Notes under the pieces: model-generated
What the model saw: the letters and a program-made list of their open reading frames with translations, nothing else
Told to the model about the DNA's origin: nothing
Databases searched by the model: none
In this document: piece after piece, positions 1 through 64,000 of the stretch
Position numbering within the stretch: position 1 is the stretch's first letter
Layout: every line of letters begins with the position of its first letter
Translations under genes and position numbers: made by a program
Assembly: GCA_001574975.1 (NCBI GenBank)
Contig: KQ965753.1
Location: forward strand, 1-64,000
Length of the DNA stretch: 64,000 nt
Source: Gonapodya prolifera JEL478
Lineage: Eukaryota > Monoblepharomycota > Monoblepharidomycetes > Monoblepharidales > Gonapodyaceae
Direction of reading: 5' to 3'

Positions 1-95
1 CCTAACCCTAACCCTAACCCTAACCCTAACCCTAACCCTAACCCTAACCCTAACCCTAACCCTAACCCTAACCCTAACCCTAACCCTAACCCTAA
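1..95. repeat. Telomere repeat (CCCTAA)n
   Basis: Uninterrupted CCCTAA units fill the first 95 bases, so this is the left chromosome end with the G-rich TTAGGG strand running outward. About 16 units are present, probably cut short by the assembly. The unit is the common animal and filamentous-fungal type, not the irregular yeast type. Confidence 0.98.
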
Positions 96-501
96 GTGCC
101 GCCGAGCATCCAGGGGTGGCTCCCAACACCTCCTTCAGCCTGGCGGCCTTCCCACACCCTTTCAGGTCGCATCTGACAGACGTGAGTGAAATTGTCGTCC
201 CCTGTATGTGCTTGCCGTTCTGCCCCTTGTTCACCTTCTTGCCCGCCTTATTACAAGTTGGGCAAAGAAGCACCTCACTGTTCTGCATGAAGATTTCCTT
301 CTCCAGGGTAAGGAACTTCTGCTCTGCAGGTGACTTGGCAACGGTTTTCAGTGCCGATTCATCTGGATGGCGCTCCCCGTCGTCTCCATCCATCTCGACG
401 TCATCGCGGATAAATAGATTATCCTCTGATCGATCCTCCTTTTCTCCTTCTCCGCTCGGGATCTCAAACCTGTGATTGCCCGGGTCTGTGCCCCCGTCCA
501 T
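96..501 (-). CDS. Subtelomeric cysteine-motif ORF that runs into the telomere
   Basis: A minus-strand frame is open from an ATG at 501 through the subtelomere boundary and has no stop before the repeats, where it would encode alternating Leu-Arg/Val-Arg. The frame is also open upstream to about 640. The protein has an acidic, charged N-terminal part (near DDVEMDGDDGE), then CPTC followed 30 residues later by CDLKGC, which is a plausible four-cysteine zinc site. I do not recognise the family. It could be the 3'-truncated end of a longer gene healed by telomere addition, or one exon of a gene shared with the cysteine-rich ORF at 617-850. Existence of a meaningful reading frame is seen directly; function is unknown. 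Confidence 0.4.
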
Positions 502-599
502 AGGACGATTGCTGGTCGATCGGATTTTTCCGGCGGTTGATTTGTCACTCAGTGTCCTAGCGCGTGCAGTCCGCCTCAGTGTGCCCTGAAGCGGGGTTT

Positions 600-611
600 C
601 CCTAACCCTAA
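600..611. repeat. Short interstitial telomere motif
   Basis: CCCTAACCCTAA, two units in the same orientation as the telomere, lies 500 bp inside the array. It is consistent with an older healing event or recombination at the chromosome end, though two units can occur by chance. Confidence 0.6.
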
Positions 612-616
612 TTCTC

Positions 617-850
617 CTACACCCATTCCTTGACCTTGCTGGCGTTCTTATCAGTGGGGTCGTATTTTACCATCTTTGAAGGGAAAGCACGCCAAGCCAT
701 TGCTCCATCTCGACGTTTTGGACACTTCAGTGGGTTGCGACAGTCAATTTTCCCGCAAGCTCCTATACAACGCCCACAGCCAGCGCAGCAAACCTCCTTC
801 ATTGAGGCCACTGCGTTGGGCATTCTGGACCGCTGCCGGTTGGACCACAT
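617..850 (-). CDS. Cysteine-rich subtelomeric ORF, likely a terminal exon
   Basis: A 77-residue minus-strand frame carries closely spaced cysteines (CCAGCGRCIGAC, then GKIDC and LKC) followed by a conserved-looking tail ending KVKEWV and a stop. The spacing resembles a zinc-binding cluster, but I cannot assign a family. Another open frame just upstream (799-981, minus) may be a preceding exon. The stretch lies between the telomere and a retroelement fossil, so it may be part of a subtelomeric repeat family or a mobile-element remnant. Confidence 0.35.
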   Translation of the reverse strand: MWSNRQRSRMPNAVASMKEVCCAGCGRCIGACGKIDCRNPLKCPKRRDGAMAWRAFPSKMVKYDPTDKNASKVKEWV

Positions 851-1163
851 AAGCGCTCACCAATGCGACCACCAAACCCAGTCAAACAACTCACATGCAC
901 GCCCCGTAGTGAGATTGTTCCTTTTTGCCTGGGAATCAGCTCCAAATCGCCCTGGGGGAGGAGGAAATGAGTCTCCGCCATGGTACCCCACTGGTGGAAA
1001 AAGTCATCGTAGCTGCGACAGGACTCACTGAATTACGATCGAACAGATTCAGTGATTGCAATACAGCAAAGATCGTCGCGGGATGGTGGGTGGGGTGGGC
1101 AGGGTGATCCTCTGAACTGGAAAAGTTTATTGTGTGGCCCGCACAATTTTTGGGGCCAGGCTC

Positions 1164-3681
1164 TTATATTATGCAACTAGCTGTAAAGCTTAGCTCTCCA
1201 TTCTCAGAGAAAATGGTTTGTATGCAAATCCAAAGAAATGTGTTTTCCATGCAGAGAAAGTTCCCTTTGGTGGTTATATTGTTGGGAGAGATGGAACAGA
1301 GCTCATAGGGGATGCAATGCATGAAGTGAATGTACTTCCCAAACTTACAAGCACTAAGTCTGTCCAGGAAGTACATGGTCTTTTACAGTGCTACAAGAAT
1401 TGGATTCCAAGATTTGATGAAGTAATTCAATGAAAAGGGTGAAGAAGCATTCACACTGATCAAACAGCTGATAGCTAAAGCCCTGGTCCTCAGACCTGCA
1501 GGTTGAGCACAGCAATTTATTGTATACACTGATGCCTCTCCATATGGTCTTGGTGGAGTTGGTCATGCAGACAGATCCTTTAACCCAATCTCTTCAGCCT
1601 CTGGAGTTCTGGAGCAGGAAGCTTAAACCTGCAGAACAAAACTATTCAATAAATGATAAGGAATTACTTGCAATAGTTGAGGCACTTAGAAATGGAGACA
1701 TTGGCTTTCAGGAACTTCTACACAGGTGGAAATAAGAACAGACCATAAAAACCTGATCTATTTCTTAAATCGGAGATTCCTTACACTCCAACATGCTTGT
1801 TGGGCAGTTGATCTGGGAGAATTTGATTATGTTATCCAGCATGTCCCCAAAACAAAGAATAAAATAGCAGATGCTCTCTCTAGAAACCCCAGCTATATAC
1901 CAACTGCAGAAGAGAAACAGGGGGATAGAACACAGGTGCTTCTCCCAGTTGAATATTTTCTACCAAGACCACCTTATGCAGTTGAAAGAATAGCTGTTGC
2001 CAAAGGAGCAGGGTCAACTGCTGACGCTTTGCAACAAGTCACAGATGAGCAGGAAAAATTAGAAATCTGCAAAGCATTTCATGACCATCCTAGTGCAGCT
2101 CACCCAAGTTGGGAACGCACTGATGCTGCAATTTCTAAGGCAGGATATGATTGGGAAGGATGCAGAAAGTATGTGGAACAATACTGTAAATCTTGTGAAT
2201 CATGCCAGAGAAATAAACCTGACAGAGGGAAGCCTTTTGGGGAACTTACCCCACTATCAATTCCAGAACATCCTTGGACACATGTTGCTATGGATTTTAT
2301 AGTCAAGTTACCTCCTTCAGAACATAAGGGTCATACCTATGACTCCATGATAGATTAAAAACAGGTGTCCACTTTGTTGAATGCAATGAAAATATTACAG
2401 TTGCTGAATTAGCAGAACTTTACATTGACAGAGTTTACAGATATCATGGACTACCTCTTGATATAGTTTCTGATTGTGGACCACAATTTATTGCAGAGTT
2501 CTGGAATAACTTTTGGAGATTACTTGGAGCTCATCCATCAAAATCAACTGCATTCCACCTGCAATCTGATGGTCAAACAGAAAACAAAAACCAACAGTTG
2601 GAAATTTTGCTGAGACATTATGTCAGCTATGAACAAAATAACTGGGTGAAATACTTTCCACTCATGGAGTTTGCACACAAGAATACCCCAAATGAAACTA
2701 CTGGCTACTCCAAACTCTTTGCAACAACCTTACATCACCCAATAGCGCACCCTATGCAGCAGTTACCCCTTAAATCACAGTCTGCTGATGCAGAGGCAAG
2801 AGTGGAGGAGATGACAGAGGTTACTTCCAGAATTTGGGAGCATATCAAAGCAGCACAGGAAATTTGGAAGAAGCGTGAAGATCCTCACAGGAGACCAGCA
2901 AATTTTAAAGTAGGAGACATGGTTTGGCTTACGACAAGGAACTTGGCAACAACAAGGCCTAGTAAAAAACTTGACTACAAGAAAGTTGGACCATTTGTGA
3001 TTACAGAACAAATCAATGCAGTGGCATTTAAATTACAACTTCCAACAACTAACCCATCCAGTGTTTCATGCTTCTTTATTATCACCTCACTATGAGAATA
3101 AAATTCCTGGAAGACATATACCTCCACCACCTCCAGTAGAAGTTTCAGAAGGCATTGCTGAATGGGAAGTGGAAAGGATCTTGGATGTGAAACGTAGAGG
3201 TTGTGGATGGGTATGGCTAGTACACTGGAAGGGCTATGGGGTTGAACAACACACATGGGAACCATGGCAAAACCTACAAAATGCACAGGATGCCGTGTTG
3301 CAGTTTTATAAGGATCATCCACAAAAAGGACAGCCCATATATATCAGGAAAAAATTAGTAAATATGGATAACAAGGAAGGGGAGAGAAAAGGAGGGAAGC
3401 ACACTGTCACCATAGCCTCAGGTGACATCCATTGACATGGTATATATAGTGTGAGGTGTTAAGTGCTGTGCCACTACTGTGGTCATGTATTTAGATGAGT
3501 GCACCTTCAGGGTGTGCCCCAAGTTTTGGCATCACGTTCCTGCAGGTGAGTTCTGTGTGCGCTACAACATATTATGTATGTTTGATCAGATATATACACG
3601 TTCCTGAAGTTTACAGGCTTGTGCAGCTCACCTAGGTTGTGTAGCAGTTTGTGTAGATATTTTTCACATCAGCTCCTAACA
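1164..3681 (+). mobile_element. Ty3/gypsy LTR retrotransposon fossil (chromovirus), broken
   Basis: In order on the plus strand are the C-terminal part of a reverse transcriptase, RNase H, an integrase with an HHCC-like zinc domain and catalytic core, and a C-terminal chromodomain (EWEVERILDVKRRG...VHWKGY...TWEP). That order and the chromodomain define a chromovirus of the Metaviridae. The copy is clearly broken, with at least about five interruptions of the reading frame, and only the 3' half is visible. A probable 3' LTR follows. The degree of decay suggests an old, inactive copy. Confidence 0.9.
3450..3681 (+). repeat. Probable 3' LTR of the chromovirus fossil
   Basis: The 232-bp segment after the chromodomain starts TGTGAGG and ends CCTAACA, a near-perfect inverted terminal pair of the TG...CA type expected of an LTR. 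No 5' partner is visible in the window, so the call rests on position and ends alone. Confidence 0.45.
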
Positions 3682-3701
3682 ATTGTTTTTTTGCCACGGG
3701 A

Positions 3702-4190
3702 ATGGCACAAGCAATCTTTGATTGTGACTATAAGACTGCCCTGTTTGTTGAAGGTGTTCCTCTGCAGCAGGTTGTCAACTCAGACCTTGAGTATCACAAT
3801 GGAATTCTCTTTGCACATCCAACTCCAGACAAGGAGGGCAGAGGAATACTGCAATGCCAACTGGACAATAAGGATGAGCTAACAGAGTACTTGGATGCTT
3901 GCATGGAACCACCAGGATCTAATGTTCTAGATTGGTGGATGGTGAGTAGGAATGATGGCGCCTTCCGCAGTGGTGGATTAACAAAAACATTTGTGTAGTT
4001 GGTTGGCACAATGCAGTACCCTGCCTTGGGGAGATAGGCAAGAGACTACTTAGGGCTTGCAGCAACAAGCGTGGACTGCGAACGGCTATTCTCGGAAGCA
4101 GGAGACATGATCACAGACAAGCAGAATTGCCTGGGATTGGATATGATTTTGTCCACTATACTTCTCTTTTCTATGCTGTTTACTAAAATT
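3702..4190 (+). mobile_element. hAT transposase remnant (dimerisation domain)
   Basis: The plus-strand frames give NVLDWWMV and then, in another frame at about 4065-4140, VDCERLFSEAGDMITDKQN, the classic hAT C-terminal dimerisation motif (xxERLFSxAG...T). The two pieces are in different frames, so the copy is frame-shifted and only the 3' end is present. It belongs to a different hAT lineage from the element at 16-21.5 kb, whose equivalent motif reads PGSSPELERIFS. It sits directly after the chromovirus LTR, consistent with stacked insertions near the telomere. Confidence 0.7.
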
Positions 4191-4388
4191 CCATCCTAGT
4201 CATTGTTTATATCATTGCGGTATGATCTCCGTCTATGTATGGAGGGGGGTGGTGGTGGGCCTTTCGCATTGCATATAGATACATTAATGTTTGTAATTGT
4301 ATCACTGTAATGACTTTTTATACAAATTTTGGTGGTCAACCTGCACGACATGGTGAAAACTTGAAAAAAAGAAAAAAAAAAAGTCATG

Positions 4389-4490
4389 TTCGGGTCGGGT
4401 CAGGTCAGGCCACAGGCCTGCCCTGACCTGTGTTGACCCGTCCATTCTCTGACCCAAGAGGGGGGGGACCTGACCCAACCCGACCTGTCT
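4389..4490. repeat. GGGTC/GACCC-rich inverted motif cluster
   Basis: About 100 bp made of short direct and inverted copies of GGGTC, GGTCAGG and CCTGACC around CAGGCCTG. Repeated short motifs of this kind are common subterminal sequences of hAT-type transposons, so this may be the 3' end of the remnant just upstream. No matching opposite end was found. Confidence 0.4.
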
Positions 4491-5480
4491 GCAACACAAA
4501 ATTGCAAAAGCCTGAGGAACAAACTAAGAAAACATCCATTGATAAGATTTCTGTTCTCAATTCAGTCAATTGCCTCAACAACCTGGACTTCAACATCTTT
4601 TGCCAAACATCAGTGTGGAGCAGCAAATGGTTAAACTCCTCATCACTTGTGAATACCCTCTGAGCTTAGATGCAGCTTCTGCAATTACTTGTGATGACGC
4701 TAACAGTTTCATTGGCTAACTCTCCACCAACATCATCTATTGCCTGAAACTCCATGCCAACAATGATTTATTTGTTTGTGATTTGTGTGGACTATGGGTT
4801 GATTTTTTGAGTGAAGAGTAGCTTTGTTTGGCTTGGCTTGACTTATGTTTAGCTGTTTGCCAGGACACAGAAAGGAAGGGAATACTCTGTGTGAAACAAG
4901 GCAAAATCTGACCACTGAAGCCGCGTGGGCATAGGAAGGGTTTGGGGACGAGTTGGGGAACTGCAGCTGCGCGTTTCTGCTGGATTGATTGCTTTTATTG
5001 CAACTGCTGAATTTACATATTTCGACTGCGTATTCTATCCTAGTCCACGTCAAAATTGCCACCGTCCCAAAGAGCCGCCCCAACTTTTCTACTCCCATTG
5101 ACTGCAGAGGGGACTACATTACAGTAGATGGAGAGACTGGCAGTCGGCACTTGGTGGGGTCCACGCGCACGTCGATTGACCAATCCTGATCTGTGCGACA
5201 GCCGACAGCAGACACACCCGCCTGCAAGGGGTCACGGCAAGAGATAACAGGACACAATGAGCAGTTGAACGACCTCTATAAACAACTAACGTACACATAA
5301 AAAGACAAGAAAAGATGCAAGAAAAAGACGCCTCGTGGAGACACGTCTTCATAAGTTGAAACAACCCCCAAAAGATGGCGCACTACCAACGCGGTGACAT
5401 AAAACAGTGTGAGCACTCTCCAAAAAGATAAGCTGGCCAACTTTGATCAAGATCGCGGTCCCAGCCCGCACAACCCCATC
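4491..5480. other. Intergenic, transposon debris then gene 3' flank
   Basis: I see no convincing gene in 4491-5260, which is AT-rich and broken in all frames. From about 5260 to 5480 the sequence resembles 8300-8570 and is the 3' flank of the duplicated gene to its right (shared CGACCTCTAT, AACTAACGTACACA and GGTGACA blocks). Confidence 0.6.
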
Positions 5481-7583
5481 TCAGAATCCCATCTCCCGCA
5501 AGACCTGCCCTCCCCAGGACCCCGACCCCGCACGCACCGACCCGCTCCAGAACCCCTGACTGTTCCTCCTTCCGCCGTGCGATCCCTCGTGGGCATGCGA
5601 GTTGGCTCCCTTAATAGTCACTCCAGCCTTACCGGCGACTTCAAGCTCCCGAATCAGGAGTTCCGCCCGCCCCGAGTCGAATTTTACGTCCAAATTCGAG
5701 TACACATCGCCCATATACCCACTCTCGTGCCCTGCAGTAGTGGAAGAGGACGTACTAGGGGAGGACGAGTGGTGCACGGACGATCGCCGTCCAATGGTCG
5801 CGCAGGACGAAGTTGACGCAGGAGATGTGAGATACGGCGTCGCGGATCGCGTCGATGGCGCGGAAGTTGTTGGCGCCCAGAGTTGGACCGGCGAGTTGGA
5901 GGAAGGAGCTCCCACAGTCCGAGGTGTGGTAGGAGGTGATGTGGACGACGGTGGGCGAATTTGTTCAGGAACTTTACGGCGCATTGGTGTCGATGCGGGC
6001 CTTGGCGGTGGTGGGTCCATGTATGAACAGGTGGGGGAGTCACTCCTAGTTCTCGTCCGCCCTTCCTCTCGCGCAGACCTCCCGCTGACGTTGAGGTGCG
6101 TGTCCGCGAGGGTATCCTGAAGGACGGCTGTTGAGCCTGCAGCGTAACTCGGTTCGATGTACACCGGGGGGTGGACGATGATCGGTGTGTGCGGTCCTGC
6201 AAACGGATTCACGAATCCCTCCTCGGCATTCCTCCACGCCGACTCCCAAGCCCCGCTATTCCGATTCATCCCTGACGCTCGCTTGTTCCCCTGGTCACGT
6301 CGACCATCGTGGTTGGATCCGTTTCCCAGTGCACCTGCCGCCAGCCATACTAGTCCCTCCTCGCGCCAGCTACCAGCGGGCCACCCAGGCATCTGCGCGA
6401 GCTCCGCCTCAGAATCCGAGGTGCTCGTCTCGTCGTCGGTTTGGTAAACGGATGATTCGTCAGTTTGGTAAATGGATGATTCGGTTGCTTCGGAAACGGG
6501 GGAGGTCGGGGGCGGCGTGGAGAATGGGGTGTCTTCACTTGATGAAACAGAAAATCGCCGACCAGAGATTATCCTTGATGGTTGAGGAGTTGCATCAATC
6601 TGGCTTACTGGAGTTGGGGAGGACGTCGTGGAGGACGTGGAGTACCATTCTGGGGTCGGTTCTGCGGCAGATGCCCCAGCTGCAGGTGACGGTGCGGCCT
6701 TGGACGACGGACGCATGAGGGATGCCATCCAGCCGACGGGCCACGAGACTGGACCCTGAGATGCGTCGGTGTTGCCAGCAGCTGACGGTGGATGAAGAGT
6801 AGATGATGCAGTTGCTCCGGCATGGAGACTGAAGCCCGGCTCCGCGACAACGGAAGAGCGGGAATCGCGGTTCACATGGGCCGGTCTCGCGAAGGAAGCC
6901 ACTTCAGGAATTGGTGTACGCTGGGATGCAGGTGTGCCTAGAGCAGGCGAGGGCGAGGGCGGTCGTGACCGGCCTGTGACCAAGGATAGAGCCGATGCAA
7001 TGGGAGATGCAAAGGAAAAGATGTTTGATGCAGGTCGACGGGGACGACGAGTCGGAGTCTCTTTGAGCGACGGCGCAGGAGAGTTTGACTGCATGCGAGA
7101 GCGGAAGACTGCGATGGAGTGTCTGTGCCTCGGGGCTGCCTCGAAAATAAAACGCTCGTCAAGGTCGGCTGCATTCGAGATTACAGAGGTCCTTCCAAGA
7201 GGGGAGAAGGAAGGGGGCGGCGTAGCTGGGGCAGAAACGACTGAGACCGTTGATTTTGCAGTCTCTCGCCTGGATAGCGAGGGTAAAGTAAACTTTGCGC
7301 CGCCAAAGAAAGAGCGTCTCCTGTTTGGTTGTCGCAGACCCGAGTTGGCCGAATGCGAGAGAGACGCGGTGATTGTAGATACCGACGTTTCTGTGCGCAT
7401 AGTCGAAGACGAGTTGCGTGGCGTGACTGGGGGTGACGGTGGAAGGGATGATGTGACAATTCTCCGCGCTGCGTCACTCGTGACGTCTCGGCTTTTGGGC
7501 GTGGCCAAATTCTCGGTGCTCTCGCCGGGATCCGTAGCGGCACGAGACGCGCTGCGGCTGAACGAGCGAAAGAGAGATGCCAT
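5481..7583 (-). CDS. Ser/Pro-rich low-complexity protein, tandem copy A
   Basis: An intronless 700-residue frame from the shared start MASLFRSF (ATG at 7583) to the stop at 5481; the same frame is open further to 7772, but that extension is not shared with copy B. It is rich in Ser, Pro, Thr and Arg and probably disordered. Blocks conserved with its neighbour at 8571-10604 are RRSFFGGAKFTLPSLSR, RHRHSIAVFRSR, ASPIASALS, ESAWRNAEEGFVNPF, the helix-like ELLIRELEVAGKAG, and the C-terminus SWGGQVLREMGF. Conservation of these islands between diverged copies argues that both are real proteins. No known domain is recognised. The basic N-terminus could be a membrane or cortex anchor, but that is speculation. 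Confidence 0.75.
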   Translation of the reverse strand: MASLFRSFSRSASRAATDPGESTENLATPKSRDVTSDAARRIVTSSLPPSPPVTPRNSSSTMRTETSVSTITASLSHSANSGLRQPNRRRSFFGGAKFTLPSLSRRETAKSTVSVVSAPATPPPSFSPLGRTSVISNAADLDERFIFEAAPRHRHSIAVFRSRMQSNSPAPSLKETPTRRPRRPASNIFSFASPIASALSLVTGRSRPPSPSPALGTPASQRTPIPEVASFARPAHVNRDSRSSVVAEPGFSLHAGATASSTLHPPSAAGNTDASQGPVSWPVGWMASLMRPSSKAAPSPAAGASAAEPTPEWYSTSSTTSSPTPVSQIDATPQPSRIISGRRFSVSSSEDTPFSTPPPTSPVSEATESSIYQTDESSVYQTDDETSTSDSEAELAQMPGWPAGSWREEGLVWLAAGALGNGSNHDGRRDQGNKRASGMNRNSGAWESAWRNAEEGFVNPFAGPHTPIIVHPPVYIEPSYAAGSTAVLQDTLADTHLNVSGRSAREEGRTRTRSDSPTCSYMDPPPPRPASTPMRRKVPEQIRPPSSTSPPTTPRTVGAPSSNSPVQLWAPTTSAPSTRSATPYLTSPASTSSCATIGRRSSVHHSSSPSTSSSTTAGHESGYMGDVYSNLDVKFDSGRAELLIRELEVAGKAGVTIKGANSHAHEGSHGGRRNSQGFWSGSVRAGSGSWGGQVLREMGF

Positions 7584-7619
7584 GCTGCGTGGCGGGGATT
7601 TCCCTGGAGAACGAGGGAC

Positions 7620-8260
7620 GATGGGATGGATGTCAGGGAAACGCGCGACAACGGCGGAGAAACTGCGAGTGCTCACGGAGAACTCAGGCGATTGCTTCTG
7701 CAGTGGATTCGTTTTCGCCGCGCGCGGTGAGGACGGGCAAGAATGGCCTCTCGGACGGATGATTCGCTCCAACGGAAAGAATCTCCCGGAAGGCCGGTGC
7801 CGATGCGATTACCGGGCCACAGCTCGCAACCTTGGGCCCGCGGAATATATCATAATGACGTCAGGGTGCCGTAGGAAGAGAGACCAGCACAGTTTATGCT
7901 CCAAGGCTGTTTATTATCTGCATTCTTGGTCGGTCACCGTACATTTCGCGTCGCAGTGATGGTCGCGACACATGGCGGAGAAACTGCGCGAGGCTCACGG
8001 AGAGTTTCTGCTCTTCTCCCTGCAAGAGCACGCTCCGTCGTCGCTGTCGCGCGGTTAGGAAGGATAAGAACGGTTTCTCCAATGCGCTCCAACGAAAACC
8101 ATCTCCCCACAAGATGTTCGGTGTATGACCCGTGAACCACAGTAGACCGCAGCTCAGTCCGGCCGATCCCACATGACACTGGCCTAATTTTAATGACGTA
8201 CGTTGACGTACTGCGGAGTTGAAGAGAGACCGACACGATTTGTCCCCCAGCTCTGTGTAC
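7620..8260. repeat. Directly repeated 5' flank of copy A
   Basis: About 260 bp around 7640-7890 is imperfectly repeated at 7960-8245. Shared blocks include GGCGGAGAAACTGCG, GCGCTCCAACG, TAATGACGT and AGAGAGACC. The second copy is not followed by a coding sequence on its minus-strand side but by the flank and start of copy A. It looks like the orphaned upstream region of a third gene copy lost by unequal crossing-over. Confidence 0.55.
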
Positions 8261-8570
8261 ATCACCATTGCCCAACCTCTTCAATGTGAGGAGGTCAGTA
8301 GAAGCCAAAAACACTTGAACGACCTCTATCATTACTATTACAACAACTAACGTACACAGAAACAGGCGCCTCGTGGGGAAACTTCAGGTGCACTTATTTA
8401 CGGAATGGATAATTCAGATAAGTGGAAACTCCCCAAATGATGGCACACCCCTGGCGTGGTGACACACAACAGCAGTACTCTCTGACAAGACAAAGCGACG
8501 GACTTCGATCAAGATCACGGGCCCAGCCCGCATCAGATGTGGAATCGCCTCGAAAGTCGAAACCAGTACT

Positions 8571-10604
8571 TCAGAATCCCATCTCTCGCAACACTTGACC
8601 TCCCCACGACCCCGACCCCACACGCGCAGGTCCTCTCCAGAACCCCTGACTGTTCCTCCTTCCACCGTGCGATGCCTTGTGCATGTTGGTGCCTTTCTTC
8701 GCTCCAGCCTTACCGGCGACTTCGAGCTCCCGCATCACTAGCTCCGCCCACCCGGCATCTGATTCCACGTCCAGGTCGGTGTCCAGATCGCCTGCGTGCC
8801 TGCTCTCCCGCCCTGCAGTCGCGGAAGAGGACGTCGGCGAGGACGAGTGGTACATTGATGATCGCGCGTCCGTGGTCGCGTACGACGACGTCGACGTAGG
8901 CGATATGGGATTTGGCGTCGTAGATCGCGTTGATGGGGCTAGTGGTGCCGGAGCCGAGAGTTGGACGGGCGGGGTGGAGGAATTAGGAGCTCCTGATGTT
9001 GGAAGTGGAGGAAGAGGAGATGTGGACGACGGTAGGCGGATCGGGTCAGGAACTCGACGACGTGGAGGTGCCGATGGTGGCCTTGGTGGTGGTGGGTCGA
9101 GGGTTGAAGGAGTCGGGGCGTCAATCGTGGATCTCATCCGAGTCAGAGGAGGAGCGGGCCTTCCGTTGACGTTCAGTTGCGTATCCACGATGGTTTCAGG
9201 AGTGACGGTTGCCGGGCCTGCAGTGTAACTTGGTCCGATGTACACAGGAGCGTGGACGATGGCCGGTGTGTTGGTTCCAAACGGATTCACGAATCCTGCC
9301 TCGGCATTCCTCCACGCCGACTCCCAGGTGCCACCACTCCCATTCATCGTGCCGTTCTGCTTGTTCGTCTGGTCATGGTTTCCGTGGTTAGGGTGAGCGC
9401 CTGGCGCGCCACCGTTCCCCATACCTGCGGCCTGCCACACTCGGGCCCGCCACCCTCCGGGCGCGGACCACCCGGGCACTTGCGCTAGCTCCACCTCGGA
9501 ATCAGAGGTGCTCGGCTCGTCGTCGGTCTCGAAGACGGACGATTCGTCTGCCTCCTGGGAGGCGGGGGAACCCGGAGTCGACGCAGAGGACAGTGTGCCT
9601 TCGCTCCACGCGACGGAAATTCGCCGACCAGAGGGGAAGAACGATGGGCGAGGAATGGGGCCAGTCGGTGTGGTGGGCGTTGGGGAGCGCGAGATGGAGA
9701 TGGACGGGCGTGAGAGTGGTTCCGCTGCAGATGCTGCAACTGCAGGGGCGGCCTTCGCCGACGGGAACAGAAACGAAGCCGCTCCCACGTGCCATGAAAC
9801 TGGGCGTTGTGATGACGAGCTCATGTTGCCGGCAGAGGAAGGGTGAAGAGTGGACAAGCCGGCCCCGGCTCCGGCGTGGACGTTGAAGCCTGGTTCCGCG
9901 ACGAAGGAACGGCGAGATTCACGGTTCATCTGCTGGGACGGTCGAGGAAGGATAGACGCAGTGAGCACTGGTGACGGGGGTGCTGGAGCGTTTGGGGCTG
10001 GCGAGAACGACCGCGATGATCGGCGTGTGACTGAAGAGAGAGCTGATGCAATGGGAGATGCGAAGCCGGAGAAGACGTTTGACGCAGGTCGGCGAGGAAG
10101 ACGAGTCGGGGTTCCATTTGGCGATGGCGCTGGAGAGTAGGATGGTGTGCGTGATCGGAAGACTGCGATGGAGTGACGGTGCCTGTGCACGGGCTCGAAT
10201 GGAGGAAGATCCGACGGGTCCGCCGCGATGGAGATCCTGGGTGCTCTTCCGAGAGTGGATGAGGAAGGACGCGGTGTAGCGAGTGTAGACGCTGTTGAGA
10301 ACGTTGAATTTGTAGTTCTGTGTCTGGACAGAGATGGGAATGTAAACTTTGTTCCGCCGAAGAAGGAGCGTCTCTTGTTTGCGTTGTTGCGCGGACCCGA
10401 GTTTCCCGAGTGTGCGATGGATGGAGTGATTGTGGACGATGACGATGGGCGGGGCGTGGGTGACGGAGGAGGAGGAGAGAAAACGAATCTGCGGATCGAG
10501 TCACCGGAGTCACCGTTAGGTGTGACTGGGGGTTCAGTCCTTTCACTGGAATCCGTCGGAGCACGAGACGCTCGTCGACCAAAAGAGCGAAAGAGGGACG
10601 CCAT
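8571..10604 (-). CDS. Ser/Pro-rich low-complexity protein, tandem copy B
   Basis: An intronless frame from MASLFRSFGRRASRA (ATG at 10604; an in-frame ATG at 10655 would add 17 residues) to the stop at 8571, about 677 residues. It is collinear with copy A along its length, with the same start, RRSFFGGTKFTFPSLSR, RHRHSIAVFRSRT, SEVELAQVPGW, ESAWRNAEAGFVNPF, AELVMRELEVAGKAG and the tail GGQVLREMGF. Both genes have the same orientation and share 3' flank, so this is a tandem duplication. The divergence is considerable, so the duplication is not recent. Function is unknown. Confidence 0.75.
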   Translation of the reverse strand: MASLFRSFGRRASRAPTDSSERTEPPVTPNGDSGDSIRRFVFSPPPPSPTPRPSSSSTITPSIAHSGNSGPRNNANKRRSFFGGTKFTFPSLSRHRTTNSTFSTASTLATPRPSSSTLGRAPRISIAADPSDLPPFEPVHRHRHSIAVFRSRTPSYSPAPSPNGTPTRLPRRPASNVFSGFASPIASALSSVTRRSSRSFSPAPNAPAPPSPVLTASILPRPSQQMNRESRRSFVAEPGFNVHAGAGAGLSTLHPSSAGNMSSSSQRPVSWHVGAASFLFPSAKAAPAVAASAAEPLSRPSISISRSPTPTTPTGPIPRPSFFPSGRRISVAWSEGTLSSASTPGSPASQEADESSVFETDDEPSTSDSEVELAQVPGWSAPGGWRARVWQAAGMGNGGAPGAHPNHGNHDQTNKQNGTMNGSGGTWESAWRNAEAGFVNPFGTNTPAIVHAPVYIGPSYTAGPATVTPETIVDTQLNVNGRPAPPLTRMRSTIDAPTPSTLDPPPPRPPSAPPRRRVPDPIRLPSSTSPLPPLPTSGAPNSSTPPVQLSAPAPLAPSTRSTTPNPISPTSTSSYATTDARSSMYHSSSPTSSSATAGRESRHAGDLDTDLDVESDAGWAELVMRELEVAGKAGAKKGTNMHKASHGGRRNSQGFWRGPARVGSGSWGGQVLREMGF

Positions 10605-10655
10605 ACTGCTCGGTCGTGGGTAGTTTGGAGAATGCGGGAGAATGGGATTTGTCAA

Positions 10656-11349
10656 GGCGGACGTTGTTCGTGATGGGAGGGCGGAGAGAGCGCGCAGGTC
10701 TCAACGGATGATGGAATAGATGCTTTTGCAAGGGACTGGATGATGATGAAACGCCATTGCGAATGATGAGTACAGCGGGCGTCCGTCATGACGCTACCCT
10801 CGCTCACCTTGCTCAGCGCCCTCCGTGCAATCAGCCCGCTCAAACTTCCAACGCCCGCTGCCTTTTCGAATTCGACCCTTTGCCGTGGATTCTCCGTGCT
10901 GCCACGTGAATGTCCCCTCTTAATAGCCCGTCCCGGTCAAGGGCCAGGAATTCCGCCGCTTTCTCGTCTGTGCCGCGCAACGTCCCAAGATGAGCGTCGC
11001 GAATTCAAAGTTCAGCGGTGGGCAAACGTCGTCCGATTCTTTCTTTCTCCGCCGTTCCGCGGTTTCCGCTGTGCGAGCCCGTCCGCGTCTTGCTTAAGTT
11101 CAGGTTTGTGTCCCGTCCCTTTCCAAGCGACCAATTAATCCATTTCTGGAGTTACATTGCAAAAACAAGAAATTCCTAGCCAGAAAAACACGTAGCCAGA
11201 CTTTTCAAAATTTTAGTCGAGTGTCTATTTTGTACCAACCCGGAGCTCAAAAAATAAAGGTTTGCGTTCCTTGGCGCACTTGTTGAAATTCAAACTCAAA
11301 GCAACAGGGGTGACTCCGAACCTTCCGCCTCTCTCCCACCTCCAAACCC
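10656..11349. other. Intergenic region between divergent genes
   Basis: About 700 bp separate copy B (minus) from the coiled-coil gene (plus) and should hold both promoters. I see no gene, RNA or clear TATA element here. Confidence 0.5.
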
Positions 11350-12842
11350 ATGACGCTATTTACCACCAAGCCCCTGCACGTCTCCTCGCCTCCATTGCTA
11401 CCGTCAGCAGCCGATCCTGTCATGGACCCTGCCGCCGACCCGCTCCTCCTGGCGCTTTCTCAACTAAACGACCCCCTTCCAGAATCTCTCGCGGCTCTTT
11501 TCGATGGTGTCACACCGCAGGACGTTGAACGCTGGGACGCTGCGTGCCTCAAGGAGCGTTTGGTCTGGGCGATCTCAAGACGCTCGACAACTGCCAAATC
11601 ACTTCGTCACAAAGACGACGTAAAAGGGACTCTAGAACGTGAAAAAACTTTGAAGAAACTCGATTCGTCGGTGCCGACGGACCCTGTGAATGAAGACCGT
11701 GCCCAGTCTATCAAAATCGCAAACAACAATGCAACCGTGTCAGCCTTGTCCCGCGCCGAGTCCCGTGTCAAGAACCTTGAGCGGGAACTAGAGAGAGTAC
11801 AACAACACCACGCCGACGTGGTCCAGGGACTGTGGAAAGAAGTGGCGAGGGTTCAAGAGGAATGTTCCGGTGAGTCACTGATATCTTTGAAATCCCCCCA
11901 TCGACGACACTGGGTCGGGGAAAGCTTTACGTCATTGGATTAAAACTTGTGCTCTAACATGCTCTTTTTATTTCAGCTCTGACGTACAAACTCGTGATGC
12001 AGTCCAGCAACTCGCTCCCATCTACCTCCGTCACAAGTTCAACAACGAAACCAGACACCCTCCAGTGGAAAACCACCCCTCCTCGCTCCACCACCTCACC
12101 ACCTTCTTTGTCTGCCGTCCATTCCCCAATCTCCACATTCATTGTCGCGCGTCCTTTCCCACCACCTGGTGCTCCGTCGTCGTCCCGTGTGATCGAAGGC
12201 CCGCAACCTCCCATTCGCCGCCCCGCGAGTGCCCAAGGCCGCGTTTCTTCCCCGGCGGAGCGTGGTCTTGGTGACCACCAAGTTATTCCGGGAAGCGCGT
12301 CGAAGAGTTCCCAACGCCAGGGTCGACCTGCTACACCTCGTGCAGCGACGTCAGATACATCACGTCCTATAACGCCGGCAAGACTGGAACCTCTCCTATC
12401 ACACGCTGAAAGCACCACCGCAACTGGAGTCCACCTTCCGCCCATCCCAACCTGCGGTGGCCTCGTCACCTTGCCAACTGCATCTTCAGTGGCATCCCCA
12501 TCCCACCCATCTCTCGCACCCAACTCCACCTCCTCTTCCGCCGCCACGCTGACCGAAATCCCACCCGCCACGCTCTCGAAGGCTGCAAAGACGGCCAACC
12601 GTCGCTCGCTCGCCCCGCCAAAGTCCCTTCCCGCACTCGGCCTCTCCAAGTCGCTCCGGGCGCCCAAAGGGTCCATGAAGGCCGCCACCACAGGACCTGG
12701 GGATGGAACACTGGAGCAGCTTCCGTCCGAGGCGGAGTGGGGTACGAGGTCAGATGGGGAGGGTGTTGGTGAGAAGTACACCTCGCCCAAGAGGAAGGGG
12801 AGGAATGGCGCGGGGTGGAAAGGGTGGTTCGGGACAGAGTAG
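11350..12842 (+). CDS. Coiled-coil protein with Ser/Thr/Pro-rich tail
   Basis: Two exons, 11350-11869 and 11977-12842, joined across a 107-nt intron (donor GTGAGT, acceptor TTTCAG) with matching phase; total 461 residues. A start at 11422 (MDPAADPLLLAL) is an equally good choice because the first residues look untranslated-like. The N-terminal third is ordered (residues about 25-80, with SLAALFDGVTPQDVERWDA), then a coiled coil follows at about 130-173 (SRVKNLERELERVQQHH). Exon 2 encodes a long low-complexity tail rich in Ser, Pro, Thr and Ala ending basic (KRKGRNGAGWKGWFGTE). I do not recognise the family; a scaffold role would be a guess. Confidence 0.7.
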
Positions 12843-13231
12843 AGCCGACTCTCAGTGTCGTGTGGTGTGAGCTTAGCTGGAAAGGTCGGCTAGCAAGAGT
12901 GCCAACGTGGAGTAATAACTGTCGGTGGAGTGTGGACGCGACCGCCGGGATTCAATAGTTTCGAGAGGCTCAGAACATCTAAAGAGAAAGGTGTATGACT
13001 CGGCCACAATTTCAAAAGTAGTGCAATGAAGTGGCCTCGCTGCATTTGTACCCTCTCCTGTGGACGTGCGCAACTTCACATCCAGTTCACGAACATTATT
13101 CTACCATAAGAGCCCTCCTTGCATCCGGCAGTTACGCTCTGCAGCGAGAGATTGCTGTTTTGCCGTCGAACTGGAAGCACAGAACTAGAGTCCCAACGAA
13201 AACGTCATCGAGCTCAACATCAGACTTAGCA

Positions 13232-13904
13232 ATGGCCGATCCCGCTCCCATGCGAGTCGTCGGTGCCGCAAACCATGCCATCACAACAGAAACGGTCGCT
13301 CCTACCGAAGACTTCGCCGACTATGATTCGGAGCCGGCATTTGTGGAACATCATTCGGCGGCATCGACCGATCAGACCGCCCCCGTCGACGAGACTACGG
13401 CTTCTGTCCCACCCGAGCCTGTCGTAGACTTTGCAACTGCCATGGACTTTGTCATGAAAGTGAAGGTGGGTGGATCTTACTACCGCAAACGGCCGACTTA
13501 GAAATATAGCTCATCATTACCGCGACATTTCACTTTACAAGACCCCGCTTTGGTTCGACCCCTGACAGCTATGAGCGGTTCTTGAAGCTTTTGCGCGTGT
13601 ATCAACAGGGTGTACCCCTTCCCGATGTGCTCTCGTTGCTCTGTTTCTATCAGCTTGCTATTTGCCAAAAGCGACAAATTACCCCATAATTGCACAGATC
13701 GTTTAACAAGTTCGTGACGTATTCAAAGGGGAACCAGACCTCGCCGAAGAGTTCAAAATTTTCTCCCTGTTGGCTTCGAGGATAAGCCAGAAACTCGCCC
13801 AAATCTGTGAAGAAATCCCAGCAAAATGTAACAGAAAGAAGTTCTGGCTGAAATACATGAATTGTTATTGGGTTAAACTTTGTGCGTCTCGAAGCTGCGA
13901 TTGA
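13232..13904 (+). CDS. Small single-PAH-domain protein, Sin3-like
   Basis: Exons 13232-13465, 13510-13642 and 13711-13904 join in frame to 186 residues. After an acidic N-terminus comes a paired amphipathic helix domain: VVDFATAMDFVMKVK (helix 1), RFGSTPDSYERFLKLLRVYQQG (given in two parts: RFGSTPDSYERF, LKLLRVYQQG; helix 2), DVLSLLFRDVFKGEPDLAEEF (DVLSLL, FRDVFKGEPDL; helices 3-4). The F-x-G-x-P-D-L signature is typical of Sin3 PAH domains, which bind transcription-factor peptides for histone-deacetylase recruitment. Full Sin3 has three PAHs and is over 1000 residues; this has one. The first intron is only 44 nt and leaves a 12-residue insertion between helices, and the second donor (GTTTCT) is weak, so the exact splicing or even integrity of the gene is uncertain. 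Confidence 0.55.
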
Positions 13905-14489
13905 CACCACAGAGGGGCCCACGGCGAAGTGTCTCGAGGACTTCTACTGCAGGAAATAGTTTTCAGTGCACGTCAATCGAAAAGACGCCATGGAGTTGGC
14001 TGGTGTTCCGGTTGCATTTTGAACCTTCAACTAGAGTTGATCACCCGATGAACGGTAAAGTAGTCTTTCCGAAAATTTGTGATCATTTCTTTTGTTCTTC
14101 ACTCTCCAATGGAAAAGTCGGTCAGATCAAAAAGATGTCACCGAACCTGCCGCCCTTGACGCCTCAGTCACAAGGTCGACACAAGCAAGATTGGCCAACT
14201 GGAGGTTGCGCTCGCTCATATTCGATCTTTCCCCATCTTCGCAAACCCATCACTTCTTGCGGGACACTTCCTTGGCCGGTGTGTGACGTCGGACAAAGGA
14301 CCGGAGACACTAACTTGGCGACCGGTGAACTTGTCGATTACCTGCTCGGACCGCGCCGATTTAGACGTGGAGTAAGTAACAGACAGTCACTGGTTCATTT
14401 CGCATATCATTTACCGCTGATAGCCACTGCCTGTGTCTCAATTATTCCAGCATTGAGACCACGTTCGGTTCCAATCGAAGAAGCTACTC
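13905..14489. other. Possible extra exons, unresolved
   Basis: Several short open frames overlap here and a strong intron (GTAAGT near 14371 to TTCCAG near 14450) is visible, so it is probably transcribed. I could not choose a frame that links the PAH exons to the downstream Ser-rich frame, which has a stop just before its first ATG in the phase required. Confidence 0.35.
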
Positions 14490-15692
14490 ATGGGACCTTA
14501 CATCTTCTCACACATTTCAAACCTCATACGACCTGGTCGGAGCGACGATGGCAACTTTAGTGGAATCGGACAGCTCCCTGGCGGCCGGAGGGGCTCGTAC
14601 AGCACAACGGAACATGGTCCCACCAATCGACAGAGCTTCCTTGATGGAGGGACTCGCCAGCGAAGTGCCACGCCCTCGGAGCAATCGCGAATGAGTCTGC
14701 CGAGAGTGATGTCGTCCCCGTCATTGGCTCCGGACGACGCCTCAACTTCGTCCGGGTCGAGCAATTCGGACCTTTCCATGCCAGCTCCAGCAATCCCAGG
14801 CCCGATACCCGCTCGACCGAGACTTGTAATGCCTACGTCATATATGGACAATCCAAACACTGCGGGCCAAGCGCTCTCTCCAGTGAAACCCTGGTTCACT
14901 CCTGCATCCCTTTCTAACAAATCTGGTCGAAGTCGGCACATGAGCCCCGACCGGACAGCGACGCGGATACGCGAAAGCTCACCTTTGCGGGCTCGTGCGA
15001 TATCACCGGCATCACGGCACGATGGGAGGTTGGGAATACCACGTACTGGTTCAGATCACGGAAGTGGGGCGAATATAGCGTCAGCTGCGAGTATGGTGGC
15101 AACACACCAGCGCAGGAGAACCGAAGACTGGAATTCGGGGAAATATCTCGTTGGTGGATCAATGGACGATGCTGACAGCGGATACAGCGGAGGCAGTGTC
15201 AGCCTCAATCGACAAAGTTTATCACCTGATCGGCGCCCGAGCTCCCCTCTCTCTACCCTAGCAAATGCAACTATGGCTCTGCAACCGACAAATCTTGTTC
15301 CGCGAGATTTCGATCACCTTCCTCTTGCTCGACGGAGCGCGTCCTCGCCTCTCATCCAACAAGAACATGGACAGTACCTTGGAATCCCTCCAAGTCGACC
15401 TCAAACAACATACGACGATGAGTGGGACATCGTCGGTGATCTGACAGTCGTCGAAGATGTAACGGATGCCGCGGAAGGAGAACAGTTGTCGGGAGTACCC
15501 TCACAGACCGGCTTCGGCACCCCGACTCGGGACGAAATTCGATCCAGTTCACCACTCTCCACCTACACCAGTACTGGACAAGGGTGGTCACTGACCTCTC
15601 ACCAGAACCTCGCGCAAGACCGAACACTTTTGCAGAAAGCAAAGAAGACGTTCTTGCCGCAAATATGGACTCGAGGGGTGCAAAAGGAGTAG
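14490..15692 (+). CDS. Ser/Pro-rich protein of unknown function
   Basis: A 400-residue open frame, low in complexity and rich in Ser, Pro, Arg and Thr, with several SP dipeptides (SPVKPW, MSPDRT, LSPDRRPSSPL) that look like proline-directed kinase sites. An acidic stretch lies near residue 310 (TYDDEWDIVGDLTVVEDV). The C-terminus is basic and aromatic (KKTFLPQIWTRGVQKE). The frame may be the last exon of a longer gene because a spliced region precedes it. No domain is recognised. Confidence 0.6.
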   Translation: MGPYIFSHISNLIRPGRSDDGNFSGIGQLPGGRRGSYSTTEHGPTNRQSFLDGGTRQRSATPSEQSRMSLPRVMSSPSLAPDDASTSSGSSNSDLSMPAPAIPGPIPARPRLVMPTSYMDNPNTAGQALSPVKPWFTPASLSNKSGRSRHMSPDRTATRIRESSPLRARAISPASRHDGRLGIPRTGSDHGSGANIASAASMVATHQRRRTEDWNSGKYLVGGSMDDADSGYSGGSVSLNRQSLSPDRRPSSPLSTLANATMALQPTNLVPRDFDHLPLARRSASSPLIQQEHGQYLGIPPSRPQTTYDDEWDIVGDLTVVEDVTDAAEGEQLSGVPSQTGFGTPTRDEIRSSSPLSTYTSTGQGWSLTSHQNLAQDRTLLQKAKKTFLPQIWTRGVQKE

Positions 15693-16159
15693 CTTCCTTC
15701 AACCAGAGAAGAAAGCTTCTCCACTGAATGTACAGCGTGACGGATAACCTTGTTGTGTTTTCGTATTCTGAACTATGTCATTTCTCACGTATGGATTGTG
15801 CTTTTTGTATCATTTTACACGCAGTTTGAGAATCGTAACAAAGATATGTATGATGCAACCGACGGCACTCTCTCGGCGGCCGGTTCGACTAAAAGTTGGA
15901 CTCCGAACTTAGTCGGAACTTTTTGGACTTTCTTGGACTTTCTTGGACTTTCAGGTATGAGTTATCCTTATATTTTTTTGACGCCCGCAGCGGTAGCAGA
16001 AGCTAGGAGGAGCAATCCCCGCGTCGTATTCGCTTTGTTCGTCGTCCCCGTCGTCGTCGTTTCCAATGTCTCAAGTCACATTGAACAATTTTCAATTCAA
16101 ATCGGCCCCTTACCATAACTAAACTGTCATGGAATTGAATTGTTCTGGTGATTAATGTG

Positions 16160-16335
16160 TGGTCCTACTAAAACTTGGAACTTGGAACTACCTGGAGGTA
16201 CTTGGAACTTCTTGGAACTTCTTGGAACTTCAGGTATCAAAAATCCTTATAATTTGCAGACAGGCGAAGAATCAGCAAGGAAAAAAATAAATGATTCCCC
16301 CATCGTCCTCGTGTCTGGTGGTAGTATTGTCGCAA
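16160..16335 (+). repeat. Left terminal inverted repeat of inner element
   Basis: Pairs with 21335-21513 in inverted orientation, including the TTGGAACTTC array, the TAATTTGCAGACAGGC block and a CCATCGTCCTCGTGTC block at its inner end. Repeated 10-bp units inside a TIR are typical transposase-binding sites. Confidence 0.85.
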
Positions 16336-16442
16336 CCAGTTGAAACCTCAGTCAACAGCTTTCTCCCAATTTGAGCTGCTATTTGCAAAGAATGTCTTCA
16401 GTAAACGGTCTTTCTTTTTCCGAAATCAACTGATGAATATTA

Positions 16443-16805
16443 TTATTCGACTCGTACCCGGTGCCCAACAAGCCATTCTATCTCTTCCGCACTAAGGCGC
16501 CCCGGACGCCCATTAGTCGCGTACGAGAGCGTTACGCCTGGATAGTCCCACCAGTCCCAGCGTCGAAGTCGCCGCAGACAGTGGTAAACATTCCCCGGAG
16601 CTTCCCTCATCTGCCCCGCTTCGCTGTCAAACCAAGTCCTCATCCCGCCAACAACCTTGACAACAAGATCGCTTGGGAGGAGGGCGTGTGCTCTCTGGCA
16701 TTTCACCGGCCGTCTGTGAGGTGTAAGATTGTGACGATAAACGAGGAATTGGAGTGGCATCGGTCCCAATTGGTTCGCTGGCGCTTGCAGCGGAGGGACT
16801 CCCAA
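16443..16805 (-). pseudogene. Helix-turn-helix transposase N-terminal fragment
   Basis: A GC-rich minus-strand frame contains a pattern reminiscent of the bipartite HTH of Tc1/mariner-type transposases: LLPSDLVVKVVGG, NVYHCLRRLRRWDWWD and then GRPGRLSAEEIEWLVG, the last resembling the usual G-R-P-R-x-L segment before the second helix. The frame ends soon after and no DDE domain follows. Base composition differs sharply from the AT-rich surroundings, so it may be a captured or inserted fragment within the hAT element. Confidence 0.35.
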
Positions 16806-17271
16806 CCGGGAGCATTAGGAGGGAGGTGCTGAAGGTGAGTGAAGGTGACCGACGGTGGGAGTACTTCGAAGTTTTCGCTAATGGATCTCAAAGGTCCCCG
16901 TCCTGGCGGATTGGGAAGCCGCTGTTGGAGCTGGCCGCTTTGATGGAAGAAGTCAGGTTGGGAAGAATGAATGAAAGGGTCTGCGCTTGCCGAACCCTCC
17001 CCTGGAAGACGGGTGGAAGCGCTGGTTGGTCGATCGACTGATAGTTGCTGTTTAGTCGGTTTGGCGTCCAGTTTTCAATGAAGCCGATGTGCCGCAATTG
17101 ATTTGCTGGCTCAGACGCCTGTTCTTGAGAGTTCCTGGCCTGATATGGAGAATCATTCGCAGGCACCGGATGGTCGAGGGTGGTGGTTCAGAGTTCTCTG
17201 CACCATCGACTGTGAAAAGAAACTTTTTGAATGAAAACAGGCAATGCTATGAATGTTGTCTGGACGGATGA

Positions 17272-18710
17272 TCAATATATGTGGGAAGCCTCACGTGGTT
17301 TTGCCCGTAGTCCCCCTTTGTGCGACGCCATGTTTTTGTGCTCGGCTTTTTCCCTTCGGCTCCAGTAGCTTGAGCGGCGGCAACTGAGGCAATATCCCAA
17401 TGAGAAGAGCCCTGAGAGCACAGAAAGTGTGTTCCAAGCCACCCGTGCTCCATAGAGGGTGGCAGCGAGTACATGCTGGCAAGCCCTATGCTGTTCCAGG
17501 ACTTTACAAGAGCATTGATCGGCAATGCACATTATTTTCGGGGTATTTTTTCTGCTGCCACCAGTGCTTTCAGCAATTGGGAGATTCTTAACCTCCCGGG
17601 TTGTTGCACTTGTTGAATCTGCTTGGTCTGAGATCATGTTTTTCAGAAATGCCTTGCAACTCGCAACTGCCCTCACCTCGACTTGCATTTCAGAGTAAAG
17701 AGGTGTATTTTCAAACTTACAATCCCCCATGTTTTCCCACTCAACATCTGCTTTTGATTGCAATGTGCCCCCACCTTTGAGGACATAATATACTGATAGC
17801 ATGTTCCCCTGTAAGAGTAGTGCTTACAAACAGAAGTGCAGAAGCTGCAGGAGTCTCCGTTGCTCACCAGCACTTGCTATTGTTCAAAAAATCCACTCAC
17901 AAGACACAGATCCAAAATTGTTTCAGAGGGAGATACCACACTGCCCAAAGCTTTTGCTTTCCTCTCCCCAGAGCCTGCTGCCCATGCTAGTTCAACAATG
18001 GAGTTGAAACTGAGCTGATTCTTATCTCTGTCCAACAATATTTGCATCCCCGACACCATTTGCCCACTGTGAAAAAATGCTCTGCTGGTTTGCCACTTGT
18101 TCTTACTTCAAACACAAGAGGTATTGCAGATACCATCATGGTAGATGTGATAGCAACATCTTTAAAATGTTCCAACAGAGAAGAAGAACCACTACTCATG
18201 TGAAAGTCCCCATCAGAGTCTTCCTCCTTATTAAGATCAAGATAGGTGTCCAATATAGCACCAAGATTATCACCATGCATATTGACAAGAGAGCAGAGGC
18301 TACTTGTCATGGTGAAGCCCATTGAAACAAGTTGCTCTGAGATTTTGTTGGTAGATGCACTCTTTGTAGGAGGACCTGCAACAAGAGCTATTTGCTCAGC
18401 AACTTTGTATTCTTTCTCTACAGCTGTCAGCTCCCATTTGCAACGTCTTACTTGAAATGCAATCCTCAACTTTTACCCTCAATCCAACAGAAGTTCCATC
18501 TTCAAGAACACTTGAGCCAGAAACTGAATTGTTTTCATTGTCACTAATCAGGTCAATAACCTGTACAGCATTTCTTTTTGATGGCAGTGCAGGGTCTGCC
18601 TTCCAGACTGACGTTATCTCAACATCACTGTTGGAATCCAAATCTAAAAGTTGGGGTCTGACAGCTTTGTTTAAAGAAATGTTTGAGCAATCTACTCTCT
18701 CATTTTAAAG
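17272..18710 (-). CDS. Second ORF block of the inner transposon, unrecognised
   Basis: Minus-strand frames interrupted by probable short introns or frame changes give, in order, an acidic segment (AVQVIDLISDNENNS), a segment containing ISEQLVSMGFTMTSSL that resembles the first helix and MGF loop of a UBA domain, a serine-rich stretch, IVELAWAAGSGERKAKALG, and a C-terminal CSCKVLEQHRACQH followed by VLAATLYG. The last motif matches the C-x-C...C-x-H pattern of SWIM zinc fingers. The block lies downstream of the transposase in the same orientation, inside the same TIRs. Exon joins could not be fixed. It may be an accessory gene, a captured host fragment or a decayed gene. Confidence 0.4.
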
Positions 18711-18742
18711 CAACTTGTACTTGCTTGGACCTTTGGTGCTAC

Positions 18743-18787
18743 CAACTTGTGAGTTGCAAGTTGACAGCTTTTGCAACTCACAACTTG
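18743..18787. repeat. 17-bp perfect inverted repeat
   Basis: CAACTTGTGAGTTGCAA at 18743-18759 and its exact complement at 18771-18787, with an 11-base loop. It lies between the transposase stop and the second ORF block. It could be a transposon subterminal motif, a relic of another element end, or an RNA hairpin. Confidence 0.7.
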
Positions 18788-18947
18788 CTTGGCTGATTTT
18801 GGCTAAATCACCTCTCTTCATTGAACAATGCGTTTTTAGCTCAGCACAATAGCATTAAAACTATCTAAACTGTACATGCAATATCTGTATAATTTTGCTT
18901 CCATTTTTTCAACAAAGTTAGATTTCTAATAATCTCTGCCCCCCAAC

Positions 18948-21151
18948 CTACACCTCCTTGGATGCAGAGAAGATCCGTTCCAATTCTGGACTACTCCCTG
19001 GAACTCCCATTATTGTGTGTGTAATTTGTTGGAGTCCCAGAAGGTCATTCCACAATCTCCAATACTCCAGCACATCCTGGTCCTCCCCTTGCTGTGGTTC
19101 CTCCAGGTACCACTCCATCTCTCCCTGTGTGTTCCCTTTGCCCAAGAATTCCATTTCCAAGTTGTCGTCCAAGAAGGTGGGGTTCCCCTGAGGTGTTACA
19201 AGTGCACCAGATGGTGCAACACAATGAAGCTCAGCTTGGAGGAGTTCCCTTGCCTGTCAAATGAACTCCTGCTCCCAGTTCTCTTCTGCCATCCATCCAA
19301 GCTTAAGCAGTGGGTGGAGGACTGGTGATGGGTGAAAATCAATGAGCCTTTCCCCCTCACCTGACTGAACTCCCCAACAGAGAGCATATAAAGCCAAGAA
19401 TTGTCCGTTTTTCTGTAGCATGTCTGGAGTTTCCTCAGAATGATACTCTGCGTATCCTCTAACCATTGTGCCCTGCTGAAGTCTGCGTCCTCAAGTCTAT
19501 CCATCAGAAGCACCTTCATGTGCTTCAAGTATTCCCAATCTGCATTTGTAAGTTTCCACTTCCACAACACCTTCTCTTTTGCAATGAGTTTGTAAATTTT
19601 GATGTGGTCTGCAAGTGCCTGAAAGATTGCATTGTAGTTGTAGTACCATCTTGTTTTGACTGGTGTGACCAGTTCCTGCAAATGCTTCAAGTGGTTGGTA
19701 GTTTGGGCAGCACACTTCTTGCAGAGTTGAGTGGTATGTCAAATCCTGAAAATGATGTGGTAGAGCTGCAATCAGAGTGAAATAGTGGTGATAGATTGTG
19801 ATAGAAGAATGAGGGAAAATCCAAAACTCACCTTTTCCACTAGTCCTTGTTCTGATTCCATTGCCTCCACCATGCTTTCTTCATTGATTATCACAATTTG
19901 GAGGTTGCCAAGGCCAGCCTTCACCACAATGTTCCAAATATGCAGAAGGCACTGCACATGTGAATCAATGGTGTCAAAGTCCTTGTTGATCCCATCCATG
20001 TCTGCCATTGCACACATCATGGTGTTGTTGTTGCTCCCATTGTAGGTGGTGACAGAGACTAGCTGTTTTGTGGAAGATTGTGAAATCAAAAAAAAATTCA
20101 TTTGTGATTTCACTTACGTTATGAAATACTCCAAGCCTCCTCAATGAGTCTGCAACATGACCTGCAATTTGTTCTCCAGGATGCTGCCTTGACATGAATG
20201 AAATCTAGCAGGATGGACTTGAGTGTCCAATCCTGCCCAATCCAAAGGGCCTGTCACAGCCACAAAAGAAAACCTGGAATCCCAAGAGGTCCACATGTCC
20301 ATTGTAATTGATAGCCTTTTGCAGTCGGTCTGTGCAAAAATTCAGTTGAAATGACTGAGAGCAGGACCACATCTAACACTTACCTTCAAGAGCTCCAAAA
20401 TGACACCCTTCACCCTTGCCATCTCCTGTGGGATGTTGAAACAAATCATCTTGATGCTAATTTCAGGTGGATTGTGGTGGAGAACTGCAAGAACCATGGA
20501 TTCTCCACCTCAGAGATGGCTGGTTTGAGCAAGCCACCCAGTTCAGAAGGGCAACTTGCAGCCAGTCCATGTCAATGCTCTAATGTAGTGTGTTATTAGT
20601 ATGTAAAAAGAACAGACAGACCACTCACTTTGTTTTGCTTCTGCTTCAACTCTAACGTGTCCTCAAGTGTTGGTTGGTGGATCATCTCTGGTCTCAGCTC
20701 TGCAAGTACCCTCTTGTCCTTGATTGAGTTGGCATGGTATTGTTTGATATGGGTTTGGAGAGTTGTCATTGATTTCTGGTTGGTCATGTCATATCTGGGT
20801 TTGGCCAGTCACGCACCCACACCGAAACCAAAACACAAGGCGTTCAAAATTAAACACTCACATCGCTCCATTGCATCCATTTGAACACAATGAAGGTGGA
20901 CTGGAGCCAGTTTTTGGACCCTAACATCATACCAAACATGAAACCCTTGACAGAGTGCTCTCTCACGTGATGATTTTCAATATCAAACGCACCTCTTTCT
21001 TCTCTGGACTCAAAACTTCAATGGACCGTTTGGTTGAACACCTCAACTTGACAGACGATACAGTGGAATTGAAGCAATCTTCAAACGAGGAGGCTTTTAC
21101 AGGATCCGCGGGCTCCATCTCATCTGCGTTCAAGAGAAAGCGCAAGTCCAT
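18948..21151 (-). CDS. hAT transposase (spliced, frame-shifted)
   Basis: Starts at MDLRFLLNADEME (ATG 21151). Exons 20993-21151, 20862-20920 and 20629-20794 join in phase and build a BED-like zinc finger, CSNGC...LQTHIKQYH. Further exons carry SITMDMWTSWDSRF, the HPGEQIAGHVADSL segment, the catalytic-region block IDSHVQCLLHIWNIVV, the KTRWYYNYN region and the dimerisation motif PGSSPELERIFSASKEV. The gene has at least five introns. After exon 3 the frame changes within the segment reading NWVACSNQP then ISEVENPWF, so this copy has at least one frameshift. Family assignment to hAT is secure; the subfamily is not determined. Confidence 0.85.
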
Positions 21152-21334
21152 TCTGTAGCTGGTTCGCTTTTCAAATTTGGGTGAGCAAAAAGAAAAATCT
21201 TCTGTGGGTCGGACCCACTGGCGATGGGCGGAAGCAAAACCACAATTAACGACGAGTTCCAATTGCATATACACGATGAAAATATTTTAATTGACTTTAA
21301 TAGATCTCATTTTGGGAGTGGAAGCGGTGAGCGA

Positions 21335-21513
21335 CATCAACCACCCGACACGAGGACGATGGGAGAATCATTAAATTTTTTTCGTTGCTTATGCTTTGCC
21401 TGTCTGCAAATTATAAGGATATTTGATACCTGAAGTTCCAAGAAGTTCCAAGTACCTCCAGGTAGTTCCAAGTACGTCCAGGTAGTTTCAAGTTCCAAGT
21501 TTTAGTCGGACCG
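21335..21513 (-). repeat. Right terminal inverted repeat of inner element
   Basis: Inverted partner of 16160-16335. The unit order is the same, with one unit more of the TACTTGGAACTACC type than the left side. Confidence 0.85.
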
Positions 21514-22091
21514 ATTAATGTGCTGCATTGCCTGGCAATCGGTTCGGTCTATTTTTTCCTTCACCATCATTGGACCCAAATTATTTTATCAAACGATTCA
21601 ATTCTCGTCACTTCTATCATGATAATGGTCTTCAATTTCACTCTCAACTCCCCCAAGAAGGAATTTGAAATGCTCACTGAGAGTTCCACTTCAGGGACGT
21701 GCCAGCATATCGACTACTTATCCATTTCCCGATTTCCGAGGAGTCAAATGAAAATGAGTCTTTCTTTCACACAGCGACAGCTTGAGGCATTTTCTATGAG
21801 CTCACAACAGTTCATGGTCCACTTATTATTTATAATTTAACAAATTTATTTATGGTGTCCGGGATATGTGGAAGGGGAGGTGTTAGGTTGGTATCGCCAG
21901 CGATGGCAGAAGACGTCGACCATAGTGAGGCCGATACAAGGGATCGTTCCCTTTTACTCTCTGCTTCTGCTGGGTACCTCTAAAACTATTAGGATAGCTG
22001 ATACCTGAAGGTCCAACAAATTCCAAGAAAGTCCAAAAAGGTCCGACAAAGTCCGAAAGTCAAACGTTTAGTCGGACCGCTCAGCGGCAAG

Positions 22092-22765
22092 CCAAGCCCG
22101 AAGTTCGATCAAAGTGGATCGATCGCTAATCGGATATCATTACAATCCGTCCACCGGGCACTGCTTACCCGAGTTGCCACTGGAAACGTAAACTTTGGCG
22201 CCATGCGGACAGGTTGCCGCTACGTTTCATAGGGAGCGCCTGTTGTTTTGTTTTGACGGCAGACGGTCCCCAGAGTGCGGGGTTTGTTGTTGACAAGGTC
22301 GCTGGCCTCGAGACCTGAAACGCCATGCTCTACGCTCGACCGAGAGCACCGTGAGATTCCGGTGAGTCAGCGAAGCAGCTCTCCCTGCTCGGGGTTGTTT
22401 CAGGAGTGTTCAAAAATCGTGGCGGAGGCATTGGGCGGTGAAAGTCGGCACTCCAGACCGGTCGCGCATTACCTGTCGCGGAGAAGCGACGGTGGGTTGG
22501 AATCGCACGTCGGAAAGTGTGTCAGGACACGAACTGAACGCTCTTGTGGGACCCGCGTCGGTGGATTGGAGAACCCTTCAAAGTTGGTGGAAACGGGCCA
22601 ACAACGGTGTGGGATAGCACGGTGGGCGCAATTTCACCGCGTCTGTTGCTGTCAAGGCACACGCTAATGGTGCAGTTTCTTTCGTGATTTCGTTTTCCGA
22701 TTCAGGTCTGCTTCGAACCTGCTTGGTCTTCAAGGAATTCGGGACTCCACAAATCTGACCCTTCG
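22092..22765. other. Intergenic, promoter side of the next gene
   Basis: GC-rich. Open frames here look like chance or 5' untranslated sequence; no domain or RNA gene seen. Confidence 0.5.
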
Positions 22766-25339
22766 ATGTTTTCCCCACAACAGCCTACATTCGGGCCGCA
22801 AGAATATATGCCCATGCTAAAGTCGTTCGTCGGATGGATTAAGTCGCGGGGAAAGGGTGAAGACGGAAGGCGGGGTCGCGGCGGGGCGGATCACTTCAGG
22901 GGCGAGTCCAACGGTCCTCACCAGAATGCCGTTTTGGACCATCTCGGAGAGAATCAAAACCGTTGGGGTGGGGTAGATGGTGTGCCACCGCGGACATATA
23001 CCCTTCCGAGGGGTATTGGGGGTGGATTGCCCACGCAACCGGCCCAGCACGACACGTCTTACGGACACGCCGCGGGAGTATATCACCAATCGGATACGAC
23101 CACTCTTAACCCTGCGACTCTTCACCCCCACTCGGCATTAAAACACCGAGCGCAGTCAGATAATCTGCCGAGCCCATCCCAACTCGCTGGAGGCCCATCT
23201 CGGTCCCAGTCGCCTCACAGCACTGCCCAGCGATCTTCCAGGAGAGTTTCGTTCGACGACAGGAATGTCGACTCTGTCGAGCACCTCGACAAGGTTGACT
23301 TGGATGCTTCTGGTCGTTCTCGGATTTCCTCCAAGTCGCTTCCTCGACCCATGGGAGCAGTGTGGAAGAACCAAGACGTCGGCACTCCGCAAGAGCGCGC
23401 TGCTCCTCTCTACCAATCCGAGTCACTCGCTCCTGGCCCTGGTTGTGCTGAGTTCGTCGATCCCTACGAGACGAGCCAACCACAGCCTTCGTTGCGGCGC
23501 TATGCGTCGGCCGGCTCGTTGGTGAAAGCCACGAAGAATCGCGCGAGGCAACAAAGTACACCCCCTGCTCCAGCTCGTGCCGTCACAGATCCTGCGGGGG
23601 TTCTCTCACAAGCGCTGGAGCAGAGCCCCCAACCACCCCCTCCAACCCCGACGACGGAATCGCTGCCTCAGAAGCCTTCCCGTCTCTCCACAGCCTCTGT
23701 CCTTGAAACGATTTCATCCATTGAAACGCGCCTCTCGAACGCTTTCGGTATCGAACCAACGTCCGAAGCTTCCACTATCACCACGCATCCTGGTGACTTG
23801 CCACCTGCAAGTCCACCCAGCGCCTCCCGCCTTCCCGACGCGCCAGGTTCCTCCCTTCTCCGCGCTGCCATATCGTCATTTGAAACGCGTGTCGCAACTC
23901 GGACGGGAGATTCCAACACACCTGCGTCCCCGGTCTCGCCACGAAGTCCACGGATTGGCCCGTTCGTGTTCGGATCTACGTCGCATCACCAATCTGGCAC
24001 CGGGTCACTCCCTCGATCGAGATCCGCAACAACCTCCGTGGCCGCCCTCGTGGCGGTTGGTGAAGAGAACAACAGGTCGCCGCGGCAAACGAGCACGTCC
24101 CGCAAATCGCGTGACCTCCCTCCTTCATCCCGAGTACCAAACTCACCTTCACCTCGCAACGCATCTCCTCTTCGACCTTCCATCGCTCACCGCACCTCCT
24201 ATTCAACAGAGGAACAGCACACTCCACCTGGAAATCGAACCTCAACGTCAACTTCTGCAGGTCGACCGAGTCTTGACCGCCAGGGGCGGCAATCGTTCTC
24301 TTACGCTGGTCGAGCTGGGACCCCCCACGAAGATTCTGGAAGGGGTCGAACAGTGGACCCTGTCCCGTCTCCCGCATCGCCTCGTTCATCAACACCTCCA
24401 TACAATCCGTTCGCCTTCCCGTCTCTTGCACATGGCAGTACCTCCTTGCAACGTTCATCGTCGAATGCGTCCTCCGTTCACCCTCACCGACGAGGACCCC
24501 GGTCTCCCACACCTGGTGGCTCCGGCACACTGTCGACGCCGTCAACCACGACAGTTGTTGTTCTGCCTGCTTCCAAACCGCCGGCCCCCATTCCACCCAG
24601 TGTTCCCGTACCGGACGTTGAACTCCCGTGGGAATGGGACGAGCACGGGGTTGCGGATACACCCTACCGCCCCGTGTATGGCCGTCAGTCGAGGAGTGGT
24701 GAAATTGGTTCTCGTATGAGCTGGGAAAAGGATCGCGGTGGAGGTCTCTTTGGTGCTGACTCGGGTTCTGGCCAAGTCGGTGGTCATACTGGGTTCTGGC
24801 AGCAGTTGAGTTTGAGTCGAGCGAGCTCGAAACGGTCGCGATCGCGGACAATACCGGGTCACCTCAAAAATACCGACGGGGACTCGGGCATTTCAGGCGG
24901 TACGAGAGGCAATGTGGATGTTTCCTCGGCATTGGCGTCGGCAGGGCACCAAACACAGGATGATCGGAGCACTTGGTCTCCACCACCGGACGGTCCCTTG
25001 GGTTCCATGGGAGGACACATGACTTCTCCTCTAAGCTCACTCATGGCTCATGCGAGGAAGGGGTCTGGATCTCGCTCAGCGCGTCATCAGGAAGGTGGAG
25101 CGTCACAGACCACTGCGACGAGTCATCCGCAAAGCTCGCCCGATGCACAACGGAAGACGCACTCTCCGAGAGGATCCTTGTCCCCACGAACTCTCAAACG
25201 CGAGCTGGAAGGTGCCGTGGGTGGCGCAGTTGATCAGGGCGGTCTTTGGGCGACGGGGCTTCTGGAAAGAATGTTGGGGCGGGATGCGGCTTTGAACGTG
25301 GACGAAGAGTCGCAAAACTCTGGGAGTGCGGTGTTGTAG
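22766..25339 (+). CDS. Large Ser/Pro-rich protein of unknown function
   Basis: An uninterrupted 857-residue frame starting MFSPQQPTFGPQ, with a nearby alternative MPMLKSFVGWIKSRGK that begins a basic amphipathic helix. Most of the protein is low complexity, rich in Ser, Pro, Thr, Arg and Gly. Two short helical repeats are visible near residues 315 and 373, SVLETISSIETRLSNAFG and LLRAAISSFETRVATRTG. A possibly folded C-terminal end reads GLWATGLLERMLGRDAAL. The great length without a stop and consistent composition support a real gene. No family recognised; perhaps a scaffold or cell-cortex protein, as inference only. Confidence 0.75.
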   Translation: MFSPQQPTFGPQEYMPMLKSFVGWIKSRGKGEDGRRGRGGADHFRGESNGPHQNAVLDHLGENQNRWGGVDGVPPRTYTLPRGIGGGLPTQPAQHDTSYGHAAGVYHQSDTTTLNPATLHPHSALKHRAQSDNLPSPSQLAGGPSRSQSPHSTAQRSSRRVSFDDRNVDSVEHLDKVDLDASGRSRISSKSLPRPMGAVWKNQDVGTPQERAAPLYQSESLAPGPGCAEFVDPYETSQPQPSLRRYASAGSLVKATKNRARQQSTPPAPARAVTDPAGVLSQALEQSPQPPPPTPTTESLPQKPSRLSTASVLETISSIETRLSNAFGIEPTSEASTITTHPGDLPPASPPSASRLPDAPGSSLLRAAISSFETRVATRTGDSNTPASPVSPRSPRIGPFVFGSTSHHQSGTGSLPRSRSATTSVAALVAVGEENNRSPRQTSTSRKSRDLPPSSRVPNSPSPRNASPLRPSIAHRTSYSTEEQHTPPGNRTSTSTSAGRPSLDRQGRQSFSYAGRAGTPHEDSGRGRTVDPVPSPASPRSSTPPYNPFAFPSLAHGSTSLQRSSSNASSVHPHRRGPRSPTPGGSGTLSTPSTTTVVVLPASKPPAPIPPSVPVPDVELPWEWDEHGVADTPYRPVYGRQSRSGEIGSRMSWEKDRGGGLFGADSGSGQVGGHTGFWQQLSLSRASSKRSRSRTIPGHLKNTDGDSGISGGTRGNVDVSSALASAGHQTQDDRSTWSPPPDGPLGSMGGHMTSPLSSLMAHARKGSGSRSARHQEGGASQTTATSHPQSSPDAQRKTHSPRGSLSPRTLKRELEGAVGGAVDQGGLWATGLLERMLGRDAALNVDEESQNSGSAVL

Positions 25340-26623
25340 GATGTCACGGCTGCTCTTCCATCGGTACGTCTTGATATGTAGCTCCAAGGAGCCCAGCAAG
25401 GCAACTACTGTCACGGAAGCGGATACAAGCCCTGCTGCTTGATCGTTCGTCATCAGGGCGACTTCTCTGAACGAGGCGTGAGTTTTTGTGCAGTCCAATC
25501 ACGTCTCCGAGGATATTTTTCCACTTTGATCGGATTTTGACGCAAACATCCATTGGATACCTTTGTAACTTCGTATGTGGCAAAGCCACGGTACGCAGCT
25601 TGGTCAACTTATTCGCATTTTGCAAGACCCTTTGTCGATTTTGCTAGCAAACGTTATTTGTAGATTTTGAGAAATTCTTATTTCCAGTCAATCCTCCTAA
25701 TCGACTCGGTGTACCATGAAGGATGGTTTTTGGGAAATCGGTGATTTGGATTGCTCCGATCCTCAAAGCTGTATAAGCAACCTTGACACAGTTCATGACA
25801 ATTTTCACGTAGATATCGTAGCCACCATTGATCCCGCGCTCCGTCTTCCTTCAGCCTACCTCTTATTTTGAAATCTCTCAATAAATCCATCCCCTCCGCC
25901 ATACGCGACGCTTCCTTCATCTTACCCATCAACTCCCACCCACGAAACCTCCCTTTCCGATCGCGGACCCGCATCACTCTCAAGTGTATCCAATGTCATC
26001 AGATACAAATCGCATTGTGACCAACTACGGGCAACCGAGCAAGGCTGGGAATTGCTGCAGAAACGCACCATATTGCGCGAATCCCCGCTGTCAGGAATGC
26101 TGTGCGACTTGTGGCGCCGTGGCGACTGTGAGCGCTCCCTTCTGTGCTAGTCTTGAACCATTTGCAGAGTGTAGGATGCTTTTTGCGTTGCGCTTGAAGT
26201 AGAATCGCGGATTCTCTGGAATCACCTGACATGCTGGGATTGTATAACACTTGGAGCACCCGGACACGACAGTAACTTGTATTTTGAATTGAAGCGTAAT
26301 TTTTTGTACATATATGCATGTAGGAATGTTTTCATTATGGACAGTAAAGTTTTGATTTGGTTTACAAAAAACTGTATAACGGTAACCATTCCGAACACAA
26401 TCTTTCCCATATTCCTTAGCAAACGAGTTCCAATATCTCAGTATTGCTCCGGTCGCGCATCCCCTGTTGTGCCCAGGCAGCCCGGCGAAGAGAACACTCG
26501 AGGTTCCGATCGATCTCGCACCCACTTCTTCCACCGGTACCGTATTCCCAGGGCACGACACATCACACGCCCATTCCGTCCTCTCGACTTTGGGTGAGCT
26601 CCCCCATCGCCCCGTCCCCGCCA
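25340..26623. other. Intergenic with one doubtful small ORF
   Basis: No strong gene. A 101-residue minus-strand frame at 25678-25983 contains LRENCHELCQGCLYSFEDR and ends IRRIDWK; the cysteine spacing and tryptophans are suggestive of a C-terminal exon, but I cannot connect it to upstream exons or a family. Confidence 0.35.
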
Positions 26624-27604
26624 ATGGCGCCCATCCTTGCATCGCTCTTCAAACGCAAACACCCGACTTCACACGCCACACCCCAACCATCAAAATCACC
26701 TTCCTCCCCTCACGATCACGATCCACACCTCCACAGAATTAGCGTCCCAACTGGCGACTCTAAGGCTGCGAAGACATCGGGGGCGCCGCAAGGACGGCAT
26801 GTGAAATTCCCCACATCCACAGTTACCACCACAGCCCCAAACATCACCTCCCCAACATCGGAAGAGAAACCGCACGCGTCGCGTCTCCGTGCCGTACGCA
26901 GTATGGGCTCGCTCTTCTCTGGAAGCGGGCACGGGAGCGGGTTAGACTCGACATACACGCCGTCACCCGACCTTCCCCCACTTCCTGGAGATCCGGACCA
27001 CCGCGTGTCAGTCTCACAAACATGGTCCGAGGGTTTGAACGGGCACAGCGTGCGGTCGGTGGAGGGGGCAGGAGCAGGACACGTCCGGGACGTCGACGTT
27101 GACCCACCTCCTCCCACCGACCACCACATCGCACCCAACCCTCCTCCTGCGCACGTGGCAGTGTATTTGTCGATCGCGACGGGCGGCGTACCCGTTCCCG
27201 TACGTCTGCGACTTCCTCCGCACGACCTGACAGCCAGCGTAGGATCGGCACCGCATCCGTCGCCAACAAGGGGGTCCGGTGAGGATATGGCTCATCAGCA
27301 GGAAGATGGGACACCGGACCCGCCCACGCCTGTGGACGAGCCGCCGGATCCGCCGGGATTGTTGATGTTCGTGGAAGAAAAGCTGAGAGAGGAGGATGCT
27401 GATGGCGACAGCCTTGGTGATGGTGTAGGTATGGTGTCTCTCGGGGAAATGGAAACTGAGCATGCGCAGATGCAATCGGCGCAAGGCCGACCAACGCTGA
27501 CGATAGGACCTCCCACCACACCACCGCGGTCTCCTCCTCCCATGTCGCCAATAATTTCACGAACGGTTGATGTGCGTATTAGTCAGGATATCGCGCAAAT
27601 GTGA
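26624..27604 (+). CDS. Proline-rich protein with acidic C-terminal part
   Basis: A 326-residue frame chosen from the ATG at 26624 (MAPILASLFKRKHP); the same frame is open further upstream but that part looks untranslated. It is rich in Pro, Ser and His. A hydrophobic strand-like segment lies at about residues 180-205 (HVAVYLSIATGGVPVPVRL), then an acidic helix-like stretch (LLMFVEEKLREEDADGDSL). The N-terminus resembles the MASLFRSF start of the duplicated genes at 5-10 kb. No recognised domain. Confidence 0.6.
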   Translation: MAPILASLFKRKHPTSHATPQPSKSPSSPHDHDPHLHRISVPTGDSKAAKTSGAPQGRHVKFPTSTVTTTAPNITSPTSEEKPHASRLRAVRSMGSLFSGSGHGSGLDSTYTPSPDLPPLPGDPDHRVSVSQTWSEGLNGHSVRSVEGAGAGHVRDVDVDPPPPTDHHIAPNPPPAHVAVYLSIATGGVPVPVRLRLPPHDLTASVGSAPHPSPTRGSGEDMAHQQEDGTPDPPTPVDEPPDPPGLLMFVEEKLREEDADGDSLGDGVGMVSLGEMETEHAQMQSAQGRPTLTIGPPTTPPRSPPPMSPIISRTVDVRISQDIAQM

Positions 27605-27934
27605 TTTGTTGTTTTGTTCGTTGGGGGGGAAGAGTGTTGGTGTTTTTTTGAACTACCGAGACGCTCACAGAATTGCTGGAGTTCTGCACGACGCTGGGGG
27701 CGACAGACGGATAGACGACGCAATCAAACGTCATAACACTCCACATAATATTCACGGTAGTGGACATATGCATGATATCGCAGATATCGCAGACAAAACG
27801 ACCAAGGGGAAAACACTGGCAAGACACCAAAAAACGCATAATACACCGTCCCTCCCAATTGCAGTCCAACTCCGACGACATAGTCCACTTGTCACAACGC
27901 ACTCGCAGAGTGCATTGCCTTCCCTGGTAACAGG

Positions 27935-28534
27935 TCATCTCAACTCTGACACGATGCCAGCACCTCCATTATTTCCCTCGACGGCGTGCCACGTCGTGGG
28001 TCTCACACCCGTCGAGTCTTCTGAATGCAAAGACCTCTGACTACCCTGCGACAGCTTCCTGTCTCTCCCTGACCCTGACCCTGATACACGAACCGGACGA
28101 GGGCCTGTCGGAGTAGAGTGCATCGCAGCACTTGCAGGTCTGGAGGTCGCCGTTGCGAAACTGCGTGGTGGCGGAAGGTGTTGTTGCGACCCTCGACCTT
28201 TCGACGCAGCGGCGATGGAGCGAGGATGCGAGGGTACGGATGTGGGCATGGGAGCCGTCGCCGACGAATTTGATTTTCGCGGCGAATTGGTGTTGGAGTT
28301 GGATGTGGAGGGCACCGCGGACGCGGAGCCTGTGCTGGGCCTCGGACTTCCAGCCTTGTTTGCTGCCGCCTCTCCGCCCGATAGACGGCCCTCGGCCTGC
28401 AGCAAACTCTCCCTTCTGGAAACGGGGACGTACTCGACTTCGGGCGGTAAGGCAACCGGAAGGAGCGTCCGTGCGCGCAACTTTGCGAGGAAGACGTCGA
28501 GCTTGTCGGAGAGTGATTGCAGGATGCCTGGCAT
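27935..28534 (-). CDS. Small Ser-rich protein with N-terminal helix
   Basis: A 199-residue frame from MPGILQSLSDKLDVFLAKL (ATG 28534; an in-frame ATG at 28594 would add 20 residues) to the stop at 27935. The first 40 residues form a likely amphipathic helix followed by LLPVALPPEVEYVPVSRRE; the rest is low complexity (Ser, Pro, Thr, Arg). Converges with the gene at 26624-27604. Unknown function. Confidence 0.55.
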   Translation of the reverse strand: MPGILQSLSDKLDVFLAKLRARTLLPVALPPEVEYVPVSRRESLLQAEGRLSGGEAAANKAGSPRPSTGSASAVPSTSNSNTNSPRKSNSSATAPMPTSVPSHPRSIAAASKGRGSQQHLPPPRSFATATSRPASAAMHSTPTGPRPVRVSGSGSGRDRKLSQGSQRSLHSEDSTGVRPTTWHAVEGNNGGAGIVSELR

Positions 28535-28594
28535 CGCGTGGTTGCGTGGGGTTGAGAGCTGTGCGGGGCAGGGTGTGTAACAGAGTGAGCCCAC

Positions 28595-29179
28595 TGAGGG
28601 AGATGCCGACTCAGGGACACACAGGGAGAGTCAGTCTGAGCGCGGACCCGGGGAGGGAGAGTGGCTGCCCACCTGCGCTGTGCGCTCTCGCTGCGATTGC
28701 GACTGAGCTGTGCGGATCGACCGGTACGTATGGATTGCGTAATGGGAGAAACGGAATCCAAGGGGCTCAAGCGGCGATTTGTTCCGGCGGTTTGCCCGGG
28801 GAAATGTCCCAACGTCCCAAGAAATCGAGCGGTGGCAAAAGTACAAAAGATGCGCTACTCTTCCGCCAGTCTGTTCTAACTCGCTCTCGATTTCCATGCT
28901 CGCTCGCCGATGCTGCGCGGGAGTGTGGGAGTGCGGGGGCCGATCGGCGTGTACAGCGTGGTCCAGACCCATTCAACTCGACCTTGCCAAGCCACATCGA
29001 TTTGCGCCCGCAGTTGCTGGGGAGGGAGATGAACACGGGGCAAGGGTTTTCCATTCTACGCACTCAAAGCCAAACGGCTTGCGACCTACGAATCGCACCA
29101 GAAGACCAGGTTATCGCGACGTGCCATTCCGTTTTCATCTGCTCCCTTTTTTCTTGCTGCCAGGGGGACCGTTTCTTGA
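28595..29179. other. Intergenic or unresolved 5' exons of SET gene
   Basis: Open frames on both strands overlap; none is convincing. The start of the SET-domain gene downstream should lie here, but I could not place it. Confidence 0.4.
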
Positions 29180-29975
29180 GTGAAGAAGGTCTGCAATCAA
29201 GTCTCCCACAAGCTTGCTGCCACCGATTGGGTAGCCGGACTGAATTTCCCGTTCAGTCCTCATGGCAATCCGTCGAACATACTGAGGCCACATTTCATGC
29301 TCGATCACGTCTCGGTCTTTGTGACGCAGCAAACGGGCAATAAGGACTGTTCGCACTCCAAGACTACCCAAATGACTCCCTCATCTGCAACTACATTGGC
29401 GTCCTACACACCCAGCTGCTCACACCGGAAGTTTCAGCCACCACAACATCCAGTGCTACTCTGACGGCCGACTCAATAGGAGACCCCGTCACCAGCCCAC
29501 TTTCTCCACACCCATCCTCGGACGACTCGGACTACTGCGTGCGTGTGGGCGTGGAGCGGCTGGAGCTGGAGGACTGTGGCGGTGGCGATGACGGTGGCGA
29601 AGGAGTCGCCGACGTGCCGGGAGAGTACGAAGTGTGCATAGACGCGGAGTGGGCTGGGAACGAGGCGAGGTTCGTGAATGACTTTCGCGGCGGTGAGCTT
29701 CTCTGCCGTCTTGATTACCATTGTCCTCGATGCACGGTGTTGAATATTAATGCGACCACATACGAATACCCATTCCCTCCCCTTCTCGACATCGCGTCTT
29801 CCTGACCACCCACTTGCACTCCAGTCTCACCAAAGCCCAACGCCGAGTTCCGAGACTGCCTTGACTCGACGACGGGAGAGAAACGGTTCGGGGTCTTCGC
29901 CAAGGCTCACAGTGCTGGACGCCAGAAAGCCACGGGGAAGAACGAGACAGCTGTGTCTGGGGTGATTGGAGGCGG
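29180..29975 (+). pseudogene. SET-domain protein gene with frame disruptions
   Basis: SET motifs in order: HVSVFVTQQTGNK (about 29302-29343), GLFALQDYPNDSLICNYIGV, then the core substrate/cofactor motif DAEWAGNEARFVNDFRG, an intron 29693-29824 (GTGAGC to TCCAG), PKPNAEFRD, GEKRFGVFAKAHSAG and finally GEE...WGDWRRF. SET domains methylate protein lysines using S-adenosylmethionine. The join between the first and second motifs needs a frame change not explained by any GT-AG intron, and the last motif is again in another frame. Either the gene is decaying or the assembly has indels. The 5' end was not found. Confidence 0.65.
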
Positions 29976-30450
29976 TTTAGCACTCCAGAACGGGGGGCGT
30001 CACAAGAAGGGCCCAGCACTCACACAAGATCGTGCCGTTTCTGTAGCCGAGCCCATTCAGAAGAATCCGCGCCGGAGAAGAAATCCTCCTTTCGTACGTT
30101 AAGGGATTCTGGAAAGGGCGTACGTCGTCGCCGTCGGGGAATGATGTGGATGCGGAGATGTGGGACGGGTGGAGCATACCCCTGGATGGGACGAATGGAG
30201 ATGGAGGCAGTGTCAAATGAACATGGATGAGTCGATATTAACAGCGACATTTATATTTACTATCTGAAAGTTTTCTAAGACATGAAAAAAAGATTGCTAC
30301 CCCCTAACCGAGCGTTGCGGATGAGGGAATGGAAATTGCCGACAAACAAGGGATGATCTTGTAGGGACAGAAACCGCTGAGAATCAGTCGTGTTTCTGAC
30401 ATCTCGTGGGACCTTATTTGCCCGACTCACCTGGAGCAGTGCAGATCGCT

Positions 30451-31664
30451 TTAGCAGATCCCATACCTCCACTCCTCGGTAAACCTGGGAACACTTCCGT
30501 CCGGGCAGGTCGCGCACACCTGCCACCACTTTCCGTCAGCGCCCTGTTGCGGGGCGGTCCATCCCCAACGACGGGTCTTGCCGTCCTCGTAGTAGCCCGA
30601 GTAGATCAGGGGGAGGTTCGTTGGGCATTGTTGGTATCCACCGGTTGTGGGGGGTGGGACGGGTGCGGGTGCGCCGTGGCCGCCGGTGGGATCAGAACTG
30701 TCGAAGCAAGCCCATATTGGTGAGGATATGGTTACATGAGCACGCGACACCTAAGTGCCAAAATACGTACATGACAATGTTGGTCGGGGCTGCTCCGGGA
30801 CCTGAAACAACACCGGTGGGACCGGCGGGGTATGCGCTAGATTGAGTTCCGTTGATTTGAGCGACAGCAGTGACGATGGTGACGTTGAGAGTGATGACGG
30901 ACTCTCCGCTCGGGATGCAGCGGAATTTGGGGCCGGTGCGGTTGTAGTCCTTGGCGCCGACACTGGAGAAGGATTGACAAATGTGTAATGTGATTGAGTT
31001 GGATGCGACACCGGAAATTGGGAGCAAGCGAGCTCACATGCAGCAGGCAGCAACATTGGTCGCGTTCCAGGGTACGTCTCCCTTGTCGGAGACGTAGTTC
31101 CATGATCCAGCGGATACGTTCACCGCGGATCCGACGATGGCTAGGGGTTTAGAAAGAGTTGTTAGACAAGGGCCAATGCACCGAGCGAGAAGAAATACAC
31201 ACATTGCTGAGCAGTCGCCAATCCGCCGATGTAAATAATATCCAATTTTCCCTGTACACATCAAGAGAAGTGGGGAAAGGAAGAAGCAGCGCATGGAGGA
31301 GTGTAAGATCCAGTAAATTCACATCCACGGTCAGCCTGCACCAATGGGTCCAAAATCCTCCACACCATCCACGTACATCGTAACTGTAGGTGCTGTTGGC
31401 AGCGAGGACACTGCACTGCGCGTCCGTCGAGTTCGCGTCCCACTCAACCTCGACACCCCATGCCAAGGTTTGTCCGTCGGCGATGCCTGAAGGTGTTGCG
31501 TAGGCTCCGGCGCCTGTGGCTGTTGCAGATGCGATGACGGGCTCAGGGGCAGTGGGAGAGGGGACGACGTCGGGGAACGGGTTCGGGGCAGTCATTTGGG
31601 CGAGGGTTCTGGAAACCGACGCCGCGAAGAGCAGGATGGATGCAACGGTGGATCTGCGGACCAT
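30451..31664 (-). CDS. Secreted cysteine-containing protein, five exons
   Basis: Exons 31377-31664, 31203-31251, 31038-31140, 30771-30962 and 30451-30697 join in phase to 292 residues. A signal peptide is clear: MVRRSTVASILLFAASVSRTLAQ (basic start, hydrophobic core; given as MVRRSTVAS and ILLFAASVSRTLAQ), cleavage likely after TLAQ. The mature protein has about seven N-glycosylation sequons (NST twice, NVS, NAT, NRT, NVT, NGT) and several cysteines. A Gly/Pro linker (residues about 200-215) leads to a tryptophan-rich C-terminal module (GYYEDGKTRRWGWTAP, GKWWQVC, FTEEWRYGIC). That layout resembles a secreted enzyme or lectin with a small binding module, but I do not recognise either part. A TATATGAA element lies about 130 bp upstream of the start. 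Confidence 0.85.
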
Positions 31665-31969
31665 CTTTGGGAGAGTGAGGTCCGAGTGGGGATGGAACGT
31701 ATTTGTCTCGAGAAACGGAGCGTGCGGTGCACAAGTACTGGGCTTGAGAAGGGTGGCGGTGCCGGGTTGAAAAACGGGCGACCTGTTCCTGCTTCATATA
31801 TTCCTTCGCCACTTTGCTTCAGACTGATATCAGACGGTAGTTTGCGTTTTTTGGTACATTGTGGTGCTATTAGAAGAGGGTTGCCATCATAAAATTCATG
31901 GGAAAAATACCAGCAGGGAATCAAAATTACGTGCGATATAGACATTGAAATAAAGTGCAATATATTTGG

Positions 31970-34415
31970 CAGGTTATCAAACGCTGCCGATTTCAGGTCC
32001 GGGTACGACTCGCCGTCAAACTTGAGCAGGTAGTCCGTCGCAGCAACGTAGAGGAACTACATGATTCGCTGCGGAAAATCGTACTGCAGGGGGTTCAAGA
32101 GTGTGGAGCCCGGCGGATGGACTCCGGTCGCCGCAAGGAGGGACCGGGAGGAAGGTGGTGGCATGTTCAAACGTTGGTGAACTGCGTTCGCAAGGCCCGG
32201 AACAGACCACGCCTGGCCAAGCGCAGACTTTCCCTGGTCGTGTGAGTATATCCTTGAGAATAGGGAGCCGGGTAAGCGCTCTGATGTTTGCTGTGAAGCG
32301 AAATACTCTGCTGAGGAAGAACACTCACCCAACGAGGAAGTAAGCCCTGGCGGACGTCATCGAATCTTCTTCCACCGTCATGACGATGCGCTTCGCCCTT
32401 GCAAGGAAAATCTCTCCTTGGCGTCATTGTCGCATGTACCGGAACGGGTGCGCCAATGTCGCGTTAAGGAGCAGTGTGTTTCTGGTCGCTTGGGGACCCA
32501 GAAGCATGAGCGCGGGGACCTAGATACCAGATGGAACGAGAAAAAGCGCTCAAGAAGCCGCAAAAACCCACGCACACCCATAGAGCACCAACACCCCGCG
32601 GTTCCAAGGTATATCTCCAAATGGTACCGCTCCTCTTCTGTTGTGAGAATGACGGGCGCCAATCTGGACATGACCGCGAGCGCTGAGGGTGACGGGTCGA
32701 CGCGGAGTGAGAAGTAGGGATCCTCGTCCAACGGCGAACACCTGGTCTCCGTTGACGGAGACCGTTGGTCGTCCTCGTCCGAAACGTCACTTCAGGGGCT
32801 CCCGTAGCCCGCCAGGGGATCGATCATCACGGAAGATGCTGCATTTACCGTAGCATAGACAAAGCTCCGAACTCCAATGGATTGCGCCACAGCTGTAGCG
32901 GGATTGGTGAGCTGGGTGGCCCCCCCTGCTCCCGCGGCACTTGCATTCCCCAGCGCCCCATACGCCGTCACCCCCGTCATACACACTAGCCCCGTCGCAT
33001 TCCCACCCCCATCCACGCTAACCCGCAAGCTCCTGCATGAGCAATGCGACCTCATCAATCGCTTGCCCCTGCTCGTCGCGGGACTTCGTGGCGCGGTACA
33101 TAGTGCTGTCGCGGAGGGCGAGGACGTGCAAGGCCGGGCTGCTCCCGGTCGAAGGTGAGGATGATATGGAGGTTGCGGTGCGGTCGCTGGTAGCCGGTCC
33201 GGAAATAGTGAGACCAAAGAGAGCAGGCGAGGTGGACAGGTCCGGGCCGGCACCTGCGCTGGAACTGGCGACTTGGGCATCAAACAGTGCTGATTGGTAC
33301 TGGGAGATGGGTACGGGGGACAGACGGGCGATTTCGGGAGGTAACTCGACGGACGGTGGCCCACTGTTACTCTCGGACGTCAACGAAGGGAGGGGAACTT
33401 CCGGGTACACCTTGCTGGCTGACAGGGAAAGCTCGGAGATGAGTTCGGAGCGGATGTGTGGGATGGACGGAAGTTCCAGAGTGTCGGGTTTATCATTGAG
33501 CGAGATGATGCAGTCCCAGGAATTCTCTGCGAGCGAAAAGTTGTCAAGGTCGGAGCGCGACTGGGCACGGCACGAGCCTAAAGCAATGACAAGTGGGGAC
33601 ATATGCACGTACCGTGATCGTTGTACTTCCTCTTCTTCAAGACCTGTCCAGCGCCAGCGGCACTCGAAGATGCACCCACACCCAGTACTGGCAGCTCTGT
33701 ACGAAGCAAATGACTTTGGTGTACGTCCGAGTCAAGGTGCGCGCTGGTGTGACTTGGGTCGGTGGCGACCCCAGATCCTGCATCGGAGATGATTGACCTC
33801 CATGCGTTCATGTCGAGTCCCAAAAGGATGGGCGAGTCCTCCCCGAATGGGTACACAGGTTGCCATCTCGACGGTTGCCGTCAAGTGGTCATAAGGCGTT
33901 GGAATCTCGGATGCCTGCAGCCCCATCATCGACGACTGGTCAGAGGAGTCTGCAATATCGTGTTCGTGCCCCATGTTCGTAATCATCGATTGCTGGTCGG
34001 GGATGATGAAGGAATCTCAGATATTCGAAGAAGCCGTCCCATATTTTCGTCCCCCTGCTGATGCGGCCCGCTAAAGGTTGACGAGGATAGCGTGGCAATG
34101 AGTGTGCTTGCGGAATCGATGAGTTCTCTCGGCATGTGGGCTTGTTGGGTCGACAGCTGTACATGCTTGTAGAATTTCGCGAATCATTCTCGTTCTGGAG
34201 GAAGAAGAGCACGATGAAACATAAGACCATGAAGCCAGACATATTGCGTGAGCGCACTCGTTCACAAGCTCCTCGAAGACCTCTGGATCTACCGGGCGAA
34301 CAGCAATCGTTGCTGGTCTGTCGTAGGTGCACTTTGTCTTGACCCCGCATGCCGCGCAGGGAAGCTTTCCGTCACATCGTCGCTTGAAAGCATGGCATCT
34401 GCGAGTAGGAGAGTA
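31970..34415 (-). pseudogene. Truncated Zn(II)2Cys6 transcription-factor pseudogene
   Basis: Collinear with exons 2-6 of the intact paralogue at 35909-39733: CHAFKRRCDGKLPCAACG (zinc cluster), VRPVDPEVFEELVNE, KPDTLELPSIPHIRSE, GTAGCWCSMG, MLLGPQATRNTLLLN and FLYVAATDYLL all have counterparts. The first exon with the first zinc cysteine pair is absent because homology stops where an AT-rich island begins, and the 3' part (end of exon 6 to exon 10) is absent. Relative to the paralogue there is an 8-nt loss just after SPHAER that shifts the frame, and a Trp codon before FLYVAAT has become TAG. It is a dead partial duplicate. Confidence 0.85.
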
Positions 34416-34519
34416 TGATGTGTGATGGGCGGAGTGGGTTGGTGGTTCCAGAATCGAGATTCGAGTGTGATCGACGAACACAAAAATGTCCATCAGGCAG
34501 AACAGCCCTGTACATGGTA

Positions 34520-35890
34520 AGAGCAACATATATCAATACGTAGAATTGCTTGTTGCATGCCACCAACCAATCCTTGTGAGCCCCTCATTGAGATTGTTTC
34601 ACAAATTATCACACAAGGAGGAACAAAATCATGTCTGGTGGAGGAAGCTTATAAGTCATATATCTGAAGGAATATGGTAAACAGATTGTGTTATATTTTC
34701 ATTGTGGGGGTGAGCAAAAAAACTGATGTGCTCTCTGAGAGACATTGCATTATTGTTGTTAAGTTCTCACTGATGCAGTTATATCAAATGTTATTGTGGC
34801 TTGCAACTTTAATTACAGGATGGTTAGGTGACTTCCATGAAGTTATTACCATTTGTCAGAACAAGACTTGTTAGACAAAGGGGACACAAAATGTTCAAAG
34901 AAATGCAAGTGTTGCAACCCTTTTGGAATGAATACTGACCATAGATTCAGATATGGTGTAGTGTCAAGAAGATGATATATATATACATATATCAAAGACA
35001 GGCGGCATGACACATTGTGGAAAGAAAACAGAGGACATCACCACGTCTTTGATCCACCCATACCCTTTGGTTGTCACCAGTGGCAGTCTGCTGCAGGTAA
35101 AACGCACCATTTGCATTGGCATGATTTACACAAAATGGAACAGGTGTAGACAGCCTTTGTCTGTGCAAGTCACTTGATGACATTTACTGGGGTGTTGCTT
35201 ACCCTTCATCACAAAGGACGCCAGCATGACAAATCGGTTGCACTGAGCCGTAGAATCAGAGATCAGCAGTTCAATGTTCATAAGGCAAGTGAAGGCATGA
35301 TGTAAAACCCATTTGGACCAATACCGGAGACCAGTGTATGAGCTATGTCAAAGTACAAGGAACACAAAAAAAAATGCTGCAGCATACTCTTTTTGGACCC
35401 AGCAAGCAAATAGAAAAGGAGTCAAGTGGTTGTAATCATGAGCTTGGCCTGCAGAACAGGTGAGTAATTATTACACATGGCTCTAGTGCTATACTGCTGG
35501 CTACATATCACAAAAGGAAATCAAAATTTGCATCTGCATTCTCTATGTGGGTTGAGAGTAATAAAAGCAAAAAGAAAAAAATGCGAGTACACGGGAGAGA
35601 TCCAAGGGCCCGGAGAGAGACCACGCAAAGACAAGCTCAGTGGAAGCGAATTGAGATCGTAGAGATAGAGAAACGGAGCAGATGTTTGCCGGGGAGTTAT
35701 AGTCACGTCCTCTTGGACTACGTCGGTTTCGGTGTGATCGAGATATTATGCACCTCCAGCTTTTCAATGAGCATATCATGGGGAGACAGAAAAATAAGAA
35801 AATTCAGAATAAAAGAAAAAACTACAGTTATACGACACATACAATCAACACAAAGTTCAAGAATATTCGGAAGTCAGTAGAGTTTCAAGG
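34520..35890. other. AT-rich island of unknown origin
   Basis: The sequence is much richer in AT than both flanks and interrupts the two related transcription-factor genes. It holds only short frames. One plus-strand stretch near 34880 reads KCSKKCKCCNP, a dense cysteine cluster, before a stop. A (TA)n-like run is at about 34977-34992. No terminal repeats were found. It is probably a mobile-element remnant. Confidence 0.5.
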
Positions 35891-35908
35891 ATAGTACACG
35901 TTCACCGA

Positions 35909-38900
35909 CTACAAGAGTGCACTTCCCATACGTCGGAGGGTTGTGTAGTAGTTTGCTCCAGCGCCTGTTGAAATTTCGAGAACGGTTGGTTATTGATGTG
36001 ATTTTAGTTCTTCTAACGAAAAATAGGTAACTTACCCCAGCAATGAGCCATTCGCCTCAAAATCTCGAGATGGACTGATAGTCCTTCTTCAGATTTGATG
36101 ATCGCGGCGGAAACTCGGTCGACGTGAGGGGAACCAGGACCCAGGATCGCCTCAAGGAATGACAATGTTGGGTCGGCATTCTTCAGCTCGTAGCGGCATA
36201 AAGCATGAACCGCACCGCACTGTAGTTCGCCCAAACAGATTGGTGAGTAAGATTAAATCAATAACACTTCAGTAATGTGCGAAAAAGACGCACCTGGAAC
36301 ACAGCATAGAACGCGTTTGTGTTGATCCTAGAGCAGTCCGGGTTGTGCTTCAACAGTCGTGACACTACGTGGGTGCTTTCACGTGCCGCGATGTAGCATA
36401 TCTCGCGAGAGTGCGGGGACGGCCACGAAAGAACTGGAGTTCCGTCCCCGACAAGCGCTCCGGATGGTCGGTGAAGAAGGATTTGAGTAAGACAGAACTA
36501 GCGTCACGCGTTGGTTAGTTCTTGGGCACCGGTGCTGAATTTTTGATTGAGAATGGACTCACCATGAGCCTTAGGCCGTGTGCGGAATGGAATAGCATAT
36601 CCTCAGGTAGAGGCACCGCATCCTCGTCATACGTTCCCGTCTGGGGCAAGTCCGCAACCAAAGATGTCTTGAGGTACTGTGGTAGATTCGCGTCCCACCG
36701 GGCTAAATCAAATTCCAGTGCCTTCATAGAGTCTCCCCTGAGATTTGCCTCGGGGTCCCGTTCGCGGGCTCTTACGAGGCGCTGCACGCGGTTCAAGAGA
36801 AGGTAAAGAGCACATCGTTCAGTGAATCCGTAGGATGGGAATCGACGCTGCAGGGTGGACGGGTTGTTGGATTGTGAGAGTGGGACGGCTTGGCAGACAC
36901 CTTGCGCGACAAGTTTTCTGACTATTCGGACAGCAGAAGTTCCTGGGATCGGGTGACCGAGATCGTCCACTGGGGTGTCAGGACGACGTTGACGTTGATA
37001 GTTAGGAAATCGTCTTCTCAAGACTCAGCAGATGTCACAACTCACATCCATTCCACAACTCATCATTCGGCATCATATTGTGCAGATTGTCAAACGCTGC
37101 GGATTTGGGATCCGGATACGACTCCCCGTCATAGTTGAGCAGGTAATCCGTTGCAGCCACGTAGAGGAACCACATGATTCGCTGTCTAAACTCGTACTGC
37201 AGAGGATTCAAAAGGGAGGAGTCGGGTGGATTCACTCCGGTGGCGGCAAAGAGGGACCGTGCGGAAGGTGGAGGCATATTGAGAAGTTGATTTACTGCCT
37301 TCGCCAGGCCGAGGACAGACCACGCCTGTCCGAGCGCAGACTTTCCCTGGTCCTGGGAGTACACCCTGTGGAGTAATAAGGGCCGTTAAGCCATCTTGTG
37401 GAGCGAAGTACTATCGACGTAGACACCCACCCCATGAGGAAGTAGGCCCTGGCAGATGTCATGGAATCCTCTTCAACTGTCATAGCAATACGCTTTGCCC
37501 TCGCAAGGAAAATTTCGCCTTGTCGCCGTTGTCGCATGTACCGGAATGCATGGGCCAATGTTGCATTAAGCAGAAGAGTGTTTCGTGTTGCTTGAGGGCC
37601 CAGGAGCATAGGTGCGGGGACCTTTTCATCGAAAAGATAGTCTAAATATGAATCGTGTAGAAACGGAGAGGTGAACATACCCCCATAGAGCACCAACAAC
37701 CGGCGGTTCCAAGATACTTCTCCAAGAAGTACCGCTCCTCCTCTGGCATCAGAATCGTAGGGGCCAGTCTAGACATAACAGCGAGAGCCGGGGCTTGTGG
37801 ATCCACGCGGAGGGAGAAATATGGATCCTCGTCCACAGCGAAGGCTTGGTCTTCATCAACCAGAGGTGGTGCCCCGTTCGAGGACACACTTCCTGGACTA
37901 CCGTAGACCGCCGAAGGGCCACCTTCCACGGGCGACTTTGGACTTCCCCCACTAACAAAGCTGGTGGCACCCATCGAGTGGGCTGCAGGCTGATCGGCGA
38001 CGGCGTCGGATTTTCGTATGGCGATGTTGGGTCCCACTGGTATGGCGGTTGGCAGCACCGCAGAACCTAGAGAGACAGGCGACTTCGCCCCGCTCGTAGA
38101 GGTGGGCGACGTTGTGTTTGGGTTCATGGCGATTCCCCCGAGTTCCTGAACGAGAAGTTCCACCTCATCAATCGCGGATCCTGCTTCATCCCTGGACTTT
38201 TTGGCGTGGTACGTGGTGCTGTCCCGTAGAGCGAGTGCGTGTGAAAGTGGGCTGGCGGGCATGGGAAGTGAGGTAACTGAGGGTGTGCGGGTTGTTTGGT
38301 GAAGGCCAAAGCGGCTCGGTGACGTGGACAAGACCGCGCCTTGAGGGTCGAACGGCGATGCCTGGTACTGAACAAGTGTAGCCGGAGCGAAGGGCCCGGT
38401 GGGAATGACGGGTTCTTGCTGAAGGGGGCCGCGTGTCGAGGTAGGGATCATCTGTGCTGGATCAGCACCCAGCATACTCTGTCTTCGGGCGCGATAGGCG
38501 ATTTCCGAAGCGACCTGGGCGTACGGCACACTGTTGTTGGCAGAACTAGAAAGAGCCCCGGCATAAAGATGGCTGCTTGATAGAGCGAGTTCGGAAATCA
38601 CTTCGGGTTTGACGTGGGGGATAGAAGGAAGCTCCATTGTATCGGGATTGTCGTTAAGCGTGATCATCCAGTCCCAGAAATGTTCTAGCAAAACCGGCAG
38701 ATTATAGCGGGCTCCCAAAATCGACTGTCAAGCTGAACTTAAGATACCTTCGTTCAACTTCCGTTTCTTCGACGGTCCGACAGCACCCGCCGAAGCACCC
38801 CACGCCGGCGACTCAGTTCTATTCGAACCTTCATGATGCTCGCACTGCGAGCTCGAGATCATCGGATCGGCTCCATCGTTCGTAATGATTGATTTCCAAG

Positions 38901-39733
38901 CGTTCATGTCCAATCCCAACAAAAGGGAAGAGTCCGCTCCGATCGGGTAGGGAGGTGTAATCTCGACATTTCCTTGCTGGAAATGCGACGCCTGTTCGGT
39001 AAGTGACCGGGTCAGGGCAGAGGATGTTGGCATGTCGTATTCTTGCCCAATGGTTTGGGGGTTTTCGTAGTTCTCCGGTTGCCCTCCAGCGATGTGCGAC
39101 GGCCCAAGTGTGGCAATGAGTGCTGTAGCGGAGTCGATGAGTTCAGACAGCCTCTCGGCGTGTGGGGCTGTGGGGTTGATAGCCCCTGCTTGGAGAAGCT
39201 CCCGAATCATCCTCGTTCTGGAAGACAAAGAGCACGGTAAAACATTACACCTCGAGGTTGAACACATTACGAGAGCATACTCGTTAACGAGCTCTTCGAT
39301 GACCTCTGGATTGACCGGCCGGACAGCAAACGTCGGAGGTCGGTCGTAAGTACATTTCCTCTTTACCCCGCAAGTGGTACAAGGGAGTTTCCCGTCGCAT
39401 CTTCGCTTGAGCGAATGGCATCTGTGAGGTGGACGTGTGTGGGGGAGAGTCGGTTGGTCGTGGGGTCGGTTGGTCGTGGGGTCGGTTGCGGGTTGTGATC
39501 GAATAACAAGAAAACGTCAATCAGACATAACCGCCACAGAGGGCCCCACATGTAGTATACAAGAGTGTCTCTGCTGACCTGTCGCATGCCTTTGTGACCT
39601 TCTTCGCCTGCTTGGCCCCCACAGGATCGGATGCAGTTCTCATCGTCGCGCTCTTCTGCTTCTCAAAGTACTTCTCCTCGGAGTAGTCCTGGTAACCGTG
39701 GTCGCCCATGTTTGCGAACGATTTGCGCGTCAT
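35909..39733 (-). CDS. Fungal Zn(II)2Cys6 transcription factor
   Basis: Ten exons (39579-39733, 39281-39421, 38748-39211, 37681-38684, 37431-37621, 37046-37365, 36563-36969, 36294-36497, 36036-36219, 35909-35964) join in phase to 1041 residues. The zinc cluster spans the first intron: KACDR | CHSLKRRCDGKLPC, TTCGVKRKC, giving the full six cysteines near residues 49-75. A serine-rich linker follows (KKRKLNE is a likely nuclear signal). The middle-homology region characteristic of fungal regulators begins near EEERYFLEKYLGTAG and includes NTLLLNATLAHAFRYM and QRIMWFLYVAATDYLLNYD. Such proteins bind CGG triplets in promoters as dimers. The target pathway cannot be told from context; the neighbours are a broken paralogue and OPA3. 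Confidence 0.92.
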
Positions 39734-40749
39734 CCACGCAGAAATCTCTGGGTCTCCGATGTGTGTGTCGGGGAGACCTCGGTGTTTTTGAGGTCGTTGA
39801 GGTCGTCTGTGCCCTGATTTGCCTCGCAGATTTTTACCACAGACAGACGACAAAAGGAAACCCCAGAGACCCCTAATTAAATGCAAAATGACAAGGCGAG
39901 AGTCGCTGGATACGTTCCGCCACTTCCGGTCAAGTTTCGGGCACTCGTGCTCGGCACCCATCCGCATATGATGTTCAGAGAATTCCCGGACATCATACAC
40001 TAGCAGTACTGGAATGATGTGTTTCTGGACCATTAAATGCACATTAATGTGATTTGCAGTGTGGAGTGCTCAGTGCCCGCTTCCCCGATCCGGTCACTTG
40101 TAAAATCGAAGTTCACATAAGACAGCGGCAGACCACCCGGACTGCACCGGAAATTGGCTCACTATGGCAGAGAGTGTATGCAATTCGGCCTTGGGCGGGT
40201 GTAAGTCCAGTATTCGGTGCTCGTCGGCTTGCCGTCAAGCACTGGCTAAACGGCAAAATGTTGATGTGCCCGCACCTGTTTTCTGAAGGGATGAGGAGAG
40301 CAACTGGGAGGCGTTGAACCAACTTTGACGTGATACTGCGCAGCGACAAGCGAGAGCTGAGGCGCCGTGGTTGACCACGCAGACTGGTGCACGTCACACA
40401 AGCCGGTGAACCAGCAAAGGAACACGATGACAAGGGAACTGGTCGCGGAAAAGCAAAATTTTGCTGTCTCCCGGACACAGAAGGGTCGAGCAAAGGGGCA
40501 AGGGTTAGGGTTAGTTTTACAGTCAGGTTTTCACCCAGACCGCGAAGAGACCTTCACAGACCCTTCATCCATATCTAGCTGGGGGACAGTTCGCCACAAA
40601 GTCGCCCAACCTCTGTGTAACCTCGTGTGACAATTGTGGCTGGATGTATGTACATCACACCAAAGATTTTAGTTCCTCTGAATACATTTTCTTCCCTAGA
40701 CTAAGGCATACAACGCAAACTGAGATGTGGAAAATCTCCCGATAATTAT
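39734..40749. other. Intergenic region
   Basis: About 1 kb between the transcription factor and the OPA3-like gene. No gene found; it contains a short interstitial telomere motif. Confidence 0.5.
40501..40516. repeat. Interstitial TTAGGG motif
   Basis: AGGGTTAGGGTTAGTT, a little over two units, in the orientation opposite to the CCCTAA telomere at base 1. It could be a repair footprint, or a telobox-like regulatory element, or chance. Confidence 0.5.
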
Positions 40750-41919
40750 TCAGCCTCCTCGAACGGAACCAACGTCTGGCTTCGCATTGACCTGGGGCAT
40801 TGTCCGTTCACTCTTGGCCGGAGCGACCGCATTCACGTCACGCTGAACGTGCGAGCTTGCCGGTACATAAGGTACGGCGGCATCGCCGTGGCTGGAACCA
40901 AAGAGCCATGTCCACCACGATGCCGCCGGTTGGGCCTTGGCAAGGTCATCACGTCCAGGGTCCATAATGATCGTCAACTCCGTTACAGGTGCAGTCTTCT
41001 TGTTAGATGATCCACCTCGAGGCCCATGATAGGCTGCAGCAGTTCCCGTTCGAAACACTTCGGGGCCCTCCTCGAGAAGTTTACCCAGTCCGGATAAGCG
41101 AGAGACCCGTCTCTCCAACGCCTCCACACGTTCATTCAGTGTACGTACGTCGGCAGTAAGTTGTTGTAGGAGCGCGGTGGATTCGGATGCGGAGGAGGTG
41201 AGTGTGGAGAGGGATGTGGCGACGTTACGTTGAGCTTTCGAGGATGAAGAGGAGGACCGAAGCTGCTCTGTGAAGGCGCGTCGTCGTATTGCGGTGGTAG
41301 TGATTATTTTGCGTGAGTTGTAGGAAGGTTGCGGTTTTGGGGGATGGTTTCGAGAATTAGTTCGACGTTCGATCAGCGGCAAGTACAGTCCATGTGGTAT
41401 GATAGAAACTCACCTATCAAAATGATCCCAGCAGCGACAGCAAACATGATGAACTCTCCCAAAAAGTCAGCACCCACTTCGACAGCCCTGGTACGAATCC
41501 GATACAGAGTGAACGAGTGAGCTGCTTTCAAGGAACACGACGCACTTTGCCTCAGTTAATGGCCGGACTGTCTCCGGTTTAGGTCCTCCCATTAAGGTAG
41601 CATTCAAGCGAATATCCACATTGTGGTATGTCTGTGCAACAGTGACGCAGAACTGCTTAAAGCCTGGGTGATTCTTTGATGTTCGATTCACGCCACAAGG
41701 GTGACCGGATGAGAGAGACCGAGAGACAAAACTAGCCAACATACCTTAGCCGTCGACTTAATACCATTCGTGATAGGTTTGGCTATCGTTCGGATGGCTA
41801 GAAAGCCGATCTTGACTGTCGGCAGCGATTGGGGGAGGACGATGGCAACGGGGAGGTAAACGATTGTCAGACACTTTCCGCAAGTTTCTACCACCAGAGA
41901 ATATAATACCGGTGGCCAT
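40750..41919 (-). CDS. OPA3: OPA3-like mitochondrial protein
   Basis: Exons 41910-41919, 41745-41815, 41546-41673, 41414-41487 and 40750-41267 join in phase to 266 residues. The tiny first exon supplies only ATG GCC ACC G. The start MATVKIGFLAIRTIAKPI is the conserved OPA3 N-terminus, followed by FKQFCVTVAQTYHNVDIRLN and the hydrophobic segment EVGADFLGEFIMFAVAAG IILIG, then a coiled coil (LLQQLTADVRTLNERVEAL). OPA3 acts at mitochondrial membranes and affects their morphology. Human OPA3 is 179 residues, so the C-terminal part (after about residue 170) is an extension of low complexity with one WWTWLFG patch. It is head to head with ATP synthase gamma, another mitochondrial gene. Confidence 0.92.
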
Positions 41920-42019
41920 CTTCAGCTGCAGCCTGCTTCGTTGCGAGTCTCTCACTGGTGCCCGGTCCACGCTTCGCCCCATTTTTTCAGCCTCGACCGG
42001 GTTCTGCACCACCAGCGAA
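41920..42019. promoter_or_regulatory. 100-bp divergent promoter of OPA3 and ATP3
   Basis: Only 100 bp separate the two start codons of divergent genes that both encode mitochondrial proteins. Both promoters and 5' leaders must overlap here. No TATA box is visible; the sequence is moderately GC-rich. Confidence 0.6.
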
Positions 42020-43763
42020 ATGTCTCTTCTCGGAGCACGCCCGCTGTGGGCAGCGCAGCAGACGATGCAGGCGACGCAGCTGGCGACGGGGTACGTGGTG
42101 GTGTAGGAGGGCGATTGACACGATAGGGGAGAGGGCGGAAGGAGGAATCGATGGAAACTGGCGATGGAACACTCTTCTGAAATGAAAAAGAAATGAAAGA
42201 AGGTGGAATTGGGGACGGTGGACGCGGAGGGGTGGCCCGGTTTCGGCTGGAGACCGGTTGGAAAACGGGAATGGCGTCCGAGTACACGGGAACAGCACGG
42301 AGCTCTCAGCATTGAGTTCAATCGCCCAAAGCGTTATGCCATGAGTCTGTTTCTAACGCTGACCTGAAATGACTCTCTCTTCCAGTGCCGTCTCCATCGC
42401 AGCCCAGCAGCGAAACATGGCCACTCTCAAAGAAAGTTGGTATCCTCTCACTCCACAGCAGCCTCGTCGCATCAATCTAATATGCGATTTCCACGCAACA
42501 GTCCAGCTTCGTCTTCGCTCCATCTCCAACATCGCCAAGATCACAAAGTCCATGAAAATGATTGCCTCCACCAAGATGACCCGCGCTCAGAGGAACATGG
42601 AGACTGCTCGCGTGTACGGCAAGGCCGACCGTGGTGAGTATTTGGGACGTGCAATTCTGGACTTCTTCGGTGGATGGGTTGGGATCCGAGATAGGTCACC
42701 GGTGTGGGATGGAGAGACCGGACTGGATGCAGGGAAGGGATGAGGTCGCGATGAGAATCACATGCAAGAGTAGTGCTCCATGATTTGGGCTGCTTTGCTG
42801 GTGCAAGAGAACCTAGCGTCCCTTCAGTCGTCCGACACCAACTAAACTCCCTTTTCCCCCAGCTCTGTACAAGCACCTCGCCATCCCCGAAACCCCGGTT
42901 TCCGAGGGAAAAACTCTCCTCGTCGCCATCTCGTCCGACCGTGGTCTGTGCGGATCCATCCACTCGTCCGTGGCTAAGTACATCCGTCGCCAGTTCGACC
43001 CCTCCAACTCGCTCTACGCCGTCGTGGGGGACAAGGTCCGCTCGCAGCTCAACAGGGGCGCCACGAGGAACAGCCTAGCCGTCAGTTTCTCCCAGGTGGC
43101 CAAGAACGGACCCACCTTTTACGAGGCCAGCTTGGTCGCGGAGCGCATCTTTGAGAGCGTTGGCGCCGAGGCGGAGAAGGTCAAGGTTGTCTACAACGAC
43201 TTCCGCAGCGTGATTGCGTTCGATACCACCGCGATCGACGTCGTCAAGGCGAAGGAAGTCGCAGATGCCCGTGAGTTGGATCCTTCCTGGTCTGGTCATG
43301 GAAAACCGTCTTGTCGTTACTGTCGTTCTATCCTAACGCGTGCGCCATTCACCTCGGATCTCACTAGCTGGCTTCCGTGCCTACGAGGTCGCCGACGAGT
43401 CCATCCTCGCTGACCTGGAGCAGTTCCACCTCGCCAACACCCTGTTTTGGGCCTTGTCCGAGGGACACGCCGCTGAAATGTCTGCCCGTAGGACTGCCAT
43501 GGAGAACGCCACCAAGAACGCCGGTTGGTAGACTAATCCCCTTACACATTTCTTATGGAATCATGTCAAACCAACGATCCTACCCCTCTCAGGTGAAATG
43601 ATCCAGAAACTGACCATTACCTACAACCGTTCGCGTCAAGCTGCGATCACCAACGAACTGGTGGACATTATCACCGTGAGTACATGCTGGCATCCAAACA
43701 AGCGCGCCCGGACGGTATGACACTTCACCACCGATCTCTTTATAGGGTGCTTCTGCGTTGTAG
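42020..43763 (+). CDS. ATP3: ATP synthase F1 subunit gamma, mitochondrial
   Basis: Exons 42020-42090, 42386-42435, 42502-42633, 42863-43270, 43368-43523, 43593-43675 and 43746-43763 join in phase to 305 residues. The start [17 protein letters not shown] is a typical mitochondrial presequence, without acidic residues, and joins across a 295-nt intron to [17 protein letters not shown]. Family hallmarks are [29 protein letters not shown], the SLANxLF-like [20 protein letters not shown] and the C-terminal [15 protein letters not shown], which forms the rotating shaft helix. The gamma subunit is the central rotor stalk coupling proton flow through Fo to ATP synthesis in F1. Length agrees with fungal homologues (about 300). 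Confidence 0.97.
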
Positions 43764-44015
43764 ATTAGTGTGTGAATGAACCTGCGGTGCCATGGTGGTG
43801 GATGGCATTGCATGCTTGTTTAGAGTGTGATAATACACAACGTATATCTCGAAGTATCTCGTTCCTTGCGATGTTCGGACAATTTATGGATTGGGTGGCA
43901 TATTCTCGATGACTGCGTATCAGAACAGCCCATAGTATGTTCATATTCCCGCCGTGTGTACATAACAGAGAAGGTTCAACGAAATGCACGGTGACATGAT
44001 ATAACAGTAGGCACT
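43764..44015. other. Convergent intergenic region
   Basis: Short spacer holding the 3' ends of ATP3 (plus) and the phosphatase (minus); nothing else seen. Confidence 0.5.
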
Positions 44016-45607
44016 TCATTCCTCCAAACAAGCCGAACGTAAACGCTTCCTGTCCTCTTCACCGAAGCCGATCTGGTCGAGCCAAGCTTCCACGGATCCG
44101 TAATTATTACGGATATAAGCGAACGTCTTGTGCATGGTCTTTCACGTGGAACGGGGACAAATGAAAACCCAAACTGTCATAATGAGCTCACCCGACACTA
44201 GATGAGAGCCTCACCTCTTCCTTGACAAAGACCCAGCTTTCATCCATACCGGAGCGTGCCAGAAACTTCACCAAAAGTGGCGCTAGGTGGGCCATTTCAC
44301 GGTTTGTGTGAGTGTAATCGCCAGAGATGACGGATTCGTCAACGCCCGCAATGTAAAGAACGAGTGCTGTGATGCACCACGGGTCACGCGATTAGTAAAA
44401 ACTAATTTGAGTACCACTGTAATTATTACCTGCAGTGAGACCAGCACGATCCTTTCCAGCACTGCAGTGGAAAACGACAGGATGGTTCTCGCGATGAGAG
44501 ATCACGAGAAGTGCCTAAAGGTGATGGGCGAAGCTCGGATCTAAACGACAAAACGTCCGCACACGATGACGTGTCACCTCTCGAATTTCATCCTTCGCGT
44601 GGTCAACAAGACGCTCGTTGAAACCCAGAAGACCATATGGACTCATGGAAGTGCTTGTTAGGAAGGCATTCGCTCGTTGTGTGGAGAAAATCCTTAGGAC
44701 AAGGAAAACGCTAAATCGAAGGTGAGGAACGACAGTATTAAGTACGAAAGCTCGGGGTAACGTATGTCGTGGTAGTTTGTCGGGCTTACATTTTTACAAA
44801 AATCGAAGTCGCCTTCCAATAAACAACCGCGAGCGGACCACTGTAGTCGATCTTGTGCCAAATATAACGAGCAATGGCTCCATTAACTGTCGCGGGTATG
44901 AGAACACGCTTTTTCTCATCGAGGGGCTTTCAAGAACATCGTAAAAATCGAAAAAACACGGACAAGCACAATCGCTACACGTTGCGGTACTCACATGCGT
45001 CGTGCTCACTGCGAAGTGCGCATGAAGATGTGGATTGGGGTGTTGCTCCGTGCTGCATCAAAGCAAACAACATCATGAAAGGTCTCTAGCCTCGGACAGC
45101 AAGACCAAACAGGCCGCACACTTACGGTCGACGAAGGTCAACAATTGTCTGGATCTTGTGCACGTTGAGAACACGTTCCGCATCGGCCGCAGTTGCATTG
45201 TCTGTCAGGGAAATCATGAGGCAAAGCCAACAATATCAGATTTAGATTAGAGGGCGCGGAGGCCATCTCTTACCAAGCGTTCCTGAACGGAATACAATGT
45301 CTGATTTGAGCGATTTCCCGTCCTTGGTTTGTTTCCCGGCGAGCAGATCGCGGAAGTTGATGATTTGTTCCATTTGATGAAGATTGACACGATCAACCTC
45401 GGAGTAAGGCTTCGCTTTGAAAACAGGTCGTTTAGTGGTTCCAGTACTGGGTTTTCCGTCGGAAGAGTTGGTGCGCAGTCGGCCGATGATCCAGCTGAAG
45501 ATGCTTGTAGAAGAATCTGGAACAGTGCCATCAGCCTTGCCGTTGCCATCTTCAGCGGCGATGTCTAAAGAGACTGGTTGCGCCGCAGGAATGTTCGTGT
45601 CAGCCAT
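44016..45607 (-). CDS. Tyrosine phosphatase family protein (HCSAGKDR type)
   Basis: Exons 45274-45607, 45126-45201, 44995-45052, 44790-44926, 44578-44692, 44430-44514, 44215-44366 and 44016-44138 join in phase to 359 residues. The active-site loop is VVFHCSAGKDRAGLTA, with the catalytic Cys and the phosphate-binding Arg both present. Upstream lie INFRDLLAG, DIVFRSGTL and VHKIQTIVDLRR, the conserved N-terminal blocks of the Y_phosphatase3 family. The C-terminus YIRNNYGSVEAWLDQIGF is also typical. The HCSAGKDR loop is found in tyrosine and lipid phosphatases of this family; the substrate here is not known. The first 45 residues are low complexity. Confidence 0.93.
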
Positions 45608-46024
45608 GATGAAGTAATAATGGTCGGGTCAATAGAGCCGTTTCACCGGTCGATCCTGGAACTTCGAACTTCGCTTTTCAGCTTTCAGATTCCAACTGAA
45701 AGCATAATATTCTTTACAAAACAAATACACTCGAGTATCATGAGCATTCTTGACTATCAAAACCGAGCTCAAATATAATACTGCTTCAACCTGGATCAAA
45801 ACTTAAGAGAATGCGAAAACCATCCCCTCATCGGATGGACATATCACAATGCAAGGACCCGGTAGAACTTCAAATGGTACGTGTAAGTCATAGCGGGAAA
45901 CGCAGCGACCTGCGCTGCAGTGCAATGGGTATAGTGGGTATGGCGCGCGCATCAGCTAGGAAAACGAGTGGTATTAATATCCACCCAATAATAGTCCATG
46001 GTGCTCGTAACTCACTGCAGCAAA
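45608..46024. other. Intergenic region
   Basis: About 400 bp between the formin stop and the phosphatase start (both minus strand); should hold the phosphatase promoter. No TATA box or gene recognised. Confidence 0.5.
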
Positions 46025-49000
46025 TTAGTCTTCCATCGGGGAAGAAAGCCTGATCGATCTGTCTCCACCGTTGATGGTCACTGTGTCAGAATCGGTTTCC
46101 TCATCAGAGACACCCGACCCATCGACCGAAGTGGTAGCAGAGCTCGGTCGCAGCAACATTTCATGATCGTCGTGTTCTCCGAGTGAAGGCTTATGTTTGG
46201 AAGATGGTTCACCAAGTGTCTCGCCCAAGTCAACGGCCTCCTGATCAATCAACACTGGGTGGACAATCATCGGTCCACCAGTTGGCGCGGATTCCACATC
46301 CGCAGGATCGACGCTTGCCTTTTCCGCGGCGATTGAGACATCGGCTTCTTCATTCACAGATTTCAAGCCCTCTTCAACTTCAGTCTCTCCCTCTCCACGA
46401 CTCGCTTCCATCTCTCCCGCATCCGTTTGCAACGGTACCACTCCTTTAAGAACTGATTTGTCTGTGGTTGTTGATATTGACACCTCTGACTCCAACCTGC
46501 CCGGCTTCTTGTCTTCTTCTGCTTCAACAACCAAGGTTGACGGCGAAATGGTCTGCGAGGATGACTGCGGTTGACAAATGAGAAGGTATATCGATATGAA
46601 TTTTCAAATTACAGAACTCACCTCTTCCGTTTGGACCCCGGCAGATTTGGTTGCACTCGACGACGCAATATCTGACACCATGAGAGATTCTTGCTCAACT
46701 GTGCCATCGGCCTTCGTTTCCGACTTCTGGATACCTTCTGGCGATTCGACTGTCTCGGTACTGGCGTCAACAGTACGCTTCAGCGGCGTGGTCTCTCTCT
46801 GACCGTCCCGTCCCGAACCAGTGCTCGTGGATGAAGGTTCCATCTTGAGCTGTTGTGCTGGTACGACCTCCTCCTGTTGGGCATCTGTCGTTGTGTAGGA
46901 GGAATCTGCAGGCTTTTCGGAGGTTACTGCTGCATTCAATTTTGGTTTCTGATCGGCAGGCTCGGATGATGATGCCTCCTTGGAGTCCGAAACTGTGACC
47001 TCAGCCTTTGTGTTGGATTCAGAGCGACTCTCGATTGTGGAAGACCGTTTCAACCCAGGGGACGTGGATCCCAGTTTCGAATTCCGTCTCGACCTTACTC
47101 GGCGGGTCTTCTCGTCGGTCTTTCCCCCATCACCACCACTGGCAGCCCCACCCATTGCCTCCTTCGCAGCCTTTTCCGCAGCTTTCCGTTCCTTACGCGC
47201 TTTCTCCTCCTCCTCCTTCTTCTTTCGCTTCTCGGCCTTTTCAATGTCCGCTTTTTTTATCTGGTTTTGCACCAATGCCTCTGAAAACGCTGTGACAAAT
47301 GCTTCGACAACACCCAAAAGAGCCTCGGGTAACTTCTTGGTGGGTGCACTCTCCTCACGCTCTTTGTCGGTATCTGCTGGACCCCACACAGCTTGGTATT
47401 CGCTGAGATCCTCCGCCAAGTACTTAGCAGTCGCCACGAAAGAGTTCTTAGTCTCGAAAAGACTCTCCCTCACTTCACCAACGTCCTTTTCGGCCTTCTC
47501 TAAAAATGGTGCGTACGATTGTTGAAATTGTTCGGACGAAGGGTAGTCTGGCATCTCCTTGGAATCCGCGTCCGCGATTTTCTTCGCCTGCTTCTTGTAC
47601 TTGTAACCGCGCAGTAAGTCGAGCCGGCTCTGTATTGCTTGGTACTCCTCCACGATGAGAGGAACGGATATCTGCTTCACATCCTTCAACTCTTTCAACT
47701 CTCCGGGTAGTTTGGTCACCTGAAACAACATTATTCACATTACTTGATGTGAGACAAAGGTGGAACTTGATGCTAGACTAACCTCTGGGTGATTTCTCTC
47801 CATGCTTTCCGCAAGGAAGTTCATCAACGTAAACTTTTGGTCGACGCTCTTGAAGTCCTTCAGCTTTGTCAACGATTCGACTTTGACAGCCACGGCGCGA
47901 GTCTTCATGTTCCGCCAGCTCGTCGCCTGTCCGCTGTACGTATAGTTGCTGAGGTTTCCAGTTTCAATGGCGCCCTTTAGCAGGACCTTGAAACTCTCGG
48001 ACTCCCTGACCCTATCCAACACCTCCCGCACTTGCTTGAGGCGGGACATGATGGACTCCAGTTCAGTGGAAAGCTCAGCCTTGAAAAGAAAACACATAAC
48101 GTAGTGCTCGAAGTTCGGTTCCCGAAGTACTTCAAGCATGAACTTCTCTGCAGGCCCGAGCTTTTCGCCGTTTGGATCGGTCTCTCCACTTGACTCCGCA
48201 TAGCCATCGATCTGGCTCTTCTCCTCCGGTGTTGGCAAAAGCGGGATGATCTTGGGTAAGTCGCTCGGTGCAACGAGCTCAGAGTCCATGATTGCGATTG
48301 CCCGTCGAAGTCCTCGCACATTCATGTTCTTCCCCCGGAGAAAACCAGCGACCGCGATGGAAACGTTTTGCGCTCGTCGACCATCGAGCAGCGAGACGAA
48401 CTTGGGAGCAGCAGCCTGCGAATCATCGGCTTTGGGCTTCGCAGCCGTCTTCACGGATGGATCGATGCAGAAGAGGTCTGTTCGAAAAGAAATGAGTAGG
48501 GAACATCGTCATCCAAATTTTTGAAGGCCCACCTTCGAACTGCTGAATATCCAGCTGCACGATCCGCTGATTGTTCTCAAACCACACCGAGTCTGCTTTG
48601 ACCTCGTTCTGGTTGATCTCAGTCCAGTGTAGCTTTGCCTTGACACGTTTCTTCACGGGTGGAGGCGCAGCTGGAGCAGCTGGGGCACCGAACGGTGGAG
48701 CTGGCGGACCTCCGGGTGGCCTTGGAGCACCGGGTGGGGGCGGAGGCGGCACTACCATACCGGGTGGAGGCGGGGGACCAGGCGGGCAAGGGAGACCACC
48801 ACCGGGTGGGGGTGGGGGTGGGGGTGGACCACCTTGGTGGCAGAAGCAACGTCAGGTTAATTTCTTAGAGGAAATGTATAATTGATAGAACGAGCTCACC
48901 TGGTGGAGGAGGCGGCGGGGGTGGTCCGAATCCAGGAGGAGGCGGGGGTGGAGGTGGGCCAAACCCTGGAGGGGGTGGAGGAGGTGGAGGTCCAAACCCA

Positions 49001-52000
49001 GGTGGTGGTGGGGGAGGCGGAGGACCAAATCCAGGTGGTGGGGGAGGTGGCGGTGGCGGGCCAAATCCCGGTGGGGGTGGAGGTGGCGGTAGAGGTCCGA
49101 ATCCCGGTGGGGGGGGTGGTGGTGGCGGCGGGGGCCCTGATGCCGAGAAACGGAGAACTTGATGTTAGAAGATGTAATGTAAAACTGTCCGTAATTGCGC
49201 TTACCTCCGCCCATCATTGGTGGAGGGGGTGGACGAGGCGGAGGTCCGAATCCAGGTGGTGGGGGAGGTGGTGGCGGTACACCTTTCGAAAGGATACAGG
49301 TGTCAATGCAAACTTTATACTTGATCGAATGATTTTACGTACCTGGTCCACCCATCATCGGAGGCGGTGGGGGCGGTGGGGGCGGTGGAGCTATCAGTTC
49401 ATAAAACGGTCAGATTCGTTCCACCGTGTGCAACAAGTCCCCCATACTGTACACTTACGAGGTCCACTCATCATCGGTGGTGGTGGTGGTGGGGGAGGGA
49501 TGGCTGTAGAGACACGCGGCGGTGAGGCTTCAAACGAATACGTGGACAAAAACGTGCACACACCTGGTCCACCCATCATGGGCGGTGGAGGAGGAGGAGG
49601 AGGTATCGCTAGAAGGGCAGACGCGCAACGAGACATTAATTCACAGATCATAATATGTAGTGTGTGATACCCACGTGGACCTCCCATCATTGGAGGGGGT
49701 GGAGGTGGAGGTGGAATAGCTGTTTGGTTGGGGCGTAAATGAGGGTGAAAATACAAAAGGATTGATGGATACATACGAGGTCCGCCCATCATGAGTGGAG
49801 GAGGTGGTGGTGGTGGAATGCCTTGCACAACGAAAATCATAAGGCACTTGATGACACCAATCACAGTTTTTGGAGGTGGGGTACGTACCATGACCCCCCA
49901 TCATCGGCGGCGGTGGTGGTGGTGGTGGAATCGCTAAATCAAAGCCAAATTTGTGGGTAAACGTCTTACAAAATCGTAAAAGACCACGATACTTACGAGG
50001 ACCTCCCATCATCGGAGGCGGTGGTGGCGGTGGAGGTATTCCGGACGGAGGACCGCCATCTTGAAAACCGAATGGCGGAGGTGGGGGTGGTGGGGGGGGG
50101 CGGATCGACGCGCCTGCGACGATGTCAGCGCTTCATCGAAACCCGCACTAAAATATCACCGAACTTACCAAACGGCGGCGGTGGTGGAACAGGTATTGCT
50201 GATCCAACACCATCACTGGGCGATGTAAATGGCGGAGGTGGAGGTGGCGGTGGGGGTGAAGGTGGAATGCCCGAGGTGGTGGAATCTTCTTGGGTGAATC
50301 CGAAAGGCGGCGGTGGAGGGGGAGGTGGCGGTGGAATACCAGGTCCGGCATCAGGGAGGGCCATCCCAAACGGGGGTGGTGGGGGCGGCGGTGGTGGAGG
50401 GATTCCCGACGTCTCCTCGACTACAGCCGATAAGGGAGCGTGATCCTCCCCAACAGGCACCACCGATACTTTAGCGAGCTCTCCACCCGCTCCACCAAAC
50501 ACATCAGGTGCACTCCGACTCTTCCTCTTGCGCATCTTGCTCGGATCTGCACCCAGGAACCTCTTTGGTGGGGACGCCCCATCACCTCCTGCAGCTGACC
50601 CAGCCCCGGTCGACTTATCGGGCGAGCTCGTGGGCATAGGCGACCCACTGGCCCGTCTTGGATTAGCATTGCTGGCTCCCGATGATTCCGGGTCACTATC
50701 CTTGACCCTGGTGAGGAACCCAGCGGCCTTTCGGCGGTTCTCTAGGTCCCGAGCGTACGATAGGTACTCCCGGCGCACGATCTCGTAGAAAGATGAATTG
50801 AGGAGACTGGAGCGGAGGAACTCGTGTGCATCGTGGATGTTGTTGTTGGTGCGTTGGAGGGCAAAGTCGGCTGGATTCGGGCATGTGGTTAGCAATCACC
50901 ACCCACCTACGCCAACAAAAGAAACGAAGCTCACCACACAGCCCCACAACTTTAAACTGCGTCTCCACCACCTCCCTCAACAACTTATTGGGCCTTACGC
51001 AATGATACCGCACCAACTTGGTCAAACATTTGTGCGCGGAATCGTCTAAGTACTCCGTATACGAGCCCTCTTCCTCGCCCTCTGCTCCATCGCCTAACTT
51101 TGCCAACCCATTCGCAACACCGTGACTTCCCCCGCGTCCAGCTTTGCGGCGCCCACTAGACCGATCAGCACTGCTTGCAATCGACAACCGGGGACTGGAC
51201 CTCCCCTCGCTGACCAACTCTGATCTCGATTCCGCTTCGGACCTTCCCTCCTCGTCCTGGTGCAGCTGCACCGCAGGAATCGACGCCAACACATCCATCT
51301 CAGTCCGTGCAGGATCCTCCACGGCCTCGGGCCCAGTCCGGCCACGTTCCCTCGCCGGCCCGGTCGCGGGGGTCATGAGCAAATCCAACGCGCACGCCTT
51401 GCCAAACTTATCCTCGACCTCCCTGACGGTCCGGACGCCATAGAGGTCGAGGTAACCGTTCGGCGCAAGACACACTCGGACGGCACCTGGGTTGACAAAC
51501 CCTGCATGGAACCCAAACCCCAGCACGGGGACTCTCGTACCTGGAGCGCCCGCGACGCCGCGCGCATGGTGAACGATTTTGACAAACACGTCACGGTCGA
51601 GGAAGATTGCTCGAGGGGGGTGGAAAGCGATGAAGGCGTCTCCGACGACAGAGACGTCCGAGAAAGTGTCCGTGCGGCGGGAGGGATGGGCGAGAAGGTC
51701 GGTGGAAAGGGACACCAAGGGATCCGGCATGGGCACGTCGGGAACGTCGTTGTGTTCGGGATCCGCAGTGTCCGTGTGTCCAGGCTGCGCACTTCGCGCG
51801 CCCAACCTCCCAGCCCGCCTCGCTGCACCGAGGCCTCGTCTCCCTCTCACACCGCCTTCCTCCTCCGCATCAGCATCACCCGGGTCTGTATCCTTTCCGC
51901 CGGCACCAGGCCGGCCACGGACGATCCGCTGCCTCGTCCTCGTCACGGCGGTGGGTGCCTGGACTTGAGGTGGACCGGGTGCCCCGCCGGCCCCTTCCGC

Positions 52001-54518
52001 ACCATCGCCATCACCACCTCCCACACCAGCCTCACCCACCCTACTCGCATACACGCACTTCCCCCCCACCCACACTTCGACACCGGGGTTAATCCGCTCC
52101 CCGGACCCAGGCACAACCTTGGGCACACCTCTGAGCACGACTCTATGCAGCCTCAACCTCCCACCATGGCCAACCCTCCCCTCCGCATCAACCACACGAT
52201 CAAAATACTCCACCGCCCTTCGAAAACTCGGCGGCACGGGGGTATCGGGCGGGGACCACTTGGGGCCCGGGTCTGTCGCGGAGAAGAGGCGGCGCTGGGC
52301 CTCCACGACGCCCTGGTTCCCGTCGCTGCGACCACGACCCTGCCGCCGCTCAACGACGTACTCGAGAGCCTCACCTGCTGAGGGAAAGGCCTTTGCGAAC
52401 CGGAGGTAACACGCTGCGGCAACGGCAGACGCGTGTCCCGCGGGCGTGCAGTGGATGACGGCGACGTTCCGCGCGTCCGAAAGGAGCCATGCCCGGAGAG
52501 ATCTGCAGAGGTCGAAGAGGAGGCGGAGTTGCGGGGGCGGGGTGTCGGTGGTGGATGTGATAATGGATGTGGAGGTGGGTTTGAAGGAAGGGAGAGCGGG
52601 GGAGGAGATGGTGGGAGCCAGGGGCGGGAAGGAGACGATTTGGTGCGAAAGCGAGGCGGGATCGTATGAGGGGTCGCCTGGGTGGGGGAGTGCGTGGATG
52701 GTAAGGCAGGAGGTTAGAAAAGGATGCACAGATGGCGAACTGGGAAAGTGAACGAGTCGAGTCTTCCCGTCGCAATTTGTATACCTAGAAGTGGCTCCCC
52801 TTCCTCCATCATATCCAGTAACTTCCGCTGTTTTCACCCCCACCTCATCCCCGACAACAAAACTCACCCCCCAAATCCCACACCATCCACCTTCCACCCC
52901 ACCTCGCATCCAGCACTCTTCTCAACTCATCGACATTATTCCTCCTCAGCGCCTTGGACGTCCTGGCGCGCCAGGGCGAACCGGAGAGGATAAGGCGATC
53001 AGTGATCCGTGTGAGGTCGAGAGTGTGCGCTTGCAGGGCGATAGGGTCGAGCGGGAGGCCGTGGAGTTTTTCGGACTGGGTTGGGGGGAGATTGGAGGGT
53101 GGGTTAGAGGAAGGGATGTTAGAGAAACGATGAGGGATTCAATGGTCGACGCCCAGTGAATCATGAAATAGCGCCCCTCACCAAACACACCACCCCCAAC
53201 CCCACGCCGACACGCGAACGTACCTCCCGCTTCTCGAACCAACTATGCCCATAAATCTTCCTCTCCTTCTCTGTCTTCTCCTTCTCCGTCTGGTCCGCCC
53301 CATGTTCATCCTGGTGGTGCTCCACGGGGGCATGCACACCCAACCCTTCCCTCGCATCGTCATCCGGAAACGCCGCGTCCGAAGTAAGTAAGGGCACACC
53401 CAATTTCTCAAAAGCGTATATCGAAGCTGGGTGTTGTGGCGTCGTCGGGGGGTCCGGGTGCTGGAGGGGCAACGCGGCTCCTTCTCCTGCGCCGTCGGGT
53501 GGCGGACCGGGTCGGAGTGGAGTTGGTGTTGAAGGTGAGATAGGTTCGGGGTCGGGTGTGGAAGAGGTTACAGAAGGGCGGATAGGGGTGGATGGGGAGG
53601 GTGCGCGGGAGGGGACGGGAGATGGGAGGGGAGAGGATGGTTTTGAGGGCGCCTCGGGGAGGGGGAGAAGCCAGTCTGGGTGGATGAGTGAGAAAAGGAG
53701 AAGGAGTGGGGATGGGTGTTGGTGTAGAGGTGAGCGGTGGAAGTAGAACGGCATGAGTAGTATTGGTGGGTTGGGTGGAAGTCGGGTGAGTGATGAGAGA
53801 TGGTAAACGAGTGCGAAAGGGACAAAAGGAAAGGAAAGGCGAGAGTAGATGAGCAGGCGAGATCAGGGATGACACGAGCGATGACAGGGGAGACACGTGA
53901 ATGGTGGCATGTGATGGCACGTGACAGTGAGTGACAGCGAGTACTTGTGTGAAGGGAAGGAGAGCCTCACCTGCACTTGCGTCGGCGAGCGTGCTGGTCG
54001 AATTGTCGACTCGTGAGGAGAATCGTGAGCGGGAGCGTGCAGTACGAATAGGAACGGGAGATAGGGTGGGCGAGAGAGTGTGCGGAGGAGGGAGTTCGCG
54101 AGTTCTGGCGGGCGGTGTCTGAAGTGTAGCGTATAGTGTTCAATAAAGGAGAGTGGCAGTCGAGTACCGGTGCAAGTGCAGTTCAGTGTTAGAGTTGGGT
54201 GTCACCAATCCCCCCTTTCAGTCGACATACCTGCTCGCCCTCTGTCGCCGTCATGTACCCGGAGGACTCTCGACTCCCGTGTCCACTTCCCGTCGCCGTA
54301 GCGTACCCGCTGCCAGCCTCGCTGACTCCTCTTTCGACCTGCAAACCTCCGACACTAACACCACCCATCCCATCTCCTGGTCCTCCCATTCCCGGTCCCA
54401 CTCCCACCCCCACACCCCCGCTCTCTCCCCGCTCTGCCGTCTTGTCCGGTGGCTCCGGGGGCGGTCCCACGTCGAGTCCAGCTCCCCCCTGCTTGTAACC
54501 CTTCAGCCTCTTGAGCAT
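46025..54518 (-). CDS. PTEN-like formin (pseudophosphatase-C2-FH1-FH2)
   Basis: Nineteen exons join in phase to 2292 residues: 54231-54518, 53971-54118, 53224-53675, 52868-53075, 50935-52677, 50169-50870, 49997-50113, 49889-49933, 49777-49821, 49675-49719, 49564-49608, 49459-49503, 49343-49390, 49205-49282, 48900-49136, 48533-48832, 47783-48477, 46622-47719, 46025-46564. Residues about 300-480 resemble a PTEN phosphatase (LTRITDRLILSG, NNVDELRRVL, YDPASLSHQIVSF, VAVIHCTPAGHASAVAAA): the loop Cys remains but its Arg is gone, so it should be inactive. A C2-like half follows with a long insert. Residues about 1120-1480 are the proline FH1. FH2 starts KKRVKAKLHWTEI (about 1480) and has RGLRRAIAIMDS, TGNLSNYTYSGQA and KLKDFKSVDQKFTLMNFLAE. 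Formins nucleate and elongate actin using profilin bound to FH1. The acidic tail holds no clear autoregulatory motif. The start ATG at 54518 is the best but unproven choice. Confidence 0.93.
48900..50113 (-). repeat. Tandem array of FH1 mini-exons
   Basis: Nine consecutive exons, from 49997-50113 to 48900-49136, all begin and end in phase 1. Five are exactly 45 nt and one is 48 nt, each encoding a unit like AIPPPPPPPPMMGGP; the others (117, 78 and 237 nt) carry extended or repeated versions ending MMGGP or built of PPPPPPPGFG units. Introns between them are about 57-75 nt and differ in sequence although all start with good donors (GTAAGT, GTACGT, GTATGT, GTGGGT, GTGTGT). This is repeated exon duplication inside one gene. 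Confidence 0.93.
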
Positions 54519-56519
54519 CCTGTCCGTGTTTCCTCGCGTCGCCGTCTACTGCGCATGCGTTGTTCTTCCCTCCTTCTTTCTTCTCGCTTCGTTTTCGTTG
54601 GGTAAAACACGTAGAAGGGTGTCAGGTGGTTGAGGAGTCGCTCATCCATCCGCATGATCCGAAGCCACAGGGGCACCGTGCACCCTCCGCTTCGCAACTG
54701 GGCATTTTACGGAAAGGTATCGAGGCGGAGCAGATTTTATTTCTAGTTTCGTTACAGCTCTTTTCTTTCTACACTTCTCCTACGATCTTCTGTCTTCCCC
54801 CCATCCTCCTGAATTTAGCCGTATCGCCGAGACCCCATTTCACATCCGCCCTCTCCTCCGCGCTCAGCTCATCACCACCATATTAGTTGCTTATCGCTTT
54901 CCACCCTCTCGCACGCCACATCTCCCCCTTCCGCCTCAGATACCGAGGACGCACCCTTCCGCCTCTGTTATTCCCCCACAACAAACACTCTTTTCCAAAA
55001 GGAGAATATCACGGAGTCTGGTCATCATGTTTGAAGACAGTAACCTATTTGCAAGTAGAGCATGACACCTTGAGGAAGACACGTACGTGCTGACTGCTGA
55101 CAGTGTCTGTGTGGCATTACCAGCGGTACTAGTCTTTGGCTTGTGGAGAACAAGTCGAGGTGTCGCAGCGTAGGCTGATTCAGTTGCTGTTTGTGAAGGC
55201 GATGACAGATGCTCCTCCTCGATTTTCACGGCAACCACACGTTCTTGAGCAGAGCTTACCTTGGACCATTTCACCAACTGGGCCATACACTGGTGCAGGC
55301 GAGGGACTTTTGTTCACTTGAACTTTGACCGCTCCACAATCGGGAAGCGGCTTGGGCGTGATAGCAATGGTGCGTAGAAGGTGAGGTTTGCTTCTCGAAT
55401 TGCATGAAGTTCACATCACTAAGGAGATTGTCGCAGGTGATCGTAACTTTTCCTCCGAGACCATCAAGCGCCCACTGCGACGTGGATTAAGATTCAAGGC
55501 AGCACCGCTTTGCTGCAAGCCTCTGATTCACTCGTTAGATTGAGTGAATGTCCAGGCACTTGGCCACGAACACCGTCATACGAGTCAACACAAATCTGCA
55601 ATACATTGAGAATTTTCTCGTTATCTCATCTGTTCACTGAGTCGAACAAAAGGACTGCGGGACCTACATCATCACCATCATCTTCACACTCTGACAATTT
55701 TCTTTTTCTATTCGGACCCGGCTTCGCGCGACCTAAAGTTGACTTGTCACTTGGCCAGACCAAAGGTTTTGAATCATGGAAGGGATCGTTCTTTCCAAGC
55801 AAGAAGACAGCCTCGATTTGATCGGATTGAATGGAGAATCCCGGAGGGGTGCAATACGGTGTCGTGCTCGGCTTTGTCGAAACAATTTTGCGCAGTGACC
55901 TCCATGAACGGGAACATTGGGTACATACCAACAGCACAGCAATTCCCACCAACATAGTTTGGATTACGTTCATGTGGAAGTCGGGTGAGTAGACGGTCAC
56001 CTTGTACAAATAATCTTTGCCCACACATTTGTGGCAAAAACAGGATTCTGATTGAGGTAACATCTAGGCATTAGCAATGTACTGATACTGGCAAAAGCAA
56101 CGAAAAACTGCACCGGTACAACAGAAGCATGCCCAGTTGGACATCTTTGCAATGTCTCCAAAGCACTTGCCTGGCACCTGGCACCTGTTGTGCAACAATT
56201 CAATGAAACATCTTTGCAAGCTTTGATCTGTGAAAGTCTGCTATTTGTGTTGAAACAGACATCCAAATGCCTGCACAAGTCTCCTGTGAGATTATGGTAC
56301 GCCTCTTTCGCCAGTGAAATAGCAACCTCGAGGTCTTTTCGATTATATTGCTACAAGGTTTCAAGCTATGCCGAGGCTCGCAGCATCTACGCCCAAGCGA
56401 ATGGCATGGTGCCAGAAGCTGGGGAGCCCTTCACAGTTTTCGCATCGCCAATATTGGTTGAAAATGTCACCGTTGCAAAAAATGCACGTAACAGAACCAA
56501 TTTCGTCTCTTGATGACGG
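54519..56519. other. Unresolved region upstream of formin
   Basis: Two kilobases without a recognisable gene. The formin promoter should lie at its left side. Minus-strand frames at 54936-55286 (with VVAVKIEEEHLSSPSQ) and 55626-56063 (ending GRAKPGPNRKRKLSECEDD, a likely nuclear signal) look like possible exons of an unknown gene, but I could not join them or match a family. Confidence 0.35.
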
Positions 56520-57824
56520 CTACCTTGGCCGATATCCTTCACTGTATTCCACATCTATATCATCATCTTTGACCAGGTCAGAAAGCAGAAGTACGAGTTT
56601 CAACAGCTGTTTGGTGCTTTGTGGAGCGAGCGCCTTGCTTGACCCAAAAATCTCCGGAATTTTTCGCGACTCTGCTGGGATGGATTTGCTACCACCTGGA
56701 CTGGATAGAAGTAATTTCGCCATGGAAGCCACCGCACAAAGAACCATCATCTGCGGACAATACATGTCCGGCTTCAGGTAGGTTCGGCATTGTGGTAGCA
56801 CATGGCGAATGTAATCGTCGAGCGTATCGGGGGTGGGGTGGTGAGATTCCATTTCACCTGCCGTCGAGCAAGAATGAAGTGAGAGACCGGTCAGAACACC
56901 ATGTAGATTTAATCGTTTCTTACTGAGAGACCTTTCCCGCCAAGGATAACAGTATGGCTCACAGCCTTCTCAGGTAGAATGACCATATCGCCCGGTTTCT
57001 GTATGAAAATGCACGCATTGTTTTTCGCAAAGTCTTCAAATGGGAGTATATCGGAACCATAATACAGGCTCCCACCCGCGGCTTTTTATGAAGCAGTTAA
57101 GACAAAAGACCAGACAGAAGCTGGTGATGAACGGCCCACCTTGCCATGCCTTATCCGCCTTGTCCAGAGCGTACCCAGGAAAGACCATCCACACAGTACA
57201 TGCACGACTTTCTCCATCGATCATCCGAGATTCTGCAAAATGACGGTTCAATATAGCTTTGTAGGGGAGCCCGACGCAAGTCATTTGACACTCACGTTCC
57301 AGAACCTGCCAAGGTCCCCGGAGAGCCAGTGCCGGGGCCGCCATAAAAACGCACATTGCTTGGGACTCGCAAACGCTCTGGAAGAGCTGCAGTCAAGTCG
57401 TAATCACCGTAGCAGCGAAGGCGAGGAGGCAGACGACCCTCTCGAGCCTTCGGAACAGCATCTGGACACTCTTTCAACTGGCCGCATTGTAGACTCGTGG
57501 CAGATTCAGCGAATTCTTTCAGGGAGACCGCCTTCATGTCTTCGCCGGTGCTGTACCAAAATCGCGACTGTTGACCATCAGGGCAGAACCGTGACGCAGC
57601 ATCCCCTCGAGCGAGACGGTGCTTCGGTCGATTTTGAGAGCAGTCATTGCGTTTCGGAATAGAATCGGATTGCCAGCAGCAAGCGAGCGATCCACGATCT
57701 TGTCGTTGTAAACAGTGACAGTCAGTGCGAATCGAGCTCGGGTCCCGCCATCTTCGTGTGAAAACAGAAGTTTCGGTGGCGTCTTGAGACGTTCGAGGAA
57801 CGCCGAGCGCCGGCTCGTCTTCAT
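56520..57824 (-). CDS. JmjC/cupin-like protein
   Basis: Exons 57557-57824, 57306-57539, 57140-57256, 56932-57033 and 56520-56857 give 352 residues with all phases closing. JmjC-type segments are RDF-DMKAVSLKEFAES, LRVPSNVRFYGGPGTGSPG, ACTVWMVFPGYALD and FIQKPGDMVILPEKAVSH. The last has the usual P-G-D turn and the distal histidine. The HxD iron-binding pair expected after the TGSPGTL segment is not visible (it reads AAILN), so activity as a demethylase or hydroxylase is doubtful. Between exons 1 and 2 only 17 nt (57540-57556, GTACAG...GAAG) separate the two reading frames. The start at MKTSRRSAFLERLK is the first ATG in frame after a possible acceptor; an upstream exon is possible. Divergent from ADH. 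Confidence 0.6.
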
Positions 57825-58176
57825 ATCGTTTGGAATTTGACTGGAAGGGAGACAGCTTTGGTCCACAATTGCTTGCTCACTTCAATAACTCCTTTCCCCC
57901 GAAGGACTTGGATTATTGCTGGCGTCGAATCTGTTTCTGGGAGCTCGGTGACAAGATTGCTACTGTCTCCCCGATGACACTCCATCGCTCCAAGGATCAT
58001 CAAACAGTCTGAGGATCACACTTCTATTTCCCGACTTTTCAGGGACAAATCGTGAACGAACGACAACTTGCTAAACGAGTCTTTACTGGAGAGAGAGTAC
58101 ATCCGAGAGATGCTTCGGACAAGTTTGGAAAACATGACATCTATGTTGAACTTTCCAATTGTTCCGGTCCGCAGCT

Positions 58177-58184
58177 TTATATAG
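58177..58184 (+). promoter_or_regulatory. TATA box of the alcohol dehydrogenase gene
   Basis: TTATATAG lies 59 bp before the ATG at 58243, followed by a C/T-rich leader. It is the clearest TATA element in the housekeeping half of the window and fits a strongly or inducibly expressed gene. Confidence 0.6.
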
Positions 58185-58242
58185 AGCATCGTTCATCAAT
58201 CTCACGGTCAATCATTCTTTGTTTCTCCACTCAATCGTTACC

Positions 58243-59856
58243 ATGTCACCAGTTGCCGCTCCAACTCTCCCCTCGACTTACAAGTGTGCTGTGATCACGG
58301 AACCCGGAAAACCAGCCGTGATCGAGACGAGGCCGTTGAATCCGAATCCTCCGGAGAAGCATGTTTTGATCAAAGTCAAAGGTGCGTTGGTGTCGCAGAG
58401 AGAGCGTCGTTTTGGCGGGGGCGATGTGTGCCGATTTACAAATTCCGTTTACATATTTCCACCACTTCCAACAGCAAGCGGCATCTGCCATTCAGACATG
58501 TTCACCCATCAAAACTGGTATAAGCAAGGTAAGTTCTCGATATTCATTTCTCCTGAACCCGCCGGACTCATCTATACCTTGGGCGGCAATTGATTCTCAG
58601 CATACCCACGAGTCCCTGGTCACGAGATTGTCGGCAAAATCGTTGCGCTCGGCCCCAACGTGGCTCCGAAGTTTGAAATCGGACAGATTGTCGGTGTGGG
58701 ATGGTGAGTTGACAGTTCCTCAACGAAGTGGCACTGATGATCTGAAAGTCATGCTAAATCTGTTTCAGGACTTATGGATGGGACGGAACATGCCCAGCAT
58801 GCCAAGACGGCCTCTTTGCCAACTGCGCTAACTCTAAAGTCACCGGAATCCACGTAAGCGCTCATGACCTGCTGGCGACCATGGTTCGTTTCCAACTCAG
58901 CATCACCCCCCTCTCCCCTAGATCGATGGCGGCCACGCCGAATACGTCACAGCGCCCGACACCTCCGTCGCAGTTCTTCCCGACGACATCGACCCCGCCA
59001 AGACGGCGCCCCACATGTGCGGCGGCGTGACGGTCTTCAACGGACTGCGGCACACGGACGACGTGAGGCCCGGTGATGTGGTGGCTATTGCAGGTGTGGG
59101 AGGGTGAGTTGCGTCTGGATGCTAGACCTTGCCATGGCAAAGGGCAGACTCGAACGGGTTTCTTCCCGGCAGATTGGGCCATCTCGGGATTCAATTCGCA
59201 GCGAAGGCTGGGTACCGCACCGTCGCCATATCCGGATCAGCGGCAAAGCGCGACCTCGCGTTGAAGCTCGGCGCGCACGACTACATCGACTCGTCCACGC
59301 AGAACCCCGTGACTGAACTGAAGAAACTCGGTGGGGCAAAGGTGGGTTCGCGTTTACGTGTACACCAGTCCAGAGTTCGAGACTGACACTACACTGCCGC
59401 GTAGGTTATTGTGGTCACGGCTCCAGACCACGAGTTGATCCGACAACTGGTGCCCGGGCTTGGATGGAGGGGTACCGTTCTCGTGGTCGCAGTCGTCCCG
59501 GGAGAGTCCAAGATCGACATGATGACGCTTCTCAACAACTGGGGCAAGGTAAGCTCACACAGCCGCCTATTATTGATACCATGCCGTCTGACATTGACAA
59601 CCCCGGCCCATGTAGGTCACAGCCTGGGCAGGCGGATCGGCGCGCGACTGGGAAGACACTGTCAAGTTTGCGCAGCTCACTGGCGTAGAGACCATGGTGG
59701 AGACGTTTAAGCTGGAGCAGTACCAGGAGGCGTACGATAAGATGATGGTGAGTTGGAGAGTTCAGCTGGAGCGAGGTGATTGGGGAGTCTAACATGAGTT
59801 GTGAATGTCAGGCGAACAAGGTCAGGTTCCGGGCCGTGATTACGTTCGACGATTAG
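58243..59856 (+). CDS. Zinc-containing alcohol dehydrogenase
   Basis: Nine exons (58243-58381, 58475-58528, 58601-58703, 58769-58853, 58922-59103, 59173-59341, 59405-59548, 59616-59747, 59812-59856) join in phase to 350 residues, the usual size for fungal ADH. Catalytic zinc ligands are in GICHSDMF and VPGHEIVG and in HMCGGVTVFNGLR; the structural zinc loop reads CPACQDGLFANC with at least three cysteines. The nucleotide-binding Rossmann motif is AIAGVGGLGHLGIQFA. It oxidises primary alcohols or reduces aldehydes with NAD(P). The threonine and SDMF context agree with the yeast ADH1/CAD-like branch, but substrate and cofactor preference cannot be decided by eye. It has a TATA box and is divergent from the JmjC-like gene. 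Confidence 0.95.
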
Positions 59857-60130
59857 TGGAAGGGCAGATGGTACAAGAAACTTGTATGGGTGCGGGTAAT
59901 AGAGAAGCGCTGGCCGTAATAGTAGTGCTTTCATTGGAGACAGTGTGGTTTTACAAGTACGATAAAAACTGTCCACCAAACAATAGTTCCAAAATGATAT
60001 CCATCACACCTTGCGTCTGCAAAATCAATGCTCAATGCACTGTGGCCAACACACGATAAACGCAGTACGCAAAAGGTATTGTTGAGCCAAGGGTCGTTGG
60101 GTTGATGCGGGGACTTTGGCGTGCTGCTAT

Positions 60131-61629
60131 CACACCTTGTTCAGCTGTTGGAGCGGAGGTGGTTTGAGGCGCTACGACAAGCGCGTTAGCCCGGACAAAC
60201 AGTGATAGCCGCAACAACCATACCCACGCACGAGCACCCGCCGGCCGCAGATTGGGCAGCGTCTGTATCGCACTTACCCCACACGGCGCGACGACACCGT
60301 CCATAACACCCGCTGCATCGTGCAGGGCCAGCACAAACGCGATGTCGTCTTTACCGCACACGAGTTTGTGCGTTGCCCAGTCCGCTTTCTGGCACTCCGC
60401 ACTGCAGTACCGGGCCAGTCCGCACATGGAGCATCGGTTGAGTTTCGGAGGTAGGGCCCAGGGTAGTGGGTTTGGCAGCTCTGGAATATCAAACTCCACG
60501 ATAACCTTTTGCGTGGAGCCATCGCGCCTTCGTTGCCTCGACGCATGTTCTGAAGTAGTATTTTCTGTGCGATCCGTCTGACCCACAGGGCATCCCATGC
60601 GGCAACACACGAGAGGAGCCCACCTTGCGGTTTTTCCACTCTTTGAGCGGAGTTGTGGGCCACACCAGTGCAAAATGTGGTACATTTCTTGCACAAGATT
60701 GTCTGGGTCGGTGTTGCGTGGGCCTTCCTCGTCATCAAGGATACGTTCAATGCGACACTGGTATGGGTGTGCTGAAATGGCGGCTGTGATCGCATCCCAT
60801 GCCCCCTTTCCCGACGAGAGGCCAGTCCTCAGAAGGCGAAACCAAGTCGTGAGGAGTTCGTGGAAATGTCGGGTGTTAACTCCGGGATATCTGGGATCTT
60901 TCCCGGGGTGTCAAACACCATCATAATGTCAAGAGTGCGAACGACCAGCGGCGAATTTGCAGAGAATATTCGTGCGCAGAGGTCCGCGTTGTGCCAGAGG
61001 AGACTCAAGGTGTCAGAGAGGAATAACGAAATGAGACCCAGAATCACCCTGCCGTAGCCCACAACGGTGCTTTCCTGGTGATCCAACGGCAACATTTTGA
61101 TGTATTTGCCGACAGCACTTGGCCATTTGTGAAGCAAGAAGGGTGCCATGCCCATGCTTTGATAAACCTGGCGTTCCTGGTGGGCGGAAATATTTTTGGC
61201 ACGAAAAGATTCGATAGTAGAGGGGCAGGCGCCGCAGTAGCTTATTGCTTTATCAATGGAGACATGGCATGGGGCCTCTTTGCAGGTGATTGAGTGGTCC
61301 ATTGAGGACAGCAATCTGGACGCCGTTGAGGGATGTCGGAATACGAATAATAGCATGGAGAGAAGTGTCCCGCGGCGAAACTTCACCGGATGCCATGATG
61401 ATGGGGTATTGGACAGGAATGCCTGGAGATCACATATTTTGGATGCACACTATTCACCGTGTGTTAAGAGGAAATGGCAGTTGCGCTCAGGGGACAAAAG
61501 CGTCCACGCACCACGGTATTCCCCTCCGTCGTCGAGAGCTCCAGCGATTTCCTCCAAGCGAACTGAGCGGAAACGAAAGGATCCGAGGTTGCTTCGGATA
61601 TTAGCATCGAATTCCAAACGAAAGGACAT
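60131..61629 (-). CDS. MYND zinc-finger protein
   Basis: The zinc finger is plain: RCSMCGLARYCSAECQKADW then ATHKLVC, with an earlier cysteine pair at VCCRMGC separated by an unusually long insert. MYND fingers bind proline-rich peptides in transcription or chromatin factors. The body upstream contains DLCARIFSANSPLVVRTLD and FHELLTTWFRLLRTGLSSGK, an Arm-like helical region common in fungal MYND proteins. The likely start is MSFRLEFDANIRSN (ATG 61629) and the end is after an intron from 60277 down to 60146 (stop at 60131). Between MMVFDTPGK and DPRYPGVNTRHF the frame changes near 60905 without a GT-AG intron, so this gene is either damaged or carries an assembly indel. Exon joins near 61390-61570 are not resolved. 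Confidence 0.7.
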
Positions 61630-61803
61630 TGGAGAAGAACATTGCGCCTTTTTGTGTTCTGTCTCTGAGTTACATACATAACCTGGTGCGCTGTCAGTGT
61701 TTTCTCGGTCCCTAGTCGCTCAACCGCAAGCCATACGTGTTTTCAAACCATCCAGAGACAACAACAATAGGCATCATAAGCTCATCCGGCAACTCGGTAT
61801 CTT

Positions 61804-63719
61804 TTACAGCGTTCCAGCCGATCCCAGCTCTTTCAACGCCTGTCCGACCCTCTTGGACATGGTCTTTTCTCCCTCGCGGATCCAGACACGGGGGTCGTAG
61901 TACTTCTTGTTGGCTATATGTGACAGAACATGGTAAGGTACATAGTTCGAGGCATGCGAAGTACAGAGGCAACTCACGCTTGTCCTCGCCGTCCGGGTTG
62001 CCGATCTGACCCTGGAGGTATCCCTTCTTGCTCTCGTAGAAGTTTTTGATACCCTCCCAGTAGGCCCATTGAGTGTCGGTGTCGATATTCATCTGACATT
62101 CGAGTACGAACGACGGTGAAAAGGTCGGAGGTGCCAAGCATCAGTTGGGCCCGGACTACAACGGTCAAGCTATTGCAAACCGAACCTTGATAACACCGTG
62201 CGACACCGCCTCCTTAATCTCAGCGTCCGTGCTCCCAGAGCCTCCGTGGAAGACAAAGTTGACGGGCTTGGATCCAGCGGCAAGGCCGAGCTTCTGGGCC
62301 ACGAATTCCTGGTGCTTTCCGAGAAGTTGGGGGTGGAGCTTGACGTTGCCGGGCTTGTAGACACCGTGAACGTTACCGAAGGCAGCAGCGATGGTGAAGA
62401 GGTCGGTGACCTGAGCGGAAGAAGTCAGTTTTCCGTATTCAAAAAATAGTACGTCGGAAGTTCCAAGGACTCACCTTGGTGAAGGCCTCGTAGATGTCCC
62501 AGATGTCCTGAGGTTGGGTGTACAGCGCGGCGTTGTCGACGTCCTCGTTGTTCACACCGTCCTCCTCTCCACCGGTGATACCGATTTCCATCTCGAGAAG
62601 GATGCCGAGCTTGGCCATGCGCTGGAGGTATCCGACGCAGATCGTGATGTTCTCGTGCTTGGGCTCTTCGGAGAGGTCGAGCATGTGGGAGGAGAAGAGG
62701 GGCTCGCCGTGGACTTTGAAGTACTGTTGAGGCGTGAGTGATGGTTACGGAATATTTCGTCATGTGGAGGAGTAGACCGGAAGCCGGCATCGTCCGAAAC
62801 ACACCTCTTCGTCCGCTTGGAGCATACCGTCGAACCAGGGGAGGAGCTTCTTGGCGCAGTGGTCGGAGTGAACTACAAATTCACAAGGCGACGTTACGAC
62901 AGGCAAATCAGCTTGAGCCCACGAAGAGCCGCAAGTCCCACCAGCTTCTTCATGACTCACGGAGAACGGGAATGCCATACGCCTTAGCGACTTCACGGAC
63001 GTACTTGGCTCCCGACACGGCACCGAGGACGGAGGCCTCCTGCTTTCCGTTGGCGAGACCCTTTCCAGCAAAGTAAGCAGATCCACCCTGCGAGAACTGG
63101 ATGATGACGGGGGCTTTGTTGTCGCGGGCGGCTTCAAGGACGGCATTGATGGTCGAGGAGGTGGTGCTGGTGATGTGTCGATTGGGAGATTGCAGGTACA
63201 AGGTCGGAGGGAATAACACAGTGAGAGGGGGATACCGAATATGTGATGGTGAAAAGAACTTACCAGTTGAAAGCAGGGATAGCGAATCCGTGCTGTTGAT
63301 GGGGTGTGGTGGATTTCATGTGCCCGAAGAGTGGTGTCGTTGCGGACGAGAGATGGCAGTCGATATCCGATAGACGAAAGTCAAAACGCGAGACCACTTC
63401 AAAGGGAACCGTACTAATACTCGCCTTCTTCGCGTAGGCGATGAGTTTCCTGTCAACAGTTGAAAACGGGTGAGTCACAATCCTTGGTCAGGAATCAACC
63501 GCGATCCGCCATCAGAGATGGCATCGCTCAGACTCCACCATCCCACACCGTCTCATCGCGTCAAGTTGAGCAACGAACCCGCCGTGTGCCCCAATCCTGT
63601 CGCCGTGACCTGTTTGCGACATCAACAAGCCCGAGGGAAGCAACTCACCGGACGTTCTCGCCCGTCAAGACACCGGTAGGGATACCTGACGCGAGGATTC
63701 CTTCGAGGTGGCCGGACAT
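61804..63719 (-). CDS. FBA1: Fructose-bisphosphate aldolase, class II
   Basis: Nine exons (63649-63719, 63425-63449, 63264-63292, 62961-63166, 62805-62872, 62475-62723, 62186-62410, 61978-62092, 61804-61913) join in phase to 365 residues, as in yeast Fba1. Zinc and catalytic motifs are VLHSDHCAKKLLPWFD, the acidic LEMEIGITGGEEDGVNNEDV, GNVHGVYKPGNVKL and NFVFHGGSGST. The N-terminus reads RKLIAYAKKHGFAIPAFNC. It splits fructose-1,6-bisphosphate into glyceraldehyde-3-phosphate and dihydroxyacetone phosphate in glycolysis and works in reverse in gluconeogenesis; the metal-dependent class is typical of fungi. The second intron starts GCGAGT rather than GT, because only that junction (AAG to CAC) keeps the conserved sequence in frame. 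Confidence 0.97.
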
Positions 63720-63856
63720 GATGGGATGGATGCGGTGCGATTGGATTGTGGAATGTTTGTGGAAACTGACGGAACAAGGGTCGTCAAAAGGTGGCACAGC
63801 CGGGCGACTCGACCCTTCGAGTTCAAACACATCCAAATGCCTAAGCAAACCGATTC
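63720..63856. promoter_or_regulatory. Divergent promoter of FBA1 and the F-box gene
   Basis: The 137 bp between two divergent start codons must contain both promoters. It holds a GGAATG/CATTCC-like stretch but no TATA box that I can identify. Confidence 0.5.
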
Positions 63857-64000
63857 ATGTCGCTCGACACACTTCCCAGGGAAATCACGGATCTCATTCT
63901 CATCAGACTCCCCCCGCACGCCGTCTATGCACGGATCTCGCTCGTTAGCCGGCGTTTGCGGTATAAGCGCGACACTTTCTCGACAGCGACGGCCGCGAAC
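63857..64000 (+). CDS. F-box protein, 5' end only
   Basis: A frame from the ATG at 63857 stays open to the right edge (48 codons). It begins MSLDTLPREITDLILIRLPP, then HAVYARISLVSRRLRYKRD, which is a clear F-box (L-P-x-E-I-x-x-x-I-L...L...S-L-V-S-R-R). F-box proteins recruit substrates to SCF ubiquitin ligases through Skp1. The substrate-binding part lies outside the window. Confidence 0.75.
   Translation, partial: MSLDTLPREITDLILIRLPPHAVYARISLVSRRLRYKRDTFSTATAAN

Follow-up and report, generated by a model that had tools for sequence, protein, structure and literature searches.

The window analysed here, a stretch of 64,000 nucleotides from Gonapodya prolifera JEL478, carries on its minus strand a gene in which part of a proline-rich region is coded by a series of very short exons of one phase. 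The question raised by this locus is whether the cell varies the number of these exons in the mature message, as the first-pass annotation had proposed, or whether they are spliced together as a matter of routine. The reading that we prefer, and hold to be moderately probable, is that of an ancient modular FH1, spliced constitutively for the most part, in a PTEN-type formin of a flagellated fungus.

The gene and its exon array

The features of the locus are listed below; where lengths or splice sites are compared, the second member is another copy of the gene on contig C22.

46025..54518, minus strand: whole formin gene (predicted, hand-built model), 19 exons, 2292 aa; PTEN-like, FH1, FH2, C-terminal extension
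52043..53075, minus strand: PTEN-like phosphatase domain region, exons 4-5 (phmmer); P-loop HCTPAGHAS without catalytic arginine
50169..50418, minus strand: first, unsegmented part of FH1, inside exon 6
49997..50113, minus strand: exon 7, 117 nt (117 nt in C22 too), phase 1/1; FG-capped track and first MMGGP unit
49889..49933, minus strand: exon 8, 45-nt mini-exon, PIPPPPPPPPMMGGH; ends MMGGH
49777..49821, minus strand: exon 9, 45-nt mini-exon, GIPPPPPPPLMMGGP; acceptor AAG here, TAG in the C22 copy
49675..49719, minus strand: exon 10, 45-nt mini-exon
49564..49608, minus strand: exon 11, 45-nt mini-exon
49504..49776, minus strand: introns 9-11 (49776-49720, 49674-49609, 49563-49504), with mini-exons 10 and 11 between; each intron 3n and stop-free if retained
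49459..49503, minus strand: exon 12, 45-nt mini-exon; ends MMSGP
49343..49390, minus strand: exon 13, 48-nt mini-exon; 39 nt in the C22 copy
49205..49282, minus strand: exon 14, 78 nt; one GFG unit and one MMGG unit
48900..49136, minus strand: exon 15, 237 nt; unsegmented array of GFG-capped units; 168 nt in the C22 copy
47783..48832, minus strand: exons 16-17, end of FH1 and first part of FH2, which continues into exon 18

A Pfam scan of ten window ORFs gave one match. In the spliced protein, FH2 was recognised with E 1.5e-55 (PF02181, 189.3 bits, cut-off 34.8) and was matched by sequence to structures of Diaphanous 1 (mDia1), DAAM1, INF2 and formin-like 3. The FH1 upstream of it spans 375 aa, is 61% proline and contains 24 runs of at least five prolines. 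With both FH2 and a proline-rich FH1 present in its predicted product, the gene is a formin. The Pfam scan of the spliced protein gave no match in the PTEN-like region; this region matched PTEN structures by phmmer (E 5.7e-13, or 4.1e-16 once linkers were removed), with the match ending before C2 and the C2 part not recognised by sequence. The P-loop lacks the catalytic arginine of what we take to be the canonical motif. The combination of a PTEN-like domain, a long FH1 and FH2 indicates that the window gene is probably a PTEN-formin.

A splice-chain search, which requires GT and AG intron ends and allows AAG acceptors, recovered exactly the nine consecutive exons between 48900 and 50113 that the first-pass annotation had described: exons 7-15 of 19 (minus strand 50113-48900), all in phase 1 on entry and exit and separated by GT...AG introns of 57-68 nt. 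The claimed lengths of the mini-exons, five of 45 nt and one of 48 nt, were likewise found. The repeat unit is xIPPPPPPPPMMGGP. It had been described as about nine prolines capped by MMGGP; one unit per mini-exon does hold for exons 8-13, but the prolines are usually eight in a row and the caps vary, as exons 8 and 12 illustrate. Only exons 8-13 are one-unit exons, exons 7, 14 and 15 holding two, two and seven tracks, respectively. Whichever of exons 7-15 are included, the window copy keeps its reading frame (512 combinations in all), in agreement with the earlier statement that any of them can be skipped in frame. Judged from the DNA, the array looks both real and unusual.

Seven FH2 places were found in the genome, and a segmented FH1 is present only in the two copies of this gene. 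Within the stretches fetched, tracks adjoin FH2 in one open frame at four places (C4, C45, C86 and C17), and no track was seen at a further one (C71); segmentation thus appears specific to the PTEN-type formin gene among the FH2 places of this genome. A genome-wide search with the MMGG unit pattern, which misses variant caps, returned 17 exact matches, 12 in the two formin copies and five in a different proline-rich gene (C48/C168) that has at each location a 13-track array in one open frame, with further tracks in other open segments alongside. The idea that the unit is a repeat common to other genes was rejected on these counts. Profilin matches are located on C1 and C3.

The second copy and the age of the units

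The formin copy on contig C22 shares 86% DNA identity with the window copy (dS 0.39), and its FH1 is 345 aa long, 59% proline, with 21 runs of at least five prolines. A separate splice-chain search of this copy yielded the nine exons again, in unchanged phases and measuring 117, five times 45, 39, 78 and 168 nt, and the whole-gene model comprises 19 exons matching those of the window copy, the exons outside FH1 having been placed by motifs transferred from the latter. The presence of the same array on another contig at this level of divergence rules out misassembly, which the first-pass annotation had named as a possible source of the array. In both copies, each of the nine array introns begins with GT and ends with AG. 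At 81% ungapped intron identity (introns 7-16) the chance of 36 unconstrained bases all matching is ~5e-4, although this value carries less weight because GT and AG are a requirement of the search. Mini-exons number six in each copy, while the lengths of exon 15, which is not segmented, are 69 nt apart.

A second argument against a chance pattern does not depend on the splice-site requirement: comparison of mini-exons 8-12 between the copies gave a dN/dS of 0.10, with 18 synonymous and 6 non-synonymous differences over 73 codons (Fisher 3.5e-7). By this measure the encoded peptide is under purifying selection, which rules out that the mini-exons are mere intron sequence within one large intron. 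When units of the same copy were compared with one another (exons 8-12 and the end of exon 7), pS was 0.70 and 0.69 and pN 0.04 and 0.03 in the two copies. Synonymous sites therefore look saturated while the peptide has hardly changed, so the units must be old and their peptide strongly kept. The closest relative of 11 of the 12 units is the counterpart in the other copy; thus, the array predates the split of the copies. We conclude from these comparisons that old symmetric phase-1 mini-exons encode a section of the FH1, with one polyproline track per ~15-residue unit, and that the series is conserved in two diverged copies with its peptide under purifying selection.

Splicing and origin of the array

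According to our preferred reading, the array would have originated by tandem duplication of one exon together with its intron; a duplicated phase 1/1 exon would add whole in-frame units, and the array introns would have diverged afterwards. If, as we suppose, the normal product includes every exon, its FH1 would measure about 345-375 residues, carry 21-24 tracks and supply the FH2 dimer with captured profilin-actin. Skipping or retention now and then would do no harm, since every exon combination is in frame, but it would not be what the array is for. Constitutive inclusion is assumed here as a prior, for which Dikarya are the main source. Skipped exons make up 3% of alternative splicing events in a survey covering 23 informative fungi; Ascomycota and Basidiomycota are named in the part of the survey available to us, and the chytrid name searched for does not occur in that part (PMC3925392). 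Exon skipping does occur in fungi, as described for stwintrons in the excerpts consulted (PMC7385547). Non-repetitive introns might, in addition, help somewhat to hold unit number and register stable, as one comparison of two copies hints. Two observations speak against a stabilising role: mini-exon 13 has changed in length between the copies (48 vs 39 nt), and the units of exon 15 are among themselves as diverged (pS 0.70 and 0.77) as the mini-exons.

The first-pass annotation suggested that alternative splicing of the array could tune filament elongation. In such regulated exon skipping, which would resemble that of titin PEVK, the cell would pick the number of mini-exons and so adjust, as on a dial, how long the FH1 is and how many tracks it has. 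We regard this as unlikely. The frame-safe inclusion patterns (512/512 for exons 7-15) and the symmetric phases kept in both copies are compatible with it, but a common phase follows automatically from duplication of a symmetric exon and is no evidence for skipping; what stands of the earlier interpretation is a formin FH1 made of in-frame mini-exons, with tandem duplication as its simplest origin. The exons are as short as 45 nt, and several have non-consensus donors: C occupies donor position -1 at four of the nine array introns in the window copy and five of nine in C22, against 0/9 elsewhere in the gene in each copy (Fisher 0.08 and 0.03). Such donors might promote alternative splicing, but C in this position is also what a proline codon spanning the junction requires. 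In the portions of the literature seen, many variants of metazoan and plant formins arise by alternative splicing, whereas Dictyostelium formins apparently do not (PMC555941), and exon skipping accounts for a small share of fungal splicing events (PMC3925392, PMC6142364). Titin offers a precedent, with PEVK taking up 114 of 363 exons and its length regulated by splicing under Rbm20 (PMC8553726, in part). Conserved intron-intron pairing that might select exons was found in none of the 36 intron pairs (z < -2 in both copies; nine introns, 20 shuffles each), and Dscam-like selection was rejected on this basis.

The proposal that mini-exon number tunes elongation also proved quantitatively weak. 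The six mini-exon tracks lie 176-250 residues from FH2 in the window copy and 142-213 in the C22 copy. In a crude n^-1.5 distance model they contribute about 8% (window) or 11% (C22) of the naive delivery sum, and a single track alters delivery by about 1-2.5%. The sections consulted of work on FH1 report that tracks nearest FH2 can mediate robust polymerization and that mDia1 with two tracks elongates less than with the full FH1 (PMC5969902).

A broader version, to which we assign a low probability, combines stage-dependent mini-exon skipping with frame-neutral intron retention, so that one gene would give formins with ~18-24 tracks. Were it true, these would differ in reach and profilin capacity, for example between zoospore crawling and sporangium cleavage.

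The same array could also have come about if introns had been inserted, time after time, into an existing one-exon tandem repeat at one particular codon, a route that we consider very unlikely. A repeated target would yield identical phase, and MMGG-capped proline units do exist in a single open frame at C48 and C168 (13 tracks each). The array introns have no clear common sequence: their mean z against each other is 0.31 (72 comparisons), compared with 0.23 for control introns (45 comparisons), while counterpart introns 6-16 of the two copies reach z 3.0-14.6. A z above 2.5 was reached by four of the 36 array intron pairs in one or both copies, and in both by a single pair (introns 7 and 15; 2.7 and 2.9), the top control being 2.82. 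Clear homology between the introns has not survived, which also weakens the case for duplication; we nevertheless infer it as the simplest origin. Insertion, on the other hand, needs about six independent events at exactly the same codon, and introns that had spread recently should look alike. Recent intron copies or introner-like elements were rejected, the introns having on average no mutual similarity apart from these few weak exceptions (4/36 pairs).

Highly improbable, finally, is frame-neutral retention of introns 7 and 9-11 (window) or 10-11 (both copies) as spacers of 19-22 residues between tracks. Introns that are 3n and stop-free number four of nine in the window array (7, 9, 10 and 11; expected 1.0, p 0.011) and two of nine in C22 (10 and 11; p 0.19), as against 0 and 1 of the remaining nine introns of the gene (window and C22, respectively). 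An open frame runs through exons 9-12 and their introns (49900-49397), and intron retention, at 61% of events in the part of the fungal survey seen, is the commoner fungal mode (PMC3925392). The would-be peptides are, however, unconstrained: dN/dS is 0.98 for intron 10 and >1 for intron 11, the two introns open in both copies, and mismatches are not enriched at third positions (pooled Fisher 0.16). Between the copies, introns 7, 8, 9, 12 and 15 vary by 1-6 nt in length; C22 intron 7 contains a stop, and C22 intron 9 measures 56 nt instead of 57. Introns as coding linkers were accordingly rejected, and their retention as coding sequence, which the earlier annotation had listed as a potential objection, is disfavoured; a single invariant isoform, also listed there, may well exist.

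Significance and comparison with known systems

Tracks on separate frame-neutral exons amount to a natural dissection of FH1, for which the published work seen depends on engineered truncations (PMC5969902). If splicing varies, the array would be a naturally occurring control on actin assembly in a non-animal lineage; outside animals, exon skipping is regarded as less frequent. Should splicing be invariant, it is still the case that the intron-cut repeat has kept its unit number and the neighbouring uncut repeat has changed length, which offers a testable idea on repeat stabilisation. The literature searched, seen in part, yielded no description of an FH1 cut into mini-exons, which does not prove its absence from print.

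In fibrillar collagen genes, the small symmetric exons (45, 54 nt) that code for the repeat arose by duplication and are normally all included; symmetric repeat exons therefore need not be alternatively spliced. Unlike the formin unit, the collagen repeat is Glycine-X-Y, and the protein is extracellular. The PEVK exons of titin are generally small and of one phase. As in Gonapodya, a disordered or low-complexity segment is spread over many small symmetric exons; protein and organism are unrelated, and variable splicing is reported for titin in the text available (PMC8553726), whereas for the Gonapodya array it is a possibility.

PTEN-formins (PTP-C2-FH1-FH2) have been reported, in the portion of the source seen, from one chytrid, Spizellomyces punctatus, where the protein is annotated as two genes split at the FH2 start (SPPG_06651/SPPG_06650; PMC5628938). 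The Gonapodya protein resembles them in its N-terminal PTEN-like domain, proline-rich FH1 and FH2; it differs in its P-loop without the catalytic arginine, in a C2 not recognised by sequence and in its segmented FH1, a feature not described in that portion. With the Diaphanous-type FH1 of mDia1 it shares repeated polyproline tracks, 14 in mDia1 according to the excerpt consulted (PMC5969902); the Gonapodya FH1 has 24 (or 21) runs of at least five prolines, of which six occupy a separate exon each.

The formin gene and its second copy

A splice-chain search of the FH1 region, the proline-rich part before FH2, recovered eleven coding pieces of a formin gene on the minus strand. The inner nine (50113-48900) measure 117, 45, 45, 45, 45, 45, 48, 78 and 237 nt, are all in phase 1 at entry and exit, and have GT...AG introns 57-68 nt long between them; they are exons 7-15 of the whole-gene model, a hand extension of the splice chain predicted from sequence. 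The run of nine consecutive phase-1 exons, five of 45 nt and one of 48 nt, proposed in the first-pass annotation was thus recovered. Exons 8-13, referred to as mini-exons, carry one polyproline track each.

54518-46025, minus strand: whole formin gene; hand-built model of 19 exons and 2292 residues, open throughout
about 52043-53075, minus strand: PTEN-like domain; P-loop HCTPAGHAS without the catalytic arginine, the same in both formin copies
60035-60910, minus strand: MYND zinc-finger protein (PF01753, E 7.3e-12)

The left end of the window (1-95) is a telomere repeat (15.8 copies of CCTAAC), placing the formin ~46-54 kb from the chromosome end.

The spliced protein contains an FH2 domain (PF02181, E 1.5e-55), which also matches the Diaphanous 1 and DAAM1 structures by sequence. 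No family was recognised in a Pfam search of the N-terminal part; the same region matched PTEN structures in sequence (E 5.7e-13, or 4.1e-16 with linkers removed), without a recognised C2 half. Since its P-loop lacks the catalytic arginine, the PTEN-like domain fused to the formin is likely a pseudophosphatase. PTEN-formins have been described, and that of the chytrid Spizellomyces punctatus has an annotation broken where FH2 starts (PMC5628938); the window formin probably belongs to this known class. Profilin is present in the genome (6 matches, on contigs C1 and C3). A radial-spoke protein was found at one place in the genome and in 0 of 14 control genomes, and chitin synthase 2 gave 36 matches, its family also being detected in 4 of the 14 controls; both fit a flagellated fungus.

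An FH2 search of the 47.6-Mb genome gave 17 matches at 7 places. One of these, on contig C22, is a collinear formin copy with 86% identity (84% at the 5′ end). Its FH1 exons, found independently, measure 117, 45 (five times), 39, 78 and 168 nt, all phase 1/1; the remaining gene, placed using motifs carried over from the window copy, also resolves into 19 exons. Over 2254 codons the copies differ by dS 0.39 and dN 0.043. Misassembly of the array, named in the first-pass annotation among the findings that would overturn it, is excluded by the C22 copy.

Collinear pairs with about 80-89% identity were seen between window 36944-55054 and C22 (fetched stretches L009 and L010), C86 and C17, C48 and C168, and C45 and C71; for the C4 formin, as for the radial-spoke gene, the searches showed a single copy. 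The paired loci suggest hybrid origin, an ancient duplication, or extreme heterozygosity in a genome whose copies are partly separated. A 243-base segment (window 3405-3647), probably a mobile or subtelomeric repeat, is 96% identical to L009 8894-9134, ~1.2 kb upstream of the C22 formin and well over the 86% background. Related stretches at window 5163-7872 and 8479-10436, with minus-strand ORFs of 775 and 709 aa in which a Pfam scan found no family, are matched by C22 sequence at 88% and 71%. Window 31962-32756 and 34089-34503 are ~75% similar to C22 sequence collinear with window 36.9-39.5 kb and are likely paralogous sequence nearby.

Introns, selection and age of the array

In the window copy an open frame spans exons 9-12. 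Introns 7, 9, 10 and 11 of the window copy have lengths divisible by three and lack stops; in C22 this holds for array introns 10 and 11. The numbers expected among the nine array introns are 1.0 in the window copy (p 0.011) and 0.8 in C22 (p 0.19); the nine non-array introns include none in the window copy and one in C22. Comparison of the two copies revealed no coding constraint in introns 10 and 11: intron 10 has dN/dS 0.98 and codon-position mismatches of 5/7/6, and intron 11 has 14 non-synonymous and one synonymous change, with mismatches of 6/7/2. These introns look non-coding, and the frame would survive their retention.

Mini-exons 8-12 show 18 synonymous and 6 non-synonymous changes between copies (dN/dS 0.10; Fisher 3.5e-7). 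Between units of one copy (the end of exon 7 and exons 8-12), the share of differing sites is 69-70% for synonymous and 3-4% for non-synonymous ones. In a comparison limited to units before exon 13, 11 of 12 had the other copy's counterpart as their nearest unit; only exon 12 of the window copy did not. Counterpart introns 6-16 are clearly alike between copies (z 3.0-14.6). The array's introns do not, on average, resemble one another (mean z 0.31, maximum 3.05, 72 comparisons; control introns 0.23, 2.82 and 45). For 4 of 36 array pairs z is above 2.5 in one copy or both, and the pair formed by introns 7 and 15 passes this value in each copy (2.7 and 2.9), so a trace of common origin is possible. 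As judged from these comparisons, the array predates the divergence of the two copies and shows no trace of recent homogenisation.

Possible exon skipping and its expected effect

Each of the 512 ways of including or leaving out exons 7-15 of the window copy stays in frame and free of stops, bearing out the claim that any array exon can be skipped or included with the frame intact. This follows from the exon phases and does not in itself show use; the symmetric phases are most readily explained as a footprint of array growth. Alternative splicing of the array is plausible. Skipped exons make up 3% and intron retention 61% of events in 23 informative fungi, those named being Dikarya (PMC3925392), and PMC6142364, with Spizellomyces in its data list, describes exon skipping as comparatively low in fungi; skipping does occur in some fungi (PMC7385547), which counts against a low-skipping prior. 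Splice variants are numerous among metazoan and plant formins, and Dictyostelium formins apparently have none in the coding region (PMC555941).

Conserved complementarity was found in 0 of 36 pairs of array introns. C occupies donor position −1 in 4 of 9 array introns in the window copy and 5 of 9 in C22, and in 0 of 9 elsewhere in each gene (Fisher 0.08 and 0.03); it may weaken the array donors or just reflect the junction proline codon. The acceptor of mini-exon 9 (window 49822-49832, minus strand) is AAG in the window copy versus TAG in C22, which makes this exon a candidate for copy-specific skipping. Introns 13 and 15 have AAG acceptors in both copies, suggesting that AAG is tolerated.

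The distance from FH2 to the six mini-exon tracks is 176-250 residues in the window copy and 142-213 in C22. With each track weighted as distance to the power −1.5, assuming a flexible chain, the six contribute 8% and 11% of the total weight, 1-2.5% each. In mDia1, reduction from 14 to 2 tracks still left elongation accelerated, less than at full length, and work on Bni1 is cited there as showing that the tracks closest to FH2 suffice (PMC5969902). Loss of one distal track should therefore change elongation little, though it may affect processivity or profilin capture.

Segmented and unsegmented repeats

The five 45-nt exons are unchanged in length between copies and the mini-exon number is six in both, exon 13 being 48 nt in the window copy and 39 nt in C22. 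The unsegmented FH1 parts changed more in length: exon 15 is 237 versus 168 nt, and exons 16 and 6, which also contain other sequence, are 300 versus 270 and 702 versus 720. This one comparison of two copies suggests that introns protect unit number, but units of exon 15 are as diverged from each other (pS 0.70 and 0.77) as the mini-exons.

Elsewhere in the genome, the formin loci on C4, C45, C86 and C17 have 9, 8, 3 and 2 FH2-adjacent tracks within the fetched stretches, each set in one open frame; at C71 no track was found within the 6.5 kb fetched. A different gene, on C48 and C168, has polyproline units of the mini-exon kind, capped by MMGG or MAGG, with 13 tracks running unsegmented through one open frame, and its other open segments contain further tracks.

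L017 4985-9087 (C48/C168 pair), minus strand: very proline-rich gene with 13 MMGG/MAGG-type tracks
L018 5179-9273 (same pair), minus strand: the same gene, second copy

Pfam gave no match above cut-off for this gene; by eye it has two WH2-like motifs, and it is possibly a WASP-like actin regulator.

On the evidence of the two copies, the exon array is conserved, old and unusual. In literature searches on segmented or spliced FH1 domains we found no description of division into mini-exons. The length of this FH1 is not unique, because FH1 domains exceeding 500 residues have been recorded (PMC555941).
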